From: Desulfobulbus oligotrophicus | Lineage (GTDB): Bacteria; Desulfobacterota; Desulfobulbia; Desulfobulbales; Desulfobulbaceae | DNA length: 64,000 bases | Assembly (NCBI RefSeq): GCF_016446285.1 | Contig: NZ_CP054140.1 | Coordinates: 2,523,501-2,587,500 of the forward strand | Direction: 5' to 3' | Part shown: piece by piece, positions 1 to 64,000 of the stretch | Numbering within the stretch: the stretch's first letter is position 1 | Layout of the letters: each line of letters begins with the position of its first letter | Position numbers and translations under genes: made by a program | The notes under the pieces: generated by a model | The model's database searches: none | What the model was told of the DNA's origin: nothing | Seen by the model: the letters and a program-made list of their open reading frames with translations, nothing else

Positions 1-1835
1 TCGGCCCGAACTTCACCATTATTGACCGTGGCGATGCGGAAGGCATCATCAACCTGCTCAAGTCTTCATTGGGCATGGGCGGTGCCGGTAAACGGTTTCC
101 ATCCAAACGGGTGGTGATGAATCTGATCTCCGGGGCTGTCAACAAGTCCTCCAGTATTGAACAGCTGGTCTATGAAGACCATCTCCACCTCACCGAATTT
201 CTGAACGATTTTTACACGATTGCCGATCACTACCGCCAGTTCAAACGTGATCACGGCCTATTGGACTACGATGATCTGCTGGTGTACTGGAAACAGCTGC
301 TGGTTGAATCGGAAAACGCCAGGGTGGAACTGTCCAGCCGGTTTCAGCACATTCTGGTTGACGAGTATCAGGATACAAACCTGCTGCAGGCCGAAATTGT
401 TCGCCTGCTCGCCTACTGTCATCAGAACGTCATGGTGGTCGGCGATGATGCCCAGTCTATCTACAGCTTCCGTGGAGCGGATTTTGCCAATATCATGCGC
501 TTTCCTGAGCAGTTTCCCGGCACCAGAATCGTGAAACTCGAAGAAAACTATCGCTCCACCGAACCGATCCTGCAGCTGACCAATGCCATCATTGCCAATG
601 CAGAAAAAAAATTCACCAAAACCCTGTTCACCGAAAAGGTCGGAGGAGTGCGACCGCAGCTGGCTGCAGCACCCAATGAGGCCGCAGAAGCCCGCTTTAT
701 TGTCCAGGAGATTCAGAAACACCACCAGAATGGCACCCCCCTGACCGACATCGCCGTCCTGTTCCGTTCCGGATTTCATTCGTTCAAGCTGGAAATCGAA
801 CTGGCGGCCCATGGTTTTGACTTTGAAAAACGTGGTGGTCTCCGACTGACGGAATCCGCCCACATTAAGGATGTGCTTTCCTTTTTACGGGTCATCATCA
901 ACCCCTGGGACAACCTCAGCTGGAACCGTATACTTCTCCAGCTGGAAAAGGTCGGCCCCAAGACCGTACAAAAGATTCTCAACAGTGTCCGGCAGGCGGA
1001 CAATCCCTTGACAGCCCTGACCGCCTATCGGCCCGCACCAACCTGGCGCCTGCAGTTCGAGAAACTGGTGGACATGCTCGGCCGCCTGCACCAGCCGGAT
1101 TTAACCCCATCGGATCAGTACGATCTGGTCATGGAGTACTATTCGCCGATCTTTGAAAAGATCTACTATGACGACTATCCCAAACGCCGCCGGGAACTTG
1201 AGCAGATCAAGGCTCTGATCAGCGGTTATGGTGATCTGCAGTCCTTTATCGATGACACCGCGCTTGATCCCCCTGAAGTTGGAGCAGATGCAGAAGGAAT
1301 CCGCTCGGAACAGAGATTGACCCTGTCCACCATCCATTCAGCCAAAGGACTGGAATGGGATACGGTCTTTGTCATGGGGTTGGCCGAAGGACGTTTTCCC
1401 CACCAGCATGCCACGCCCGGCGAGCAGTGGGAGGAAGAACGACGCCTGCTGTACGTTGCGACAACCCGTGCTAAAAAAGAGCTTTTTCTCACCTATCCCA
1501 AGGAGATGCTCGGATCAGACCGCCAGCTGCTGCGCGCATCGCTCACCCCCTTTCTGCGGGAAGTCAGCCCCGGACTGTACACAAATATCGATCAGGTCAG
1601 TGCACGTACACCGCTGCAGACCGGTCAGTACCAGCAAACAACGTCGCAGCTTCGGCATCCGAACGTTCAATCAGCCAGAATAACCTACCAGGAGGGGATG
1701 CGGGTCACCCATGCCTTCTTCGGCCATGGCCGGGTGGTCTCGATTCCAGGCCCCCGTCGCATTGAAATCCTCTTTGATCGCCACGGCAGTAAAATTCTTC
1801 ATCTTGACTACGCCAAACTTGAAATCCTTGACTGA
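1..1835 (+). CDS. uvrD: UvrD/PcrA-type superfamily 1 DNA helicase, 5' end outside window
   Basis: ATP-dependent 3'-5' DNA helicase of the UvrD/Rep/PcrA family, acting in repair and in removing obstacles from DNA. The frame is open from base 3, so the gene begins upstream of the window; the ATG at 69 is internal. Helicase motifs visible in order: DEYQDTN (motif II) near 358, GDDAQSIYSFRG (III) near 439, NYRST (IV) near 546, TIHSAKGLEWD (V) near 1328 and VATTRAKK (VI) near 1457. The Walker A motif must lie upstream. The last ~45 residues (GMRVTHAFFGHGRVVS onward) resemble the Tudor-like C-terminal domain of PcrA, known to contact RNA polymerase. folC follows after a short gap. Family assignment is firm; the choice between UvrD and PcrA naming is not. 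Confidence 0.95.
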   Translation, partial: GPNFTIIDRGDAEGIINLLKSSLGMGGAGKRFPSKRVVMNLISGAVNKSSSIEQLVYEDHLHLTEFLNDFYTIADHYRQFKRDHGLLDYDDLLVYWKQLLVESENARVELSSRFQHILVDEYQDTNLLQAEIVRLLAYCHQNVMVVGDDAQSIYSFRGADFANIMRFPEQFPGTRIVKLEENYRSTEPILQLTNAIIANAEKKFTKTLFTEKVGGVRPQLAAAPNEAAEARFIVQEIQKHHQNGTPLTDIAVLFRSGFHSFKLEIELAAHGFDFEKRGGLRLTESAHIKDVLSFLRVIINPWDNLSWNRILLQLEKVGPKTVQKILNSVRQADNPLTALTAYRPAPTWRLQFEKLVDMLGRLHQPDLTPSDQYDLVMEYYSPIFEKIYYDDYPKRRRELEQIKALISGYGDLQSFIDDTALDPPEVGADAEGIRSEQRLTLSTIHSAKGLEWDTVFVMGLAEGRFPHQHATPGEQWEEERRLLYVATTRAKKELFLTYPKEMLGSDRQLLRASLTPFLREVSPGLYTNIDQVSARTPLQTGQYQQTTSQLRHPNVQSARITYQEGMRVTHAFFGHGRVVSIPGPRRIEILFDRHGSKILHLDYAKLEILD

Positions 1836-1862
1836 CGAGCCTGCCCGTCATCTGTTTTGCCG

Positions 1863-3149
1863 ATGAACTATCAAGAAGCACTCCAATGGATGGATGAGCG
1901 CCAACAGTTCACCATCAAACTGGGTCTGGCAACAACCCGGACCCTGTTGGCTCAATTCGGCAATCCGCACAAGCAGCTGCGCATCATTCATATTGCCGGG
2001 ACCAACGGCAAAGGATCGGTCGGCGCAACGCTTCTGGCCATCCTGTCAGCCGCCGGCTATCGTACCGGGTTTTATTCCTCACCACATCTCAGTGATTTTC
2101 GTGAACGGTTCCGGCTCAACACCACCTTTATCACGCAGGAGCGTTGTGCCGACCTGATAACAACGCTGGCCACAGGTCTTCCCGAAGGAATGCAGCCCAC
2201 CTACTTTGAATGTGCCACCCTTCTGGCCCTGCTCTGGTTTGCCGACCAGCAGACTGATGCGGTCATCCTGGAGACCGGTATGGGCGGACGTCTCGACGCC
2301 ACCAATGCCGTTACCCCCCTACTTTCCATCATCACTGATATCAGTCTGGACCACGAACAGTATCTCGGCTCCACCATCACAGCCATTGCCAATGAAAAGG
2401 CCGGCATTATAAAATCCGAAGTACCTGTTATCTTTTCCGGCAGACATCGCGATGCCCTGCCCGTGATCATGGCGCGATGCCGGCAGCAGAACAGCCCCCT
2501 GTACCTGTACGGACAACATTTCAGCGGTGCCCGTTCCGGTGAGCAGACATTGACCTACCAGGCGCTCACCGGCCGGACTCACCCACGCCTTCCCTTACCT
2601 CTCCAGGGCGACCATCAGATTGTCAACACAAGTCTGGCCCTGGCAGCACTTGAGCTCCTTGACCGGCACCTGCCTGTGACCCCGGATCAGTGGCACACCG
2701 GTCTGCAGCAGGTGCACTGGTCGGGACGCCTGGAACGGTTTTCAGTGGTTTTTTCTGAAAAAACGGTTGATATACTGCTTGACGGTGCGCACAATGAAGC
2801 CGGTGTCCTGGCACTGCTCCGGAGTGTGCAACAGATGCACTATCAGCGACTTTTTCTGCTGTGGGGAAACATGAGCGATAAAGTACTGGGCCCGGCCTAC
2901 CTGGAGCTTCTGGATACGGCAGAGATGGTTGTGCTGACCAGACCGGAATCACCGCGGTCTGCAGAACCGTTGGCCCTGTTTGCAGAGTTGCCGATAGCAG
3001 TACAGCAAAAGACAACCTGTATCAGTAGCGTGGAGCAGGCAATGATCCACCTGCTGGAACGTACAGCCCCGGGAGACCTTCTCTGTATTGCGGGCTCCCT
3101 GTACCTCGTTGGCCATGTTCGGCAGCAGCTGCTGGGAGACCCGGTCTGA
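1863..3149 (+). CDS. folC: Folylpolyglutamate synthase / dihydrofolate synthase
   Basis: Mur-ligase-family enzyme that adds glutamate to dihydropteroate or tetrahydrofolate in the cytoplasm using ATP. The P-loop GTNGKGS lies at residues 46-52, followed by the family motifs SSPHLSDFRERF and LETGMGGRLDATN. The length of 428 residues is normal for FolC. The longest frame opens at a TTG (1857), but the ATG two codons on (MNYQEAL) is preferred; no strong ribosome-binding site supports either. The stop codon overlaps the start of the HNH gene (TGATG), so the two are probably translationally coupled. Whether it has dihydrofolate synthase activity as well as polyglutamylation cannot be told from sequence. 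Confidence 0.94.
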   Translation: MNYQEALQWMDERQQFTIKLGLATTRTLLAQFGNPHKQLRIIHIAGTNGKGSVGATLLAILSAAGYRTGFYSSPHLSDFRERFRLNTTFITQERCADLITTLATGLPEGMQPTYFECATLLALLWFADQQTDAVILETGMGGRLDATNAVTPLLSIITDISLDHEQYLGSTITAIANEKAGIIKSEVPVIFSGRHRDALPVIMARCRQQNSPLYLYGQHFSGARSGEQTLTYQALTGRTHPRLPLPLQGDHQIVNTSLALAALELLDRHLPVTPDQWHTGLQQVHWSGRLERFSVVFSEKTVDILLDGAHNEAGVLALLRSVQQMHYQRLFLLWGNMSDKVLGPAYLELLDTAEMVVLTRPESPRSAEPLALFAELPIAVQQKTTCISSVEQAMIHLLERTAPGDLLCIAGSLYLVGHVRQQLLGDPV

Positions 3150-3463
3150 TGAGCGCGGATTTTTATTCCCTTGGTACAGTTGACGAGGCTGTTATCCGTG
3201 CCGAACGGCACAAGGCGCGTGCTCTGCGAAAGAGCCGGTGGTGGCAGCAGAAAACCGCCAGCGGTACCTGCTGGTACTGTCACCGCCGGGTGGGGTATCA
3301 CAACCTGACCATGGATCACGTTATCCCGCTGGCCCGCGGTGGCCGCAGCACCAGGGACAATCTGGTTCCCTGCTGCCGGGAATGCAACACGAAAAAAAAA
3401 TCCGCACTCCCCATTGAATGGGAAGAGTACATGCAATCACTGCAACAGCGTCATTCAGAATAA
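3149..3463 (+). CDS. Small HNH endonuclease
   Basis: A 104-residue stand-alone HNH nuclease. It has CWYC, then the catalytic MDHVIPLARGG segment with the metal-site His, then a DNL motif and CRECN, the two CxxC pairs forming the zinc knuckle of the classical HNH fold. There is no other domain, so the DNA target is unknown. It overlaps folC by one base, which suggests co-translation. Small HNH proteins of this type are widespread chromosomal genes and need not be part of a phage or restriction system. Nothing mobile flanks it on the 5' side; the IS5 element starts 180 bases downstream. Confidence 0.85.
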   Translation: MSADFYSLGTVDEAVIRAERHKARALRKSRWWQQKTASGTCWYCHRRVGYHNLTMDHVIPLARGGRSTRDNLVPCCRECNTKKKSALPIEWEEYMQSLQQRHSE

Positions 3464-3642
3464 CGGGCGCAGGTGTTTTTTCTCTCCCAAAAGTTTTTTC
3501 CTTTTTACAACCCTCCACCAACCATAAACAGCTGCGGCTATGCTGTCCGGCATAGTACAGGCCGATGGTGGAGATGTACAGTGCCGGATCCTCAATGCTG
3601 TTCACCCGTTTTGCCCGGTGCGTTTAAGAATAATCACTTTAG

Positions 3643-4974
3643 CAGGCTGTTGAAAAACAGGAAAATACGAGACAAGGGTTGTTTATTTGCCCTTCGATAG
3701 CTCTTTGACAGTGAGCCCTTGGCCGTTTGTTTGTCATGATGTGTTGCCGGTTTTCATCTTCCGAGGCGCTTCAAGCCGCTCTGATGAGGATTTCCCCTCT
3801 TATCCAGAGGTAACTACCCCCAGATTACGCATTCGGACCATGTTGTAGGCTGCCGCAGAGAGCGTGAACAGCCAGTCTATCTTTTCCACGCCTTTGTATC
3901 TGGCTTTGCGTAACCAGGCGACGGTCTTCATCCAGCCAAATATCTCTTCCACCCGTTTGCGTTTTTTCCGGCTCACAGCATAACCTGCATGACGGGTGGT
4001 CCGGCCATCGATGGCGGAGCCTTTGACTTTCTGCGCTACATGTGGAGTAACGGTCAGGATGCGCAGGTCATCGACGAACTCCTTGCAGTCATACCCTTTG
4101 TCCGCGCCGATGGTGACTCGATGTGTGCCCGGAATATCCGAAGCCATGGAAAGGGCGGCCTCGCGCTCCGCCGTCCCGGTTGCCTGGGTCAGGCGGGTAT
4201 CGACGACCAAACCGTTCCGATTTTCCATCAGCACATGCCCCATGAAGCAGAGCCTGGCCTCCTTGCCTTTTCCTTTTCTGAACAGCCGGGATTCTGGATC
4301 GGTGACCGATGCGTGCGTGTCATTGCGACGCTTTTTCCCGTGGAAATCCACTGCCGGATTGCGGTTGCCGCCGGTAGAGACCGGAGGCTCCTCATCTTTG
4401 GGCCGAAAGCTCTTCAGCGATGCCCACGTTTCGATCAGTGTGCCGTCAACGGTGAAATGGTCGTCAGACAAGAGTCCGGCTGCCTCGGCTTGGGAACAGA
4501 TGGATCGCAAGAACATCACCGCAAGATCACTGTGCAGAATGCGCTCCCTGTTTTTGGAATAGACGGAGTGATCCCAAATTGCTTCATCCATGGACAGGCC
4601 GACAAACCAGCGAAAAAGAAGATTGTAATCAAGCTGTTCCACCAACATCCGCTCGCTCCGGATCGAATAAAGGATTTGCAGCAGCAGGGAGCGAAGCAGT
4701 TGCTCGGGCGGAATCGATGGTCGTCCTGTTCGTGAGTAGAGTTCCCGAAACACGGGAGAGAGTTCCTTCAGCGCTTTATCAGCCATGATTCGGATAGGGC
4801 GCAGGGGATGCGTTTGGGGAACCCGGGATTCGGGGGAGAGATAGCTGAACAATTTCTGTTGCTGAATGTCAGGACCGCGCATATTTCCACCTGTTTGTCA
4901 GTTATTCCAAATGGTTGGATAATACACGGTATTGTTTTACATGTCCCGTTGTTTATGAGTTTTTCAACAGCCTG
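3643..4974 (-). mobile_element. IS5-family insertion sequence, complete, with 4-bp target duplication
   Basis: Both ends carry the same 16-bp inverted repeat CAGGCTGTTGAAAAAC (3643-3658, and inverted at 4959-4974). The element is flanked by direct repeats TTAG at 3639-3642 and 4975-4978. TTAG fits the YTAR target typical of IS5-family elements. The 1332-bp element holds one intact transposase gene on the minus strand. It sits between the HNH gene and a small hypothetical gene and does not visibly break a reading frame. Perfect ends and duplication suggest a recent, complete insertion. Confidence 0.93.
3800..4882 (-). CDS. IS5-family transposase
   Basis: A 360-residue DDE transposase. The N-terminal region (about 1-110) has the DUF772-like fold seen in IS5-family enzymes. 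The catalytic triad candidates are the Asp in FTVDGTLIETW, the Asp in GADKGYD and the Glu in RVEEIFGWMKT. The length and intact frame suggest an active enzyme. It occupies most of the IS at 3643-4974. The matching terminal repeats and YTAR-type duplication agree with the family call. Confidence 0.93.
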   Translation of the reverse strand: MRGPDIQQQKLFSYLSPESRVPQTHPLRPIRIMADKALKELSPVFRELYSRTGRPSIPPEQLLRSLLLQILYSIRSERMLVEQLDYNLLFRWFVGLSMDEAIWDHSVYSKNRERILHSDLAVMFLRSICSQAEAAGLLSDDHFTVDGTLIETWASLKSFRPKDEEPPVSTGGNRNPAVDFHGKKRRNDTHASVTDPESRLFRKGKGKEARLCFMGHVLMENRNGLVVDTRLTQATGTAEREAALSMASDIPGTHRVTIGADKGYDCKEFVDDLRILTVTPHVAQKVKGSAIDGRTTRHAGYAVSRKKRKRVEEIFGWMKTVAWLRKARYKGVEKIDWLFTLSAAAYNMVRMRNLGVVTSG

Positions 4975-5002
4975 TTAGATCATTGTTCTCTAAAACATCA
5001 TG

Positions 5003-5016
5003 ATGTAGTACTACAT
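5003..5016. promoter_or_regulatory. 14-bp perfect palindrome upstream of small hypothetical gene
   Basis: ATGTAGTACTACAT is a perfect 14-bp palindrome, 40 bases before the start codon at 5057 and preceded by a CATCATGATG repeat. The position would suit an operator. No protein is known to bind it and the IS insertion just upstream may have removed the original promoter. Confidence 0.3.
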
Positions 5017-5056
5017 GCAGCAGCGTTGACTTTTTCATTAAAAACGAAGAGGGCTT

Positions 5057-5338
5057 ATGTCTACAGAACACCAATCAGCAATAACCATTGAAAACGACAC
5101 CGTTATCGTACACCAGGAGACCGACAGGCTGGAAGCCTTCCGCCTTGAAGATACGGTTCGGGCGCCGGCTGTTATTGTTTTTGTCAATCAGAAGCGGGCG
5201 CAGCTGGTTCCGATCCCCCAGGGTGGACAGATACCGTCTAAAATCCGGTCTTTGAACATGGAAGGCGATATCCAGATCATCTCCTACCAGGAGATCCACA
5301 CCTTTCTCCACCACTCCGATCCGTCGGCTCATCCCTGA
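5057..5338 (+). CDS. Small hypothetical protein
   Basis: A 93-residue cytoplasmic protein that I do not recognise. It has no signal peptide, membrane segment or metal motif. The N-terminal two thirds looks like alternating beta strands (VIVFVNQKR, LVPIPQGG). The start is supported by GAAGAGGG 8 bases upstream. It lies directly downstream of the IS5 element, so its native promoter may have been altered. Normal codon use and a good ribosome-binding site favour a real gene. Confidence 0.6.
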   Translation: MSTEHQSAITIENDTVIVHQETDRLEAFRLEDTVRAPAVIVFVNQKRAQLVPIPQGGQIPSKIRSLNMEGDIQIISYQEIHTFLHHSDPSAHP

Positions 5339-5496
5339 CACTGTTTCCGGAACAGATTGCCTGGATAGTGGACGGCCACGTCAATCCCGAACCCGTCTGA
5401 TGACCGGACTGCCGTTGTCTTTATTGACTATCTCCAGGCAGTTTGTCATAACAGCATGGTTCGATACTCAATTTTTGCAAACAAACGGAGGAGCCC

Positions 5497-6657
5497 ATGA
5501 AAAAAGAAAAGTCCAGATTCGTAACATTGTGCACCATCTGCCTCCCGATCCTTGTGCTGTCCATGTTCACAGCAACCGCCCGGGCAGCTGCTGTTAAAAT
5601 CGGTGCCATCCTTGCCGAAACCGGACCTGCCGCCTTTCTTGGCGGACCAGAGGTTCGCTCCCTGCGCATGCTGGTTGATGAAATAAATGCCAAAGGTGGC
5701 ATTCAGGGGAAAACCATCGAGTTGATCGTCAAAGATTCGGCCAGCAGCCCGGAAAAAGCCGTGTCCTTTACCAGGCAGCTGATTGAAGAGGAAAAGGTTT
5801 TTGCCATTATCGGACCTTCCACCAGCGGTGAGAGTCTGGCCATCAAGAAAATTGCGGAAAATGGCAAAACCATTCTGATCTCCTGTTCTGCAGCTGATCT
5901 CATCGTCAATCCGGTTACCCCGCATGTGTTCAAGACCGCACCGAGCGACAGCTATGCCGCCCAGCAGGTCTTCAAAACCATGCAAGAAAGAGGGATCAGG
6001 AAGATTGTTGTTCTTGCGGCCAACGATGGGTTTGGTAAGGCCGGTAAAGAACAGTTGACCAGACACGCCCCGGAGTTCGGCATCACCATTGCCGCTGAGG
6101 AGGTGTACGACAAAAACGCCACTGATCTGTCTGCCATTGTGGCCAAATTAAAGGCCATTAAGGATGTGCAGGCAGTGATCAACTGGTCGATCGTTCCCGC
6201 TCAGTCGATCCTTGCCAAGAATGTCCGTCAGGCCGGCTGGGATGTGCCAATCTACCAGAGTCACGGCTTTGCCAATATCAAGTACGCAGAAGCCGCAGGT
6301 GCAGCTGCAGAGGGAATTATTTTCCCGGCCAGTCGTATCCTGATAGCTGACTTCCTGCCCGATGGACCACAGAAAGAATTTCTGCTGAAGTACAAGAACT
6401 CCTATGAAACCAGGTTCAAGGAAAAAGTCTCCACCTTTGGCGGCCATACGTATGACGCTCTGACCATCCTGGTCAAGGCCATTGAGGCTGGAGGAGAGGA
6501 TCGTGAAAAGGTACGGGCTGCCATTGAAAACATTACCGGTCTGATCGGCACTGCCGGTACCTTCAACTTTTCAGCAACCGACCATGGTGGTCTGGGAATC
6601 GATGCCTATGCCATGCTGACGGTTAAAAACGGTATATTTGTTCCCCTGGAAGACTGA
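5497..6657 (+). CDS. Periplasmic branched-chain amino acid-type ABC substrate-binding protein
   Basis: A 386-residue periplasmic binding protein of the LivJ/LivK type (Peripla_BP_6). The N-terminal signal peptide has a hydrophobic stretch at residues 12-27 and a likely cleavage after TARA. Typical family features follow: GAILAETGPAAF near the start of the mature protein, IIGPSTSGES in the hinge region, and FGGHTYDAL near the C-terminus. GGAGGA precedes the ATG. No permease or ATPase genes flank it, and a strong terminator follows, so it is an orphan binding protein. The ligand could be an amino acid, an amide or an aromatic compound. Confidence 0.88.
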   Translation: MKKEKSRFVTLCTICLPILVLSMFTATARAAAVKIGAILAETGPAAFLGGPEVRSLRMLVDEINAKGGIQGKTIELIVKDSASSPEKAVSFTRQLIEEEKVFAIIGPSTSGESLAIKKIAENGKTILISCSAADLIVNPVTPHVFKTAPSDSYAAQQVFKTMQERGIRKIVVLAANDGFGKAGKEQLTRHAPEFGITIAAEEVYDKNATDLSAIVAKLKAIKDVQAVINWSIVPAQSILAKNVRQAGWDVPIYQSHGFANIKYAEAAGAAAEGIIFPASRILIADFLPDGPQKEFLLKYKNSYETRFKEKVSTFGGHTYDALTILVKAIEAGGEDREKVRAAIENITGLIGTAGTFNFSATDHGGLGIDAYAMLTVKNGIFVPLED

Positions 6658-6712
6658 CACGCCCAACAGCCACCTTCCCGCGTTCGGGAGGTGTGCAGCC
6701 TCACTTTAAAAC

Positions 6713-6753
6713 AAAAAAGCCTTCTGAACAGTGATTGTCCGGAAGGCTTTTTT
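6713..6753 (+). terminator. Rho-independent terminator after the binding-protein gene
   Basis: Inverted repeat AAAAAAGCCTTC / GAAGGCTTTTTT (arms 6713-6724 and 6742-6753, 17-base loop). A GC-containing stem followed by a T run, with A residues on the other side, so it could work in both directions. It is placed 55 bases after the stop codon. Confidence 0.85.
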
Positions 6754-7003
6754 GTTGCAGCGCCTGCACGCATGTGTCAAAGTTGTTTTGTATCTTTTCG
6801 GCAGGCAATGTCTTGGGCCATCCTCTGCTCCTGATCGCGCTGCACGACTGTCCCCAAACCGCACCAGCCACAAGCAGTTGTCTGCAGCCATTACCGCTTC
6901 GACGTTGTCTTTTTTATAAACATAGAAATCAGCTCACCCTGTCACATGATTTTGCCGGTACTTTCAAAGAGCCCCTTTTGTTAATAAAAATTCCTAATTG
7001 GTA

Positions 7004-7031
7004 TTGACATGCATTTGCAGATTCGTTAAAT
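7004..7031 (+). promoter_or_regulatory. Putative sigma-70-type promoter of the catalase gene
   Basis: TTGACA (7004-7009) and TTAAAT (7026-7031) with a 16-base spacer, about 70 bases before the catalase start. The region before it (6754-7003) holds no gene. The AT-rich sequence just upstream (6981-7003) could be a regulator site, but I see no clear PerR or OxyR consensus. Confidence 0.55.
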
Positions 7032-7102
7032 AGATGGGCATAGACACTGTCGGACGAAGTGTGTCCGGAAACGAGGAAAACAACAACGAATGGAGGGTTC
7101 CA

Positions 7103-8566
7103 ATGCAAGACAGTAAAAAGAAATTGACCACCAACGCAGGTGCCCCGGTTCCTGACAATCAAAACGTCATAACTGCTGGTCCACGTGGACCACAGCTGTT
7201 GCAGGATGTCTGGTTCCTGGAAAAACTGGCGCACTTCGACCGGGAAGTCATCCCGGAACGTCGTATGCACGCAAAAGGGTCAGGAGCCTATGGTACCTTC
7301 ACCGTCACCCATGACATCACCAAGTACACCCGTGCTAAAGTTTTCTCGGAAATCGGCAAAAAAACCGAACTGTTCACCCGCTTCTCCACTGTTGCCGGTG
7401 AACGCGGCGCTGCAGATGCCGAACGGGATATCCGGGGGTTTGCGGTTAAATTTTATACGGAAGAAGGCAACTGGGATATGGTCGGCAACAACACACCGGT
7501 CTTCTTTTTCCGCGACCCGCTCCAGTTCCCCGACCTGAACCATGCGGTGAAACGCGATCCCCGCACGAACCTGCGCAGCGCCAAAAACAACTGGGACTTC
7601 TGGTCTTCCCTGCCCGAGGCCCTGCATCAGGTGACCATTGTCATGAGTGACCGTGGTATCCCGGCAACCTATCGCCATATGCACGGATTCGGCAGCCACA
7701 CCTTCAGCTTTATCAATGCGGATAACGTACGCTACTGGTGTAAATTCCATTTTAAAAGCCAACAGGGGATCAAGAATCTTACCGATGCTGAATCGCAAGA
7801 AATCATTGGCAAGGATCGTGAAAGTCATCAAAGAGATCTGTACGATGCCATTGAGCGCGGTGATTTTCCACGCTGGACCATGTATGTGCAGGTGATGACC
7901 GAGGAACAGGCGGCTAAACTGCCGTATCATCCCTTTGATCTTACCAAGGTATGGCTCCACAGCGATGCTCCCCTGATAGAGGTGGGCGTTCTCGAACTTA
8001 ACCGCAATCCGGAGAACTACTTTGCCGAGGTTGAGCAGGCTGCATTCAACCCGGCCAACGTGGTTCCGGGAATCAGCTTTTCACCGGACAAGATGCTTCA
8101 AGGTCGACTCTTCTCCTACGGTGATGCACAGCGTTACCGTCTGGGTGTCAACCACCACCTTATCCCTGTTAACATGGCACGCTGTCCCTTCCACAGCTAC
8201 CACAGGGACGGGCAGATGCGGGTAGACGGTAACCACGGTTCAACCATTGGTTATGAGCCGAACAGTTATGGTGAATGGCAGGAACAACCTGACTTCTCTG
8301 AACCGCCACTGGAGCTCTCCGGTGCAGCTGCCCGCTGGAATGCCCGTGAAGACGACGATGACTACTACACCCAACCGGGTAAACTGTTCCGTCTGATGAG
8401 CAAAGAGCAACAGCAGGTTTTGTTCGAAAACACAGCACGTGATATCTGGAATGCTCCCAAAGAGATCAAGATCCGTCACATCGGCAACTGTTACAAGGCT
8501 GATCCGGAATACGGCAAAGGAGTTGCTGCAGCGTTGGATATTCCCATGAGTGAGATTCCGGTCTGA
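7103..8566 (+). CDS. katA: Monofunctional heme catalase (small-subunit clade)
   Basis: Cytoplasmic heme catalase that disproportionates hydrogen peroxide to water and oxygen. The 487-residue length is that of small-subunit catalases. The distal His is in [12 protein letters not shown], the distal Asn in [12 protein letters not shown], and the proximal heme-ligand Tyr with its Arg in [14 protein letters not shown]. The longer frame from 7034 is not used: the ATG at 7103 has GGAGGG six bases upstream and matches normal catalase N-termini. A ferritin-like gene follows, suggesting joint handling of peroxide and iron. Present in an otherwise anaerobe-like gene set, it points to oxygen exposure. 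Confidence 0.97.
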
Positions 8567-8595
8567 TAACCTGCTGAGCGTCAAACATCTTCAAC

Positions 8596-8630
8596 AGCGG
8601 GCGGGTTCGGAGTTGCTCCAACCGCCCGCT
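8596..8630 (+). terminator. GC-rich hairpin after catalase
   Basis: AGCGGGCGGGTT pairs with AACCGCCCGCT (one bulged G). It lies 30 bases after the catalase stop. There is no T run after the stem, so it may be a weak terminator or an mRNA-stabilising hairpin. Confidence 0.5.
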
Positions 8631-8718
8631 TACTGTTCCTGTGGACGGAACATCAGAAAAATGCTAAGAAAAAGAAATTCTTTCTACTCTTATCAACCCT
8701 AACCTACAGGTGAACAAA

Positions 8719-9225
8719 ATGATGCACGAGAGCAGTATCAAGCTTCTCAATAAGGCGGTTGGTGAAGAAATGACCGCTCTTCAGCAGTACATGTACTTTC
8801 ATTTTCATTGCGATGACCAGGGATACGATCTCCTGGCCGGCCTGTTCAAACGAACCGCCATTGACGAGATGATCCATGTGGAAGACCTGGCCGAACGTAT
8901 TCTCTTCCTCGGTGGTGATGTCGAACTTGCCGCCTCTGCTCCGGTTGTGCCGGTGCAGGATGTGAACGAGATGCTTAAAATGGCCCGGCAGATGGAACTG
9001 GACAGTGCCGCGCATTACAACCAGTGGGCCAACGAGTGCGGTGCCGCTGCTGACAGTGTGTCCAAAAAATTGTTTGAGGAGCTGGTCGTGGCTGAAGAGA
9101 ACCACTACGACGCCTTTGATATTGAAATGGACAACATGAAAAAATTCGGCACCAACTATCTCGTTCTCCAGTCCATCGAACGCAGTAAAAACCGTGCCCA
9201 GCTGTCTCCATCCACTGGTGAGTAG
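8719..9225 (+). CDS. Ferritin-like diiron protein (bacterioferritin family)
   Basis: A 168-residue four-helix ferritin-like protein, probably storing iron or oxidising Fe(II). The diiron ligand pattern is visible as Glu in VGEEMTALQQY, ExxH in IDEMIHVEDLAER and ExxH in VVAEENHYDAF. The ATG at 8719 is preferred to the GTG at 8710 because AGGTGA (8708-8713) is then a well-placed ribosome-binding site. It follows catalase and is closed by a clear terminator. Iron sequestration next to peroxide removal limits Fenton chemistry. I cannot tell whether it binds heme. Confidence 0.88.
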   Translation: MMHESSIKLLNKAVGEEMTALQQYMYFHFHCDDQGYDLLAGLFKRTAIDEMIHVEDLAERILFLGGDVELAASAPVVPVQDVNEMLKMARQMELDSAAHYNQWANECGAAADSVSKKLFEELVVAEENHYDAFDIEMDNMKKFGTNYLVLQSIERSKNRAQLSPSTGE

Positions 9226-9276
9226 CAGCAATACAACCAGACTGCAGCCTTTTTTTACAGGCTTTCCCTCTTATAC

Positions 9277-9313
9277 AACCCGTCATTCTCGCTCTGCAAA
9301 TGACGGGTTTTTT
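9277..9313 (+). terminator. Rho-independent terminator after ferritin-like gene
   Basis: An 11-bp perfect stem AACCCGTCATT / AATGACGGGTT (9277-9287, 9299-9309) with an 11-base loop and a run of T directly after it. Confidence 0.9.
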
Positions 9314-9381
9314 CATGATGCACCCCGCAACTGCGGCAACCGGGCAAAAAGACGTTGCGGATGCCGACTGTACTCAGGTTT

Positions 9382-9780
9382 ATGAACGGTTCTTCACTTT
9401 ATCTGCTGCTCGCCGATGCTGTTCTTCTTGTGCATGTCAGTGTTGCCCTCTTTGTTGTTGGCGGCCTGGGCTGTATCATCGTCGGTAACCGGCGGGCATG
9501 GCAATGGGTGAACAGTCTATGGTTCAGACTGGTCCATCTTGCCGCCATTGGGGTCATCGCTCTTCAGGCATGGCTGGGCGCCGTCTGTCCGCTGACCAGC
9601 CTGGAGATGTGGCTTCGCACCCGGTCGGGCAGTTCAGTCTACACCGGGAGTTTTGTTAGTTACTGGTTACAGAAAACCCTCTACTACGATGCTCCGCACT
9701 GGGTCTTTATACTGGCCTACTCACTCTTCACGCTGGCCGTTGCCGCAACCTGGTGGTATTATCCACCGCGTACCCGTTGA
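9382..9780 (+). CDS. DUF2784 membrane protein
   Basis: A small integral membrane protein of about 132 residues that matches the DUF2784 family. It has three or four hydrophobic segments, a WFRLVHLAAIG segment and the family-typical CPLTSLEMWLR motif. Function is unknown across the family. The frame can start upstream (TTG 9355, ATG 9361), but the ATG at 9382 has CAGG close upstream and starts just before the first membrane helix. It stands alone between a terminator and the DUF853 gene. Confidence 0.8.
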   Translation: MNGSSLYLLLADAVLLVHVSVALFVVGGLGCIIVGNRRAWQWVNSLWFRLVHLAAIGVIALQAWLGAVCPLTSLEMWLRTRSGSSVYTGSFVSYWLQKTLYYDAPHWVFILAYSLFTLAVAATWWYYPPRTR

Positions 9781-9936
9781 TAGCGATCAGGCTGTTTGTT
9801 CTTCTCACCTCTCACGATCACCACTAAACAACAGCCGTTGCCTGTTCTTCTTCAGCAGAAGCTTTGAAAAAGAGCTGTTGCGACGCAGGTACGTATTGCA
9901 AAAAAACAGTGCCTAATCACCTGCAGGAGGACCTTT

Positions 9937-11409
9937 ATGAACCAGATACTCATTGGCCGGGGAGAACAGCCTGTGCATCTTTGGGGTGCACTTGCCAATC
10001 GGCATGGTTTGGTTGCCGGTGCCACCGGTACCGGTAAGACAGTCTCGTTGCTGGTGCTGGTGGAGGGTTTTTCCCGCATGGGCACACCTGTCTTTATTAC
10101 TGATATCAAGGGAGATGTTGCCGGTCTTGCCATGGCCGGTGAATCCAACCAAAAACTTACACAACGAGCGGAACAGACAGGTCTTTTGTCGTACACCAAT
10201 GAGGCAAGTCCGGTCCTGTTTTGGGATATCTTCGGCAGAAACGGTCATCCGCTGCGAACCACGGTCAGTGAAATCGGACCAGGCCTGCTCGCCCGTATCC
10301 TCGAACTCAGTGATACCCAGACAGGAGTTCTTGAGATCGTCTTTCGCCTGGCCGACGATGAAGGGCTTCTTCTCCTTGACCTTGACGACCTGCGGGCCCT
10401 GCTCACCTTTACCGCTGAAAATCGGGCAGAGATTTCAACCCGGTTCGGGCTGGTCAGCGGCCAATCCATTGCAGCCATTCAACGGGCTCTTCTGAAGTTG
10501 GAGCGGGAAGGCGGCACAATGCTGTTTGGTGAGCCTGCCCTGGAGTTGACCGATCTCATGCGCACCGACCTGACAGGACGGGGCATTGTCAGTATTCTGA
10601 GCGCTGATAAGCTTATTTTAAAACCCCGCCTGTATGCCGGCCTGCTGCTCTGGCTTCTTTCCGAGTTCTTTGAACAACTGCCGGAGGTGGGTGATCCTGA
10701 TCAGCCCAGGCTGGTACTCGTCTTTGATGAGGCCCACCTGCTGTTTACTGATACGCCGCCGATGCTCCGCCAACGTGTTGAGCAGGTGGTACGACTTATC
10801 AGATCCAAAGGTGTGGGCATCTATTTCTGCTCTCAATACCCGGATGACATCCCCAATGAGATTCTTGGGCAGCTGGGCAATCGCATACAACATGCCCTGC
10901 GTGCCTATACGCCCCGGGATCAGAAAGCGGTCAGAGCTGCTGCCGAATCCTTTGTGCCCAACCCCACACTCAATGTCGCTCAGACCATTGCCCAGCTTGC
11001 TGTTGGTGAGGCCCTGGTTTCAACCCTCCAGGGAAAAGGTGTTCCCATACCGGTGGAAAAGACCCTGATCTGCCCGCCTCGCTGCCGTATGGGTGCCATA
11101 ACCGAACACGAACGGGCCGCTGTACTGGCCCGCAGCCCAATCGGCGGCAAGTACGATCAGCCGATCAATCGCGAGTCAGCCTACGAAATCCTCAGCCAAC
11201 GCGCTGAACAGAAGAACAAAACCAACACTGCCCCGTCATCCGATCATCGCCGCCAGGAAAAAGGTGTGATCAGTGATCTGTTATGGGGCACCGGGCGTCG
11301 TCAGGGAATGGTGGAGACACTTGCCAAACAGACAGTGCGCACCATCGGCAGCCAGGTAGGCCGACAGATTGTACGCGGTATTCTCGGCAGTATTCTTGGG
11401 AAAAAATAA
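9937..11409 (+). CDS. DUF853 / HerA-like P-loop ATPase (YjgR family)
   Basis: A 490-residue cytoplasmic ATPase of the helicase HerA-like/DUF853 family (YjgR in E. coli). The Walker A is GATGTGKTVS at residues 28-37, and the Walker B with catalytic Glu is LVLVFDEAHLLF near residue 265. The C-terminal region is basic and ends in a glycine/isoleucine-rich amphipathic stretch after a charged linker. CAGGAGGA precedes the ATG. The family is widespread but its role is not established; HerA relatives are hexameric DNA translocases. No nurA-like nuclease is adjacent, so a HerA-NurA function is not supported. Confidence 0.9.
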   Translation: MNQILIGRGEQPVHLWGALANRHGLVAGATGTGKTVSLLVLVEGFSRMGTPVFITDIKGDVAGLAMAGESNQKLTQRAEQTGLLSYTNEASPVLFWDIFGRNGHPLRTTVSEIGPGLLARILELSDTQTGVLEIVFRLADDEGLLLLDLDDLRALLTFTAENRAEISTRFGLVSGQSIAAIQRALLKLEREGGTMLFGEPALELTDLMRTDLTGRGIVSILSADKLILKPRLYAGLLLWLLSEFFEQLPEVGDPDQPRLVLVFDEAHLLFTDTPPMLRQRVEQVVRLIRSKGVGIYFCSQYPDDIPNEILGQLGNRIQHALRAYTPRDQKAVRAAAESFVPNPTLNVAQTIAQLAVGEALVSTLQGKGVPIPVEKTLICPPRCRMGAITEHERAAVLARSPIGGKYDQPINRESAYEILSQRAEQKNKTNTAPSSDHRRQEKGVISDLLWGTGRRQGMVETLAKQTVRTIGSQVGRQIVRGILGSILGKK

Positions 11410-11666
11410 AACATATCCTGACCAACCTGCACATACCCGGCCGCAGATGCCCCTGCTCTTTAAAACTTTAAAACATACAGATGCGCTGATACAGATGGAC
11501 GCCGGGGCTCTGGTGATATAAAAAACCAAAACACAGATTACGGTAGCCCTGCAGCCGCATCTTGATCAGCCTTGCCTGAGACCACAACTCTGCCTGCTGT
11601 ATAAAAGCTGATTATGCCACAGCGAAAAGCAAAGAACACCAGCCATGTACTGAGGAGAAGAAGACG

Positions 11667-12149
11667 ATGACCAGACAGGAACTTGAAAAAGGCATGTCGA
11701 GCTTAAAAATTATCTGGTCTGCCCTAGCCATGTCTTTAATCATGTATGTCCTGGCTGTGCCGCTTATCCTTGACCGGGAAACAGTCAATCTTGCAGCTGA
11801 AACCTATGCAGAGCTGCGACTGTTCATGTATCCCCTGGCCGGTGTAACCCTGGTCGCGTCCTGGTTTGTGCGGCGCTCCATTCTTGCTGCCAAACCCTCG
11901 GCCACCCGCAACAGATCCCGTCAGCACCCGGCGATTCAACGCTACACCACGGCTATGATCGTAACCCTGGCCATGACCCAGTCCATTGGCCTCTACGGTT
12001 TGATCCTCTATCTCCTGGGCAGCAACCGTGTTGATCTCTACCTGCTGACAGCCCTGGCCGCCGTTGCCATGATCCTGTACTTTCCCAGGCAGGATGAAGT
12101 CATGCAACTTGCGGAAAGATTTTCATCCAGGAGCGGCAAACGATCATAA
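11667..12149 (+). CDS. Small four-helix membrane protein, unknown function
   Basis: A 160-residue protein with hydrophobic segments at about residues 17-34, 53-68, 96-117 and 122-140, and basic loops between. I do not recognise a family. GAGGAGAAGAAG lies upstream of the ATG. A stand-alone gene between DUF853 and the flavoprotein reductase; the 257-base gap before it has no obvious feature beyond a short AT-rich stretch. The topology suggests an inner-membrane protein with both termini on the same side. Confidence 0.7.
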   Translation: MTRQELEKGMSSLKIIWSALAMSLIMYVLAVPLILDRETVNLAAETYAELRLFMYPLAGVTLVASWFVRRSILAAKPSATRNRSRQHPAIQRYTTAMIVTLAMTQSIGLYGLILYLLGSNRVDLYLLTALAAVAMILYFPRQDEVMQLAERFSSRSGKRS

Positions 12150-12262
12150 CTGTTCCGGCTTCTCTTTGTCTGTTCAGAATGCATCAGCCTGTATACTTTG
12201 TACTCTGTTCCCTGGTTCCCGGCTGACCATCCAGCCACTTCCAATCATGCAGGAGCACAACC

Positions 12263-12847
12263 ATGAACATCCTCCTTTGCAATGGCAGTCCCCGCAAACA
12301 CGGCAACACAGACATCCTGCTCAGCCGGATTGAGGCTGGCATACAGCAGGCAGGCTACCAGGCCGAACGTATCGACCTGGCCGCCCTTGACATTCATCCC
12401 TGTACCGGCTGCGGCCACTGTGAGACTGAAGGCTGGTGCATTATCCAGGACGACATGACCCTGCTGTACGATAAGATTGATCAGGCCAACCGGATCGTCA
12501 TCGGTTCACCAATCTACTTTTACGGTGTCACGGCCCAGACCAAGGCCTTTATCGATCGCTGCCAGGCTCTGTGGTGTCGCAAATATCTGTTGGGCGTGGT
12601 TAAACCCGATCGTGACAATCGTCTCGGCTATCTGGTAAGTGTGGCTGCCACGGCCGGCGGCAAGATCTTTGACGGTACCCGCCTGACCATCCGCTATGCC
12701 TTTGATGCCATGGAATATACCTTTGGCGGTGAGCTGGTGGTTCAGGGTATTGACCTGAAAGGAGCTGTTACTGAACGGACCGATACCATGGAAGAGGCCC
12801 TGCAGCTGGGACTGACAATCTGCCGTACAGCTGGTACAACCACATAA
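12263..12847 (+). CDS. NADPH-dependent FMN reductase / iron-sulfur flavoprotein-like
   Basis: A 194-residue flavodoxin-fold protein. The FMN phosphate loop is NGSPRKHGNTD at residues 7-17. A cysteine cluster CTGCGHCETEGWC at about residues 49-61 matches the compact motif of iron-sulfur flavoproteins, so a [4Fe-4S] cluster is possible. SPIYFYGVTAQTKAFIDR is the usual second flavin-binding segment. AGGAGC precedes the start. The physiological partner is unknown; archaeal and deltaproteobacterial relatives transfer electrons or reduce oxygen and peroxide. It is followed closely by the secreted-protein gene. Confidence 0.88.
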   Translation: MNILLCNGSPRKHGNTDILLSRIEAGIQQAGYQAERIDLAALDIHPCTGCGHCETEGWCIIQDDMTLLYDKIDQANRIVIGSPIYFYGVTAQTKAFIDRCQALWCRKYLLGVVKPDRDNRLGYLVSVAATAGGKIFDGTRLTIRYAFDAMEYTFGGELVVQGIDLKGAVTERTDTMEEALQLGLTICRTAGTTT

Positions 12848-12881
12848 CAGTCTGCCACCCCACACCCTTTGGGAGACACTC

Positions 12882-14711
12882 ATGCCTCGACTGCTCTGCT
12901 CCTGCTCTTTTCTCCTGGCAACCGCCCTGTTCGGCTCTGCTCCTGCAGTTGCCGGTGCCGGTTTCCCGCACCTTGATGCCGGCTATCGTTTCCTGGTCAG
13001 CGATCGCGGTCAGGACGGCATTCTGTACACCGCCACCGCCGGAACACTGCAGGGAAAACAGCTGCCTCTCAGCTATCACGACAGTCCCGCCTACTGGGGA
13101 GAACATGTATGCAGCCGGACAGACTGCACTGTCATCGACCGCTACGATCCCAATACCGCCACCCTGCTGCCGCAGGATACACCGGCCGGTGACCTGCAGA
13201 CCGAACGCGTCAACACCCATAACGGCATCAATATTTACGATGGGGCCACCTGGCAGATTGCGGTGATGCTTGGTCACACCCGCAACCACTTCTCCGTACC
13301 GACCGGTGAACATGCCTACAGCCTGGTCAGCAACCAGAATCTGCTGTTAACCGCCGGCCACAGCGGCAACAGCCTGCACCCTGTTCCGGATGAGACCCGT
13401 GCTGTTTCCCGCGATACCCTGTTTGTGTACAATAACCAGCCTGTTCACGAACCCCGGCAGGCTTTCAGCTTCCGCATGCTGCCCCGTGCCTGGCTTTCAC
13501 CCGATCCCCTGGCTGCCACCCGCTATGGCCATCTTGTTACTACAGTTGACCTGCCGGACAACAGTGCAGCCTATCAGCCGGGCCTGGTCAGCTGGACTGA
13601 CTGGAAACCGATCACCGGTGAAAATGCCTGGGCCTTTCTTATCGGTCCGCTGCAGGCCGCCATTATCCATTACACCACCACTGATCAGGGCTATGTGCCG
13701 CTGTCCGACCCTGCCCTGACAAATGCCCTGGCCGTCCTGCCCAGCTTTGCAGCGCTGCAGTCGCCCGCCGGTGGTGTCTATTCTGCGCCATCAGGTACAG
13801 TGGCCAATCAGGGCAACCAGCTGATTGATCCATTTTCAGTCTCTGTGGAAAACAACATATCACTCCTGGCCGGACTCAAGATCCTTCAGGCCACACTGAA
13901 GACCACTCTCAAAAAAGACTCCAGCCTCACGCAGCACAGTCGAAAACAGCTTGCACAGGCCCTGACCCTCAGCACGACCATGCTCAACGGCGGTAACCTT
14001 GCTCCTGACCGGCAGACCAGGGGCCTGCTTGCCTTTTTCAGGGATAATGCCTGGCAAGACGGCATCTTTGTGCAGGGTGGACAGCTCAACCGTCCCGACG
14101 GAACAGCTGTTTGGCAGCCGAATCGCTCTCCAAAAGCTGTTGATGTCAACACGTGGGGCATTGCCGCACTTGGTCCGGCAACGATTGATGACTGGTTCGG
14201 GTTTGGTGCGGCCTTTCGCAACTGGCAAAATGTGAAAAACTGGGGTGGCTACGGCCAGGGTTCAACCTTGTGGGGAGTTGGTTTTTCCGACCAGGACGGC
14301 AATGGGATCGACTCCTCCGGCAGGTACCGGCAAGGTGTTCTGTCAACGGAATGGACTGCCGGTGCAATAACCATGGTTCGGGCAATGCTTGCTCACTATC
14401 GGGCTGTACCTGCACTGTCACCGGATCATCAGCAATCTGCAGAAATGGTTATGTCCCTGCAGCAGGATGAACAGTCCATGCTCACAGCACTGAACAGGCT
14501 TCGTCTTGACAGCTATGCGGCTGCAAATTTTCCGGGAACACCAGATCGCTACAGTGCACTCTTCCCTCTTTCGACCAGACCCTACCTCTATGCAAGCCGC
14601 CGCTATCTCATTCCGTTTGGCTGGTATGCCAACCCGATTCCCTCCACCTGCGCCACGGCTTGGATATTCATGGTGGCGAACGGCTACAATCCTTTTGTCC
14701 CCGGTGGTTGA
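12882..14711 (+). CDS. Large secreted protein, unrecognised (possible alpha-toroid fold)
   Basis: A 609-residue exported protein with a clear signal peptide (hydrophobic residues 5-20, cleavage near AVAGA). I do not recognise a characterised family. The first ~300 residues appear beta-rich; the remainder is helical with Trp/Gly-rich loops (VDVNTWGIAALG, NWGGYGQGSTLWGVGFS, TEWTAGAITMVRAM) like those of alpha/alpha toroid carbohydrate-active enzymes. A conserved-looking C-terminus PSTCATAWIFMVANGYNPF ends the protein. A glycan-related role is a guess from these patterns and from the glycan locus that starts 360 bases downstream. CTTTGGGAGA precedes the ATG. Confidence 0.75.
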   Translation: MPRLLCSCSFLLATALFGSAPAVAGAGFPHLDAGYRFLVSDRGQDGILYTATAGTLQGKQLPLSYHDSPAYWGEHVCSRTDCTVIDRYDPNTATLLPQDTPAGDLQTERVNTHNGINIYDGATWQIAVMLGHTRNHFSVPTGEHAYSLVSNQNLLLTAGHSGNSLHPVPDETRAVSRDTLFVYNNQPVHEPRQAFSFRMLPRAWLSPDPLAATRYGHLVTTVDLPDNSAAYQPGLVSWTDWKPITGENAWAFLIGPLQAAIIHYTTTDQGYVPLSDPALTNALAVLPSFAALQSPAGGVYSAPSGTVANQGNQLIDPFSVSVENNISLLAGLKILQATLKTTLKKDSSLTQHSRKQLAQALTLSTTMLNGGNLAPDRQTRGLLAFFRDNAWQDGIFVQGGQLNRPDGTAVWQPNRSPKAVDVNTWGIAALGPATIDDWFGFGAAFRNWQNVKNWGGYGQGSTLWGVGFSDQDGNGIDSSGRYRQGVLSTEWTAGAITMVRAMLAHYRAVPALSPDHQQSAEMVMSLQQDEQSMLTALNRLRLDSYAAANFPGTPDRYSALFPLSTRPYLYASRRYLIPFGWYANPIPSTCATAWIFMVANGYNPFVPGG

Positions 14712-15074
14712 CCATACGCAGTACGGGCTGTTTGACGAAACACCCGGCCAATGGGTGTTCAACAGATCAGGGTCGTGCAGGCATCAGCATCTCTCTGCTC
14801 TGTACACACGTACGCGGCCTCACCCAGATGAAAAAGCCACGCAACCGCCTGTTTTACCTCTTGTTGCCTGAGAAAGTATGGGGTATGGTCTGGGCAATTT
14901 TTTAAGAAGAAACTTTATTATGCATGATTTTTAACAGGCAGACAGCCTGATCCCAGCAGCACCCTCCACGCTTAAACATGTAATCTCAATCAGTTAACTT
15001 TCTCTTGTTCTGCACAGCATTGCACATCCGAATCGACCTTGTCGAAACGCCCTGTTTGTTGTCAGGAGATTGTT
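14712..15074. other. Intergenic region before the glycan locus
   Basis: 363 bases without a convincing gene. Open frames here do not have ribosome-binding sites. AT content rises sharply after about 14,900, consistent with a promoter region for the glycan locus. AGGAGA at 15064-15069 is the ribosome-binding site of the next gene. Confidence 0.5.
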
Positions 15075-16049
15075 ATGACAAGATTTGATGCATCAACAGC
15101 AGACACTTCAATGGTTAAGGATGAATTATCGTCCCAGGTTGCTATTTTACTCTGTACGTACCAGGGACAGGCCTATCTGGCTGAACAACTGGATTCTTTT
15201 ACTGGGCAAACCTACAACAATTGGCGAGTGTGGGCATCTGATGATAACTCTCAGGATAACACTGCTGCAATTCTTCAAGCCTACCAACAGAAGTGGTTAC
15301 CCGGAAGCCTCACCATCTGTTGTGGGCCAAATCAAGGATTTGTTGCAAACTTTTTGTCACTAACCTGTAATGTTAAAATCAAAGCTGATTACTATGCCTA
15401 TGCCGATCAGGACGATATCTGGGAACCAGATAAGCTTGAAGGTGCAGTACAGTGGCTGAAGACCATTCCGGCAGACATACCCGCCCTGTACTGTTCGCGA
15501 ACCCGATTGGTTGATGCCCGCAATAATGAAATCGGTTTTTCGCCACTTTTTTCAAAACCTCCGAGCTTTGCCAATGCCCTTACGCAAAACATTGCCAGTG
15601 GCAACACCATGGTCTTCAACAATGCAGCCCGCAGCCTTCTTTATGAGGCAGGAGAAAAAATCCCTGTCGTTATTCATGACTGGTGGGTGTATATGGTGGT
15701 CACTGGGTGCGGTGGCCATGTCTTTTACGACCCCACGCCAACCTTACGTTACCGCCAGCATGACAGTAACCTGATCGGTATGAACGCCACCTTGGCAGCC
15801 CGTTACAATCGTCTTCGTTCTTACTGGCAAGGCAGTTTTCAAGACTGGAGTGATCGTAACATCAAATGCTTACAGAGATTACGTCATAGAATAACCCCGA
15901 AAAACCTAGAGATCCTGGAGCAATTTACAAAGGCGCGCACCATGCCCCTTTTTCAACGTCTCATACATCTCAAAAAAAGTGGTATTTATCGACAAACCCT
16001 GAGCGATAATCTGGGATTAATCGCAGCCACAATTTTTAAAAAAATATGA
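15075..16049 (+). CDS. Family 2 glycosyltransferase (rhamnosyltransferase-like)
   Basis: A 324-residue GT-A fold glycosyltransferase. CTYQGQAYLAEQLDSF begins the nucleotide-sugar domain, ASDDNSQDNT supplies the first acidic motif and YADQDDIWEPDK carries the DxD-like metal site; HDWWV resembles the C-terminal acceptor-site motif of GT2 rhamnosyltransferases. The ATG at 15075 with AGGAGA six bases upstream is preferred over the TTG at 15039. It is the first gene of the glycan locus, followed by the Wzm/Wzt exporter pair. Cytoplasmic, membrane-associated action on a lipid-linked glycan is inferred. Confidence 0.88.
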   Translation: MTRFDASTADTSMVKDELSSQVAILLCTYQGQAYLAEQLDSFTGQTYNNWRVWASDDNSQDNTAAILQAYQQKWLPGSLTICCGPNQGFVANFLSLTCNVKIKADYYAYADQDDIWEPDKLEGAVQWLKTIPADIPALYCSRTRLVDARNNEIGFSPLFSKPPSFANALTQNIASGNTMVFNNAARSLLYEAGEKIPVVIHDWWVYMVVTGCGGHVFYDPTPTLRYRQHDSNLIGMNATLAARYNRLRSYWQGSFQDWSDRNIKCLQRLRHRITPKNLEILEQFTKARTMPLFQRLIHLKKSGIYRQTLSDNLGLIAATIFKKI

Positions 16050-16159
16050 CACGGTAATGCTTCACACGTTAATCAACATTTTATTCCAAAATAGCAGTCC
16101 CGTATCAACAACCAGATGTGGCAAAAACATATGCTTATCTTTTTCGAGGTATCACGCTG

Positions 16160-16978
16160 ATGTATGATTTTTCAACAAGCCCCAAGGCGCTGATAACCAG
16201 TCTCTGGCAGTATCGAGAACTGATCATAGCCTCGACCAAACGAGAAGTGCTCGGTCGCTACCGTGGATCTGTCCTGGGGCTGCTCTGGTCATTTTTCATC
16301 CCCTTATTTATGTTGGCAGTCTACACCTTTGTGTTCAGTGTTGTATTTCAAGCTCGCTGGGGAGCAGAAAGCGAATCCAGAACCGAATTTGCCCTGGTGT
16401 TATTTGCCGGCCTGATCGTGTTCCACCTGTTCAGTGACTGTATAAACCGGGCACCAGGCCTGATTCTCAGCAATGTCAACTATGTTAAAAAAGTGGTTTT
16501 CCCTCTAGAAACTTTACCTTTTATCAGTTTACTGGCGGCCCTTTTCCATACTCTAATCAGCCTGCTGGTGTGGTTGGTGGCCTATGTTCTGCTCTATGGC
16601 GTGCCCCATGTCACTGTACTGCTGTTGCCGGTTGTGATCTTTCCCTACACCCTGTTCATTCTGGGACTAAGTTGGACTTTAGCATCACTTGGTGTTTTTT
16701 TGCGGGATGTTTCGCAGTTGGTTGGCGTACTTACCACCGTGCTTTTATTCATGAGCGCAATTTTTTTCCCAGTCAGTGCCCTGCCGGAAAACTACCGTTT
16801 GGTTTTATATTTGAACCCTCTTGTCTGGTTTATAAAAATGACTCGAGATGTTCTTTTTTGGGGTAATTTCCCGGAATTGTGGCCATTAACTTTATGCTGG
16901 TTGACCAGCAGTCTAGTGGCTTGGCTAGGTTTTGCCTGGTTTCAGAAAACACGAAAGGGGTTTGCCGATGTCCTCTGA
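16160..16978 (+). CDS. wzm: ABC-2 type polysaccharide export permease (Wzm family)
   Basis: Membrane subunit of an ABC transporter that moves lipid-linked O-antigen or capsule across the inner membrane. It has about six membrane helices and the ABC-2 signature region, with the family-typical REVLGRYRGSVLGLLWSF near the N-terminus and LNPLVWFIKMTRDVLFWG near the C-terminus. The ATG at 16160 (GAGG upstream) gives a normal 272-residue Wzm; a GTG at 16118 would add 14 residues. Its end overlaps the wzt start by 11 bases, so the pair is translationally coupled. Confidence 0.92.
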   Translation: MYDFSTSPKALITSLWQYRELIIASTKREVLGRYRGSVLGLLWSFFIPLFMLAVYTFVFSVVFQARWGAESESRTEFALVLFAGLIVFHLFSDCINRAPGLILSNVNYVKKVVFPLETLPFISLLAALFHTLISLLVWLVAYVLLYGVPHVTVLLLPVVIFPYTLFILGLSWTLASLGVFLRDVSQLVGVLTTVLLFMSAIFFPVSALPENYRLVLYLNPLVWFIKMTRDVLFWGNFPELWPLTLCWLTSSLVAWLGFAWFQKTRKGFADVL

Positions 16979-18377
16979 AATCGCCATTAAGGTTGAAAAC
17001 CTTAGTAAATGTTACCAGATTTACAATACTCCGCGTGACCGGCTCAAACAATTCATCCTTCCCCGAATCCAACACGTAGTAGGAAAACAACCTCAACAAT
17101 ACTACCGAGAGTTCTGGGCACTGAAGGATATCTCGTTCGAGGTTAAAAAAGGTGAAACAGTCGGCATCATCGGCCGCAACGGCAGTGGTAAGTCCACCTT
17201 GTTACAACTGATCTGCGGCACCTTATATCCCACCAGCGGTCTTGTTCAGACCCATGGACGCATTGCAGCGTTGTTAGAGCTTGGTTCCGGATTTAACCCG
17301 GAGTTCAGTGGCCGTGAGAACGTCTACATGAGCTGCGCCCTGCTCGGTCTAAAGAAGGACGAAATCGACAGACGATTCGATGATATTGCCGCTTTTGCCG
17401 ACATTGGCGATTTCATCGAGCAGCCGGCAAAAAGCTACTCAAGCGGCATGTTCGTGCGCTTAGCCTTTGCGGTTAATGTCATTTCCTCTCCAGACATCAT
17501 GGTTGTGGATGAGGCACTTGCCGTTGGCGACATGAATTTCCAGGCCAAGTGCATGACCGCGCTTACTCGTTTTCAGGAAAATGGAGGAACGGTCCTGTTC
17601 GTCAGCCATGATGTGGGCGCGGTCAAAAGCTTATGCAAACAAGCGGTATATCTGGAACACGGCAAAGTCGTCAGCACCGGACCTGCACCAGAAGTAGCAG
17701 AACGATATGTACGCACCATGCGGGAAGAGATAAGTCAGGAGGTTCGCAAGTTTGTACGGGTATCCAGCGGATTTTCTCAAGATCAAGCCCATGAACCTTC
17801 TTCATCGGTGGTGAATGAGAAGGACCAACCTGGGACAGATAATCTGATCGATACCAGAATGGCCGAGCATTCTTTCAAACGATCAGAAGAGTTTGACCGT
17901 CGTGCCGCAGCAATGCGATACGGCTCGGGTGGTGTCCATATCACTTACGTTGAACTTCTGGACCTTGAGGGTAACCCACTGCAACTCGTCAGCTTCAACC
18001 AGGAAGTCAGAATTGTTATCTATGTCGAGTCAGAATGTGAAAAGGAAATATCTGTTAACTTCAACATACTTGATGATAAAAAAATCAACCTGGTTGCTGG
18101 CAACTTTCTGTTAGCTGAGCGTGACTTCCTGATTGTTAAGTCAGGGAGTCGCTATCGTATCGAATACAGCCTGTGTCTTCCGATACAAGACGGCATTTAT
18201 AGCCTCTGCGCCCTTATCTCAACCCCCATAAAACGAGGTGTTAGCGTAGACTACTTAGATGTTGTAAGTGATGCTGTGATCTTTAATGTTGATCGCTGGG
18301 ATGTAGCGAAAATCTGGTCAAAGGTATTCATCCCAGTCAACCTGAGAATAGGTCACTTCCCTGATAACAGACCTTAA
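16968..18377 (+). CDS. wzt: Polysaccharide export ABC ATPase with C-terminal glycan-recognition domain (Wzt)
   Basis: A 469-residue ATP-binding subunit paired with Wzm. Walker A GRNGSGKST, signature YSSGMFVRLAFAV and Walker B IMVVDEALAVGD lie in the first ~240 residues. After a linker, the last ~150 residues form the immunoglobulin-like Wzt C-terminal domain (YGSGGVHITYVELLD onward), which in known systems recognises the finished non-reducing end of the glycan. This favours an ABC-dependent O-antigen pathway with a terminal modification. The ATG at 16968 has AAGGGG upstream; the longer frame from 16932 lies inside wzm. Confidence 0.94.
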   Translation: MSSEIAIKVENLSKCYQIYNTPRDRLKQFILPRIQHVVGKQPQQYYREFWALKDISFEVKKGETVGIIGRNGSGKSTLLQLICGTLYPTSGLVQTHGRIAALLELGSGFNPEFSGRENVYMSCALLGLKKDEIDRRFDDIAAFADIGDFIEQPAKSYSSGMFVRLAFAVNVISSPDIMVVDEALAVGDMNFQAKCMTALTRFQENGGTVLFVSHDVGAVKSLCKQAVYLEHGKVVSTGPAPEVAERYVRTMREEISQEVRKFVRVSSGFSQDQAHEPSSSVVNEKDQPGTDNLIDTRMAEHSFKRSEEFDRRAAAMRYGSGGVHITYVELLDLEGNPLQLVSFNQEVRIVIYVESECEKEISVNFNILDDKKINLVAGNFLLAERDFLIVKSGSRYRIEYSLCLPIQDGIYSLCALISTPIKRGVSVDYLDVVSDAVIFNVDRWDVAKIWSKVFIPVNLRIGHFPDNRP

Positions 18378-18389
18378 AAATTAACTACT

Positions 18390-18935
18390 ATGTTAATAAC
18401 AAAAAATTTTTTAATGTTAAATAATCCAAAAACGGGATCAACATTTTCCCGTTCCGTAATAAAACAAGTAGTCGAAAAAAGAAGGGTATGGGATCATAGC
18501 GAGTTTTGTATTGATTTGCAGTTGCCGAATATAAAAATCAAAGGACAATCTCGCCCTGCCGATCAGCACGGCACCTATTCTCAAATACCTTTTGAATATA
18601 GCCATTTACCTGTGGTTTCAATAATTCGCAATCCTTATGACAGGGTGGTTTCGACTTACGAGTTCAGACATTGGGCTGAGTGGACTGCTGTACCCAAAGA
18701 AATTATCTCTAAAACTTTTAAAAAATTCCCTGACCTGAGTTTTGAAGAATATGTGCGCTTTACAGATTATGAAATGATCTATGGGCGTTTTAATGGGATC
18801 TCGCCTAAAGCCAACATAGGAAATCAAACTGCACAATTTATCCAGATGTTTTTTAAAAATCCGAATGTTGTATTAGACTCAATTGATGAAAATTACATTA
18901 AATCAAAAAGTGCTGCTAGTGTCCCGTGCGGTTAA
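18390..18935 (+). pseudogene. Sulfotransferase, 5' portion, interrupted by IS630-family element
   Basis: The first 176 codons of a PAPS-dependent sulfotransferase. The 5'-phosphosulfate-binding loop is NNPKTGSTFSRSV at about residues 11-23, and the 3'-phosphate-binding segment is VSIIRNPYDRVVSTYEF. The frame then runs into the IS630 element and ends after four IS-encoded residues (VPCG). Removing the IS and one TA duplication restores one open frame with the 3' piece at 20062-20322, total 264 residues. The product as it stands lacks the C-terminal third and is probably inactive. It is the first of three sulfotransferase genes in the locus and starts 13 bases after wzt. Confidence 0.88.
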
Positions 18936-20054
18936 TAGAGTCTTTTAATATTTCTTGTGTTATAGTGCCGTATGGCACGCAAACACGAGAAATTTACGAT
19001 AACAGACGAACAACGCCAAGACCTTGAGGCGTTGTTGCGCTCACCGAAAACAGCCCAAGATCTGGCATCTCGGGCCAAGATTATCCTCTTAACGGCATCA
19101 GGTAAAACTGCCGAGGATTTGATTGTCGAATTAGGGACAACTTTTCGCACAATCTATCGATGGAGGAAACGATTTAAAGAGTATGGCATCCACGGGCTTG
19201 TCGATCGTCCTCGTAGCGGCCAGCCAAAAAAACTGACCGATGCAACGGTCAAAGAAGTTTTGCGGATGACAGTTGAGTGCATTCCTCATGAGGCAACCCA
19301 TTGGAGTGTTCGCCTTATGGCCAAAGCCGCCAAGGTCACCACGTGGCAGGTGCGACAGATATGGAATGCAGCCGATTTAAAACCGCATCGGCTTAAAAAT
19401 TTCAAAATCAGCAATGATCCGAATTTTGCTGAGAAAGTAATCGATATTGTTGGCCTGTACATGAATCCACCTGAAAATGCGGCTGTGTTTTCCGTTGATG
19501 AGAAAACGCAGATTCAAGCGTTGGATCGTACCCAGCCAATGTTGCCCATGCGGCCCGGCCAGATTGAGCGTCGCACGCATGATTACAAACGAAATGGCAC
19601 CACCAATTTATACGCTGCCTTCGACATTTTAACCGGACAAGTGCTTGGCCGAACAACCAAAAGGCATCGAGCCAAGGAGTTTCTCGACTTCTTGCGGCAG
19701 TTGAATAGGGCCGTTCCAGCCGAGGTTGCCCTCCATGTCATACTGGACAACAGCAGTACCCATAAAACGGCAGATGTGATGCAATGGCTCAAGGCCCACC
19801 CTCGGTTTACGTTCCATTTCACACCAACCAGTGCATCATGGCTGAATGCGGTTGAAAGCTGGTTCGGCCAACTGGAGCGCAGAGCCATCCACCGAGGGGT
19901 GTTTACAAGTGTCAAAGATCTCAGAGATGAAATCCACCGCTTCATCAAGCAGCACAATAACAGATCGGCCAAGCCATTCACATGGACAAAGACTGCAGCG
20001 GTGATACTTGAAAAGGTCTCAAAATTAAAAGACGACACTAACCAAACAGGACAC
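18919..20054 (+). mobile_element. IS630-family insertion sequence inside a sulfotransferase gene
   Basis: A 1136-bp element flanked by TA (18917-18918 and 20055-20056), the target duplication of the IS630/Tc1-mariner group. Terminal inverted repeats match imperfectly over about 18 bp: GTGTCCCGTGCGGTTAAT at the left and, inverted, GTGTCCTGTTTGGTTAGT at the right. It holds one intact transposase. Clean excision would restore the interrupted sulfotransferase frame, so the insertion is recent in evolutionary terms. Confidence 0.93.
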
Positions 20055-20057
20055 TAG
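18972..20057 (+). CDS. IS630-family transposase
   Basis: A 361-residue transposase. Its N-terminal helix-turn-helix/winged-helix region (about residues 10-120) binds the terminal repeats. The DDE catalytic residues are in SVDEKTQIQALDR, LDNSSTHKT and WLNAVESWFGQLE, the usual IS630 arrangement. The frame reads through the right terminal repeat, and its TAG stop is completed by the duplicated target TA plus the next host base (20055-20057). Intact and probably functional. Confidence 0.94.
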   Translation: MARKHEKFTITDEQRQDLEALLRSPKTAQDLASRAKIILLTASGKTAEDLIVELGTTFRTIYRWRKRFKEYGIHGLVDRPRSGQPKKLTDATVKEVLRMTVECIPHEATHWSVRLMAKAAKVTTWQVRQIWNAADLKPHRLKNFKISNDPNFAEKVIDIVGLYMNPPENAAVFSVDEKTQIQALDRTQPMLPMRPGQIERRTHDYKRNGTTNLYAAFDILTGQVLGRTTKRHRAKEFLDFLRQLNRAVPAEVALHVILDNSSTHKTADVMQWLKAHPRFTFHFTPTSASWLNAVESWFGQLERRAIHRGVFTSVKDLRDEIHRFIKQHNNRSAKPFTWTKTAAVILEKVSKLKDDTNQTGH

Positions 20058-20322
20058 CGATATGGGGTCAATAATTTTCTTGCGACAGGAGTTTTTACGA
20101 AATGATTTGAAGTTGTTTCTCTTAGGTGTTGGCTTTTCTGAGGATGAATGCGATCCTATAATCAATGAACCTGATATTAATGTAACCCCGAAAAAGTCAT
20201 CAAACCGAAGTAGTTATTGGACATCAGAAACCGTTGACTATATAACATATAAAGAAAGATTATTATTTGATGTGCTTGCATCAAAAGGAGTCTTTTATGA
20301 AAAGCCATTGGCCAATACCTGA
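20057..20322 (+). pseudogene. Sulfotransferase, 3' portion, separated by IS630 insertion
   Basis: The C-terminal ~88 codons of the sulfotransferase whose 5' part lies at 18390-18918. Reading across the excised IS joins AGC-GAT-ATG in frame and gives SDMGSIIFLRQEF and so on to EKPLANT. No good ribosome-binding site is present, so this piece is unlikely to be translated alone, although the ATG at 20062 opens an 86-codon frame. Its end overlaps the start of the next sulfotransferase gene by 26 bases, as expected for an operon. Confidence 0.85.
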
Positions 20323-21217
20323 CAAGTTATCTTTGGACAAGCATGCACGATTGGCATTCGTGATTGGTACCGGGCGTTGCGGTACTACCATGCTCGCTCA
20401 AATCCTGAATGCGCATTCACGAATTTGTGTGCCTCACGAATTACAGCTTATATTCGGCTACAGTGGCAATGGTCCACGACTTTATGAGTACTTTGCAACA
20501 GCAGAAACGCAGACATGGCAGGCACCTGAGTTTATAAAGGTTGTGGGTAATTTGTGTCCGCATCAGTTTGAAAAATTCTTCGACTATCAGGAGTTTTTCA
20601 ACGCTCGAGAATATCCGGAAAAAGATCTTAGCCTGCTGCTGTCAGATCTGTACTCTGCCACTGCCAAGAGCAAAGGAAAGAATTTTTTTCTGGAACAGAC
20701 ACCATGGTATGGACAGCGGCTTGATCTCATGAACAAGCTTTTTCCTGAAGCCAAATTCATTCATATAATTCGCGATGGGCGGGATGTTGCTCTTTCTTTT
20801 GCACGCACACCCTGGTGGCACGACTCTTCAGCAGATAACCTTGAACGTTGGGGAAATGAGGTGTCAAAAATTGCAGACGATGCAAAAAAAATTCTGGAAA
20901 CACATCAATATTTAGAAATCAAATATGAGGAATTTGTGCTTGCCCCAGAAGTCCATACTTCCCGTATGTTAAACTTTTTAGGTTTTTCCTTCGAAGACGG
21001 GATGCTGTTACCTGAAAAATTAATCGATTATTCGGTCTACCGAAAAATGAAGATGGATAGCCACATGTCCAGCGAGTTCAACAAGTGGAACAAGCAGAAG
21101 AAAAAAGCGGTATTTGCTGATAACGTTTTCGGCTGGAAACGCTCAAACCCTGAAATGTTTAACGATATGTCGGGTCAAACGCGAGCAGCCCTTAGACGTT
21201 TCGGATACGAGGCCTAA
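20297..21217 (+). CDS. Sulfotransferase (Sulfotransfer_3 type)
   Basis: A 306-residue PAPS-dependent sulfotransferase. The 5'-phosphosulfate loop is VIGTGRCGTTMLAQIL near residues 21-36, and the 3'-phosphate motif is FIHIIRDGRDVALSFARTPWW. FLEQTPWYGQRLDL between them resembles the substrate-pocket segment of this family. The ATG at 20297 has AAGGAG eight bases upstream and is preferred to the upstream ATG at 20267. The stop overlaps the aminotransferase start (TAATG). Acceptor probably a sugar hydroxyl of the exported glycan, inferred from the surrounding genes. Confidence 0.92.
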   Translation: MKSHWPIPDKLSLDKHARLAFVIGTGRCGTTMLAQILNAHSRICVPHELQLIFGYSGNGPRLYEYFATAETQTWQAPEFIKVVGNLCPHQFEKFFDYQEFFNAREYPEKDLSLLLSDLYSATAKSKGKNFFLEQTPWYGQRLDLMNKLFPEAKFIHIIRDGRDVALSFARTPWWHDSSADNLERWGNEVSKIADDAKKILETHQYLEIKYEEFVLAPEVHTSRMLNFLGFSFEDGMLLPEKLIDYSVYRKMKMDSHMSSEFNKWNKQKKKAVFADNVFGWKRSNPEMFNDMSGQTRAALRRFGYEA

Positions 21218-22305
21218 TGATTCCCGTCACTAAAACTACCCTTCCCGACTTTGATGACTTTGCAAGTCACTTGAAAGATGTTTGGCATACCGCTGTTCTT
21301 ACCAACAACGGCCCTCTTGTTAAACATCTGTCAGCAGCACTGGCTGAAACTCTTGGCGTCGAGCACATTCAGCTCGTAAGCAATGGCACTCTGGCTATTC
21401 AGCTGGCCATCAAGGCCCTGGATCTCCGAGGCGAAATCATTACCACGCCATACAGTTACGTGGCCACAACCAATGCCATACTTTGGGAAGGCTGCACACC
21501 GGTGTTCGTGGATGTTGCTCCCCAATCATTTTGCATTGATGCAAATCTGATTGAAGCAGCAATTACAAAAAAAACAACCGCCATCCTGGCTACTCATGTT
21601 TACGGTTATCCTTGCGATGTTGTACGCATTCAAGAAATAGCAAATCGTCATAACCTTAAAGTAATCTATGACGCTGCCCATGCTTTTGGTGTGCGTTTGA
21701 ATGAAGAATCATTGTTGAGACACGGCGACTGTAGTACTTTGAGCTTCCATGCAACTAAGCTTTTCCATACAGCTGAGGGCGGAGCCGTCGTTTGCCGTGA
21801 TGAAAAAGTGGCTAAACGGGTTTTTCTTATGAGCAAGTTCGGACACGTGGGCGAGGATGAGTACCTCGACCTTGGCATCAATGCCAAGATGTCCGAACTG
21901 CACGCCGCTATGGGTTTAGCCGTTTTACCAAAGGTTGATGAGATCATTGCCGCACGTTGTGAACGCTCTGGCTGGTATGACAGATACCTGGCAGATTTGA
22001 AGCTGCAGCGCCCTGGGGTTGTTAATGGCCTGGAGTATAATTACGCGTATTATCCTGTTGTTTTCAACACCCATGAATCTATGATGGCTGCTCGAAAACT
22101 CTTGCAGGCCCACAACATATTCCCAAGAAGATATTTCCACCCCTCTCTGAACACACTACCTTTTTTACATAAAAATTTGCAAAAACCATGTCCAGTTTCA
22201 GAATCACTGTCTCAACGTGTGCTGGCTCTCCCCCTTTACGTAACACTTACCCGGCAGGAAGTTAACATGATCTCAAGTTGCATTAAAAATGCAATTACTG
22301 TTTAA
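21217..22305 (+). CDS. DegT/DnrJ/EryC1/StrS-family sugar aminotransferase
   Basis: A 362-residue PLP-dependent aminotransferase acting on nucleotide keto-sugars, giving an amino sugar for the glycan. The PLP Lys is in SFHATKLFHTAEGG near residue 189; DAAHAFG carries the cofactor Asp, and VSNGTLAIQLAIKALD is the phosphate-binding region. It resembles the VioA/FdtB group that makes dTDP-linked 4- or 3-amino deoxy sugars. It overlaps the upstream sulfotransferase by one base. The dehydratase making its substrate is not in the window. Confidence 0.92.
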   Translation: MIPVTKTTLPDFDDFASHLKDVWHTAVLTNNGPLVKHLSAALAETLGVEHIQLVSNGTLAIQLAIKALDLRGEIITTPYSYVATTNAILWEGCTPVFVDVAPQSFCIDANLIEAAITKKTTAILATHVYGYPCDVVRIQEIANRHNLKVIYDAAHAFGVRLNEESLLRHGDCSTLSFHATKLFHTAEGGAVVCRDEKVAKRVFLMSKFGHVGEDEYLDLGINAKMSELHAAMGLAVLPKVDEIIAARCERSGWYDRYLADLKLQRPGVVNGLEYNYAYYPVVFNTHESMMAARKLLQAHNIFPRRYFHPSLNTLPFLHKNLQKPCPVSESLSQRVLALPLYVTLTRQEVNMISSCIKNAITV

Positions 22306-22315
22306 GGAGGTTCGC

Positions 22316-23005
22316 TTGAAGCTGGCAATCATGCAGCCTTACCTGTTTCCTTACCTGGGTTATTTTCAACTTATAAAAGCTGTGGATATGTTCGTTATTT
22401 ATGATGACGTACAGTATATAAAAAGAGGATGGATTAATCGTAACCATATCTTTTCACAAAACGGTAAACAACGTATTACGCTGCAAGTGCTAGGTGGCAG
22501 TTTAAACTCTCTGATTAATCAGGTTAAGGTGGGCAGCAACGGAGAAAAATTATTAAAAACACTTCAACATAACTACAGTAAATCACCATATTTTAAAGAT
22601 ATATTTCCCCTGCTGGAACGAATTTTACTGCAAAAAGAAAAAAATTTAGTTCATTTTTTGGACTATGCCTTAAAACAGACCTGTGAATATTTGAATGTAC
22701 ATCCGAAATGGTATTTTTCTTCATCCTTAACAAAAGACAATACATTACAAGGACAGGACAAAATTCTTTCTATCTGTAAGACTTTAGGAGTTAATGAATA
22801 TATCAATCTACCTGGTGGACGAGGTCTGTATAATCATGAAAAATTCCACCAAAAAGACCTGCGACTATCATTTATTCAACCACGAGCTGTTGAATATCAA
22901 CAATTCAATACATCTTTCATACCAAATCTTTCTATTATTGATGTAATGATGTTCAATAGTCAGAAACAGTGCGGTCGATTTTTAAAGGAATACGATGTCA
23001 ACTGA
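22316..23005 (+). CDS. WbqC-family protein
   Basis: A 229-residue member of the WbqC family, common in O-antigen and capsule loci; members are often next to DegT aminotransferases and are suspected to modify amino sugars, but the reaction is not settled. The N-terminus LAIMQPYLFPYLGYFQLI is the family hallmark. I place the start at the TTG (22316): AAGGAGG ends five bases before it, and the resulting N-terminus matches the family, whereas the ATG at 22289 lies inside the aminotransferase. It overlaps the next sulfotransferase by 11 bases. Confidence 0.9.
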   Translation: MKLAIMQPYLFPYLGYFQLIKAVDMFVIYDDVQYIKRGWINRNHIFSQNGKQRITLQVLGGSLNSLINQVKVGSNGEKLLKTLQHNYSKSPYFKDIFPLLERILLQKEKNLVHFLDYALKQTCEYLNVHPKWYFSSSLTKDNTLQGQDKILSICKTLGVNEYINLPGGRGLYNHEKFHQKDLRLSFIQPRAVEYQQFNTSFIPNLSIIDVMMFNSQKQCGRFLKEYDVN

Positions 23006-23960
23006 AACACGATCAAAAAAATTTCAAAAAAACGAAGATCTAGAGTTTCTTCTTCGGGAACTGGGTAAAGATTTACAACCAACTGAAAACCAACTTGTTC
23101 ATCATTATCTGGATAAATCTCTGCCATACCCTCTTATCCTGATAATGGGTCCATTACGCAGTGGCACCACCCTGTTTCTCCAGTGGCTTGCCAATACCGG
23201 TCTCATTGCTTACCCCACCAACCTGCTATCGCGATTTTATCAGTCACCCATTATTGGTGCAAAAATACAGCTTCTGTTGACTGATCCACAATACAACTTT
23301 CGCGACGAGTTGGGAGAATTTGCCCATCAGACTGCGTACAGATCCGAGAACGGTAAGACTAAAGGTGTACTCGCTCCGAATGAGTTCTGGTACTTTTGGC
23401 GGCGGTTTCTGGCCGAACCGGACCGCGATGTGTGGACGGATGAAGAGTTGCTGCAAACTGTGGACACACAAAATATGCTGGCTGAGTTAACCGGGTTGAT
23501 GACTGTATTTCAAAAACCCTTTGCAGCCAAAGGGATGCTGTTTAATTACAATATTCCTTTTATGAACTCTATTTTAAACAAGGTGTTGTTCGTTCATATT
23601 ACAAGAGATGAGCATGCTAATGCAGTCTCGGTACTTGAAGCGCGTAAACGCCAATTTGATGATAAGAGAAAATGGTATTCTTTTAATATTCCGGAAAAAA
23701 CAGAACTGATGCAACTTGCACCATTTGAACAGGCCTTAGGCCAGGTTCGCGCTATTAATAAGGCAGTTAAGTCAGGGTTAACAAAGGTTGCTGAATCCAG
23801 AAAAATGACTGTTCAATACGAAGAGTTTTGCGATTGTCCCAAAAAATATTTTGAGATACTCATGTCTAAAATAGAGATGCCAGAAACTCCCTATCAGGGG
23901 AAAACCTACTTTAAAGCAACCCGGCTGAAAACAGATAACTCAACAATCAGCATATCTTAA
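22995..23960 (+). CDS. Sulfotransferase, third in locus
   Basis: A 321-residue sulfotransferase. The 5'-phosphosulfate loop is IMGPLRSGTTLFLQWLA near residues 49-65, and the 3'-phosphate motif is FVHITRDEHANAVSVLEAR. It differs clearly from the other two sulfotransferases here, so it probably modifies another position or sugar. AAAGGA precedes the ATG, and the start overlaps WbqC, giving a coupled aminotransferase-WbqC-sulfotransferase set. The 215 bases after it are AT-rich with no gene. Confidence 0.9.
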   Translation: MSTETRSKKFQKNEDLEFLLRELGKDLQPTENQLVHHYLDKSLPYPLILIMGPLRSGTTLFLQWLANTGLIAYPTNLLSRFYQSPIIGAKIQLLLTDPQYNFRDELGEFAHQTAYRSENGKTKGVLAPNEFWYFWRRFLAEPDRDVWTDEELLQTVDTQNMLAELTGLMTVFQKPFAAKGMLFNYNIPFMNSILNKVLFVHITRDEHANAVSVLEARKRQFDDKRKWYSFNIPEKTELMQLAPFEQALGQVRAINKAVKSGLTKVAESRKMTVQYEEFCDCPKKYFEILMSKIEMPETPYQGKTYFKATRLKTDNSTISIS

Positions 23961-24175
23961 TCGGATGAGTAACAATATTCTGAAAACATGGGCTGCGTGC
24001 ACGGTATAAAAATTCCACCACACCTTCACAGGTATCATATCAGTAATTACGGCTAATGCTACACATGTATTGTTTGTCTGTAAAAACATCATCTTAACAG
24101 TACACAGTTTGCAACTTTTACCCGTATTGCAATCTCATTCTTCACATCCAGACAATATAAATACCAGCAGACAAT

Positions 24176-25354
24176 ATGACTTCGACACCAAGAATATCCG
24201 TTATTTTAACATCATTCAATCATGCTTTATTTTTGCGTGAAGCCATTGACAGTGTTTTAAACCAAACGTTTCAAGACTTTGAACTCATCATCTGGGACGA
24301 TGCCTCTAAAGACAACTCCTGGGATATTATTCAAAGCTACAATGATCCACGTATCAAATCTTTTCGTAACGATGAACAAAGACGAGGTGTTTACGGGCTT
24401 AACAAAGCAATTTCCGAAGTGGCCTTAGGTGAATTCATTGCCATTCACCATTCAGATGATGTTTGGGAAGAAAAAAAACTTGAGAAACAATTTGATATTT
24501 TTACACAATGTCCAGATATAGGAGCTGTTTTTACCTGGGTACAAATTATTGATGAAAACGGGTACAAACTAGACCTTGACTGGTTTAATCGACCATACAA
24601 TCGATGGCAGCTGCTTAGAGAACTTTTTTCAGGTGAAAATCATCTGAATCATCCAAGTGCCCTTGTACGGAAGAGTTGTTATGACAGTGTGGGGCTTTAC
24701 AAATTTGGCCTTGCACAAACTGCTGATGCTGAGATGTGGTCTCGTTTACTCCTGCAGCACAATGCTGCGGTTGTAGAGGAAAGACTGGTCAAACACAGAT
24801 TTTTTTCGGATGGTTCGAATACGAGCAGCTTATCAAACAACAATAAAATTCGTGCTCAAAATGAATGGTATATACTGCGATGCAACTTTTTGAATTGTAA
24901 GAAATTCGAGGACCTGCTCCAAATTTTTCCAGAAATCTCTGAGGTATGTAGCGAGAAGGACTTTTCAATTGTCAGGGCGTTAGCATACGTCTCATTGACC
25001 CCTAATATGCCACGAAGTGCTTGGGGATTTGGCATCAACATCTTATATCATGAGATAACAAACACTGTGCACAGTTCGGCCCTATGCAATAAATATGATT
25101 ATAGAAATCTGTTAATAGAAAGTGGACTATTTGATGTATACAGCATCTTACCAGACACTAAAACCAACAACCTAAAGAAACACATTGATGAACAAAACGA
25201 ACAGATTGATTTACAGGAAAAATACATTGATACTCTGGTACAATCTCGGTCATGGAGATGGACAAAACCATTGCGCCTCATTGAACAACACACACAACAA
25301 ATTATTCAGCAGTTACGTGATGTATTAAATGCTAAACGTGATCGAAATATCTAA
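24176..25354 (+). CDS. Family 2 glycosyltransferase with C-terminal coiled coil
   Basis: A 392-residue glycosyltransferase. The GT-A domain occupies residues 1-230: SVILTSFNHALFLREAIDSVL, IWDDASKDNSW and the DxD-like HHSDDVWEEKK. The C-terminal part has a short coiled coil (DEQNEQIDLQEKYIDTLV) then SRSWRWTKPLR, a tail motif often found in large glycan-polymerising or rhamnan-type glycosyltransferases. No strong ribosome-binding site. It lies upstream of a decayed sequence that resembles accessory repeats of such enzymes, so the original gene set was probably larger. Confidence 0.9.
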   Translation: MTSTPRISVILTSFNHALFLREAIDSVLNQTFQDFELIIWDDASKDNSWDIIQSYNDPRIKSFRNDEQRRGVYGLNKAISEVALGEFIAIHHSDDVWEEKKLEKQFDIFTQCPDIGAVFTWVQIIDENGYKLDLDWFNRPYNRWQLLRELFSGENHLNHPSALVRKSCYDSVGLYKFGLAQTADAEMWSRLLLQHNAAVVEERLVKHRFFSDGSNTSSLSNNNKIRAQNEWYILRCNFLNCKKFEDLLQIFPEISEVCSEKDFSIVRALAYVSLTPNMPRSAWGFGINILYHEITNTVHSSALCNKYDYRNLLIESGLFDVYSILPDTKTNNLKKHIDEQNEQIDLQEKYIDTLVQSRSWRWTKPLRLIEQHTQQIIQQLRDVLNAKRDRNI

Positions 25355-25386
25355 CAACAATATCCATTCTCCTTATGTTCAAATGA

Positions 25387-25684
25387 TGCATTTATACAGA
25401 AATTATAGCTGCTTGCGAAGCAATTATTATAAACATTCCTTCTAATCAGATCTGTGCAGTACGTGAAAGAGCAATAGAAATTATCCACATTTCCGGACTG
25501 TATGAAAGCAACTATTATTGCGTTGTGTATTCGAACATTAAAAAAAATATATGATTTGACATGGAATTACTATACGGCTGGCGGAAAGGAAAAAACTTCT
25601 GATAATTTTGATGCTATTAATAAGTACGTTAATCACCGAACATTGGAATCATGTTTGGCAAACGATTCATACTCAATAGATTGA
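25387..25684 (+). pseudogene. Frameshifted remnant of a glycan-biosynthesis accessory repeat
   Basis: Two overlapping short frames, 25387-25554 and 25502-25684, look like one broken protein. Frame 1 has SGLYESNYYCVVYSNIKK, which resembles the SGLFDxxYYLxxYPDV module of exopolysaccharide proteins. Frame 2 continues DLTWNYYTAGGKEK then NFDAINKY, matching the following DPLxHYLxxGxKEG and FDxxYY parts of the same module. Removing one A from the run of eight at 25540-25547 joins them in the right register. There is no start codon with a ribosome-binding site. Very AT-rich. The rest of 25355-25809 shows nothing recognisable. Confidence 0.5.
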
Positions 25685-25809
25685 ATTACCGTTTAATCGT
25701 AAGACCCGAGGGCTGGAAAATGTACGTTGATTAATGACCGCCTTAATATCAGCTATCTCAATACAAATTCAGACAAAATTTTAAATTTTACCCACGGATA
25801 TCGAAATTC

Positions 25810-27174
25810 ATGAAAATTATTCTGACCGCCCATCAATTTCTTCCAGAATACAACTTCGGCACTGAGGTGCTGACCTATAGCGTGGCAAAGGACTTAGTAG
25901 AACGTGGTCACGAGGTTTCTGTCCTGACAGGAGCACCAGCAAAGACATCATTAAACGATGACGAGCGTTTTGATGAGTACCAGATAGATGGCATTAACGT
26001 ATACCGTTTTACACACGAATTCATCCCCATGGGTGATCAAAATGTGATTATGGAAATAGAGTACACCAACAACCTGGTGGCTCGTTACTTTCGGAAACTA
26101 TTAAATAATGTTAAACCCGATCTAGTGCATATCTTTCATATGTCTCGGTTAAGCGCAGCTATCATCGATGTCACTGTTAATATGAACATCCCCACGTACT
26201 TCACACCAACTGATTTTTGGAGTGTTTGCCCTATGAGTCTGCTTATGTTGGATGATGGAACCTCTTGCAAAGGACCAGAGAAACTGGCAACTAATTGTGT
26301 TCGACATGTTGCCATGCGATCTCGTTGGGGGTGGGTTGAAAAATTTGCAAAAGCAGCACCAGATAGCCTTGCAAACCTAGCAGTTGCCATTGTCCGAAAA
26401 GGTTGGTTACCTCGTCAGCTCCCGTTTGTAAATGAAATCTCCGCACTTTCAAAACGAAGCAATTACCTGATTTCACGGCTGAACACCCTCAATGGTATTG
26501 TTTCACCAACCACTGTGATGACTGAGGTACTGGTTAGAAACGGGGTACGACCAGAGTTAATCAAGCAGTATATGTATGGCATCAACATGGACAACTATGA
26601 AGCTCGTCTCCGTAGTCGAACTGCTGGAACAGCTTATACATTTGGTTTTATAGGGGGGTTATCAAATCATAAGGGATGTCATGTACTTATCCAGGCAGTT
26701 CGATTACTCAACCATAAAGATGTACTACTGAAAATCTATGGAAATCCAAAAGATTTTCCAGACTATTACAACAAGTTGCAGGAATTGGCTGAAGACTTTC
26801 CTTCTATCAAGTTTTGCGGCACTTTTCCAAACACTCAAATTGCTGAAATTCTCGACGGTATTGACACTCTGGTAGTCCCCTCTATCTGGTTTGAAAACGC
26901 CCCTCTGGTAATCCACTCAGCACTGGCTGCCGGATGTCCTGTAGTGTCTTCTGATTTTCCTGGTATGTCGGAAGTCATCCACAATGAAAAAAACGGATTA
27001 TTATTTGAACCAGGTAATGCTAAAGACTTGGCCGCAAAGCTCAGACGTTTACTTGATGAACACAATCTTCTTGAAAAACTCAGCAGTAACTGCCGTAAAC
27101 CAAAATCAATTGCAGAATATGTAGACGAAATCTTGACTCTGTATGAGTCTCGCCTTGCATATACAAGTAATTAA
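25810..27174 (+). CDS. Family 4 glycosyltransferase
   Basis: A 454-residue GT-B fold glycosyltransferase. The N-terminal domain begins ILTAHQFLPEYNFGTEVLTYSVAKDL with the glycine-containing acceptor loop. The C-terminal donor domain has FGFIGGLSNHKGCHVLIQA, and the EX7E-type motif starts at ENAPLVIHSALAAGCPVVS. An insertion with several Cys residues (about 140-165) is unusual but could be structural. The protein is cytoplasmic, with a nucleotide-sugar donor unknown. It sits after the decayed region and before the epimerase. Confidence 0.92.
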   Translation: MKIILTAHQFLPEYNFGTEVLTYSVAKDLVERGHEVSVLTGAPAKTSLNDDERFDEYQIDGINVYRFTHEFIPMGDQNVIMEIEYTNNLVARYFRKLLNNVKPDLVHIFHMSRLSAAIIDVTVNMNIPTYFTPTDFWSVCPMSLLMLDDGTSCKGPEKLATNCVRHVAMRSRWGWVEKFAKAAPDSLANLAVAIVRKGWLPRQLPFVNEISALSKRSNYLISRLNTLNGIVSPTTVMTEVLVRNGVRPELIKQYMYGINMDNYEARLRSRTAGTAYTFGFIGGLSNHKGCHVLIQAVRLLNHKDVLLKIYGNPKDFPDYYNKLQELAEDFPSIKFCGTFPNTQIAEILDGIDTLVVPSIWFENAPLVIHSALAAGCPVVSSDFPGMSEVIHNEKNGLLFEPGNAKDLAAKLRRLLDEHNLLEKLSSNCRKPKSIAEYVDEILTLYESRLAYTSN

Positions 27175-27263
27175 GGACATTAACTATTATCATATCAGTC
27201 GATTGTAGGGTATCGAATACTTTTCGACTCTTAATTTCTAACAAATAATTTTCGATATCTTAT

Positions 27264-28247
27264 ATGAAATCATCAGAGTCTCACAAAAATATATCTACAA
27301 ATACCTCCAGCACCTGTCTGGTGATTGGCGGTCGTGGCTTTATCGGACTACATCTGATCGATGCTTTACTGCAACAAGACTATCATGTCCGCTGCTTTGA
27401 TCGTCCTCATGCAGTGCCTCTGGAAAATAAATTACGTAACAATCCAAATTTTGAGATGTTCGAGGGCGATTTCACCAATGAAAAAGATATTGTTGACGCT
27501 TTCAAAGGTTGCGATTTCTGCTTTCATCTCGTCTCTACAACACTTCCGCAATCTTCAAATGCCGACCCGGTATACGATGTTGAAAGCAATGTTGTTGCTA
27601 CAATAAAATTGTTCAATCATGCTGTACGTACAGGTCTTAAAAAAATTATTTTTCCCTCTTCAGGAGGCACAGTTTACGGTGTTCCACTCAACATTCCAAT
27701 CCATGAGGACCATCCCACAAATCCCCTCTGCTCATATGGTATCTCTAAACTGACCATTGAAAAATACCTCGAACTGTACAGACATCTTCATGGGCTGGAG
27801 TACAGTGTGTTACGTATTTCCAACCCGTACGGTGAACGGCAACGAGTCCATTCAAGTCAGGGAGTTATCGCTGTTTTTCTTGGTAAAATATTACGAGGAG
27901 AGGTTGTTGAGATATGGGGAGACGGATCGGTAACCAGAGACTACATCTATATAGCTGATGTTATAGAGGCAATGCTGGCAACGCTTGCATACAGCGGTGA
28001 TCAACGAATTTTTAATATCGGCTCAGGCCAGGGACACAGTCTTAATGAGATACTGGATACAATCGAAACAGTCACTGGCTCGCCGGTACATCGCCGTTAT
28101 TTACCCGGCCGCCCGTTCGATGTGCCCTCAAATGTTTTAGATATAGAACGAGCGCGTCAGTATTTAGATTGGTCACCAGGTATGAGTTTCGAAGAAGGAC
28201 TGTCACGATTTGTTAAGTGGCTGCAACAACAACCGGATGACCAATAG
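27264..28247 (+). CDS. NAD-dependent sugar epimerase/dehydratase (extended SDR)
   Basis: A 327-residue extended short-chain dehydrogenase, GalE-like. NAD binding is by GGRGFIG at residues 23-29, the catalytic YxxxK is YGISK near residue 160, and the active-site Ser/Thr region is FPSSGGTVYG. FDVPSNVLDIERARQYLDW near the C-terminus is typical of nucleotide-sugar epimerases. Likely role: interconverting a UDP- or dTDP-sugar for the glycan; the exact substrate is not readable. It converges on the CysN-CysC-like gene with a 35-base gap. Confidence 0.9.
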   Translation: MKSSESHKNISTNTSSTCLVIGGRGFIGLHLIDALLQQDYHVRCFDRPHAVPLENKLRNNPNFEMFEGDFTNEKDIVDAFKGCDFCFHLVSTTLPQSSNADPVYDVESNVVATIKLFNHAVRTGLKKIIFPSSGGTVYGVPLNIPIHEDHPTNPLCSYGISKLTIEKYLELYRHLHGLEYSVLRISNPYGERQRVHSSQGVIAVFLGKILRGEVVEIWGDGSVTRDYIYIADVIEAMLATLAYSGDQRIFNIGSGQGHSLNEILDTIETVTGSPVHRRYLPGRPFDVPSNVLDIERARQYLDWSPGMSFEEGLSRFVKWLQQQPDDQ

Positions 28248-28282
28248 TTTTCATCATCTTCTATCAATCTATACTATACGCC

Positions 28283-30142
28283 TCAATCGGAAATATTCGC
28301 ATCCAACTTCAAAAGTGCTAAGATCTCCTGGATTGAGCTGTTTTGCTTAAACACAACTGTTGGATTGTCCGGCGGTTCATAAGGACTATCAATACCGGTC
28401 ATATTAGGCAGTCGACCACTGCGTGCTTTTTGATATAATCCCTTGGGATCACGCTTTTCACACACCTCCAAGGGGGTATCAACAAACACCTCAACAAAGT
28501 TCTCTGCACCGATTAATTCCCGGGCCATCCGTCGCTCAGCTCGAAACGGACTGATAAACGCTGTTATCACGACGAGACCGGCATCCATCATCAGCCTGGC
28601 TACTTCAGCAACGCGACGAATATTTTCAACACGGGCAGCCTCTGTGAACCCAAGATCTCTATTCAATCCCTGACGGATATTATCGCCATCAAGAACATAG
28701 GTGCGTCTTCCTGAAGCATAAAGTTGTTTTTCCAGCCTGTTGGCAAGGGTGGACTTGCCAGCACCAGATAGACCGGTAAGCCAGATTACCTTACCACGGT
28801 GACGGTTGAGTCGTTCGCGATCTTGCCGAGTAATGCTCAATGCCTGTTGATGCACCGTGCGGGATCTGCGTAAATAGTGCCTGATAAACCCGACAGCCAC
28901 TGTTGTTTGTTCAAAACGGTCCATCAAAATAAAACTACCGAAAATCAACGTGTTTTGGACTGTATCAAAGTATACAGGATGACTGAGGGCAAGGTTACAT
29001 ACCGCAATATCATGTAATTCTAACTGTCGACTCGGTAGCTGTGCATTGGTGTTTATATCGATGAGATGCTTAATATTTGTAATCCAGGCGTTGGTCTTCT
29101 GATTAGCAAGCTTCATCAAATATCTGCGGCCGGACAGTCCAATGTCTTTGTGCATCCAAAAAAGTGTGGCTTGAAACTGATCAGACATTTCAAACGATGT
29201 ATTGATTGGCATCAGTACATCTCCCATGGTAACGGCAACCGTTCGATCAAGTATTAAAGTAACTGTTTCACCTGCATTTACACTGTCAACATTCCCATCA
29301 GGAGTATCAATTTGTACTACTCTGCCGGTATCACCAGATGGTAGTACCTGTAACTGCTCACCAACACAAAGTTCTCCTGTTGCTACAACACCACGAACTT
29401 TTGAAAGTCCATGTTCGTTCCTGTCAGAGTTTTGTACCAGGAACATAACTTTATAGTCAGATGACGATTCAACCTGCAGATTGTCCAGGCAGGACAGAAG
29501 AGATTGCCCTGTATACCATGGCATCTTATCTGAAAGCGAAATAATATTATCCCCGGTAAGCACAGACAGAGCAATGGTTGTAACACTTTTAAACCCTAAG
29601 GGTTCTACTGCATGTTTGTAAGTAGTACAGATATCCTCGAAATTCTGTTGATTACGAAAAACTGCATCTGCGTTATTCATCGCCAGGATGACATGCCGTA
29701 TACCAACCAGCCATGCTCTGCACATGTACGCCATCACCTGATCCGTGTCTTGAGCACTGGCATCGACAAGGACCACAGCCACATCAGCGATAAAAGCATC
29801 ACAAACCATGTTGTCAAGATACTGGCCGGGCTTGGACACAGTTGCAACGATATACTTACGTTGCGTTGAGTTAAAATGACGATAGGAAAGATTACTTGTT
29901 GTATCGAAGAAAACAATATTTTTAGTTGCTCGTTCTAACGCTGCCTGCTGATTGTCAATAACCTGTTGTGGACTTTGAAACAGATGGTTGAGCAGTGCCT
30001 CCTGTTCTTTCTCCATTCCTCCAAAAATGATTAAACGAAATATTCTCGGATCTATTTGCTGTAACTCACCATTGGTTGTTGTGTCAGTTTCACAAAATGG
30101 CTTTTCAATCGGCGATGGATATTTTTTCTTCCCTGGTGTCAT
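28283..30142 (-). CDS. CysN-CysC (NodQ-like) fusion with degenerate GTPase and intact APS kinase
   Basis: A 619-residue fusion. Residues ~35-430 align in layout with the sulfate adenylyltransferase large subunit CysN (GTPase plus two EF-Tu-like beta barrels), but the GTP motifs are gone: the P-loop position reads GGMEKEQEA (41-49), the DTPG position reads TVSKPG (101-106) and NKMD reads NNAD (156-159). Residues ~449-619 are a complete APS kinase: P-loop GLSGAGKST, DGDNIRQGLN, FISPFRAERR, FVDTPLEVCEKRDPKG. The C-terminal domain should make PAPS from APS. No cysD is adjacent. PAPS is the donor for the three sulfotransferases in this locus. In a sulfate reducer a separate Sat enzyme supplies APS, so the GTPase domain may be dispensable; it could be structural or regulatory. 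Confidence 0.9.
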   Translation of the reverse strand: MTPGKKKYPSPIEKPFCETDTTTNGELQQIDPRIFRLIIFGGMEKEQEALLNHLFQSPQQVIDNQQAALERATKNIVFFDTTSNLSYRHFNSTQRKYIVATVSKPGQYLDNMVCDAFIADVAVVLVDASAQDTDQVMAYMCRAWLVGIRHVILAMNNADAVFRNQQNFEDICTTYKHAVEPLGFKSVTTIALSVLTGDNIISLSDKMPWYTGQSLLSCLDNLQVESSSDYKVMFLVQNSDRNEHGLSKVRGVVATGELCVGEQLQVLPSGDTGRVVQIDTPDGNVDSVNAGETVTLILDRTVAVTMGDVLMPINTSFEMSDQFQATLFWMHKDIGLSGRRYLMKLANQKTNAWITNIKHLIDINTNAQLPSRQLELHDIAVCNLALSHPVYFDTVQNTLIFGSFILMDRFEQTTVAVGFIRHYLRRSRTVHQQALSITRQDRERLNRHRGKVIWLTGLSGAGKSTLANRLEKQLYASGRRTYVLDGDNIRQGLNRDLGFTEAARVENIRRVAEVARLMMDAGLVVITAFISPFRAERRMARELIGAENFVEVFVDTPLEVCEKRDPKGLYQKARSGRLPNMTGIDSPYEPPDNPTVVFKQNSSIQEILALLKLDANISD

Positions 30143-30546
30143 GCTAAAAAAAGATTTGTTATCGTGTACATAGGTTGTAGAAGGAATGAATATAAAGACT
30201 CCTGTCTTCAGACAATAAGAGCACAGTATGAAAACCTGCCTATCTAAAGTACGGCTATACGTACTTCCATCCCACGACTATGACAAATAAAAACTGAGTT
30301 ATCAGCATATTTACGTTCATCATTCTCATAATCATCAACAACAAAACAACATTAAAAAGTAATCAATTCTTCATTTGGCAGATAGCCTTACTGCCTTTTT
30401 TAGTTGCCATTGACAACCAACCAGGAGAGGCACACTGTAGGTAGAGAGTAATGTAAGCCGATTGGATGGTACTACACATAACCGGCCGATCGGCATCTCA
30501 ACTTTCAACCATAGAGGCGCTCTTGTTTTGCCCAAAAGGAGGTTTC
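30143..30546. other. Divergent intergenic region
   Basis: About 400 AT-rich bases between the CysN-CysC-like gene (minus) and an FMN reductase gene (plus). No gene or RNA recognised. An upstream in-frame ATG at 30466 exists but lacks a ribosome-binding site. The region probably holds both promoters and marks the right edge of the AT-rich glycan locus. Confidence 0.5.
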
Positions 30547-31101
30547 ATGAGTCAGACTGTTATTGCCGTTATTGTTGGTAGTTTACGAAAAGATTCGTAT
30601 AACCGGAAGCTGGCTGATGCCCTTACCAGGCTGGCACCACCGGAGTTTACCTTTAAGCATATAGAGATCGGTGATTTACCGCTCTACAACCAGGATGATG
30701 ATGCCAATCAGGCCCCAACAGTACAGCGTTTGAAGGATGCAATTCGCTCGGCAGACGGCCTGTTGTTTGTCACCCCGGAATATAACCGCTCTATTCCCGG
30801 TGTTTTGAAAAATGCCATTGACCATGCCTCGCGTCCCCCTGGTCAGAGTGTCTGGGGCGGTAAACCAGCCGGCGTACTCGGCATCTCCATCGGTCAGATC
30901 GGCACAGCTCTTGCCCAGCAGCATCTGCGCAATGTGCTGGCCTTTCTTGATGTACCCACCATTGGCCAGCCGGAAATGTTTTTGCAGGTGAACGAGAACT
31001 TTTTTGATGCGGACGGCAATATCGGCCAGGGAAGCAAAGCGTTCTTCCAGGGCTGGATGGACCGTTATGTGGCCTGGGTGAAACAACACATTGCCGGCTA
31101 A
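30547..31101 (+). CDS. NADPH-dependent FMN reductase (chromate/quinone reductase type)
   Basis: A 184-residue flavodoxin-like reductase close to the ChrR/azoreductase type. The FMN loop is GSLRKDSYNRKLA at residues 12-24, and the second flavin motif is TPEYNRSIPGVLKNAIDHASRP near residue 78. AAAAGGAGG directly precedes the ATG at 30547, so this is the start and not the upstream ATG. A cytoplasmic two-electron reduction of quinones or metals with NAD(P)H is typical of the family. Stand-alone gene followed by a hairpin. Confidence 0.93.
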   Translation: MSQTVIAVIVGSLRKDSYNRKLADALTRLAPPEFTFKHIEIGDLPLYNQDDDANQAPTVQRLKDAIRSADGLLFVTPEYNRSIPGVLKNAIDHASRPPGQSVWGGKPAGVLGISIGQIGTALAQQHLRNVLAFLDVPTIGQPEMFLQVNENFFDADGNIGQGSKAFFQGWMDRYVAWVKQHIAG

Positions 31102-31114
31102 ACAAAAAACAACA

Positions 31115-31138
31115 CTGCTGCCAGATCACTGGCAGCAG
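31115..31138. terminator. Perfect 9-bp hairpin after FMN reductase
   Basis: CTGCTGCCA / TGGCAGCAG (31115-31123, 31130-31138) with a 6-base loop, 13 bases after the stop. No T run follows on the plus strand; a T-rich stretch follows on the minus strand. Terminator activity is uncertain. Confidence 0.45.
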
Positions 31139-31389
31139 GCCCGTCAAGATCCAGCCAACCAATGGCCAGGCTGCTCTACCTCTGCTGATACAGTGAAGGC
31201 ACAGCCTGGCATATGTGCACACAGACAGATACACAACAGCAGATCGTCATGCAACGCCAGTACCGGTACCGGCTGTGGTATTGATCCAAAACATCTATAC
31301 TGACTGCACTGTCCAGGATCTACAAAAAACGGGTTGAGCACTGCAAAGCACCATCACCAGACAAAAACACCACAAACCGCTGCAAAAGA

Positions 31390-32352
31390 ATGGAAACTGA
31401 TCACGCCATAAGGTCCAGTCAGGCACCACCATCAACAGCACCACCTCTTTTAGAGGTACGTGAGCTTGGTAAACAGTACAACGGATTTACCGCTGTGGCG
31501 GGTATCTCCTTTACGGTGCAGACCGGCGAGTGTTTCGGTCTTCTTGGTCCGAATGGTGCTGGTAAAACCTCTGCCATTCGGATGATATACGGTGCTTCGC
31601 CACCCAGTGCCGGCAGCCTGCGCGTGTTCGGTCTGGATATCACCCGGGACTGGCGGCGCATTCGTGCCCGGATCGGTGTCTGTCAACAAGACAACACCCT
31701 GGATCCTGATCTGTCGGTGCTGCAAAACCTGCTCATCTTTGCCGGTTACTTCGGCATCCCCAGGGAACAGGCAAAAAGACGGGCCAGGGAGTTGCTCCAC
31801 TTCTTTGCCCTGGACAAAAAAAGTGATGCCAAGGTGGGCGATCTCTCCGGTGGCCTTGCCCGACGTTTAACCCTGGCACGCGCCCTGATCAACGAGCCGG
31901 AGCTCGTTATCCTGGATGAGCCGACCACCGGCCTTGACCCCCAATCACGACATCTGCTCTGGGACAGGCTGCATGCCCTGCGTGCCCGCGGCACCACCTT
32001 TATCCTCACCACCCATTATATGGAGGAGGCGGCACAACTCTGCGACCGGCTGGTTATCATGGATCATGGGCAGATTCTGGTGGAGGGAACACCCCAGGAA
32101 CTGATCAACGATCATGTCGGTCAGTCTCTCATCGAACTCACCGGTACCCAACAGGAAGATCTGCAACGGTTCTTACAGGAAAAGAACGTAGCGTTTGATG
32201 TAATGGGAGAACGGCTGGTTATCTACAGCAACGGTGATACCGCCCTGGAGCAGGCCATCCACGAAAAATTCTGCAGCCGCGAGTGCACCTTCCGTGCCGC
32301 CACCCTGGAAGATGTCTTTCTGCGCCTTACCGGCAGGGAGTTACGCGAATGA
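31390..32352 (+). CDS. ABC transporter ATP-binding protein, NodI/DrrA type
   Basis: A 320-residue ATPase of a two-component ABC-2 exporter. Walker A is GPNGAGKTS, the signature is LSGGLARRLTLARAL, Walker B is LVILDEPTTGLDPQ and the switch His is in LTTHYMEEA. The C-terminal ~90 residues are the usual DrrA/NodI extension. Its stop overlaps the permease start (ATGA), so both are co-translated. In rhizobia NodI/NodJ export lipochitooligosaccharides; here the substrate is unknown, and lipid-linked glycans, antibiotics or other lipids are possible. Confidence 0.92.
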   Translation: METDHAIRSSQAPPSTAPPLLEVRELGKQYNGFTAVAGISFTVQTGECFGLLGPNGAGKTSAIRMIYGASPPSAGSLRVFGLDITRDWRRIRARIGVCQQDNTLDPDLSVLQNLLIFAGYFGIPREQAKRRARELLHFFALDKKSDAKVGDLSGGLARRLTLARALINEPELVILDEPTTGLDPQSRHLLWDRLHALRARGTTFILTTHYMEEAAQLCDRLVIMDHGQILVEGTPQELINDHVGQSLIELTGTQQEDLQRFLQEKNVAFDVMGERLVIYSNGDTALEQAIHEKFCSRECTFRAATLEDVFLRLTGRELRE

Positions 32353-33134
32353 TACAACTCTCTAACCTTTCCTGGCGCTTTCTCAGGGTCTGGCGACGAA
32401 ACCTGATTGTCTACCGTAAGATCTGGAAGGTCAACTTCATGGTTCCGCTGCTGGAACCCACCTTCTATATCCTTGCCTTTGGCATTGGTTTCAGGGGATT
32501 GATCAGCGAGGTCAGCTACGATCAGCACCCGCTTACCTATACCCAGTTCATAGCACCGGCTCTGGTTGCCATCTCCATTATGTACAACGCCTTTTTCGAG
32601 ACAACCTATGCCTCGTTTGTCCGGATGTACTATCAGAAGACCTTTGACGGTATGATGACCACACCGCTGTCTCTGGAAGAGATTGTTCTGGCGGAGATTG
32701 TCTGGAGCGCGACCAAGGCCACTGCTGCTGCAACCATCATGAGTATGGTGCTGGCTCTGCTTGGATACGTCACCCTGCCGCAGGGGTTGCTGATCGTGCC
32801 GCTGGCCTTTCTGGGCGGCCTGGCCTTTGGCAGTGTAGGTATGGTTTTTACCGGCATCATACCATCCATTGATATGTTTAACCTGCCGACCTTTTTATTT
32901 ATCACACCCATGTTTCTTTTCAGCGGCACCTTCTTTCCAGTGGCCGGCCTGCCTGCCTGGGCTCAGACCGCGGCCCTGGGGTTTCCGCTCTACCATCTGG
33001 TTGAACTCAGCAGATACTGCTGCCTCGGGCTTATTGAGGGAAGTATACTTGTAAGCCTGGGGTATCTGACTGTCTTTCTGCTGATCTTTTTCTGGATAAG
33101 TCTGGTGGTCATGCGGCGACGCCTGATCAAATAA
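32349..33134 (+). CDS. ABC-2 type permease, NodJ family
   Basis: A 261-residue membrane protein with about six helices. It has the family pattern of an N-terminal amphipathic segment (WRFLRVWRRNLIVYRKIWK), then a helix and the ABC-2 signature region around FLFITPMFLFSGTFFPV. The start ATG overlaps the ATPase stop. Together they form a complete NodI/NodJ-type exporter. An IS5-family element follows 84 bases downstream without disrupting the gene. Confidence 0.9.
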   Translation: MIQLSNLSWRFLRVWRRNLIVYRKIWKVNFMVPLLEPTFYILAFGIGFRGLISEVSYDQHPLTYTQFIAPALVAISIMYNAFFETTYASFVRMYYQKTFDGMMTTPLSLEEIVLAEIVWSATKATAAATIMSMVLALLGYVTLPQGLLIVPLAFLGGLAFGSVGMVFTGIIPSIDMFNLPTFLFITPMFLFSGTFFPVAGLPAWAQTAALGFPLYHLVELSRYCCLGLIEGSILVSLGYLTVFLLIFFWISLVVMRRRLIK

Positions 33135-33218
33135 CGTGCAAACAATCTGCTCGAACCAGGCATCAGTAACCAGCCGCTCCGGCTGCCTGCTGTCAATCCA
33201 TCCGACACCCTAGTCTAG

Positions 33219-34708
33219 TCGGCCATGAAAAACTCTCAACGAGTTGGAATATATGGATAAAAATTGAAAAATATAGCACTGTAAATTGCAGGATATTGCA
33301 CTTTTCCCCTTCAATTTCTGGTGATTTTCGATGCAGCCGAAGAAGCAGATTTCCAGCCCCCAGTTGGACATGTTCCGCAACCGTTTGGAGAGCATTCTCA
33401 ATCATCGTCATGAGTTGTACCGGCTGAGTGGGCTGATCGACTGGGGAGTGTTTGAAAGCGAGTTTGGCAAGCTGTACTCTGAGGAAGGCCGGCCGGGGCT
33501 CCCGATTCGTTTGCTCGTAGGCCTGACCTATCTGAGCCATGCGTTCAACACGTCAGACGAAGAGACGGTACGGCGGTGGGTGGAGAACCCGTACCATCAA
33601 TATTTCTGCGGGGAAGAGTACTTTTGTCATGAACTGCCGATCGATCCGTCTTCGTTGAGTCGCTGGCGAAAGAGGATAGGTGAGCAGGGATCGGAATTGA
33701 TCCTGCAGCTCACGATAAAGGCGGGGTTGACAAGCGGAGCGGTTGCGCCGACCAGTTTGGAGCGAGTGATTGTTGATACGACTGTTCAGGAAAAGGCGGT
33801 GGCGTTTCCGACCGATTCACGATTGTACAACCGCAGTCGGGAACGACTGGTCAAGTTGGCTGCGGTTTGGGGCATTCGTCTTCGGCAGAGTTACTCCCGT
33901 CTTGGACGTCAGGCCTTGTTAAAGGCCGGCCGGTATTTTCACGCCCGCCAAACCCGAAGAGCCCGTCGGGAGGTAAAACGGCTGAAGACCTATCTGGGCA
34001 GGGTGTATCGGGACATTGTGCGCAAGATCGAAGGGCAGCAGGCGCTTGGCCCAGTGCTTCTTCCCGAGCTTGCCCTGGCTGAGCGGTTGTTGACGCAGCA
34101 GAAACAGGACAAGAACAAGCTCTACAGCCTGCATGCACCGGAAGTCGAATGCATTGCCAAGGGCAAGGCACACAAGAAGTACGAGTTCGGGGTCAAGGTG
34201 AGCGTGGCCACCACCAATCGAGACAACTTCGTGGTGGGCATGTTGGCTGAACCTGGCAATCCCTATGATGGCCACACCCTGGGCAGGGCCATTGAGCAGG
34301 TGCAGCGGATCACCGGCTGCACCGTTCAACGCAGTTTTGTCGACCGGGGCTACCGTGGTCACAAGATCAAAGAACCCCAGGTGTTGATCTCCGGTCGCAG
34401 GCGGGGAATGACACCGCAGATGAAGAAGGAACTCAAGAGACGCAGCGCCGTTGAGCCGGTGATCGGCCATATGAAGGCGGATGGCAAGCTTGGACGCAAT
34501 TACCTGCTGGGTGAGTTGGGCGATAAAATCAATGCCCTGCTCTGTGGAGCAGGGCACAATATCCGTCTTATCCTCAAGAAGTTGAGGGAAAGGTTGTTTC
34601 TTCTTTTTACCGGATTGCTTTTGGTCCTCTGGTGCCGCTTCGATGGGCAAAAAAAGGGTGCCGGAGCGATCGCCCCGGCAATATGAAAAAAGGCTTTTTC
34701 AAGGACGA
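33219..34708 (+). mobile_element. Second IS5-family insertion sequence, CTAG target duplication
   Basis: A 1490-bp element. Ends are imperfect inverted repeats: TCGGCCATGAAAAACTC on the left and, inverted, TCGTCCTTGAAAAAGCC on the right. It is flanked by CTAG at 33215-33218 and 34709-34712, again a YTAR target. The right-hand CTAG supplies the stop codon of the convergent alpha/beta hydrolase gene. This element is unrelated in its ends and transposase to the IS at 3643-4974. Confidence 0.88.
33331..34686 (+). CDS. IS5-family transposase (second type)
   Basis: A 451-residue DDE transposase. The DUF772-like N-terminal region is at about residues 30-120 (GRPGLPIRLLVGLTYL). The catalytic residues are probably the Asp in VIVDTTVQEK, the Asp in FVDRGYRGH and the Glu in RRSAVEPVIGHMK. 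Between the first two lies a long, basic helical insertion (about residues 190-265). The frame is intact. Distinct from the 360-residue transposase at 3800-4882. Confidence 0.92.
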   Translation: MQPKKQISSPQLDMFRNRLESILNHRHELYRLSGLIDWGVFESEFGKLYSEEGRPGLPIRLLVGLTYLSHAFNTSDEETVRRWVENPYHQYFCGEEYFCHELPIDPSSLSRWRKRIGEQGSELILQLTIKAGLTSGAVAPTSLERVIVDTTVQEKAVAFPTDSRLYNRSRERLVKLAAVWGIRLRQSYSRLGRQALLKAGRYFHARQTRRARREVKRLKTYLGRVYRDIVRKIEGQQALGPVLLPELALAERLLTQQKQDKNKLYSLHAPEVECIAKGKAHKKYEFGVKVSVATTNRDNFVVGMLAEPGNPYDGHTLGRAIEQVQRITGCTVQRSFVDRGYRGHKIKEPQVLISGRRRGMTPQMKKELKRRSAVEPVIGHMKADGKLGRNYLLGELGDKINALLCGAGHNIRLILKKLRERLFLLFTGLLLVLWCRFDGQKKGAGAIAPAI

Positions 34709-35575
34709 CTAGTCTATGAGCAGCGCAGTCTTTTTGGTCAGAAAATCAGTGACCTCCTGCCACCATATCTGATCGGCTGCCATGGGCATACTGTTGTGCC
34801 CTGCCCCCAACATGACCCATAATTTTTTCGTGGTCATGAGTTTTTCATAAAGTTGTCGGCCGTGATGGGTCGGGATAATCTCATCCTCACCGGCCAGAAG
34901 CACGGCCACCGGTCCCTGAAAATGCCGCAGGTTAGCGACACTGTCGTATCGGTCGCGCAGTAACCAGCGAACCGGGATAAACGGATAGTGCGTTGCAGCA
35001 ACATTTGCCAATGTGTCCCAGGGCAAGAACAGCACCACCCCGGCCACAGGCACTCTGGTCTGCCTGACAACACCGGCAGCAACTCCGCAGCCAAGTGATT
35101 CTCCCCACAGATAGAGCGGCGGACCGAACTGCTCATGGGCAAGCTCAAGGAGAGTGGTGCCATCCTGCACCAATGCTGTTTCAGCAGGTTGCCCATCACG
35201 TCCTCCATATCCGGGATACTCAGCCAGCAGTACCCGGAAATGCTGTTTTACAAGGGCCTTGGCATAAAAGAAGCGATGAAAGGCGGCACCGCCATTGCCA
35301 TGAAAAATAATAACTGTGCCGCGAATCCCCTGCTGCGGATCCGGCTCGGCAACAAACCCGCGAAACTGTTCGGATGAAGGCCAGTGCCGCAGGCCCAGTT
35401 CACGCGCCTGCAGCGGTGACAGCTCGGATGCATCCGGAAAGTAGAGCATGCTCCGTTGATGCAGATACATGAACGCGCACAGGCCGAGATAACCGACACA
35501 AACAAGAACAATGGTTGTGATAAGCATACGACAGTTCCGGAATATGGAAAAAAGAGGTGACAGAAGATTGGACAT
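34709..35575 (-). CDS. Membrane-anchored alpha/beta hydrolase
   Basis: A 288-residue alpha/beta hydrolase with one N-terminal membrane helix (about residues 18-38). The oxyanion loop is IIFHGNGG, the nucleophile elbow is GESLGCG, the acid is probably in LAGEDEIIP and the His in GAGHNSM, so the Ser-Asp-His triad is complete. It resembles the YfhR/BEM46 group. Start by ATG at 35575; a GTG at 35581 and an ATG at 35527 are alternatives, and none has a strong ribosome-binding site. It is last in an operon with the PCMT-like and spermidine-synthase-like genes. Its TAG stop lies in the CTAG duplicated by the IS insertion. Confidence 0.85.
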   Translation of the reverse strand: MSNLLSPLFSIFRNCRMLITTIVLVCVGYLGLCAFMYLHQRSMLYFPDASELSPLQARELGLRHWPSSEQFRGFVAEPDPQQGIRGTVIIFHGNGGAAFHRFFYAKALVKQHFRVLLAEYPGYGGRDGQPAETALVQDGTTLLELAHEQFGPPLYLWGESLGCGVAAGVVRQTRVPVAGVVLFLPWDTLANVAATHYPFIPVRWLLRDRYDSVANLRHFQGPVAVLLAGEDEIIPTHHGRQLYEKLMTTKKLWVMLGAGHNSMPMAADQIWWQEVTDFLTKKTALLID

Positions 35576-35623
35576 GTTCACTGTATCCGCTGTTTTACTG
35601 GGATCTTACCTGCTTTTACATGT

Positions 35624-38086
35624 TCAGACTGCCCGGTTTGCCCAGACACGATGCTCAAAAAAGGCAATCAGTATATACAAAAAAAGGGCACACCCAATGA
35701 CCGTTGAAAAGCCACCGTGCAGAGCCACCAGGATCGCCACCATGGTACTGATGACCGAAAAGAAACCATTCACTCCCCAGGCCAGAGGAATCCATTCGGG
35801 ATACCATTTGCCCAGACGAAGCAATCCAAGGGGAAACGGCATCCCCATCCAGAACGCCAGGCCGCCGATCAGTCCGATACTGACAACTGCCCGCACGGTA
35901 AGAGGCCAGGCAGCTCCCAGTTGGAAGATATATGACAGCAGCCACAGGTACAGACAGGCCACCACCACAATAACCGTGCAGACAAGCATAACCGGTCGTC
36001 TAGAACCCCATGACCATTCACGCAGCCAAGTCATCTGTTGCAAACGCTTAACAGCGCCGCTTCCCAGTCCTGCAAAAAAGAGAAACGAAGGCACAATCAC
36101 TGCCATTGCCAGTATTGGGTCACGTAAAAAGACGATCCATTGCTGCATGAATGTAATTTCCACAAAAAAGAACGCCAGACCCAAGGCTGCAAAGTAGACA
36201 ATCCAGGCAGCTCTCTCTTTTCGGCCCAGGCTGATTTGCCTGTGTTTGCGCATAAACGGGCGTAAGGGTAAAAAAATTGCCGGTACACTGATGACAAGAG
36301 CCACGGCAAACGACATCCACAACAGCAGGTATTCCCATTCCAACAGAGCCGCGCTCCCGCTTGTTCGCTGTGTCCACAGAGAAGGTAAGGAAGACCAGCG
36401 AAAGAAATGGCTGAACCAGGGACGATCATCAACAGCAGGCGTCACATGAAAGGTTGCTGACAGTGGATGAGCAACGCCCTGTCGCAGGGCAGATATCGCC
36501 TCATACAGATAGGGTTGATCAAGAACACTGATTTGATTGACTTCGCTGCTTTTCAGACCGGGCAGCCAGTCAATATCAAAGGCCCGCTCCTTGCAAAAAA
36601 CCCTGACTGTATCCTGCTGGTAATGTGATAACGGTGCACGGCTGACCATAATAGTTGCGGTGTTCCAGGTTCGGATAACGATCAGATGGGCAAAAGGATC
36701 GCTGTTTGCATCCAGTCGCTGCATGGCAGCCATTAACGTTGTCACTGTCTTCAGAGCACTGCGCGGCGGTAGTTCCAGGGGCAGAGTCAGGCTTAACATT
36801 CCGTTATTCGTCAGGTGAGACAGAGCCAGCTGCAACCCTTCAACCGTAAAAAGAGGCTGAGCCCGCAGGGCGTGGCCACTTCCAGCACCAGCCGGTACGG
36901 CCGTGCCAAAAAGGGAGAGCTGGATCAGATCATACTGCTGTTGACTGGCCACTAAAAAGCCGCGGATATCACCTCTTTCCAGATGCACCTGTTTTTGCTG
37001 GTAGATATCACCGCTGAAGGTGGTGAAATCGGTGGTGATCAGATCAACCAGACCGCGATTTTGCTCCACAGCATCAATACGGACAGCCTGCTCCAGCAGA
37101 GCATGCCAGATATCCGTGCCTCCACCTGCCCCGGCCACAAGCACGTCCGGCTGCTTATCTATCAGGGCATAGGCCAGGGCCTGGGGAGTCCAACGAAGAA
37201 ATTCCATGGCCTGCCCCCCTTCACTGCCACGCTGAATTACCCCAACAGGATGTCCATCATGAAAAAGAGCGATCTGTTCCGGCGGCAGTACCGGAGCCAG
37301 CAGGCTTAACCCCGGCGCATACCGAAAGGGGATGTTGTTACTTACAAGGGCGGTATATTCGCCTACCGGCGTATGCTTTTCTGCGGCAACCCGTACTCCG
37401 GGCACCAGTAGTGCCTGTTTTAGCCCCTTATACTCGGACATGACCGGAACCAGAATGTGATTAGGCCAAACCAGGCAGACCACCGCACATACTGCAAGAA
37501 CCAGACGCCACAATCCTGTGTTGTTACGCCCGACAAGAACCATTGGTGCCAACAGGCCAACCAGCGCCAGGAGCTTGATGCAGTACTGTGGCGGCCACAG
37601 AAAGAGGAGGAAAAAAACCAGTAAAGTACCGCCTGCAGCTCCACAGAGATCGGCCCGATACATCCTGGCAACCTCATCCTGAAAACTCCGTAGGGTAAGA
37701 CCGATACAAAGACCGGCAAAGAAAAAAGGCACCGTGGTGACAGTGAAGACCGCTGCGAATCGAATCATCTGCCTCCCCTGCCAGATGATCTCCGGCGGAT
37801 TGAAGCCCAGCCGACCGATCAGTGACGCAGCAAGCAGCAGGGTAACGACAAAAAGAAGACTGCTGACGGCAAATGAACGGGAGAAGACAGGAACAAGGCG
37901 ATGCTGCAGCCGGCTGAGTACACTGCCCGAAAGACCAAACCCCAACAGGGCCATGCTGATAATCAGGTGGGCAAAATGATCCCAGTACATCAGGGAGAAA
38001 AACCGTAGGAGCACCAGTTCATAACCAAGGGCGGCACTGGAAACCAGGGCGACTGCCAGTGCGGCTTTCCCTGTTGTCGGCTTCAT
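35624..38086 (-). CDS. Large polytopic membrane protein with spermidine-synthase-like domain
   Basis: An 820-residue protein. N-terminal (about 1-215) and C-terminal (about 585-815) blocks of membrane helices flank a soluble Rossmann-like domain (about 220-560) related to spermidine synthase. A SAM-type glycine motif is visible (VLVAGAGGGTDIWHALL, then IDAVEQN). At the position of the catalytic Asp of polyamine synthases the sequence reads YDLIQLSLFG, with no acid, so aminopropyl transfer is unlikely. Many bacteria have such membrane-embedded paralogues of unknown function. It starts ten bases after the PCMT-like gene; same operon. Confidence 0.85.
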   Translation of the reverse strand: MKPTTGKAALAVALVSSAALGYELVLLRFFSLMYWDHFAHLIISMALLGFGLSGSVLSRLQHRLVPVFSRSFAVSSLLFVVTLLLAASLIGRLGFNPPEIIWQGRQMIRFAAVFTVTTVPFFFAGLCIGLTLRSFQDEVARMYRADLCGAAGGTLLVFFLLFLWPPQYCIKLLALVGLLAPMVLVGRNNTGLWRLVLAVCAVVCLVWPNHILVPVMSEYKGLKQALLVPGVRVAAEKHTPVGEYTALVSNNIPFRYAPGLSLLAPVLPPEQIALFHDGHPVGVIQRGSEGGQAMEFLRWTPQALAYALIDKQPDVLVAGAGGGTDIWHALLEQAVRIDAVEQNRGLVDLITTDFTTFSGDIYQQKQVHLERGDIRGFLVASQQQYDLIQLSLFGTAVPAGAGSGHALRAQPLFTVEGLQLALSHLTNNGMLSLTLPLELPPRSALKTVTTLMAAMQRLDANSDPFAHLIVIRTWNTATIMVSRAPLSHYQQDTVRVFCKERAFDIDWLPGLKSSEVNQISVLDQPYLYEAISALRQGVAHPLSATFHVTPAVDDRPWFSHFFRWSSLPSLWTQRTSGSAALLEWEYLLLWMSFAVALVISVPAIFLPLRPFMRKHRQISLGRKERAAWIVYFAALGLAFFFVEITFMQQWIVFLRDPILAMAVIVPSFLFFAGLGSGAVKRLQQMTWLREWSWGSRRPVMLVCTVIVVVACLYLWLLSYIFQLGAAWPLTVRAVVSIGLIGGLAFWMGMPFPLGLLRLGKWYPEWIPLAWGVNGFFSVISTMVAILVALHGGFSTVIGCALFLYILIAFFEHRVWANRAV

Positions 38087-38096
38087 TACACCCTGT

Positions 38097-38837
38097 TCAC
38101 TCTCGTGTGCCGGTCAGTGGTACAAACTGCACCGGCAGTACCTGGCGCATGGTTATCTGGCCGATGTCGTCCTTTTCCACCAGCATCAGATGCTGTACGG
38201 CAAAGGGAGTGCCCACCGGGATCACCAATCGCCCTCCTTTTTTAAGCTGGGCAATGAGTGGTGGTGGAATTGTGGAGGCGGCTGCAGTGACAATAATGGC
38301 ATCAAAAGGTGCTTCCTGCTCAAGCCCGTAATAACCGTCCCCCTCATGAACCGTGATGTTGGTGTAGCCAAGGCGTGCAAGCCGCTGACGACACTCTTTT
38401 GCCAGTTGTGGTATGATTTCAATGGAGTGCACCTCTTTAACCAGGTGCGACAGCACTGCTGCCTGATAACCGGAACCAGCACCAACCTCCAGTACCCTGG
38501 CCTCTTTGGAGACAGCGAGCAGATCGGTCATCAGGGCAACGATATAGGGTTGGGAGATAGTCTGCCCGTACCCGATGGGCAGTGGAGCATTGACATAGGC
38601 AACATCCTGTTTATTGCCGGGAACAAACTCATGACGGGGTACCTCACCCATTATCCGCATGATCTCCCGGCTGAGGTGACCACGCCCGATAGAACCGGAA
38701 GTTACTGTCACATCCTGCTCAATCTCTTTGACCATCTGCTGTCGCGCCCTGCTCATCGTATCCTCCTGCCCTGCCCAACCGGTGCTGACCAGTAACATCA
38801 GACCAATCAGCCACAGCCACCACTGTTGTTGTTTCAT
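38097..38837 (-). CDS. pcm: Exported protein-L-isoaspartate O-methyltransferase
   Basis: A 246-residue PCMT-type SAM methyltransferase that repairs isoaspartyl residues. SAM motif I is VLEVGAGSGYQAAVL, motif II is DAIIVTAA, and VPRHEFVPG with the post-motif region is typical. An N-terminal signal peptide (about residues 5-22, ending STGWAG) predicts export to the periplasm, unusual because SAM is cytoplasmic; membrane anchoring facing the cytoplasm is an alternative. ATG at 38837 has AAGGTG upstream. First gene of the three-gene operon. Confidence 0.92.
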   Translation of the reverse strand: MKQQQWWLWLIGLMLLVSTGWAGQEDTMSRARQQMVKEIEQDVTVTSGSIGRGHLSREIMRIMGEVPRHEFVPGNKQDVAYVNAPLPIGYGQTISQPYIVALMTDLLAVSKEARVLEVGAGSGYQAAVLSHLVKEVHSIEIIPQLAKECRQRLARLGYTNITVHEGDGYYGLEQEAPFDAIIVTAAASTIPPPLIAQLKKGGRLVIPVGTPFAVQHLMLVEKDDIGQITMRQVLPVQFVPLTGTRE

Positions 38838-39083
38838 CTCCGGCACCTTACATATCTATCCAGTTCAACACTCCTTCCGGTTATACACATCATACCCTAA
38901 TGGCTCTTTCAATAAAGACAGCACATAAAGGCGTTCCGCAACCAATCTTTCCGCCCCTGCAGGCTTGCCTTGTCAATTTGAAGCGAGCGTGCTACACACG
39001 ACCTGTTCACTGTACATCAGATTGCTCTGCACAGCAGCACTGCTGATAAATGGTTTTATATCCCTTTCCAACATCATACAACC

Positions 39084-39710
39084 ATGCCTGATCTCAGTAC
39101 CCTTGTCATGTTCAGTTCGGCGTCCGTGCTCCTGGCGCTGGCGCCGGGGCCGGATAACATCTTTGTTCTGACCCAATCCGCCCTTAAAGGAAAGCTCGTT
39201 GGTCTTGTGGTAACGATGGGGCTTTGTACCGGTCTGCTTGTACATACCAGTGCCGTGGTTCTGGGAGCCGCTGTTATCTTTCAGACCTCTGCCCTTGCCT
39301 TTCATGCCCTCAAGTACATCGGTGCAGGCTATCTGCTGTATCTTGCCTGGCATGCCTTCCGGGCAGGCGCAACCAGGGTGGACAGTCAACAGACACAGGA
39401 GATCAGCCTGTGGCGGTACTATGTGCGGGGCATTATCATGAACGTGACCAACCCCAAGGTATCGATCTTCTTTCTTGCTTTCCTGCCCCAGTTCACGAAC
39501 CCTGACAGAGGATCGCTCTCTTTGCAGCTCATTGTTCTCGGCCTGCTTTTTATTGTGGCCACCTTTGTGGTCTTCGGCGCCATCAGCCTGTTGGCCGCTA
39601 CCCTTGGTCAGCTGCTCGCTAAATCGGATCGTCTGCAGATACTCCTCAACAGAGTTGCAGGTACAGTCTTTGTTGGACTGGCACTCAAACTGGCCACAGC
39701 CGAGCGTTGA
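39084..39710 (+). CDS. LysE/RhtB-family amino acid exporter
   Basis: A 208-residue inner-membrane exporter with about six helices. LALAPGPDNIFVLTQSALKG near the N-terminus and NVTNPKVSIFFLAFLPQF in the middle are family signatures. These proteins export amino acids such as lysine, threonine, homoserine or leucine using the proton gradient; the substrate is not readable. Stand-alone, closed by a terminator shared with the convergent P-type ATPase gene. Confidence 0.92.
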   Translation: MPDLSTLVMFSSASVLLALAPGPDNIFVLTQSALKGKLVGLVVTMGLCTGLLVHTSAVVLGAAVIFQTSALAFHALKYIGAGYLLYLAWHAFRAGATRVDSQQTQEISLWRYYVRGIIMNVTNPKVSIFFLAFLPQFTNPDRGSLSLQLIVLGLLFIVATFVVFGAISLLAATLGQLLAKSDRLQILLNRVAGTVFVGLALKLATAER

Positions 39711-39761
39711 CAGCAACCTGTCGGCACGGTGATACTTTCCGGTCGCCAGTGCTGCCAAACA

Positions 39762-39794
39762 AAAGAGCTGGGCAGTTTTCCGACCCGGCTCTTT
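39762..39794. terminator. Bidirectional terminator between lysE-type and P-type ATPase genes
   Basis: Arms AAAGAGCTGGG (39762-39772) and CCCGGCTCTTT (39784-39794), 11 bp with one G-T wobble and an 11-base loop. T-rich on the plus side and A-rich on the other, located between convergent genes. Confidence 0.75.
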
Positions 39795-39814
39795 CTATCC
39801 TGTGCACAGTACGC

Positions 39815-42178
39815 TTAGTTGCCGCCTGTCGGCCCTGTTCCGTCGCGCAGACGACGCATCAGTCGCATTCCATTGAGCGTTACCAGCAAAGAGGCGCCGG
39901 TATCGGCAAAGACCGCCAGCCACAGTGTTGCCATATTGAAAAGCAGAAGGATCATGAAGATCACTTTAATCACAATGGAAAAAATGATGTTCTGCTGAAT
40001 AACAGCAACGGTCTTTCGGCTTAACCGTATAATGTAGGCAAGTTTGCCCAAATCATCGGTCATGAGTGCTATGTCCGCTGTCTCCAGGGCCGTGTCTGAA
40101 CCGGCAACCCCCATGGCGATCCCCACAGTGGCTGTAGCCAGGGCAGGAGCATCATTCACACCATCACCGACCATGGCAACCTTGCCGTACTTTTGATGCA
40201 TCTTTTGTACAGCTGACACTTTATCTTCCGGCAGGAGCTCACTATAAAATGCATCAAGTTCAAGGGCTTTCGCTATGGAGGCAGCTGTCTGCTCGTTATC
40301 ACCGGTCAACATGGCCACATGCTTCAGACCGGCCTTGTGCAGCGCTTTGACCGTTGCCTTGCTGTTCTCGCGCAAGATGTCGGCTACAGCAAAGATGGCT
40401 GCCACTTGCTCCCGGGTTCCCAGCAAGACAGCTGTTTTACCCTGCTTTTCCAGATCAAGAAGTTGTTCCTGATAGGGGATAAGATCGTGACCAAGTTCGG
40501 TAAAGAGCCGGGCATTGCCAATATACGTGAGATGTCCTTCCACTTCTGCCTGTGCACCCCTTCCAGGCAGAGCTTTAAAGTTCATAACAGACGGTAATAC
40601 GATGTCTCCCGCCCGTTTCATAACAGCCTGCGCCAGCGGATGCTCAGATCGATGCTCAATGCCGGCTGCCAGGGCCAATGCCTGGTTCTCAGAATAACCG
40701 TTAAAAACGATGACATCTGTCACCTCTGCTCTTCCCTGGGTTAAGGTGCCGGTCTTGTCAAAGGCAATGGACTTGATGGTACCCATCTCTTCCAGATAGG
40801 CACCGCCTTTAATAAGCACACCGTTTCGTGAGGCATTGCCAATGGCAGATACAATCGAAACCGGTGTGGAGATCACGAGTGCACAGGGGCAGGAGATAAC
40901 CAGCAGCACCAGACCATTATAAAACCATGGTGTAAAAGGTTGGTGAAGTACCAGCCAGGGTAAAATCATCACACCCGCTGCCACTATAAGGACAAGCGGT
41001 GTATAGTACCTGGCAAAGACATCAACAAATTGCTGGGAAGGAGCCTTTTGTGCCTGTGCCTCCTCGATAAGATGGAAAATTTTTGCCAAGGTGGAGTCAG
41101 CAGCCAGTTGGGTCACCTCGATCTCAAGAACACCATCTTCGTTCATGGTGCCGGCATAGACAGTATCCCCTTTGGTTTTTTCAACTGGTATGGACTCACC
41201 GGTGATGGTGGCCTGGTTGACTGCGGACGCTCCCTGGATAATTTTTCCGTCCATGGCAATGCGTTCACCCGGCCTGACGATGATAACATCGCCCACCGCA
41301 ATTTCCTCCACTGCCAGCAGTTCTTCCACATCACCCCTTTTCACCAGAGCTTCTGCCGGTGCAAGTGCCATCAGGGACTGAATGGATCGGCGTGTCTTCT
41401 CCATGGTGTATGCCTGGAGAGCGTTACCAAAAGAAAACAAAAAGGCCACTGCCGCCCCCTCGCTCCACTCACCTAAAATTGCTGCGCCAATAACAGCTGC
41501 GGTCATGAGCACATTCATATCCAATGACAGAGCCCGCAGACTGTACACTGCACTGCGCGCTGCATGAAACCCGCCTGTAACAATGGCAACGCTGTACAGG
41601 GCAATCGCAACAGACCGCGGCCCTGCAGACCAGTCCAGCACAAGGGCGCATCCCAACAAAAGCCCTGACAGAACAGTTGCAAGCACTCTCCGGTTTTTCC
41701 ACAACTGCGCAGGCGGTGACGGTTGCTGTAACAGCGAAGTTTCAACCTCTGCACCGTATCCCGCCTGTTGAACAGTCCGGATGATCATCTGGTCAGCAGT
41801 GGTGTGCAGAACAGTCATTTTCGCTGTGGAAAAGTTGACCGAAGCAGCGGAAACGCCGGGTAATGCCGCAATCCGTTTTTCGAGTTTCATGGCGCAATCA
41901 CCGCAGTCAAGACCTGACAGTCGGTAAACAGTCCGGGTGCCGCCCCCGGTGTCTTCCCCGGCCACCGCTGTGAACTGTGTTCTTTCATCAGGTCTATCTG
42001 CAGAGGAGGCAATGGTCCTTATAGCAGACAGATCAAACAGCGATTCATCTGCATGTTCATGGTTGTGTTCATGCCCGGAACAGCAGGAGTCGTGCTGCTC
42101 TTTTTGGGGCGTATGACTGCAACAACCATCCTCACATCCGATGTGGTTGATACCTAAGGGTATGCTGTTGGATTTCAT
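39815..42178 (-). CDS. zntA: Zn2+/Cd2+/Pb2+-exporting P1B-type ATPase
   Basis: A 787-residue heavy-metal pump of the inner membrane. It has a Cys/His-rich N-terminus (about 1-42), then one HMA domain with CxxC (GLDCGDC at 89-95). Downstream are the TGE motif in ATITGES, the CPC metal site in VISCPCALVIST, the phosphorylated Asp in FDKTGTLTQG, MLTGDN and VGDGVNDAPAL. The CPC plus the last-helix Asp (FADTGASLLVTLNGMRL) are features of the Zn/Cd/Pb class. ATG at 42178 is used; a TTG at 42208 lies inside the regulator gene. It follows arsR by seven bases. Confidence 0.95.
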   Translation of the reverse strand: MKSNSIPLGINHIGCEDGCCSHTPQKEQHDSCCSGHEHNHEHADESLFDLSAIRTIASSADRPDERTQFTAVAGEDTGGGTRTVYRLSGLDCGDCAMKLEKRIAALPGVSAASVNFSTAKMTVLHTTADQMIIRTVQQAGYGAEVETSLLQQPSPPAQLWKNRRVLATVLSGLLLGCALVLDWSAGPRSVAIALYSVAIVTGGFHAARSAVYSLRALSLDMNVLMTAAVIGAAILGEWSEGAAVAFLFSFGNALQAYTMEKTRRSIQSLMALAPAEALVKRGDVEELLAVEEIAVGDVIIVRPGERIAMDGKIIQGASAVNQATITGESIPVEKTKGDTVYAGTMNEDGVLEIEVTQLAADSTLAKIFHLIEEAQAQKAPSQQFVDVFARYYTPLVLIVAAGVMILPWLVLHQPFTPWFYNGLVLLVISCPCALVISTPVSIVSAIGNASRNGVLIKGGAYLEEMGTIKSIAFDKTGTLTQGRAEVTDVIVFNGYSENQALALAAGIEHRSEHPLAQAVMKRAGDIVLPSVMNFKALPGRGAQAEVEGHLTYIGNARLFTELGHDLIPYQEQLLDLEKQGKTAVLLGTREQVAAIFAVADILRENSKATVKALHKAGLKHVAMLTGDNEQTAASIAKALELDAFYSELLPEDKVSAVQKMHQKYGKVAMVGDGVNDAPALATATVGIAMGVAGSDTALETADIALMTDDLGKLAYIIRLSRKTVAVIQQNIIFSIVIKVIFMILLLFNMATLWLAVFADTGASLLVTLNGMRLMRRLRDGTGPTGGN

Positions 42179-42185
42179 GGCTGTG

Positions 42186-42554
42186 TTACCTGTGGCTAAT
42201 GTGCTCAATTCCTTGACTTAACAGAGAGAAGACGTGTTCATCATCAAGCGAATACCAGGCCATCTTACCCTCCTTACGATACTTGACCAAACGCGCGTTC
42301 CGCAGCAGCCGGAGCTGATGAGAGACAGCAGACTGCCCCATGCCGACGTGAGCAGCCAGGTCATGGACACAACGCTCCTCTTTAGACAGGGCATGCAGAA
42401 TCTTTATTCGCCCCGGCTCCCCCAGCATCTTAAAGAGCTCTGCAGCAGCCTGAGCGTCCTCTTCCGACAGGATCTCTGTTCTCGTCGGGTCAACAGCAGA
42501 CGGCTGTTCACCGGATGGTGCGCTGACCTCTGATTGTATACGTGGTAGTGCCAT
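42186..42554 (-). CDS. ArsR/SmtB-family metal-sensing repressor
   Basis: A 122-residue winged-helix repressor. The recognition helix is in GMGQSAVSHQLRLLRNARLV. The C-terminal helix has D105-x-H107-x10-H118-x2-H121, the exact spacing of the alpha-5 zinc site of SmtB/CzrA, so Zn(II) sensing is likely. ERCVHDLA resembles the alpha-3N metal motif of CadC but with fewer Cys. The ATG at 42554 has AGGAGC six bases upstream; the longer frame from 42617 runs through the promoter and is rejected. It represses itself and the ATPase through the operator at 42574-42589. Confidence 0.93.
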   Translation of the reverse strand: MALPRIQSEVSAPSGEQPSAVDPTRTEILSEEDAQAAAELFKMLGEPGRIKILHALSKEERCVHDLAAHVGMGQSAVSHQLRLLRNARLVKYRKEGKMAWYSLDDEHVFSLLSQGIEHISHR

Positions 42555-42573
42555 AACAAGCTCCTCACTATAT

Positions 42574-42617
42574 ATGAACATATGTTCATGTATATACCTT
42601 ACCAACGGATCTGTCAA
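42574..42617 (-). promoter_or_regulatory. Promoter and SmtB/CzrA-type operator of the zinc resistance operon
   Basis: On the minus strand: TTGACA (42617-42612), a 17-base spacer, and TATACA (42594-42589). The perfect palindrome ATGAACATATGTTCAT (42589-42574) overlaps the -10 end and the likely start of transcription. The half-site TGAACA is that of known Zn-sensing ArsR proteins. Repressor bound here would block RNA polymerase. Confidence 0.88.
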
Positions 42618-42912
42618 CAGATTCTGTCTGGTGGAGGCACTGCTGTACTGCTCTTTTCATACTGCACAAGCGGGTCCAGTGGACAATGATACAATATAAC
42701 CCGACCCTGGTCAGGGTCTGGCGTATCAGAAGTTTTTGCTGCCTGTTAACACGCTGGACGGTTGTTTACGTTGGTATGGAGAGTGTTGAGGTAAGCGGAC
42801 GCAGGCGGCGTTGCGCAACCTGCTGCACCGGGCACGGAGATGTGCTTTGGATGGCGGGCGGGGTATGCTGACTGATGTGTCGACCTGCGGCAGATCACCA
42901 CAGGGGATGCCC
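42618..42912. other. Intergenic region, no gene seen
   Basis: Sequence between the zinc operon promoter and the hairpin behind the DsrE-like gene. Short frames are present but have no ribosome-binding site or recognisable product. A small inverted repeat GACCCTG / CAGGGTC with a 2-base centre occurs near 42703-42718. Confidence 0.4.
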
Positions 42913-42951
42913 GTGCTGCGGGAGTCTCTTTATCCGCTGATCCCGCAGCAC
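42913..42951 (-). terminator. Hairpin downstream of DsrE-like gene
   Basis: Perfect 10-bp stem GTGCTGCGGG / CCCGCAGCAC (42913-42922, 42942-42951) with a 19-base loop, 15 bases after the stop codon on the minus strand. No T run follows, so rho-independent function is uncertain. Confidence 0.55.
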
Positions 42952-42965
42952 AGAACGATAAAGAA

Positions 42966-43325
42966 CTACAGACTGATCACCACGGCATCGCAGGACAGGT
43001 GAATCAACTCCACGGCCGTCCCCATCCGTGCACCTTCAATCAGATCCTCTTCACTGATGCCACGGGCCTTGGCGCAGGGTGTACAGGCAAGTACCGGCAC
43101 CTCATTGGCCTGCAGATATGCCATCAGATCGTCGGCAATATCCCCTGTGGCGGCCCGTACATGGTCAAGCAGGCCTTTCTTGGCAATATAGACAGCCTCA
43201 TCCAAGAGGAAAAGCGTTACATTTTTTCCCTCTTTGTGAGCCACTGTGGCCAGATGTATGGCCCTGGCGGTCCGGTTGGGGTTATCTGTACCACAGGCCA
43301 AGGTAATAACAACGTTGTCAGTCAT
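42966..43325 (-). CDS. DsrE-family protein
   Basis: A 119-residue DsrE/DsrF-like protein. Typical features are a beta strand then GTDNPNRTARAIHLATVA, FLLDEAVYIAKKG, and a Cys pair in VLACTPCAKARGI where sulfurtransfer members carry the reactive Cys. The ATG at 43325 has AAGGAGAT upstream. Proteins of this family carry sulfane sulfur or act in peroxiredoxin-like roles. It is downstream of the DUF2148 gene on the same strand (about 78 bases), so both may be one transcript. Sulfur carriage is inferred from the family and not shown here. Confidence 0.82.
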   Translation of the reverse strand: MTDNVVITLACGTDNPNRTARAIHLATVAHKEGKNVTLFLLDEAVYIAKKGLLDHVRAATGDIADDLMAYLQANEVPVLACTPCAKARGISEEDLIEGARMGTAVELIHLSCDAVVISL

Positions 43326-43403
43326 GCTCCATCTCCTTGATTGATCGGCTTTTTCATTGAACATCACACAGGAACGCATTTACAGCACCAGCACATGCCT
43401 GTG

Positions 43404-43967
43404 TTATGCCTTCTTAACAAGCGCTTCCTGGTTCCTGTCCATGAATGGATTTTTGCCGCTGACACTGAGCGGCATCGCGTAAATTATCTTCACCCCGTCT
43501 CCAAGTACACCCATTTCCAGCAGTGCTTGTCCTACAGTAAACATCACCCGATTGTCGACTCTGTTGTCCATGGCAACGCTTGCAGCAGAACCGATGGCAA
43601 TGCCAAGATCCCCGGTGTTAAACACACAGGGATGATCAGGATGCTTCTTTTTCTCCTCGCAATCGGCAAAGCCGCACATACCGCACGGATGGACTCCAAG
43701 CGGGACGATCCGTGTACCAAAGGCAACCATGGCCTGCGCAGAAAGGATATTCACCGCATCGCGTAAAAACACATCGGACAGGTTGTCACGGCGTGCCATC
43801 TCCTTCATCTTTGCCGAAACCCGGGCAATATCGTCCCTGTTCAACAGAGCAATCACAAGGTTATCCACGCCCTTTGCCTTTGGTGCAGTGCGAGCTGCAA
43901 TCATCATCTGCTGCGCCACAGCAGATACCGTTTCTTCCCGTATTTCCTGTTCAGTGACCACCTTCAT
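43404..43967 (-). CDS. DUF2148 ferredoxin-domain protein
   Basis: A 187-residue protein of the DUF2148 family, common in strict anaerobes and sulfate reducers. The Cys cluster HPCGMCGFADCEEKKKHPDHPC near residues 94-115 probably binds an iron-sulfur cluster. AIGSAASVAMDNRVDNRVMF and the following helix are the other conserved segments. Function is unknown. ATG at 43967 follows a hairpin at 44004-44034. Start supported by a weak GAA-rich region only. Confidence 0.85.
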   Translation of the reverse strand: MKVVTEQEIREETVSAVAQQMMIAARTAPKAKGVDNLVIALLNRDDIARVSAKMKEMARRDNLSDVFLRDAVNILSAQAMVAFGTRIVPLGVHPCGMCGFADCEEKKKHPDHPCVFNTGDLGIAIGSAASVAMDNRVDNRVMFTVGQALLEMGVLGDGVKIIYAMPLSVSGKNPFMDRNQEALVKKA

Positions 43968-44003
43968 TGTTCATCCTGTTCTTAAAAGTTATCTTCTTTC
44001 TGC

Positions 44004-44034
44004 TGCCCCTGTCTGAGCAGCACAGACAGGGGCA
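44004..44034. terminator. Strong 12-bp hairpin upstream of the DUF2148 gene
   Basis: TGCCCCTGTCTG / CAGACAGGGGCA (44004-44015, 44023-44034) with a 7-base loop. It is downstream of the gene at 44269-45990 and 37 bases upstream of the DUF2148 start, so it could terminate the former or act as a leader structure of the latter. The remaining gap 44035-44268 shows no gene. Confidence 0.5.
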
Positions 44035-44268
44035 TACCTTTTAACCGGCCTGTTGACCTGTCCATGCAGCAAGATAAAACCACCCGGAAAAAATACACCA
44101 ACACGGCCATCCATGGCATTGCGCCGTTTGTCAGCTGAACCGACTGGAGCTGTTGTCCCCTGTTGGTACAGGGTGTTTTTTCTAAACCAGCAGTGCGTTC
44201 TTTTTATACCAGCCAGCAGACGCTGTCAGTAGGCCAGGTACAAGCCATCCTGCTCTTGGTTTTGCTGC

Positions 44269-45990
44269 TTACCGGGGCGGTCGTTCTGTGTCGCGAAACC
44301 ATGCCCGTACGCTCTCCATCTGTTTGATCTGTGCTGCCGGAGCCCGCCGTTGACAAGCAACATACTCCTCTGTTCCTGGTTCCGCTCCCCAGCGAATTTC
44401 CACACAGTCGTTCGGGTTGTAGGCCATTTCAAAAGCAGCGCGGCGAGCCAGAATATCAGCCACCGACAACTCCCATGGTTCACCATTGCTGCGAATATAT
44501 CGGATCTTTTTCTGAGCAATCAAAATATTATGTAACTGCTCGATCTCTTTTCTCATCTGCCGGGCAGCTGTTGGCGTGAGATGGAACAGCCTTGGATACT
44601 GCTGCACCTTGGCCGGAAAATCAAGCAACACATCCATGGCAATAAGCAGACGCATGTCCCGGGACGGCGTGGAGAAATCCTCCCATGGTCCAATGGTTTC
44701 AAAGATGGCTGCCCCCTTTGGCATGGGAATGGTTGCTCCGCCTCTGCGGAAGTATGCTTCACCGTTCTCAACAGACCTGACCCGTGTTTCCAGCTGTTCG
44801 ACCAGGGCGGCAAGAGTGGCCTCATAGGCCTGTCCAGCGTCCAACCCAGCTGGATTCAGCAGAGAGTGCATCCTGGCATAAAATACATCAGATGGCAGTT
44901 CAGCCTGCTCCGGTGAATACTCCGGGATCTCACCATTTTTTAACAGTCGATGATCAACAATTGGTCGAAATCGCTTAAAGCCGGGACCGGCGCTGTCGGT
45001 ACTGGTAAACAAAAACGTCCCCTCCCAGAAGCGCTTTCTGGCAATGGAGTTATCCGGCTGTGCATCAACCGCAAACAGAAGCCCCGGCCTGCTTCCTGTC
45101 TGTTCCACCCATTTGGTCAGCACAAGTGTGTGACCGTAGGGATCGGCATAGACTGTTCCCGGCCACAGAGTTTCCCGTTGCAATGCAACAGGATAAAAAT
45201 CGGTTTGTTCATCGTCAAGTGCGGTGCGACCGTTCCCCGAATGTACGGCATCCATAAGCCTGATACTCATGGCACGAAATTTTGAGGCCGGACTGACCCG
45301 CTGGACAAAATCAGTGTTCATGATCGCTGATTCACACGAAGGCGGCTTGCCGGCCCTTCCACGGTTACACTGCCGATAACTGAAAGGCAGCCCGTTTTTC
45401 CAGGCAAAATAGCTGCGGAGGAAATAAGGGAAGTCCGCACAATCCGGTGTTGCCGACAGGGCAGCATCTTCCTCAAGCCCCAGGGTGTTCAATAAGAAGT
45501 TGCGTTCAGGATCGCGGAGTACAGGTTCCAGGGATGGGAAACTGATGTCCTCGTCAACACCGCCATCAAACAACTTCTCAATCCAGGCGGCATAAAACGC
45601 CTCGTACATCTCATCCCAACCTGCAGTATCCCGGGTGTCATGTCCATTGCCAATGATCAGGCATGCCAGTGTTCTGTCACCAGACTGTGCCTCAACCTGA
45701 TACAAACCATTGCCGAGCGGCCCTGTCTCGGCTGTTATATGCCATGGCAGCCCGCCGGTACCAGCTGTTGTGGGTAAAAGGAGCGTTTCTCCCTGCGGAC
45801 TGATCATCCGTATATTGGTCAGCGGTTCAACCGTGGAAACCGCCATAATTTTAACAGGTACTTCGGGTTCGCTTTTTTGCGGTGTGATCCAGATGCGGGT
45901 GGCCTCTCCCTGAGTACAATATTCTGCATAGCCGGCACAATGCCACAGGATGGACAAAAGAATCACAGCAAGAAAAACAGATCTTTTCAC
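44269..45990 (-). CDS. Exported protein of unknown family, possible papain/NlpC-like Cys-His fold
   Basis: A 573-residue protein with a signal peptide (hydrophobic residues 4-20, ending AGYAEY). I do not recognise a named family. After a beta-rich N-terminal domain (about 20-115) comes PDCADFPYFLRSYFAWKNG, where a Cys starts a helix as in NlpC/P60 and related amidases. Later comes VYADPYGHTLVLTKWVE, placing a His in a beta strand in the expected order, then FAVDAQPDNS. This supports a cryptic Cys-His hydrolase fold, as inference. The C-terminal ~180 residues are helical. It is divergent from a true SH3-NlpC/P60 peptidase gene, which agrees with a cell-wall role. Confidence 0.72.
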   Translation of the reverse strand: MKRSVFLAVILLSILWHCAGYAEYCTQGEATRIWITPQKSEPEVPVKIMAVSTVEPLTNIRMISPQGETLLLPTTAGTGGLPWHITAETGPLGNGLYQVEAQSGDRTLACLIIGNGHDTRDTAGWDEMYEAFYAAWIEKLFDGGVDEDISFPSLEPVLRDPERNFLLNTLGLEEDAALSATPDCADFPYFLRSYFAWKNGLPFSYRQCNRGRAGKPPSCESAIMNTDFVQRVSPASKFRAMSIRLMDAVHSGNGRTALDDEQTDFYPVALQRETLWPGTVYADPYGHTLVLTKWVEQTGSRPGLLFAVDAQPDNSIARKRFWEGTFLFTSTDSAGPGFKRFRPIVDHRLLKNGEIPEYSPEQAELPSDVFYARMHSLLNPAGLDAGQAYEATLAALVEQLETRVRSVENGEAYFRRGGATIPMPKGAAIFETIGPWEDFSTPSRDMRLLIAMDVLLDFPAKVQQYPRLFHLTPTAARQMRKEIEQLHNILIAQKKIRYIRSNGEPWELSVADILARRAAFEMAYNPNDCVEIRWGAEPGTEEYVACQRRAPAAQIKQMESVRAWFRDTERPPR

Positions 45991-46179
45991 AACACATTTC
46001 CCTGAAGAATGTTATGGTGGAGGCATGCGTCTCTCATGCATATATACTCTACATTCCAGACATCCGGCTGCGTACCGCCCACCATCTTTTATCTCCACAT
46101 GGTGATCGGGTTGTCGGAATAACCTGGGGTCTGGTACACAGCTGCTCATGGTCTGCCCGACAGACAGGATAACACTATC

Positions 46180-47577
46180 ATGAACCGCCTGCAAAGTAAC
46201 TGCCTGATTGGTGCCCTTATCATGGCCGCAGCTGCGGGTCTGTTCTTTTTGTTGACCACGTGGCACAACCCGTCTTTAAAACCGCAGGAAACAGTCCACC
46301 AGAAACAGGTCTGCGTACAACCGACAGATCTCAGATCACTCAGCGCAGTCCCGCAGGATCCCGGTCGTTTTGCCGCTGCCATGACCGAGTCACTTAACCC
46401 CGTTGAGCAGCAGCAACTTGAACAGCACTTTCATCGGGATTACTTTACACCCTGGACAGCATCCGCACCGCTCTTTGACGGTAACATGGTGTATACCAGT
46501 CTTCAACAGCTGACCCATTCAACCTGGTACGGAGAAAACCGGCTGCCGATAGAACCGGCTCGTCTGCAGTCTCTTCTGATGCTGGCGGATATGGAACAGT
46601 TTCCCAGTATGCATGAGCCGGGCATAGTGACCCGGCCTGCATTTATCCGCGTTTTACCGACAACCAGGCCATTGTATAAGACTCCGGACGACTTTCCTTT
46701 TGACCGCCTCCAATTTGCAGAGATCAAACCCAACGAGCCTGTTCGTCTTCTGCACACAAGTAAAGATGGGGCATGGCTGTATGTTGAGACCGCCTACGCC
46801 AATGGCTGGGTGGAACCCGACGCTGTCAGGCGAGTTGACACTGCTCAGCGTGAGCAGATACTCCATGCTGAGCAGGTGGTTATAGTCCGTGATTTTGTAA
46901 AGGTGCAGAGCGAGGATGGCGACATCCTGCCGCAACCAAAAATCGGCTCCCTGTACTCACTGATACGAGAAGAGCCGGAGTATTGGCTGGTCAAAGCTGC
47001 GGTTACGGGCAAAGACAGGTATGCGGTAATAACAAGCGTCCGTATTGCCAAAACCGACGCCCGCAGACATCCGCTGCACTTCAGCCCTGAAAACGTAACG
47101 CTCATCTCCGCGGAGCTCCTGAAAACTCCCTACGGGTGGGGAGAAATATACAGAAACCGCGACTGCTCGGCCACCACCAGGGATTTTTTCCTGACGTTCG
47201 GTATCCTGCTGCCACGTAATTCCTACCAACAGATCACCTCCGGCCCGTCTATTTCGCTGAGCAATCTTTCAAACACCGACAAGAAAGCACGTCTTCGTGA
47301 GCTCGGTATCCCCTTTCGCACCCTTCTCTATCACAAGGGACACATCATGCTCTACGCAGGGCTGTTTGCTGAGCAACCTGTTGTCCTGCATACGGCCTGG
47401 GCACTCCCCTACAAAGAGCCGGGCTGTACGGAACAGTTGTTTATACTCGGTAAAACACTATTCACCACACTGACGGCAGGTGAAGAGCTCCCGCTCGTCA
47501 AGGGAACATCCCTTGATCGGTTAGACAGCATGCTGATTTTGCCTCACTACGAACAAACAGGCGCAAAACCTGACTGA
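46180..47577 (+). CDS. SH3-domain NlpC/P60 cell-wall peptidase
   Basis: A 465-residue exported or membrane-anchored peptidase (hydrophobic segment at about residues 8-25). The order is that of SH3b-containing NlpC/P60 enzymes: an N-terminal stabilising region (MTESLNPVEQQQL near 68-80), two SH3b-like segments (about 150-215 and 220-290), then the catalytic domain with Cys in NRDCSATTRDFF and His in YHKGHIMLYAG. It likely cleaves gamma-D-Glu-meso-DAP bonds in peptide stems. The third catalytic polar residue is probably His in VVLHTAW. Starts at the ATG at 46180. Confidence 0.87.
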   Translation: MNRLQSNCLIGALIMAAAAGLFFLLTTWHNPSLKPQETVHQKQVCVQPTDLRSLSAVPQDPGRFAAAMTESLNPVEQQQLEQHFHRDYFTPWTASAPLFDGNMVYTSLQQLTHSTWYGENRLPIEPARLQSLLMLADMEQFPSMHEPGIVTRPAFIRVLPTTRPLYKTPDDFPFDRLQFAEIKPNEPVRLLHTSKDGAWLYVETAYANGWVEPDAVRRVDTAQREQILHAEQVVIVRDFVKVQSEDGDILPQPKIGSLYSLIREEPEYWLVKAAVTGKDRYAVITSVRIAKTDARRHPLHFSPENVTLISAELLKTPYGWGEIYRNRDCSATTRDFFLTFGILLPRNSYQQITSGPSISLSNLSNTDKKARLRELGIPFRTLLYHKGHIMLYAGLFAEQPVVLHTAWALPYKEPGCTEQLFILGKTLFTTLTAGEELPLVKGTSLDRLDSMLILPHYEQTGAKPD

Positions 47578-47675
47578 CAGCCAGGACAGTGTGCACCTCC
47601 ACTGCTGAGGCGGTCTCAACACGGTGAGCAATATGCTGCTCGCATCAGGCCGAAATTGCCGGAATCGCTGGGAAA

Positions 47676-47852
47676 TTATGAAGGAAGATTGGTGGAAGAA
47701 AGCAGCATAGATGCCGCCAACAGAGAAAAACAGGCAAGAAGGTCAATTTCCAGGCAAAACAACATCAATCCTGCCTGTTGCAGCGTAACAAGGAAAAGAA
47801 GGAAAACACCCACCAGAGAAACATTCTTCAGTGGTGCAGTGGCATGAAACAA
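47676..47852 (-). other. Hydrophobic open frame directly after the UPF0104 stop codon
   Basis: In the same frame, a TTG immediately follows the TAA stop of the UPF0104 gene and opens 58 codons with two very hydrophobic stretches (LVGVFLLFLVTL and ACFSLLAASMLL). It could be a tiny membrane protein or a former C-terminal extension. No ribosome-binding site; a T-rich strand gives hydrophobic codons by chance, so confidence is low. Confidence 0.2.
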
Positions 47853-48908
47853 TTAAAAATCTGTGCAGGAAACGTTTGACCGTTCAAAGAGAAAGATGAT
47901 GGGAATAGAGACAACAAGGGGCAGCAACAGGTAGAGTAAACGCCAGATAAGCAAGGCAGCCATCACATTTGTTGCCGGTACCGTATCGATGACCGCAAGA
48001 AAGACCGCCTCCATCACACCAAGGCCACCGGGGGCCTGGGAAACAAGGCCAGCGGAAAAGGATAGGATAAATGCTCCTAACACAACAAAGTAACCGGGAT
48101 TGCCGGCTTCGGGTAAAACAAAATAAATGATGCCTGCGGCAGCCATAATTTCCAGGGGAGCTGCCAATATCTGTCGGATAACGATACCAAGACGCGGATA
48201 GACAATATCCAGTGTCCCTATACGAAATGGCTTGAAGGTCTGCCATGATCCGAACACATACAGTCCACAGAGCAACAGGAGTGTAAACCCCGCTGCCTGT
48301 ACCAACCAGTTGGGCAAAACCATCTGTGGAATCAAATTTGAAAGGGATAAAACAATCTCCGGCTCAAACAACAAAACAGCCCCTAAAAGCAACAGTGTGC
48401 CGAAAAGAAACGTAAACGAGCACATTGCGATCAGGGCGGCAACCTCAGTTGCCTTAAGCCCTTTGGCACAGTAAGCACGTAACCGGACAATTCCACCGGA
48501 TAAAACCGACATGCCGAGATTGTGTCCAAGTGCATAGGTCACAAAGGAACAAACAGCAACATACGACCATGAGATACCTCTGAGTCGCCCCAGATGAAGG
48601 AGAGCAATCCTATCGTACCAGGCCAGGGCAACGTAGGCGGCAAGCGCAGACAAAACTGCATAAACATGCGATATGAATGGAATATCAAGAATATACCTGG
48701 ATGTGGCTCCGGCAATCACCTTGATGTCGCTCCATAGATTTCCATTATCCAACAGGGCCTTAGCAACGGGATCATAGGAGACTTCAGTCCGGAGTTTAAT
48801 ATACAACAGTCTGATAGCGCTGATCATGATGAAGACAACAACACATTTCCACACTATGCGTACAACACGCTTCATCGTATCAGGTTTTTGTGCAGTTGAA
48901 ATCGGCAT
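47853..48908 (-). CDS. UPF0104 / lysylphosphatidylglycerol-synthase-type membrane protein
   Basis: A 351-residue integral membrane protein of the LPG_synthase_TM (UPF0104) family, related to the flippase half of MprF but without the soluble synthase domain. About eight helices, with the family-typical ALGHNLGMSVLSGGIVRLRAY region and SQAPGGLGVMEAVFL near the C-terminus. Related proteins move or scramble phospholipids or polyprenyl-linked sugars; the substrate is unknown here. Another ATG (MKRVVRIVW) 11 codons in is possible. Confidence 0.88.
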   Translation of the reverse strand: MPISTAQKPDTMKRVVRIVWKCVVVFIMISAIRLLYIKLRTEVSYDPVAKALLDNGNLWSDIKVIAGATSRYILDIPFISHVYAVLSALAAYVALAWYDRIALLHLGRLRGISWSYVAVCSFVTYALGHNLGMSVLSGGIVRLRAYCAKGLKATEVAALIAMCSFTFLFGTLLLLGAVLLFEPEIVLSLSNLIPQMVLPNWLVQAAGFTLLLLCGLYVFGSWQTFKPFRIGTLDIVYPRLGIVIRQILAAPLEIMAAAGIIYFVLPEAGNPGYFVVLGAFILSFSAGLVSQAPGGLGVMEAVFLAVIDTVPATNVMAALLIWRLLYLLLPLVVSIPIIFLFERSNVSCTDF

Positions 48909-49163
48909 TCCTAGGCCTCAAGATCGCTGGAGAACATCAAAAATCTTGAGTTGAAGACCAGCCACCAGGTCTTTGTGGTGAGATGAGTGATGGTCTCTGT
49001 GCCGTTTTCATCCATGACATACCTTTTACACCTCGCTCCAATCATCGTTAAACGATCACAGGCCATTTTCCCCATACACACAAGAGATACGGCAACTGAT
49101 GCCTGCAATATTGCCTGCCCTCAACTGAAACTGTCAATACCTTTTCCAGGATTGCACAGGCAA
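48909..49163. other. Intergenic region between UPF0104 gene and tRNA terminator
   Basis: About 255 bases with no recognised gene. The promoter of the UPF0104 gene is presumably here. A short inverted repeat CTCAAGAT / ATCTTGAG occurs near 48917-48952. Confidence 0.4.
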
Positions 49164-49198
49164 TAAAAAAACCCGCTCTCCTGGAAAGAAAGCGGGTT
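49164..49198 (-). terminator. Rho-independent terminator of the tRNA-His gene
   Basis: On the minus strand, ACCCGCT (rc of 49191-49197) pairs with AGCGGGT (rc of 49171-49177), followed by six T. It begins 25 bases after the tRNA 3' end. Confidence 0.85.
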
Positions 49199-49221
49199 TG
49201 TTGACTCCCTTGACAACAAGG

Positions 49222-49299
49222 TGGGGTGAGCGATGGGACTTGAACCCACGACCTCCGAGGCCACAACCCGGTGCTACCACCTGCTGAGCTACGCTCACC
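49222..49299 (-). tRNA. tRNA-His, anticodon GTG
   Basis: A cloverleaf can be drawn: acceptor stem GTGAGCG / CGCTCAC with the extra G-1 opposite C73 that identifies tRNA-His, an anticodon arm CCGGG-TTGTGGC-CTCGG with GTG, and T arm GTGGG-TTCAAGT-CCCAT. CCA is encoded. The D stem has three good pairs and one mismatch. It has its own promoter and terminator. Confidence 0.95.
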
Positions 49300-49312
49300 A
49301 CGAACGTGCGTT

Positions 49313-49341
49313 TATATACCCGCACAACTTGTTTTCTGCAA
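49313..49341 (-). promoter_or_regulatory. Promoter of tRNA-His
   Basis: TTGCAG (49341-49336), 17-base spacer, TATATA (49318-49313) on the minus strand. The -10 ends 14 bases before the tRNA 5' end. The -35 lies just beyond the stop codon of the zinc-ribbon gene. Confidence 0.65.
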
Positions 49342-49349
49342 GCAGAAAG

Positions 49350-50009
49350 TCAGTCAGCTGTCACCTCACGCTGACAATGCTTGCACACGATTGCGCGGGC
49401 CTTGATCAGCTCCGAGCAATGCGGGCACTCCTTAAGATAGTGACAAGCGAGAATCTGACCAAGTGCAAGATTCACCTCGTGTTGCAGGTGCGGATCTTTG
49501 AACACATGGTTCCGCAGAGGTTCTATACAACAGGTATCATTGATCGCTGTCAACATGGGTATTGCACGTTTACGTTCATCTATCCGGACCGAATCATCCA
49601 GGAGAATAGTCAGCACTGGCGCCGGATCCTTCTTCGCAACGCAGGTGTCAAGGGCTGCGATGGCCTCCTGCTGTCGCTGATAGCGCTCGTCTTGTCTTTT
49701 GATGGCTTCAAGATCAACAATGCTGCCGGTAAAGGCATCTTTTGTGATAACCATCATACTGAACTGTTCTTTTGAATTGGGTAATTCCATATATCGATAC
49801 GATCCAACGCGACCGTACTGATCGGCAATAAAGTCCCAACCTTTCACAAACATCGGACAGCTGTCGTTCAGACAGATAAACAGATACTCTGATCCCCAGC
49901 CCAGCCCATCACCAACGTGAACAGGAGGAGCATGACACAGAGACAGGTCTTGACTGCAGTGTGGGCAACAATGCTTTTCTTGGGAATATTTCATCAACAT
50001 CGATAGCAT
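49350..50009 (-). CDS. Zinc-ribbon protein with HEAT-like middle
   Basis: A 219-residue cytoplasmic protein of unknown function with zinc ribbons at both ends: CPHC (near 15-18) with a second pair CLNDSC, and at the C-terminus CPHC-x10-CKHC. The middle (about 105-190) is helical with paired helices like a HEAT or PBS-lyase repeat (DPAPVLTILLDD, LRNHVFKDPHLQHEVNLALGQIL). Such architecture suggests protein or nucleic-acid binding. AAGGAG lies 12 bases before the ATG at 50009; in-frame ATGs at 50000 and 49994 are alternatives. Confidence 0.72.
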   Translation of the reverse strand: MLSMLMKYSQEKHCCPHCSQDLSLCHAPPVHVGDGLGWGSEYLFICLNDSCPMFVKGWDFIADQYGRVGSYRYMELPNSKEQFSMMVITKDAFTGSIVDLEAIKRQDERYQRQQEAIAALDTCVAKKDPAPVLTILLDDSVRIDERKRAIPMLTAINDTCCIEPLRNHVFKDPHLQHEVNLALGQILACHYLKECPHCSELIKARAIVCKHCQREVTAD

Positions 50010-50103
50010 GACAGCTCTTGGCTCCTTATTTGGCCTGAGGGGCTTTCATTGTTTGTGGCAAGGGACATGGAGGACCGTCGACCGACGGTGATGACACGGC
50101 TCT

Positions 50104-50205
50104 TCAATCAGGAACAAAACGATTGACCGGGCCAAAAAGAAGCAACCCACACCAGAGTATTAACAGTAGCAGTAAAACAGTTTTTTTCCTGTGTCGTAAA
50201 TTCAT
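50104..50205 (-). CDS. Possible 33-residue single-helix membrane peptide
   Basis: A short frame MNLRHRKKTVLLLLLILWC onward, ending in FVPD: a basic start then one strong membrane helix, the typical layout of small membrane proteins. It lies in the 240-base gap between the zinc-ribbon and PheA-TyrA genes on the same strand. No clear ribosome-binding site, so it may be chance. Confidence 0.35.
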   Translation of the reverse strand: MNLRHRKKTVLLLLLILWCGLLLFGPVNRFVPD

Positions 50206-50249
50206 GCGTCTAGGGTAACCATTCCTTTTGTCGGGGTCAACCGGGCTTT

Positions 50250-51935
50250 TCAGATCATCCGCCCCAGAACCTCGTCAACAGCCATAGCCTGTTCCATTCT
50301 GGCTGTGAGAAACTGTGAAGACAGGTGGGTGGCATTACGGTCAATCAAGGCGCAAAGCTCTGCAATAGCGGCAGCATCTGCCATCTGGATGACATGGCGA
50401 AGATTCTTGACAAAATCAAGGACAATCTTACGGCTGTCGCCGGTTGTAGCCATAATCTCTGCGTAGGTCCTGGAATTTTGGGAATGTACGCGGGACATGG
50501 CTAAAATAGGATACAGCGAGGTTAAGGTGCAGTGACTGGCAATATCATCACTGGTGATATTGTTTTCATTGAGAGTCATGGCCAGAGCAACCGAAATCAC
50601 TGTCGGTAATTTTTGACCGATCCCCATGAGCAAGTCGTGTTTAGCCGGAGAGTCATAGATGATCTCGGCACCGTGTTTATAGAGAAATGCCTCAAATTCG
50701 CTGCAGAATACGCCACTGCGTGCGGTCCGTACCACTATTGCATTCTTGTCTTTCATGGTGGCGGCCTGGGGACCCCACAGATTATGAACCAGCATGAGCT
50801 CAACAGCCTCACTGGTTGAAATCAGGGCTGTCTTTATGGTTTCCTCTGATTCTCCGGCAAGAAGGATAAGTGCTTTGCCGGCCCTGATCAGCGGTCCATA
50901 CTGACGAATGGTTGTGGAGGTCGCTGAGATCGGCACACAGATCACCACTGCATCCACCTGGTCGATCATCTCTTCAGGGCGCAGAGAGGTGGTTCTGCCG
51001 GTCAGTAACACCTCGTACCCTTCACTCTCCAGCCGCTGGGCAAACCACTGACTCATCGCACCCGTGCCGATAAATCCAAAGGACTTAATGTATTTAGTCC
51101 GCATATCGACCCGGGGAAAACTGCCGAGTACACGGATCATGCCGCGTTGCTGTATAACCTTGGCTTCCAGATGGGCAATGGCACTGGAGAGATTTTCATT
51201 TTGAATATGCCCTTCGGCTTCAAGATAAATACGTAACTTCTGTGTCTTGATGTCATTTTCCGTCCGCATATCAAGAATGTTGATACCGCGTCTTGAAAAT
51301 TCATTCAAAATATCCACCAGCAAACCAACCCGGTCGTCAAGTGGCTCGGTAATCAGCGCGGTGGCATCATAACCGGTCAAAGGTGCTGCCACATGCCCCA
51401 GTACTGCATATCGGGTCCGGCTATGAGGAGCCACATCTTGTTCAATGATGCGCAGACCATGGGCTCGCAGCGTCTCGGCACTGTTGATGACCGCCTTTCC
51501 CTCTGTCCGGCCGCCCTTCCTGATCTCATTGATGGCCTGATTGATGTCCTGAACACTCAGTTCCGTTATATCGGGCAGGTACTTTTCGATGAACTCAGCG
51601 CATTGCTGAAAAACTTCACGCTGACCGATCAGCATCCGAAGAGTTTCGATCGAATCCGTTTCAGTAAAAACACCCAATGACTGATGCGCCTGAAGCACCA
51701 GATTATCAACCCAGTATCCGGCCTTCATGTCATCAAAAAAACGAAAAACCTGTCTTTTATCTCCTTCACGGGTATTGTACACCGGTAACACTGCATACTC
51801 TACTTCCTTGCGCACAAACGCATCGAGCAGTGCTTTAACATGGGTGTAAGCACGAACATCGGCCTTGCTGTCAAAATGAACCGCAGCCTGCCATGACAGC
51901 GATTGTTGCGGGCCAAGGGTTGCGATGATCTTCAT
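50250..51935 (-). CDS. Fused prephenate dehydratase-like, ACT and prephenate dehydrogenase protein
   Basis: A 561-residue fusion in phenylalanine/tyrosine synthesis. Residues 1-~185 resemble the periplasmic-binding-like catalytic domain of prephenate dehydratase; it is divergent, but the N-[ST]-x-E-G segment (YNTREGD) and the TRF-type motif (TRYAVLG) remain. An ACT regulatory domain follows (DDRVGLLVDILNEFSRRGINI). The rest is a TyrA dehydrogenase with NAD motif GFIGTGAMSQWFA and catalytic-His segment VHNLWGP. It may be bifunctional, or a TyrA with a sensor derived from PheA. No chorismate mutase domain. Start ATG at 51935, weak ribosome-binding site. Confidence 0.85.
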   Translation of the reverse strand: MKIIATLGPQQSLSWQAAVHFDSKADVRAYTHVKALLDAFVRKEVEYAVLPVYNTREGDKRQVFRFFDDMKAGYWVDNLVLQAHQSLGVFTETDSIETLRMLIGQREVFQQCAEFIEKYLPDITELSVQDINQAINEIRKGGRTEGKAVINSAETLRAHGLRIIEQDVAPHSRTRYAVLGHVAAPLTGYDATALITEPLDDRVGLLVDILNEFSRRGINILDMRTENDIKTQKLRIYLEAEGHIQNENLSSAIAHLEAKVIQQRGMIRVLGSFPRVDMRTKYIKSFGFIGTGAMSQWFAQRLESEGYEVLLTGRTTSLRPEEMIDQVDAVVICVPISATSTTIRQYGPLIRAGKALILLAGESEETIKTALISTSEAVELMLVHNLWGPQAATMKDKNAIVVRTARSGVFCSEFEAFLYKHGAEIIYDSPAKHDLLMGIGQKLPTVISVALAMTLNENNITSDDIASHCTLTSLYPILAMSRVHSQNSRTYAEIMATTGDSRKIVLDFVKNLRHVIQMADAAAIAELCALIDRNATHLSSQFLTARMEQAMAVDEVLGRMI

Positions 51936-52186
51936 AGCAGTTGAAACCGACAGGATATCAATAGCATTGTGACTACATCAGTTGTACGCAGCTGCACTGC
52001 GATCCGACTGGAGGCAGTCATTTCTGGATAAAGAGCCTTGAGCTCCTCAACATTCCGGACAACACAAAGGCATTTACCTCTGTGCCGCTTGCCAACAGGG
52101 GATTTTCTGCCGGCTGATTCCGACAGTACACAAGAACCGGACGGCTGCACAGTCGAAACACAGAACAGTACCTTCTCATACAGCAC
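51932..52186 (-). CDS. Possible 84-residue ORF coupled to the PheA-TyrA gene
   Basis: A frame from ATG 52186 whose TGA stop overlaps the next gene's ATG (ATGA), the classic arrangement for coupled translation. The C-terminal half (NVEELKALYPEMTASSRIAV) looks protein-like. I do not recognise it, and there is no clear ribosome-binding site. It could instead be chance in a 449-base leader region (51936-52384) that otherwise holds no recognised gene, riboswitch or attenuator. Confidence 0.3.
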   Translation of the reverse strand: MLYEKVLFCVSTVQPSGSCVLSESAGRKSPVGKRHRGKCLCVVRNVEELKALYPEMTASSRIAVQLRTTDVVTMLLISCRFQLL

Positions 52187-52384
52187 AGGACATCAGCAAA
52201 CAGACACATCGTGCCGGTGATAAAAAAAAGAAACGAATCGGTAATGGTGCAGCTATGGTACAGGCAAGGGCAGACAAGCAAAATCGGCAATACCCTGTTG
52301 CAGGAATGTGGAGATACCCCCGAAAAAGCTATCACAAGTATACAGAGAGCAGTAAAGAGAACTCGGATTCTCTGTTTTGTGCTA

Positions 52385-52834
52385 TCAGGGCCATACTGAA
52401 TTTTTATGGACCCAGCCGCTGAGGCTGGGATGGGTTACCTTGACCCACTCACCTTTTCGCTCGCCTTTTGCAAATATCACATCTTTAACACCAGTGCCGA
52501 TCACTTTTTCTTTTGATCCGGGGCCAGCAAGAATCTTGCACTGTCTGACTTTGATAATGGCATACGGTGTTCTGGTGGTTAAGGATTCCAAAACATATCC
52601 CTTGTCACCTTCGTAATCCCTTACTTTCAGCCACTGGCCCTCCTTCTTTAACACCTCCAGAGGGTAGCCCAGGGGCAACTCGAAAAGAACATCCGCATTG
52701 GTATTGGGGGCTGAACGCATGTTAATTCCGTCCTTGTCGATACTCACATATTCGGCTGCAGAAACCATGGAACATAAAAAAATCGCAACCAGCCACCCGC
52801 TCAGCATGGATGTGATCACTGTTTTCACCGACAT
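52385..52834 (-). CDS. Exported SH3b-domain protein
   Basis: A 149-residue periplasmic protein with signal peptide (residues 8-27, ending SMVSAAEY). Two bacterial SH3-like segments: GINMRSAPNTNADVLFELPLG and WLKVRDYEGDKGYV, then a second copy (ILAGPGSKEKVIG, WVKVTHPSLSGWVHK). SH3b domains bind peptidoglycan or partner proteins. The start at 52834 has GGAGA six bases upstream. It is the last gene of the tol-tlyA group (22 bases after tlyA), consistent with an envelope role. Confidence 0.85.
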   Translation of the reverse strand: MSVKTVITSMLSGWLVAIFLCSMVSAAEYVSIDKDGINMRSAPNTNADVLFELPLGYPLEVLKKEGQWLKVRDYEGDKGYVLESLTTRTPYAIIKVRQCKILAGPGSKEKVIGTGVKDVIFAKGERKGEWVKVTHPSLSGWVHKNSVWP

Positions 52835-52856
52835 AGCCGTCTCCACATGTGCGTGT

Positions 52857-53618
52857 TCAAAGATTATCCTGCTCTCCGGAAGAAACACCGGTCAGCAGCA
52901 TAAAAAACTCCTGATTCCCCTTGGCACCGCGAATCGGTGCAGGGACGATTCCTGTACACTGTAATCCCAGTTCTGCACCAAAGTTTTTCACCATTTCCAG
53001 AGCTTGCTGATGGCGATCAGATCCGACAACAATACCGTTTGGGCCAACAGCTTCCCGAGGTAATTGAAACTGCGGCTTGACCAATGCCAGCACCCGGACT
53101 TCATTATGAAAAAGGGGGACAAGAGGAGCAAGAAGAGGTTGAAGAGAAATAAAAGAAGCGTCAATCACTGCCAGATCTATGGGAAGCGGGATCTGCATCC
53201 TGGTTAAAAATCGGGCATTTGTCCGCTCAAGAACAACGACTCGTTTATCGGTGCGCAATTTCCAGTCAAGCTGCCCATATCCCACGTCGACTGCATAGAC
53301 TTTTTGAGCACCATGCTGAAGCAGACAATCGGTAAAACCTCCAGTGGAACACCCTATATCCGCACAGATCCAATCGTGGGGATCAACAGCCGTGTCCCGT
53401 AAACCTGCTTCCAGTTTATCACCGCCCCGACTCACATACTTCCGGAGCTTTTTCACCACAATCTCACTTGAAGAGGCGACCAGGGTACCCGCTTTATCCC
53501 GGCGCCGGCTGTCGACCAGAACATGCCCGGCACCGATCAGTCGCCGCGCCTCTTCAATGCTTGCAGCCAATCCCCGGGCAACGAGCAGTGCATCAACCCG
53601 CTGCTTTTTCCCGTTCAA
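52857..53618 (-). CDS. tlyA: TlyA-family rRNA 2'-O-methyltransferase (hemolysin A family)
   Basis: A 253-residue protein with an N-terminal S4 RNA-binding domain (RVDALLVARGLAASIEEARRL) and a C-terminal FtsJ-like methyltransferase (CADIGCSTGGFTDCLL SAM site, VDVGYGQLDWKLR, DASFISL). TlyA methylates 16S and 23S rRNA riboses in mycobacteria. I place the start at the TTG at 53618 with AGAGG upstream, right after the cpoB stop; the longer frame from 53693 overlaps cpoB and has a poor N-terminus. Confidence 0.92.
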   Translation of the reverse strand: MNGKKQRVDALLVARGLAASIEEARRLIGAGHVLVDSRRRDKAGTLVASSSEIVVKKLRKYVSRGGDKLEAGLRDTAVDPHDWICADIGCSTGGFTDCLLQHGAQKVYAVDVGYGQLDWKLRTDKRVVVLERTNARFLTRMQIPLPIDLAVIDASFISLQPLLAPLVPLFHNEVRVLALVKPQFQLPREAVGPNGIVVGSDRHQQALEMVKNFGAELGLQCTGIVPAPIRGAKGNQEFFMLLTGVSSGEQDNL

Positions 53619-53634
53619 AACCAGCCTCTGTTGA

Positions 53635-54813
53635 CTACAGTTTCCCCAGTCTCTCCTTCGCCTGTGTCGCTTCTGAGCTGCCGCCGTAATCATTGATCAG
53701 CTTTTTATAGATAATTTTTGCAGTTTCATGATCCGTCAGTTTTTCAAAAGCCATACCCTGTTTCAGCAAGGCGCCGGAGGCAAGGGAATCTTTACTGTGA
53801 TTGGAAATAACTTTTTGATAATCCAGGATCGCTAAATCGTACTCACCCTGGTTATACAGACTTTCACCCATATAATAGAGTGATTTGGCCGCCTGCGGTC
53901 CATTTGGGTTGGTAGACAAAGACTGTTCAAAAGATCTGTAAGCATCTTTATAGCTTTTTGACTTAAACTGATTCATCCCCTGTGTAAAAGAATCAGAACC
54001 TGACGATGAAACTGCTGTTGCTTTTTCAGTGGCAGCAACCGGTGGTGTACTTTTTTCTGCTGATGAACTCCCCGAAGCTGTCCCGGTTTCCCTCACAGCG
54101 GTAGATTCAACTTTCTTTGCAGCCGCTGTCTCAACGGGTGCGACGGTCTCCCTGTCTCTACTCACTGTCCCACCAGAAGGCGCAGTGGCAATCTTGATCT
54201 TTGCCGCATCAGGATTCACCCTGAAAGAGGTGCTTGCGGCTGCGCCTGTTCCATAAGCAGTCGAGGAAGAGATTGCAGATGCACCGGAAACAGAAGCCGT
54301 GGCACTGGTGTTACTTACCTGCGCAGCTTTCTGCCGGGCGGCCTCAGCTTTTTGTGCAGCAGCCTGTGCCCTTTTCTCTGCTTCAACAATACGTTCCTGC
54401 TGCGCCTTGCTGAAATTCTCACTGACCAGGGCCAACTTCTCTTCAAGTACCGCAACCTTCTGCGTTAATTCGGAAATCTTTGCATCCTGACCGGATTTAG
54501 TTGCCTCCAGAGATGACTGTAATCCGGCGATGTCCTGTTTAACCTGTTCGCGAAACTGTACGGATTGGCTGGCACTCTCCTCCACACTCGATTTTATGCG
54601 GAGGGTTTCATCTTCAACCTGGTCGATCTTGCTCACCGAGCTTGCCTGTCTTTTTTGCATCTGATCAACCGTGGTTGATCGGACATCCTCAAGTTTCTGG
54701 TTGACCGCTCGCAACTGGTACTGCAGGCTCTGAACCTCGTCCTGAGTTGCACACTGATTCAACAGCAGCAACGAACAACCAGCGATCGCAATGTGTTTGA
54801 ATCGTTTTATCAT
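53635..54813 (-). CDS. cpoB: CpoB/YbgF-like lipoprotein with coiled coil and TPR domain
   Basis: A 392-residue envelope protein of the Tol region. The ATG at 54813 has AAAGGGGAGC upstream; the longer frame from 54843 is not needed. The signal ends LLLLNQC, a poor but possible lipobox. Residues ~15-170 are coiled coil (QSLQYQLRAVNQKLEDV, AQQERIVEAEKRAQAAAQKAEAA), followed by a Ser/Ala/Thr-rich linker, then TPR repeats (~275-390) starting DSFTQGMNQFKSKSYKDAYRSF. Much longer than E. coli CpoB (~260). Couples Tol with peptidoglycan synthesis in E. coli; this role is inferred here. Confidence 0.9.
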   Translation of the reverse strand: MIKRFKHIAIAGCSLLLLNQCATQDEVQSLQYQLRAVNQKLEDVRSTTVDQMQKRQASSVSKIDQVEDETLRIKSSVEESASQSVQFREQVKQDIAGLQSSLEATKSGQDAKISELTQKVAVLEEKLALVSENFSKAQQERIVEAEKRAQAAAQKAEAARQKAAQVSNTSATASVSGASAISSSTAYGTGAAASTSFRVNPDAAKIKIATAPSGGTVSRDRETVAPVETAAAKKVESTAVRETGTASGSSSAEKSTPPVAATEKATAVSSSGSDSFTQGMNQFKSKSYKDAYRSFEQSLSTNPNGPQAAKSLYYMGESLYNQGEYDLAILDYQKVISNHSKDSLASGALLKQGMAFEKLTDHETAKIIYKKLINDYGGSSEATQAKERLGKL

Positions 54814-54899
54814 ATTCAGCTCCCCTTTATTTCCAGCTACCACAACAGTTAAAACAAAAGATCAGCAGGCTGTATGAAACCACTGTTACCCCGGGTACT

Positions 54900-56177
54900 T
54901 CAGGGTAAACGGCCTGACCACTGTGGAGAAGACTGATTTCCCTTCATTGTAAAAAGAACACGGACATCCTTGCCGGCTTTGCTGACCACACAGATTTCAG
55001 ACCGGCTGCCGCTTTTTCTTGTAACAGCAAGCAGCCGTCCATCCGGCGCCCACGTCGGTGTTTCGTAACGGCCTCCACCGGTACTCAACTGGCGGACATT
55101 GCCTCCGTTACGATCCATGATAAACAGCTGATAACTGCCTCCCTGCAAACCGGTAAAGGCAATCTCATCACCTTTGGGTGACCATGCCGGCTCCACACTT
55201 TCGGTGGTTTGGAAGGTCAATCGTTTTGCCTGACCACCTCCGGCATTCATGAGGTAAACATTCGGTCTGCCACTGCGATCCGACACAAAGGCAATCTGAC
55301 TTCCATCCGGAGAGTAAGCCGGTGATACGTTGATACCGGCCCCTGAAGTTAACTGCTGCAGGATCTTACCCTGGCGATCCATGGCATAGAGATCCGGATT
55401 GCCGTTCTGGCTGAGGGTGACAACCATGGTTCGGCCGTCAGGAGAAAATGCAGGCGCAAGATTCAGCCCTTTTCGGCGTGACAGGGAATTTGTTGTTGTT
55501 TTCTGGCGAAGATCAGTGATGTACAGATCCTGATTGCCCCGATGATAGGTCGAATAGGCCAGAAAGTTGCCGTCAGGAGTAAACCGAGGTGAAACACAGA
55601 GGGCCCGGTGACTGGTGATCTGCCGCGGATGCCTGCCAAGGATATCGGTCAGATAAATCTCCTTACGTCCAGTGGCATCGGATACGTACGCCATACGTGT
55701 CCTGGCCACACCCTTCTCACCGGTAAAGTCCTCAATCAGGGCATCACACAGTCGCAACGTCATATCTTCAATCTGCCCGGCCGCTCCTTTATAACGACGA
55801 CCTGACAGGGTCTTATCACTGCCCACGTCAAGGATGGATCCTTCAACCATCATACCGGCAGGATCACTGCCGACCTGTCCCAAAATCACATAATCAACCC
55901 CCAAACCCTTCCAATCCGCATCTCGGCTGCCACCATATCGACTGCTGTCAACCACACTGATAAAGCTGTGGAGCGCCAGGCCTTTGGACAGTAACTGCGT
56001 AACGGCCTTTGCCTGATCATTACCTGAAAAATTGGGAACAGCCACCATGATCTTCCGCATATCAGAGGCGGTGATATCAAAATAAGCTCGCTCAGCACAG
56101 CTTTCACGAGCAGAAACACTCAAAAGCAAACAGGCGATCATCACAAAAACTTTGGAAAACAAGCTTTTCATCATCAT
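54900..56177 (-). CDS. tolB: Tol-Pal system beta-propeller protein TolB
   Basis: A 425-residue periplasmic protein with signal peptide (residues 5-22, ending SARESCAE). The N-terminal domain (~30-165) precedes a six-blade propeller of WD40-like PD40 repeats, visible as repeated FSPDGRTMVVT, YSPDGSQIAFVSDRSGRPNVYLM-type strands and APDGRLLAVTR. TolB links Pal with colicins and TolA at the outer membrane. It lies 65 bases after tolA and 86 before cpoB. Confidence 0.95.
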   Translation of the reverse strand: MMMKSLFSKVFVMIACLLLSVSARESCAERAYFDITASDMRKIMVAVPNFSGNDQAKAVTQLLSKGLALHSFISVVDSSRYGGSRDADWKGLGVDYVILGQVGSDPAGMMVEGSILDVGSDKTLSGRRYKGAAGQIEDMTLRLCDALIEDFTGEKGVARTRMAYVSDATGRKEIYLTDILGRHPRQITSHRALCVSPRFTPDGNFLAYSTYHRGNQDLYITDLRQKTTTNSLSRRKGLNLAPAFSPDGRTMVVTLSQNGNPDLYAMDRQGKILQQLTSGAGINVSPAYSPDGSQIAFVSDRSGRPNVYLMNAGGGQAKRLTFQTTESVEPAWSPKGDEIAFTGLQGGSYQLFIMDRNGGNVRQLSTGGGRYETPTWAPDGRLLAVTRKSGSRSEICVVSKAGKDVRVLFTMKGNQSSPQWSGRLP

Positions 56178-56242
56178 AATAAAGTATAAAAATTGTTGGT
56201 TAATAATGATTTACAAAACAGCGATCAACTATACACCAGGCC

Positions 56243-57382
56243 TTACATATTGCCAAGCTCACCCGGCAGAAATTTAAACCCCACTTCAGTGGTTTCCTGT
56301 TGCATCAGGGTGGGAAATGGAGGCATTGGAGCTGCGCTCCTGATGGTTTTTTCCACCATCTGGTCAAAAAGCGGATCCTTGGAACGCTGATCAAACTGAA
56401 TGTGTGTCACCTCTCCATTTTTCCTGATGGTAATGACGACTTTCGCCAGCAAGCTTGCATCCCACCTCCGCATCTCGGGAAGTGCCCATTTGCTCTTAAC
56501 CTTCTGAGCCACGGTCTGCCAGTATGTCTGCTCAACGATGGACTGGGCCTGTTGCCGACCTGTTGAACCACCGCTTACCGCACTCTGCATAGCCTGGGAT
56601 TGACGACTGGCATCAGCACGGATTGCCGAGGCAGCCGCAGCAGCAGCATTTGCCTCAGCTGCGAGTTTCCGTGCTTCAGCAGCAGCAGCACGGGCCTCAT
56701 TTTCTGCTCTGATCTGCTCAAGACGAGCCTGAGTGATTGCTTTTTGCCGTTCTGCCTCTCGTTTCCGCTCTTCAAGTTTCTTCTGCAGCTCACGCTCTTC
56801 CTGCTTCCGCTGCTCAGCCTCACGCTTTTTCTCCTCAATTTTTTTCTTGAGATCACGTTCTTCCTGCTTGCGTTGCTCCTGCTGTCGCTCTTGAACTTTT
56901 TCTTCTTCAAGTCTTGTATCTTTTGCCTTTTTTACCTTTCGCTTTTCCGGAGCAAGAGAGACCGGACTTTTCAGCACTTCCGGTTCGGGAGCTGGTTCCG
57001 GTTTGACAGCTGCTTTCTCTTTGACTGCAGGCATGGACGGTTCAGGCGGCGGCACAGACTCAGACGGTGCTTTCGGTTCTGGCGGCGGTGGTGGAGGAGG
57101 TGGAGCCACGGGTTGCGGTTTCTCCACAGTTGGTTTACCTGGTGGTGGGGCAGCCGAAGATGGGGGGGTGAGCGCACCACCGGCATCGGGCAGCGCAACC
57201 AGACTCACTGACACCACTTCTTCGACAATGGCCTTGGGTTCAAACAGGGAAGGTGTGAACATGACCAGCAACACAACAGCCACATGGACACAGAGCGCAA
57301 GGGAACAGGCTAACCACCAACGGTGATCAGCCTCTTGTTGATAAAGATAAAAATCTGTTTCAGAGTACTGCACAGAAAGCAA
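56243..57382 (-). CDS. tolA: TolA-type energy transducer
   Basis: A 379-residue inner-membrane protein: one helix near residues 24-44, a proline-rich stretch (about 75-105), a long K/E/R/A-rich helical domain (about 140-265) spanning the periplasm, and a C-terminal TonB/TolA-like domain (WALPEMRRWDASLLAKVVITIRK). It transmits proton-motive force from TolQR to TolB/Pal. The frame opens at a TTG seven bases after the tolR stop; the GTG three codons on (57373) is an alternative. Confidence 0.92.
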   Translation of the reverse strand: MLSVQYSETDFYLYQQEADHRWWLACSLALCVHVAVVLLVMFTPSLFEPKAIVEEVVSVSLVALPDAGGALTPPSSAAPPPGKPTVEKPQPVAPPPPPPPPEPKAPSESVPPPEPSMPAVKEKAAVKPEPAPEPEVLKSPVSLAPEKRKVKKAKDTRLEEEKVQERQQEQRKQEERDLKKKIEEKKREAEQRKQEERELQKKLEERKREAERQKAITQARLEQIRAENEARAAAAEARKLAAEANAAAAAASAIRADASRQSQAMQSAVSGGSTGRQQAQSIVEQTYWQTVAQKVKSKWALPEMRRWDASLLAKVVITIRKNGEVTHIQFDQRSKDPLFDQMVEKTIRSAAPMPPFPTLMQQETTEVGFKFLPGELGNM

Positions 57383-57389
57383 CCAGCCG

Positions 57390-57815
57390 TTATTGTTTCC
57401 CTTTTTCAGCCGGAACAGTGATCATTCCCAGCTTTTCAAAGCCCGCTGCATGGATGTCGGCCATAGTGGCTGTAACCACACCGTACGGTACGTTCTTATC
57501 TGCACGCAGATAGATACCTTCTTTCTTGACCTCCGGAGGAATGGCTCGCAGCTGTTCTTGCAGGGTATCTGAACTCACTCTTTCCTTTTTCAGATACACA
57601 TCTCCTTCCTTGCGTATGGTCACCACCAGGGGTTCCTCCTGCTGCTGGAGTGCTTTGGTCGTTGCCTCCGGCAGGTCAACCTCAAGCCCCTGGGTCATCA
57701 TCGGAGCAGTTATCATAAAAATAATCAGCAGAACAAGCATGATATCAACAAGCGGTACAACGTTGATATCAGAAACCAGATTTCTCCTGCCCCTATTGTT
57801 TGCAAGCGGTCTCAT
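57390..57815 (-). CDS. tolR: TolR (ExbD-family) protein
   Basis: A 141-residue inner-membrane protein with one helix (about residues 20-38). SDINVVPLVDIMLVLLIIFM contains the essential Asp in the membrane helix shared by TolR/ExbD. A periplasmic domain follows. It starts four bases after tolQ and forms the proton channel with TolQ. Confidence 0.95.
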   Translation of the reverse strand: MRPLANNRGRRNLVSDINVVPLVDIMLVLLIIFMITAPMMTQGLEVDLPEATTKALQQQEEPLVVTIRKEGDVYLKKERVSSDTLQEQLRAIPPEVKKEGIYLRADKNVPYGVVTATMADIHAAGFEKLGMITVPAEKGKQ

Positions 57816-57819
57816 GTCA

Positions 57820-58512
57820 TCAGGTCCTGGTGAGGATATCTCTTTCGATCAGATTGATGAAATCCGTGCTGAAACTTTCTACGTTAGAATCGAACTCAGC
57901 AACCTTGTTGGAAAAATAGTTGAAGAAAATAACGGCAGGAATGGCCACAGCAAGACCGGCGGCGGTGGCCACCAATGCTTCAGATATACCCGGAGCAACA
58001 ACAGCCAATGAGGCTGAGCCTCGTTGACCGATACTCTGGAATGAAGTCATGATACCCCAGACGGTCCCAAACAGACCGATGAACGGCGTAGCGCTGCCGG
58101 TGGTGGCAAGAATGGAAACTAAGCTGGCCAGACGATCGGACTCAAGAAACTGAGCCTTTCGAACGGCTCGTTTCATAGTGTCCATTGTTGCCAGCTGCAT
58201 TTCCAGCGTGGTTTCTGTTTGCGTGGAGCTACGGGCGGCACTGATCTTTTTGAGTTCATTGAATCCGGCGACAAAGACTGTTGCCTCAGGGCTCAGAGGG
58301 CATGCTCTGGCTGCTTTATAGGCTTCATTCAGAGTTTTGCTCTCCCAAAATGCATCAAGAAAATCTAAAGAAGCATGCCGTGCTTTTCGGAGAACAAGAA
58401 ACTTCATGATAACAATGGACCATGAAAGTACCGAAAAAATGAGCAAAACGAGCATGACCAGTTTTCCCATCATTCCGGAATGTTTCATAATTTCAAAGAT
58501 AGAAAACTCCAC
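57820..58512 (-). CDS. tolQ: TolQ (MotA/ExbB family) protein
   Basis: A 230-residue inner-membrane protein with three helices (about residues 15-38, 130-152 and 172-198). ATTGSATPFIGLFGTVWGIM and the final helix (GISEALVATAAGLAVAIPAV) are ExbB/TolQ hallmarks with the conserved Thr lining the channel. A GTG start at 58512 has AAGGAA seven bases upstream. First gene of the tol operon. Confidence 0.95.
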   Translation of the reverse strand: MEFSIFEIMKHSGMMGKLVMLVLLIFSVLSWSIVIMKFLVLRKARHASLDFLDAFWESKTLNEAYKAARACPLSPEATVFVAGFNELKKISAARSSTQTETTLEMQLATMDTMKRAVRKAQFLESDRLASLVSILATTGSATPFIGLFGTVWGIMTSFQSIGQRGSASLAVVAPGISEALVATAAGLAVAIPAVIFFNYFSNKVAEFDSNVESFSTDFINLIERDILTRT

Positions 58513-59030
58513 GATGTTCCTTCCTGTTGAATTTTGATGTTTTTCTGACTATGTGTATCTCTGTTATGGATACAAATAAAATACCCCTACCCACCGCAGC
58601 CCTGTCTTTCCATTGGCTTTCCGATCAGAAGGGCATAAATTTAAATTCTCACCTGTTTGCCACGCGGACAAAACATAATAATACATGGAAATTATTCGAA
58701 ATCATCATTTCTGAAAAATATGTTTATTGCTGCCCCACCGTATGCTTTTTACAAGAACACGCTCTTTGAGCATGCGCAAACGCGTTATAACCCCACACAC
58801 GGTGGCGTTGCTCATCAAATATCTATCGCATACGAAAAATGAGAGAACAGCGAACCTCGGCACAGGAAAGTACCATTCGAACCTGACAACGACAACAGCG
58901 GATAATATACTAATTCTACAGTTCTGTCGACCTCGAACTGGAAACAAACCATAAAGTATTCCCAGCGTCAATATGGCGGATAGTCAACAAAAAGCAATCT
59001 TGACTTTTTACACGAGATAAGGAGCAACCT
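58513..59030. other. Divergent intergenic region between tolQ and the flavoprotein gene
   Basis: 518 AT-rich bases with no gene or RNA recognised. Small open frames on both strands lack ribosome-binding sites. It should hold the tol promoter (minus) and that of the thioredoxin-reductase-like gene (plus), whose ribosome-binding site AAGGAGC is at 59020-59026. Confidence 0.5.
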
Positions 59031-59939
59031 ATGTCAGAACACATGTACGATGTGGTCATTATCGGTGCAGGTCCTGCAGGCATTCAGGCAGCCATTCATG
59101 CCTCCCGAAGAAAAATTCGGGTCTTGCTCTTGGGCCGTATTGAAAACTCCGCACTCTATAATGGCCATATTGAAAACTATGCCTTTGTACCTCAGACCAC
59201 CCTGGGTGCTGATCTGCTTAAACTGGGGCTGGAACAGGCAAAACGTTTCGGAACCGAGCACTCTTCCGCAGATGTTTTAAAAATTGCTCACGAAGAAGAT
59301 ATTTTTCATCTGGAGCTCGAAAGCGGCAAAACTGTTTCCACCCATTCTCTCATTCTGTGCATGGGGGTTTCAAAACAAAAACTGAATGTTCCGGGTGAAA
59401 AAGATCTTTTAGGCCGAGGTGTGTCGTACTGCGTGGACTGTGATGCCAATTTTTACAGGGGAGCTGTGGTGACTGTAACGGGCAATCGCAGCGCTGCTGT
59501 TGATGGTGCCCTGACCCTTCTTGACTACGCATCAAAAGTGTATCTGGTGGCTGAAACACTCGATGTTTCCGATGAACTGCTGACCCGTTTGCAGTCAAGC
59601 AGCGTTGAACGCATCTGTAGCTCAATTAAACAGATAAATGGTGATCGCATGGTGACCTCTTTGGAGCTGGCAAACGGAGAGGCTCTGGACACCGAGGGTA
59701 TTTTTATTGAATTGGGATCAAAAGGCGCCATGCAGCTGGCCACCCAGATCGGGGTACTCCTCGATCTGGAAGCAAAGTATATTGCTGTTAATCAGAAACA
59801 AGAAACAAATATTCCGGGAATTTATGCTGCCGGAGATATTGTCGGCCCTCCTTTGCAGATGGCAAAAGCCGTGGGTGAAGGGTGCGTTGCCGGCATGGAA
59901 GCAGCCACCTATGCGCGAAAAAAGAAAAAAGAAAAATAG
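59031..59939 (+). CDS. Thioredoxin-reductase-like flavoprotein with degenerate NADPH motifs
   Basis: A 302-residue FAD protein in the low-molecular-weight thioredoxin reductase family. FAD binding by GAGPAG (12-17), the redox-active CxxC is SYCVDCD (134-137), and the C-terminal FAD motif GIYAAGDIVGPP is intact. In the NADPH domain the usual GGGxSAxEEA reads TGNRSAAVDGA (150-160) and the HRR-type motif reads YLVAETLD (171-178), so NADPH use is doubtful. Reductases of this fold that use ferredoxin or other donors lack the same motifs. No thioredoxin gene is adjacent. AAGGAGC precedes the ATG. Confidence 0.85.
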   Translation: MSEHMYDVVIIGAGPAGIQAAIHASRRKIRVLLLGRIENSALYNGHIENYAFVPQTTLGADLLKLGLEQAKRFGTEHSSADVLKIAHEEDIFHLELESGKTVSTHSLILCMGVSKQKLNVPGEKDLLGRGVSYCVDCDANFYRGAVVTVTGNRSAAVDGALTLLDYASKVYLVAETLDVSDELLTRLQSSSVERICSSIKQINGDRMVTSLELANGEALDTEGIFIELGSKGAMQLATQIGVLLDLEAKYIAVNQKQETNIPGIYAAGDIVGPPLQMAKAVGEGCVAGMEAATYARKKKKEK

Positions 59940-60016
59940 CCGTATATGATATCTTGTCAGACGGATAATGAGCCTATTGTGGAGAGCTTCACGACCACAT
60001 CCTGACGGAAGATGTT

Positions 60017-60580
60017 CTAGGACTCCCTGGACACACTCTCCTGCTGCTGAATGCGGTTGTGCAGCTCCTGCATGGAGCGGAGATAGCGAAAAATCTCCCG
60101 GCTGTACCGGGGATTTCTTGTACGTACAAAAAGATAGGCAAGGCGAGAAAGGGTCAGTGGATCGATCACCGGTACTGTGCGTTGCAGCTGCGAGATGGTC
60201 GTACTCGGCCAGTTCTCCGTCCAGTCCTCACCACGTTCCCTGCACAGTTTCTCCTGTTCAAGAGCCTCATTGATCAGTGTATGACGATAGGAATCTATCG
60301 TTTTAACCTGTTGCTGCTCCTTCAACTTGTTCCCGCGATAACGACTGACCAGTTCGTACAGACCCTCTAACGGGTACTGTTGAATAAGTCTGGTCAGGTA
60401 CTTAACCTCCCTTTTCCTCGCCTTGTTGAGGGGACGACCCGCTACAGTCAGCAAACTCTGCCTCATCTCGTCGGGAAGAGGCGTTTGGCTGAGCACATGG
60501 GCAGGAAGAGTTAGCAGCTCTTCCACAAGCAGCTCAATCTCTTTTATTCTCCGCTTTTGCTCAGAGCGGCTTATCTGCAT
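60017..60580 (-). CDS. darP: DarP/YjgA (DUF615) ribosome-associated protein
   Basis: A 187-residue helical protein matching DUF615. Typical features: ISRSEQKRR at the start, QTPLPDEMRQSL, and KARKREVKYLTRLIQQ, then a C-terminal helical pair. In E. coli DarP (YjgA) binds late 50S precursors and helps peptidyl-transferase centre folding. The family is best known from beta- and gammaproteobacteria, so presence here is mildly unusual. It follows coaBC on the same strand after 35 bases. Confidence 0.85.
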   Translation of the reverse strand: MQISRSEQKRRIKEIELLVEELLTLPAHVLSQTPLPDEMRQSLLTVAGRPLNKARKREVKYLTRLIQQYPLEGLYELVSRYRGNKLKEQQQVKTIDSYRHTLINEALEQEKLCRERGEDWTENWPSTTISQLQRTVPVIDPLTLSRLAYLFVRTRNPRYSREIFRYLRSMQELHNRIQQQESVSRES

Positions 60581-60615
60581 ACACTCCCCAACATCTTAAA
60601 ATGCCCCTCATCCCT

Positions 60616-61818
60616 TTATGGTTGCCGCCGTATGGCCACGATTTTGTCCCAGATATGGTCTGCTGTTTTTTCTTTGGAAAGCAATGGTAAGGTGGTGCTA
60701 CCCTGTTGATCAATGAGAGTGACCTGATTGGTTTCAACATCAAAACCGGTTGTTGAACCAAGAATATCATTCATTACGATGAGGTCGAGGTTCTTTTCCC
60801 TTAGTTTGCGACGTCCCTCTTCAACATGCCGGTGACTTTCCGCAGCAAACCCGACAAGTGTCAGATGGGGATGACGATTTTGACCCAACTTCTGTAAAAT
60901 ATCGACATTTTTGACAAGTTCAAGTCGTAACCCTGTCTCCTTCTTCTTGATTTTGTGTTCTTCATACGCCTGTGGTTTAAAATCAGCAACAGCCGCTGAT
61001 TTAATAATCACATCCATATCTGTCGCCCGGTCAAAAACAGCCCGGGCCATTTCTACTGCTGTGGTCACTCGTATGACCTCAATACCCGGCGGGTCAGCCA
61101 AGTGTACCGGTCCGGTAATCAGGGTGACGTCAGCACCTCTGCGCCGAGCTGTCCGTGCCAGGGCAAACCCCATCTTTCCGCTTGAACGATTACTGAGAAA
61201 ACGGACAGGGTCCAATGGCTCCCTTGTCGGACCGGCGGTGATCAGCACTTTATAATCGCGCAGGTCAGCAGCTTGAAAAAGACTCAACAGCTTCTCTCTG
61301 GCCACCTCCCAATCAGCCAACCGCCCATCACCGACCTCTCCACATGCCAGGCTGCCGGTTCCCGGTTGCACAATATGGTAACCATACTCTTCCAGACAGC
61401 GAATATTGTGCTGTGTTGCCGGGTGTGCAAGCATATTGGAGTTCATGGCCGGGCAAATCACAACCGGGATACGTGCGGCCAATACAACTGCTGCAAGGAG
61501 ACTGTCAGCAGCGCCTCGTGCCAATGCAGCAATGGTTTGTGCAGTAGCCGGGGCAACCAGAATAACATCAGCCTCTCTTGAGAGGTTCAGATGCGCCATG
61601 ATCGCCTCCGGCGTATCACCAAACATATCCCGGTGCACCGGATTACCACTCAACGCGGCAAAGGTGAGAGCGGAAACAAACCGTTCCGCTGCCTCGGTCA
61701 TGACAACTGTCACCACCCCCTCTTCCTTAACAAGAGACCGTGTCCATTCCGCTGCCTTGAAAGCCGCTATAGATCCGGTAACACCCAGTATGATTCGCTT
61801 TCCCTGTAGACCTGGCAT
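60616..61818 (-). CDS. coaBC: Bifunctional phosphopantothenoylcysteine decarboxylase / phosphopantothenate-cysteine ligase
   Basis: A 400-residue two-domain enzyme of coenzyme A synthesis. The N-terminal flavin decarboxylase (CoaC, ~1-190) has GVTGSIAAFKAAE, the catalytic His in AHLNLSREADVILVAPAT, and PAMNSNM. The C-terminal ligase (CoaB, ~195-400) has ITAGPTREPLDPVRFLSNRSSGKMG, and KSAAVADFKP. ATG at 61818 is taken; a TTG at 61827 adds three residues. darP follows directly. Confidence 0.95.
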   Translation of the reverse strand: MPGLQGKRIILGVTGSIAAFKAAEWTRSLVKEEGVVTVVMTEAAERFVSALTFAALSGNPVHRDMFGDTPEAIMAHLNLSREADVILVAPATAQTIAALARGAADSLLAAVVLAARIPVVICPAMNSNMLAHPATQHNIRCLEEYGYHIVQPGTGSLACGEVGDGRLADWEVAREKLLSLFQAADLRDYKVLITAGPTREPLDPVRFLSNRSSGKMGFALARTARRRGADVTLITGPVHLADPPGIEVIRVTTAVEMARAVFDRATDMDVIIKSAAVADFKPQAYEEHKIKKKETGLRLELVKNVDILQKLGQNRHPHLTLVGFAAESHRHVEEGRRKLREKNLDLIVMNDILGSTTGFDVETNQVTLIDQQGSTTLPLLSKEKTADHIWDKIVAIRRQP

Positions 61819-61832
61819 CGCACTCAATATAA

Positions 61833-62315
61833 TTAGAGATTGGAATCATCAAAGGTGTTCGATCGTCCACCAGAAGTTTTGTCGATGGCTACATAGAGTT
61901 TCAGTTCTGTTTTTCCGAGTACTCCTTCGGCAATGGTCACCATACATGTCTTGTTCGGCTTAACAAAGGCCAGCATAATGGTTTTAGAGGCCGACTCTCC
62001 CACAAGGCGCCATTTATTATCCTGCATTGATGCGACCATGTAGTCCTTCAATGACATGAGTTCCGCCCGCCCCTTATACGTGAAGATACCGCCACGAAAC
62101 GATTCTGTTTTGATAACCATTGAATTTTTTCGATCCCATATCAACTCACTCGGGAGAGTAATATCCTTGATATCATCAGCAAAATTACTCAGCTGCGGTA
62201 ATCCTGAAGCATCAGTTCCACCCATCCCCGCCTGTCGGGAAGCACAACCGTTTAAAAACAACAGTGCAGCCAGACTAAAAAAAACAAACCATTTCATCCC
62301 TTTTGTGTGTTGCAT
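61833..62315 (-). CDS. Putative lipoprotein, unknown function
   Basis: A 160-residue protein with a lipoprotein signal (hydrophobic stretch then FLNGC). The mature part has a predicted mixed alpha/beta fold with FRGGIFTYKGRAELMSLKDYMV and VKPNKTCMVTIAEG. I do not recognise a named family. The ATG at 62315 has GGAGG nine bases upstream; the upstream frame start at 62345 is less likely. It is placed 14 bases before coaBC on the same strand, so possibly co-transcribed although unrelated in function. Confidence 0.75.
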   Translation of the reverse strand: MQHTKGMKWFVFFSLAALLFLNGCASRQAGMGGTDASGLPQLSNFADDIKDITLPSELIWDRKNSMVIKTESFRGGIFTYKGRAELMSLKDYMVASMQDNKWRLVGESASKTIMLAFVKPNKTCMVTIAEGVLGKTELKLYVAIDKTSGGRSNTFDDSNL

Positions 62316-62673
62316 AGAACGCATCCTCCAGTTGAAAAATTCCACTCTGAAAACTTCAAATCACTTGCATACGGGAAGAACATGCTCGCATGTCCGAACA
62401 ACATCATTTTATATTTGCCTCGCACGCAGCACAGGTGTACACAGTGCTGCACATCCTCAGTGACTCCTGTCAGCTGCTGCGAACATATTCCGACCGTAAC
62501 CCGCCGACCTAAGGTCTCGGGGTGACTGAAATAAAAAGAGAACCAAGTCGGTAAGTTGTAAAAAATAAAGATTTCAATGTCAACAAACATTCACTATGAT
62601 ATCCGTGTGAGTCTACCCGCACCGCCAATGCCACTTCTTACAGGAAGAATCTGCACGACATCCTCCATTACCC
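62316..62673. other. Divergent intergenic region
   Basis: About 360 bases between the lipoprotein gene (minus) and tatD (plus). No gene recognised. It should contain promoters in both directions; AT-rich tracts occur near 62,555-62,600. Confidence 0.45.
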
Positions 62674-63513
62674 ATGAAACATATCAATACAACTCCACCT
62701 CATCCTTCAAAGCCGATAAACAACCCACAACTCATTGACACCCACTGCCACCTTGACATGATCGCTGCCCATGCAGATGTAAACACCGTTCTTTCCGAAG
62801 CGGCTCAGCAAGGTGTTACACAGGTAATCACCATAGGCATTGATGTGCAAAGCTCACAGCAGGCCATACTGCTTGCGCATCGTTATCAGGATGTTTACGC
62901 GACCGTCGGTGTTCATCCGCACAATGCCGGGGAGGTCAAACCGGCAGTCTTGCGAAAACTCGCCCAGCTGGCTGGTGATTCTACAGTGGTCGGCTTTGGG
63001 GAAATCGGTCTTGATTACGTCAAAAACCATGCCCCGCAAAAAATACAGCGCCGGGCATTTACAGAGCAACTGCACCTCGCCAAAGAGCTGAACTTGCCGA
63101 TCATCATCCATGATCGGGAAGCGCATGCCGATATTTACCGTCTTCTTGAAGAGGCAGGACCTTTTCCGCAGGGAGGGGTCATCCATTGCTTTTCCGGTGA
63201 CCTGGCCTTTGCTGAACAGATGGTTGCCATGGGATTTGCTCTTTCAATTCCCGGTGTTGTCACTTTTTCCAGCGCCCGTTCTTTGCATGAGGTTATCCGG
63301 CATATCGATCTTACACATCTTCTTGTCGAGACGGACAGCCCGTACCTCGCACCAGTACCTTTTCGCGGTAAGCGTAATGAGCCGAAATTTCTGATCTATA
63401 CGGCACAAAAAATAGCAGAAATAAAAGAGGTTTCCCTTGCTGCCGTTGCCCAGGCAACTACTGCCAATGCAATCCGGCTTTTTCATCTTCCTCACGCTGA
63501 TCATGATTCGTGA
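62674..63513 (+). CDS. tatD: TatD-family metal-dependent deoxyribonuclease
   Basis: A 279-residue TIM-barrel hydrolase. The metal site begins DTHCHLD; further ligands are in GEIGLDY (Glu), IIIHDREAH (His) and HCFSGD (His), and the final Asp is in LLVETDSPYLAP. TatD enzymes act as 3'-5' exonucleases or quality-control hydrolases in the cytoplasm. The first ~17 residues are extra and basic/Pro-rich, so a later start is possible. It overlaps the YggS-family gene by 11 bases. Confidence 0.95.
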   Translation: MKHINTTPPHPSKPINNPQLIDTHCHLDMIAAHADVNTVLSEAAQQGVTQVITIGIDVQSSQQAILLAHRYQDVYATVGVHPHNAGEVKPAVLRKLAQLAGDSTVVGFGEIGLDYVKNHAPQKIQRRAFTEQLHLAKELNLPIIIHDREAHADIYRLLEEAGPFPQGGVIHCFSGDLAFAEQMVAMGFALSIPGVVTFSSARSLHEVIRHIDLTHLLVETDSPYLAPVPFRGKRNEPKFLIYTAQKIAEIKEVSLAAVAQATTANAIRLFHLPHADHDS

Positions 63514-64000
63514 AAACTTACGTCTTATACAGGCGTCGATTGCTCGAGCAGCTGAAAAATCGGGAAGAACTCCTGAGGAGATCACCCTTGTTGCTGTGAC
63601 CAAGACAGTGCCGATCGCAGCCATCCAAGAAACGATCAGATGTGGACACAACTTTTTTGGTGAAAACTATATCCAGGAGGCTGCCGGCAAAATCCCCTGC
63701 TGCCCTCCGGATACCAACTGGCATTTTATAGGTCATCTTCAAAGCAACAAGGCCAAACAGGCAGTTGAACTCTTTCAGGTTATCGAAACTGTTGACCGGT
63801 GGGAAATTGCCAGAATACTGAATAAATATGCCCGGCAACTGAACAGATATCCTTCAATTTTAATACAGGTCAACCTGGGCCGAGAACGGCAGAAGTCCGG
63901 TATTTTATCCGAGCACCTGGAAGACTTGCTCCATCGAATCGGTCAGGAAACAGCACTACCGGTCCTCGGCTTGATGACCATGCCACCCTATTTTTCCGAT
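63503..64000 (+). CDS. yggS: YggS-family PLP homeostasis protein, 3' end outside window
   Basis: The first 166 residues of a PLP-binding YggS/PROSC protein. LVAVTKTVP carries the PLP-binding Lys, FGENYIQEA and WHFIGHLQSNKAK are family hallmarks, and VNLGRERQKSG follows. These proteins bind PLP on a TIM barrel and regulate vitamin B6 and amino-acid pools. The ATG at 63503 overlaps the end of tatD, suggesting coupled expression. The frame is open to the window end. Confidence 0.95.
   Translation, partial: MIRENLRLIQASIARAAEKSGRTPEEITLVAVTKTVPIAAIQETIRCGHNFFGENYIQEAAGKIPCCPPDTNWHFIGHLQSNKAKQAVELFQVIETVDRWEIARILNKYARQLNRYPSILIQVNLGRERQKSGILSEHLEDLLHRIGQETALPVLGLMTMPPYFSD

Follow-up and report, generated by a model that had tools for sequence, protein, structure and literature searches.

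In the genome of Desulfobulbus oligotrophicus, the GTPase part of a CysN-CysC fusion protein is probably dead, while the APS kinase fused to it is preserved and would be fed by Sat; this judgment covers a core common to two accounts of why the GTPase part is still present. The arrangement resembles a natural experiment: a partner disappeared, a GTPase no longer needed GTP, and the fused kinase stayed under full selection. The gene lies in a window of 64,000 nucleotides (contig NZ_CP054140.1, positions 2,523,501 to 2,587,500), as an open reading frame of 619 aa with an ATG start and no internal stops. Its parts, in coordinates of the window, are as follows.

28283-30142, minus strand: fusion of a CysN-like, putative pseudo-GTPase with an APS kinase, 619 aa (open reading frame, translation, and Pfam and NCBIfam matches)
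29501-30046, minus strand: degenerate G domain, residues 33-214, with a predicted fold but without its catalytic motifs (alignment, branch lengths, simulation, invariant counts, and model)
29996-30022, minus strand: former P-loop (G1), GGMEKEQEA against GSVDDGKST, 1 of 9 invariant residues kept
29873-29935, minus strand: remnant of switch I (G2), shortened at two sites by 10 and 9 residues compared with the closest relatives, taking away 8 of 11 invariant residues
29810-29842, minus strand: former G3 and switch II, TVSKPGQYLDN against DTPGHEQYTRN, 3 of 9 invariant residues kept
29666-29677, minus strand: former G4, NNAD against NKMD, with Asn and Asp still in place and 2 of 3 invariant residues retained
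29558-29566, minus strand: G5, SVL against SAL, the single invariant residue (read as Ala) lost, Ser kept
29183-29500, minus strand: barrel domain II, residues 215-320, evolving at an accelerated rate, with 7 of 14 invariant residues retained
28868-29182, minus strand: barrel domain III, residues 321-425, near-normal constraint, 8 of 9 invariant residues kept
28343-28801, minus strand: APS kinase domain, residues 448-600, P-loop GLSGAGKST, 40 of 40 invariant residues kept

The domain order, G-II-III-kinase, is that of the CysNC/NodQ proteins (NF004035), and near relatives of the fusion protein sit in sulfation or nodulation clusters (L003 and L189; relatives are given by locus number). The fusion protein differs from these in having lost G1, switch I, and G3, in lacking a detectable CysD anywhere in its genome, and in its profile score: NF004035 covers residues 82-605 at 576.2 bits, below the cut-off of 715. 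TIGR02034 likewise scores 271.9, below its cut-off of 336.1, and the alignment to Pfam GTP_EFTU begins only at profile position 65, past the P-loop. Pfam GTP-eEF1A_C is matched, the G-II-III layout and CysN fold are recognizable (the fold from a model built on a CysNC alignment), and the best sequence match among solved structures is 1zun_B, the CysN of Pseudomonas syringae. Of the marks of a CysN/NodQ GTPase, the G1-G5 motifs are largely lost, the curated cut-offs are not reached, and a CysD partner is not detected in the genome, while those of an APS kinase (CysC, TIGR00455/PF01583), the P-loop and the invariant catalytic residues, are all present, with TIGR00455 at 250.8 bits on the kinase part, well above its cut-off of 138.7. 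The Sat-type module PF01747 is not found in the protein among 25 of the 32 Pfam families matched; the N-terminal module is CysN-like. Six candidate start codons lie within residues 372-455, none of them preceded by an obvious ribosome-binding site on visual inspection, and a promoter and terminator scan gave site numbers about equal to those in shuffled sequence.

Motif loss was scored at positions at least 95% invariant in 24 relatives. The protein keeps 8 of 33 such residues in the G motifs; in leave-one-out scoring, the 24 relatives each keep 32 or 33 of 33 (33 of 34 for L013 and L018), so that none misses more than one. Among the losses are the Lys and Ser/Thr of the P-loop and the Asp and Gly of G3, along with most of switch I, and no recognizable phosphate or Mg site is left in the sequence. 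Loss reaches beyond the motifs, with only 21 of 47 other invariant G-domain positions kept; the motifs have lost more, although their excess falls short of significance (odds ratio 0.40, Fisher p = 0.097). Shifted or misaligned GTP motifs were considered as an explanation and ruled out, because the sequence flanking G1 and G3 can be aligned to that of the closest relatives with no gaps. We infer that the N-terminal part is a pseudo-GTPase that has lost GTP binding: its pocket motifs carry nonconservative substitutions while the fold is kept according to both prediction and substitution pattern, a combination expected of the nucleotide-free class of pseudoGTPases.

The original prediction, made from the sequence of this stretch, fares unevenly against these results. 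Its placement of the gene, its description as a CysN-CysC fusion, its complete APS kinase domain, and its CysN-like barrel layout all stand, and the shifted but intact motifs that it named as a possible objection do not occur. Its claim that every nucleotide-binding motif was lost holds for G1, most of switch I, and G3 but goes too far for G4, which retains its Asn and Asp, and for G5, which retains Ser. The switch region, described there as CysN-like, has in fact lost most of switch I to two in-frame deletions, and the domain is not strictly at full length, having 182 aligned residues against 201 among its closest relatives.

Degeneration of this kind appears confined to a single genome among those surveyed. 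A contig search for relatives gave 579, and 70 of the best 80 span the G domain alignably. Among these 70, GxxxxGK[ST] and DxPGH occur in every one and NKxD in 69, the exception being L063 with SKMD. Outside the 70, the split frames of L045 and L062 show all three motifs, L048 and L058, cut by contig ends, show G4 alone, L038 has no G domain, and the five further excluded loci are APS kinase alone. A phylum sample of 395 genomes, searched at E 1e-40, yielded 37 other matches, and the P-loop is present in all 29 of those examined (L162 misses the G3 pattern), as it is in both plasmid relatives. Closer to home, the CysN part is absent from all other genomes of the family (73 genomes) and, among the matches listed, from the other genomes of the order (257 genomes); what these genomes carry (for the order, again among the matches listed) are separate APS kinases or matches within longer frames of about 570-600 aa. 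A clade of related genomes sharing the same degenerate GTPase, which the original prediction had proposed to look for, was not found among the best 80 of 579 relatives, the family, the order matches listed, or the phylum sample; across all of these, the degenerate form occurs in one genome only. Viral contigs match the kinase end of the protein only, from residue 375 onward.

The genomic setting offers a likely reason for the loss. The assembly is a single contig of 3.10 Mb, 99.99% complete, and PF01507, the Pfam family that matches the cysD beside four close relatives, finds nothing in the whole genome while matching in 14 of 14 control genomes. The CysD of L036, a query that carried no positive control of its own, has no match in the genome even at E 10, and a search of the window for a cysD remnant gave only chance-level matches (best E 0.55). 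The absence of an adjacent cysD, noted in the original prediction, thus extends to the genome as searched. The genome does carry one Sat (the sole PF01747 match), about 0.64 Mb from cysNC on the map, and, away from the Sat neighborhood, AprA and DsrA, and this set suggests that the organism reduces sulfate; the expectation that a Sat supplying APS would relax the need for the GTPase agrees with the presence of these genes and the failure to detect CysD. Redundancy through another APS kinase was rejected because none was found in the genome, where the fusion protein is the only match.

Among the best 80 of 579, the nearest relatives are L002, L003, and L036; their genomes have CysD in 3 of 3 cases and a detectable Sat in 0 of 3. 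Seven relatives' genomes searched gave PF01507 in 7 of 7 and Sat in 0 of 7, counts to be read with the facts that at least L002, L003, L036, and L038 are MAGs and that the completeness of the searched genomes is not given. Immediately upstream of cysNC in L002, L003, L004, and L036 is a cysD whose product is extended at its N-terminus by about 200 residues, a form also found in L020. A cysD match is present in 70 of the 80 loci (L002-L081, the best 80 of 579); the ten without are the kinase-only L072, L074, L075, L077, and L081, the contig-end cut L048, L058, and L076, and L038 and L071. The CysNC of L071 is intact despite having no cysD within its 16-kb locus (its genome has two PF01507 matches), so decay does not follow simply from the lack of a cysD next door.

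A likely destination for the product of the kinase lies alongside, where a polysaccharide locus at about 15-28 kb ends facing cysNC in convergent orientation.

15039-28247, plus strand: surface-polysaccharide locus with glycosyltransferases, an ABC-2/Wzt exporter, a DegT aminotransferase, WbqC, and a sugar epimerase (Pfam matches)
20267-21217, plus strand: sulfotransferase, Sulfotransfer_3, a probable user of PAPS (Pfam match)
22995-23960, plus strand: sulfotransferase-like protein, Sulfotransfer_3 at 36.0 bits against a cut-off of 27 (Pfam match)
18390-18935, plus strand: short sulfotransferase-like open reading frame adjoining a transposase, Sulfotransfer_1 at 21.9 bits where the cut-off is 22 (Pfam search)

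Taken together, these elements can be envisioned as a pathway in which Sat would convert ATP and sulfate to APS, the C-terminal kinase domain would convert APS to PAPS, and PAPS would flow to the sulfotransferases of the neighboring locus, yielding a sulfated surface polysaccharide for export. The N-terminal CysN part would formerly have driven CysD through GTP hydrolysis; since CysD is undetected in the genome, selection on GTP binding would have ended and the nucleotide motifs would have gone. What remains of the CysN part may be a folded, noncatalytic module that keeps the kinase soluble, spaced, or properly dimerized, with domain III as its conserved part and domain II less so. Such a supporting or stabilizing role is the most likely reading, moderately ahead of the alternative that the CysN part has no role at all and is a passing relic, persisting in frame ahead of the kinase and not yet deleted. 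That alternative, which overlaps the core reading, is tentative but deserves serious weight; it would explain the kept hydrophobic core simply by the harm that a misfolded N-terminus would do to the kinase, and it stands close behind because constraints on frame and folding alone could account for the observations.

Rates of change are graded along the protein. In the main comparison, with a fixed topology and 24 of the 70 relatives, the terminal branch of the protein is 3.28 for the G domain against a mean of 0.237 (maximum 0.590) for the 24 others, or 14 times the mean; for domain II it is 1.43 against 0.394 (maximum 1.051), 3.6 times; for domain III 0.525 against 0.352, 1.5 times; and for the kinase 0.178 against 0.242, 0.7 times. 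A second comparison took its topology from domain III and kinase, without the G domain, and added the two plasmid relatives (20 others in the comparison, 20 relatives plus L038 in the tree); it gave 2.81 against 0.267 for the G domain (ratio 10.5), 1.47 against 0.497 for domain II (3.0), 0.504 against 0.356 for domain III (1.4), and 0.189 against 0.247 for the kinase (0.8). The fusion protein groups with the CysNC proteins L002, L003, and L036 and the plasmid copies L188 and L189, and the grouping with L002, L003, and L036 recurs in a kinase-only tree, which is given without support values. This graded record hints that the G domain and part of domain II may serve CysD, while domain III may serve the kinase.

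The long G-domain branch and the two switch I deletions are what a passing relic would be expected to show, as is the restriction of the degenerate form to one genome in the family, the order matches listed, and the phylum sample; near-normal constraint on domain III speaks against one, but fits a constraint on folding alone equally well. So are relatives with greater losses. L038, from a gammaproteobacterial MAG, retains domains II-III and the kinase with no G domain, its locus lacks cysD, and its genome contains a separate cysD-cysN pair, while in Rhizobium L072 and L074 the end of domain III is all that precedes the kinase. Because these loci show other grades of loss, the GTPase seems, from the sequences, to have been lost from the N-terminal end of CysNC proteins more than once. 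L038 resembles the present protein as an APS kinase with CysN remains and no GTPase function, but differs in that its G domain is absent rather than dead and in that it branches, with modest support, outside the L002/L003/L036 group. Since L038 manages without a G domain, the one retained here may be a passing relic.

Against pure decay stands the pattern of substitutions. In the G-domain hydrophobic core, 58 of 66 positions are still hydrophobic (0.879), whereas neutral simulation from the codons of a sister, run to the same identity, gave 0.669 (sd 0.050, maximum 0.803) with 0 of 500 runs as high; two other sisters as starting points gave 0.659 and 0.650, again with 0 of 500. The core of domain II keeps 25 of 26 positions against 0.639 simulated (0 of 500). 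These simulations start from present-day relatives and assume a simple mutation model, and the excess that they reveal counts against a roleless relic while also being compatible with a constraint on folding only. An AlphaFold model has a mean pLDDT of 82.4, with low confidence at residues 1-29, 58-83, and 427-433, and VIA-align places it on 1zun_B with Z 42.2, rmsd 2.4, and 370 aligned residues. The intact sister L036, modeled with the same sequence set, reaches pLDDT 87.3 and itself falls under 50 at residues 67-75 in the switch region, so low confidence there does not mark out a dead domain. The model alone is weak evidence for the fold because its alignment holds intact CysNC proteins, which favor the CysN fold; the substitution pattern is the stronger evidence. 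By both, the dead G domain apparently still folds. The structural use proposed in the original prediction gains from the hydrophobic core retained beyond neutral expectation and from the CysN-like predicted fold, but not from the length of the domain, which argues little because the kinase lies downstream in frame and selection on it keeps the frame open, nor from L038, which dispenses with the G domain.

It is unlikely, though worth setting out, that the dead CysN fold has been recruited to a new regulatory use, as an allosteric or docking module that tunes the kinase or holds it near Sat or the sulfotransferases. Retention of the fold while catalytic residues were lost would be expected of such a module, and there is a precedent in the APS kinase of Entamoeba histolytica, where point mutations in a dead sulfurylase-like domain cut kcat 21-60 fold (PMC13213808). 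However, a single sequence cannot reveal a conserved new surface, and there is no gene pairing with Sat at its distance of about 0.64 Mb. It is likewise improbable that this translational-type GTPase fold acts as a nucleotide-free regulatory subunit tuning PAPS synthesis, as a counterpart to the dead Sat-like module of the Entamoeba enzyme, in a host whose Sat would sustain a high APS flux.

The Entamoeba kinase is nevertheless instructive for the preferred reading, a module that supports the kinase. Removal of its dead sulfurylase-like domain led to aggregation and a kcat about 100-fold lower; the authors call kcat/KM largely unchanged and note that destabilization may account for some of what truncation did (PMC13213808). 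The two proteins share an active kinase (here predicted), an N-terminal module without ATP-sulfurylase function, and a separate sulfurylase supplying APS; they differ in that the Entamoeba module is of the Sat type and its effect on the kinase has been measured (PMC13213808), whereas the module here is of the CysN (EF-1A-like GTPase) type and is known from sequence. Thiobacillus denitrificans provides a bacterial case, a two-domain APS kinase without ATP-sulfurylase activity (Gay et al. 2009, as cited in PMC3734648 and PMC13213808); it too is an APS kinase with a nonfunctional sulfurylase domain, although that domain is of the Sat type according to PMC13213808, and the one here is CysN. Together with these two enzymes, the present protein suggests that APS kinases have more than once retained a dead sulfurylase module, drawn from two unrelated sulfurylase families. 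Among pseudoGTPases, the class I septins (Spn7) likewise combine a GTPase fold with many nonconservative changes in the pocket motifs (PMC10731463); they belong to another GTPase family, while the module here is enzyme-fused and of bacterial translational-GTPase descent. We found no report of a degenerate CysN or CysNC GTPase in the accessible portions of the open-access literature searched, and within those portions none is described in the translational-GTPase surveys PMC1780047 and PMC4342817 or in PMC4373884 (on the Mycobacterium tuberculosis APS kinase), PMC10731463, or PMC3734648 (on APS as a modulator).

Two remaining explanations fare poorly. Persistence of nucleotide binding, with altered specificity or with a partner in trans, might be read from the Asn and Asp that survive in G4 and the Ser that survives in G5, but with the phosphate and Mg site residues gone and a CysD-family protein not found in the genome, it is very unlikely. 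Decay of the whole gene into a pseudogene, for which one could cite the short sulfotransferase-like frame beside a transposase in the same locus, is just as implausible given a kinase branch shorter than the mean, a full set of invariant kinase residues, and no stop or frameshift; gene error and pseudogene were both rejected on the conserved kinase and open frame.

Composition and gene content of the region bear on its origin. GC content is 37-45% at 18-30 kb; it is higher on both sides, at 51-57% over the first 14 kb and 50-54% at 30-48 kb. Around the cysD-cysNC of L003, a betaproteobacterial MAG, lie counterparts of several genes of the polysaccharide locus (DegT 42% identical, WbqC 38%, ABC-2 56%, Wzt 44%). 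Even with the threshold at E 1e-3, L003 yields no match to the sulfotransferase-like proteins of the window, and it has a sulfotransferase of its own, so the gene set common to the window and L003 excludes any common sulfotransferase. L127, a locus beside an APS kinase in a genome of the organism's own order, has an exporter as close as that of L003 (ABC-2 57%, Wzt 46%; the comparison covers the fetched loci only). Because the L127 exporter is equally close, transfer from outside is proposed for cysNC and not for the whole cassette: cysNC itself was probably acquired horizontally from outside the order.

CysN is reduced to remnants ahead of the APS kinase at some loci holding relatives of the CysNC protein:

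L038:7941-9107, fusion protein of CysN domains II-III and an APS kinase, G domain absent (gammaproteobacterial MAG)
L072:7941-8684, tail of CysN domain III, then complete APS kinase (Rhizobium ORF)
L074:7935-8645, tail of CysN domain III, then complete APS kinase (Rhizobium ORF)

The genome of L038 carries a separate cysD-cysN pair elsewhere; in the two Rhizobium ORFs, the domain III tail before the kinase is all that is left of CysN, and both are apparently fossils of a NodQ-type gene. APS kinases are also encoded on IMG/VR viral contigs (L163-L173), with at most 62% identity to the kinase domain of the window protein.

Among CysNC-linked cysD genes, those of L020 and of the following loci encode CysD proteins that are longer at the N-terminus by about 200 residues:

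L036:6406-7911, extended CysD
L003:6403-7887, extended CysD
L002:4555-6027, extended CysD
L004:6439-7950, extended CysD

No Pfam family matched the L036 extension, even at E 10. The contigs of L013 and L036 are labelled Bifidobacterium breve and Chitinophaga pinensis, respectively, an odd fit to their proteins, which are nearest to Proteobacteria proteins (among the best 80 of 579 relatives); the bins may be mislabelled.

Within the window, three long ORFs had no Pfam match at E 0.001, and a DDE transposase possibly represents an insertion that cut a sulfotransferase-like gene:

12882-14711, ORF of 609 aa, no match
35624-38086, ORF of 820 aa, no match
44269-45990, ORF of 573 aa, no match
18390-20057, short sulfotransferase-like ORF followed directly by the DDE transposase ORF
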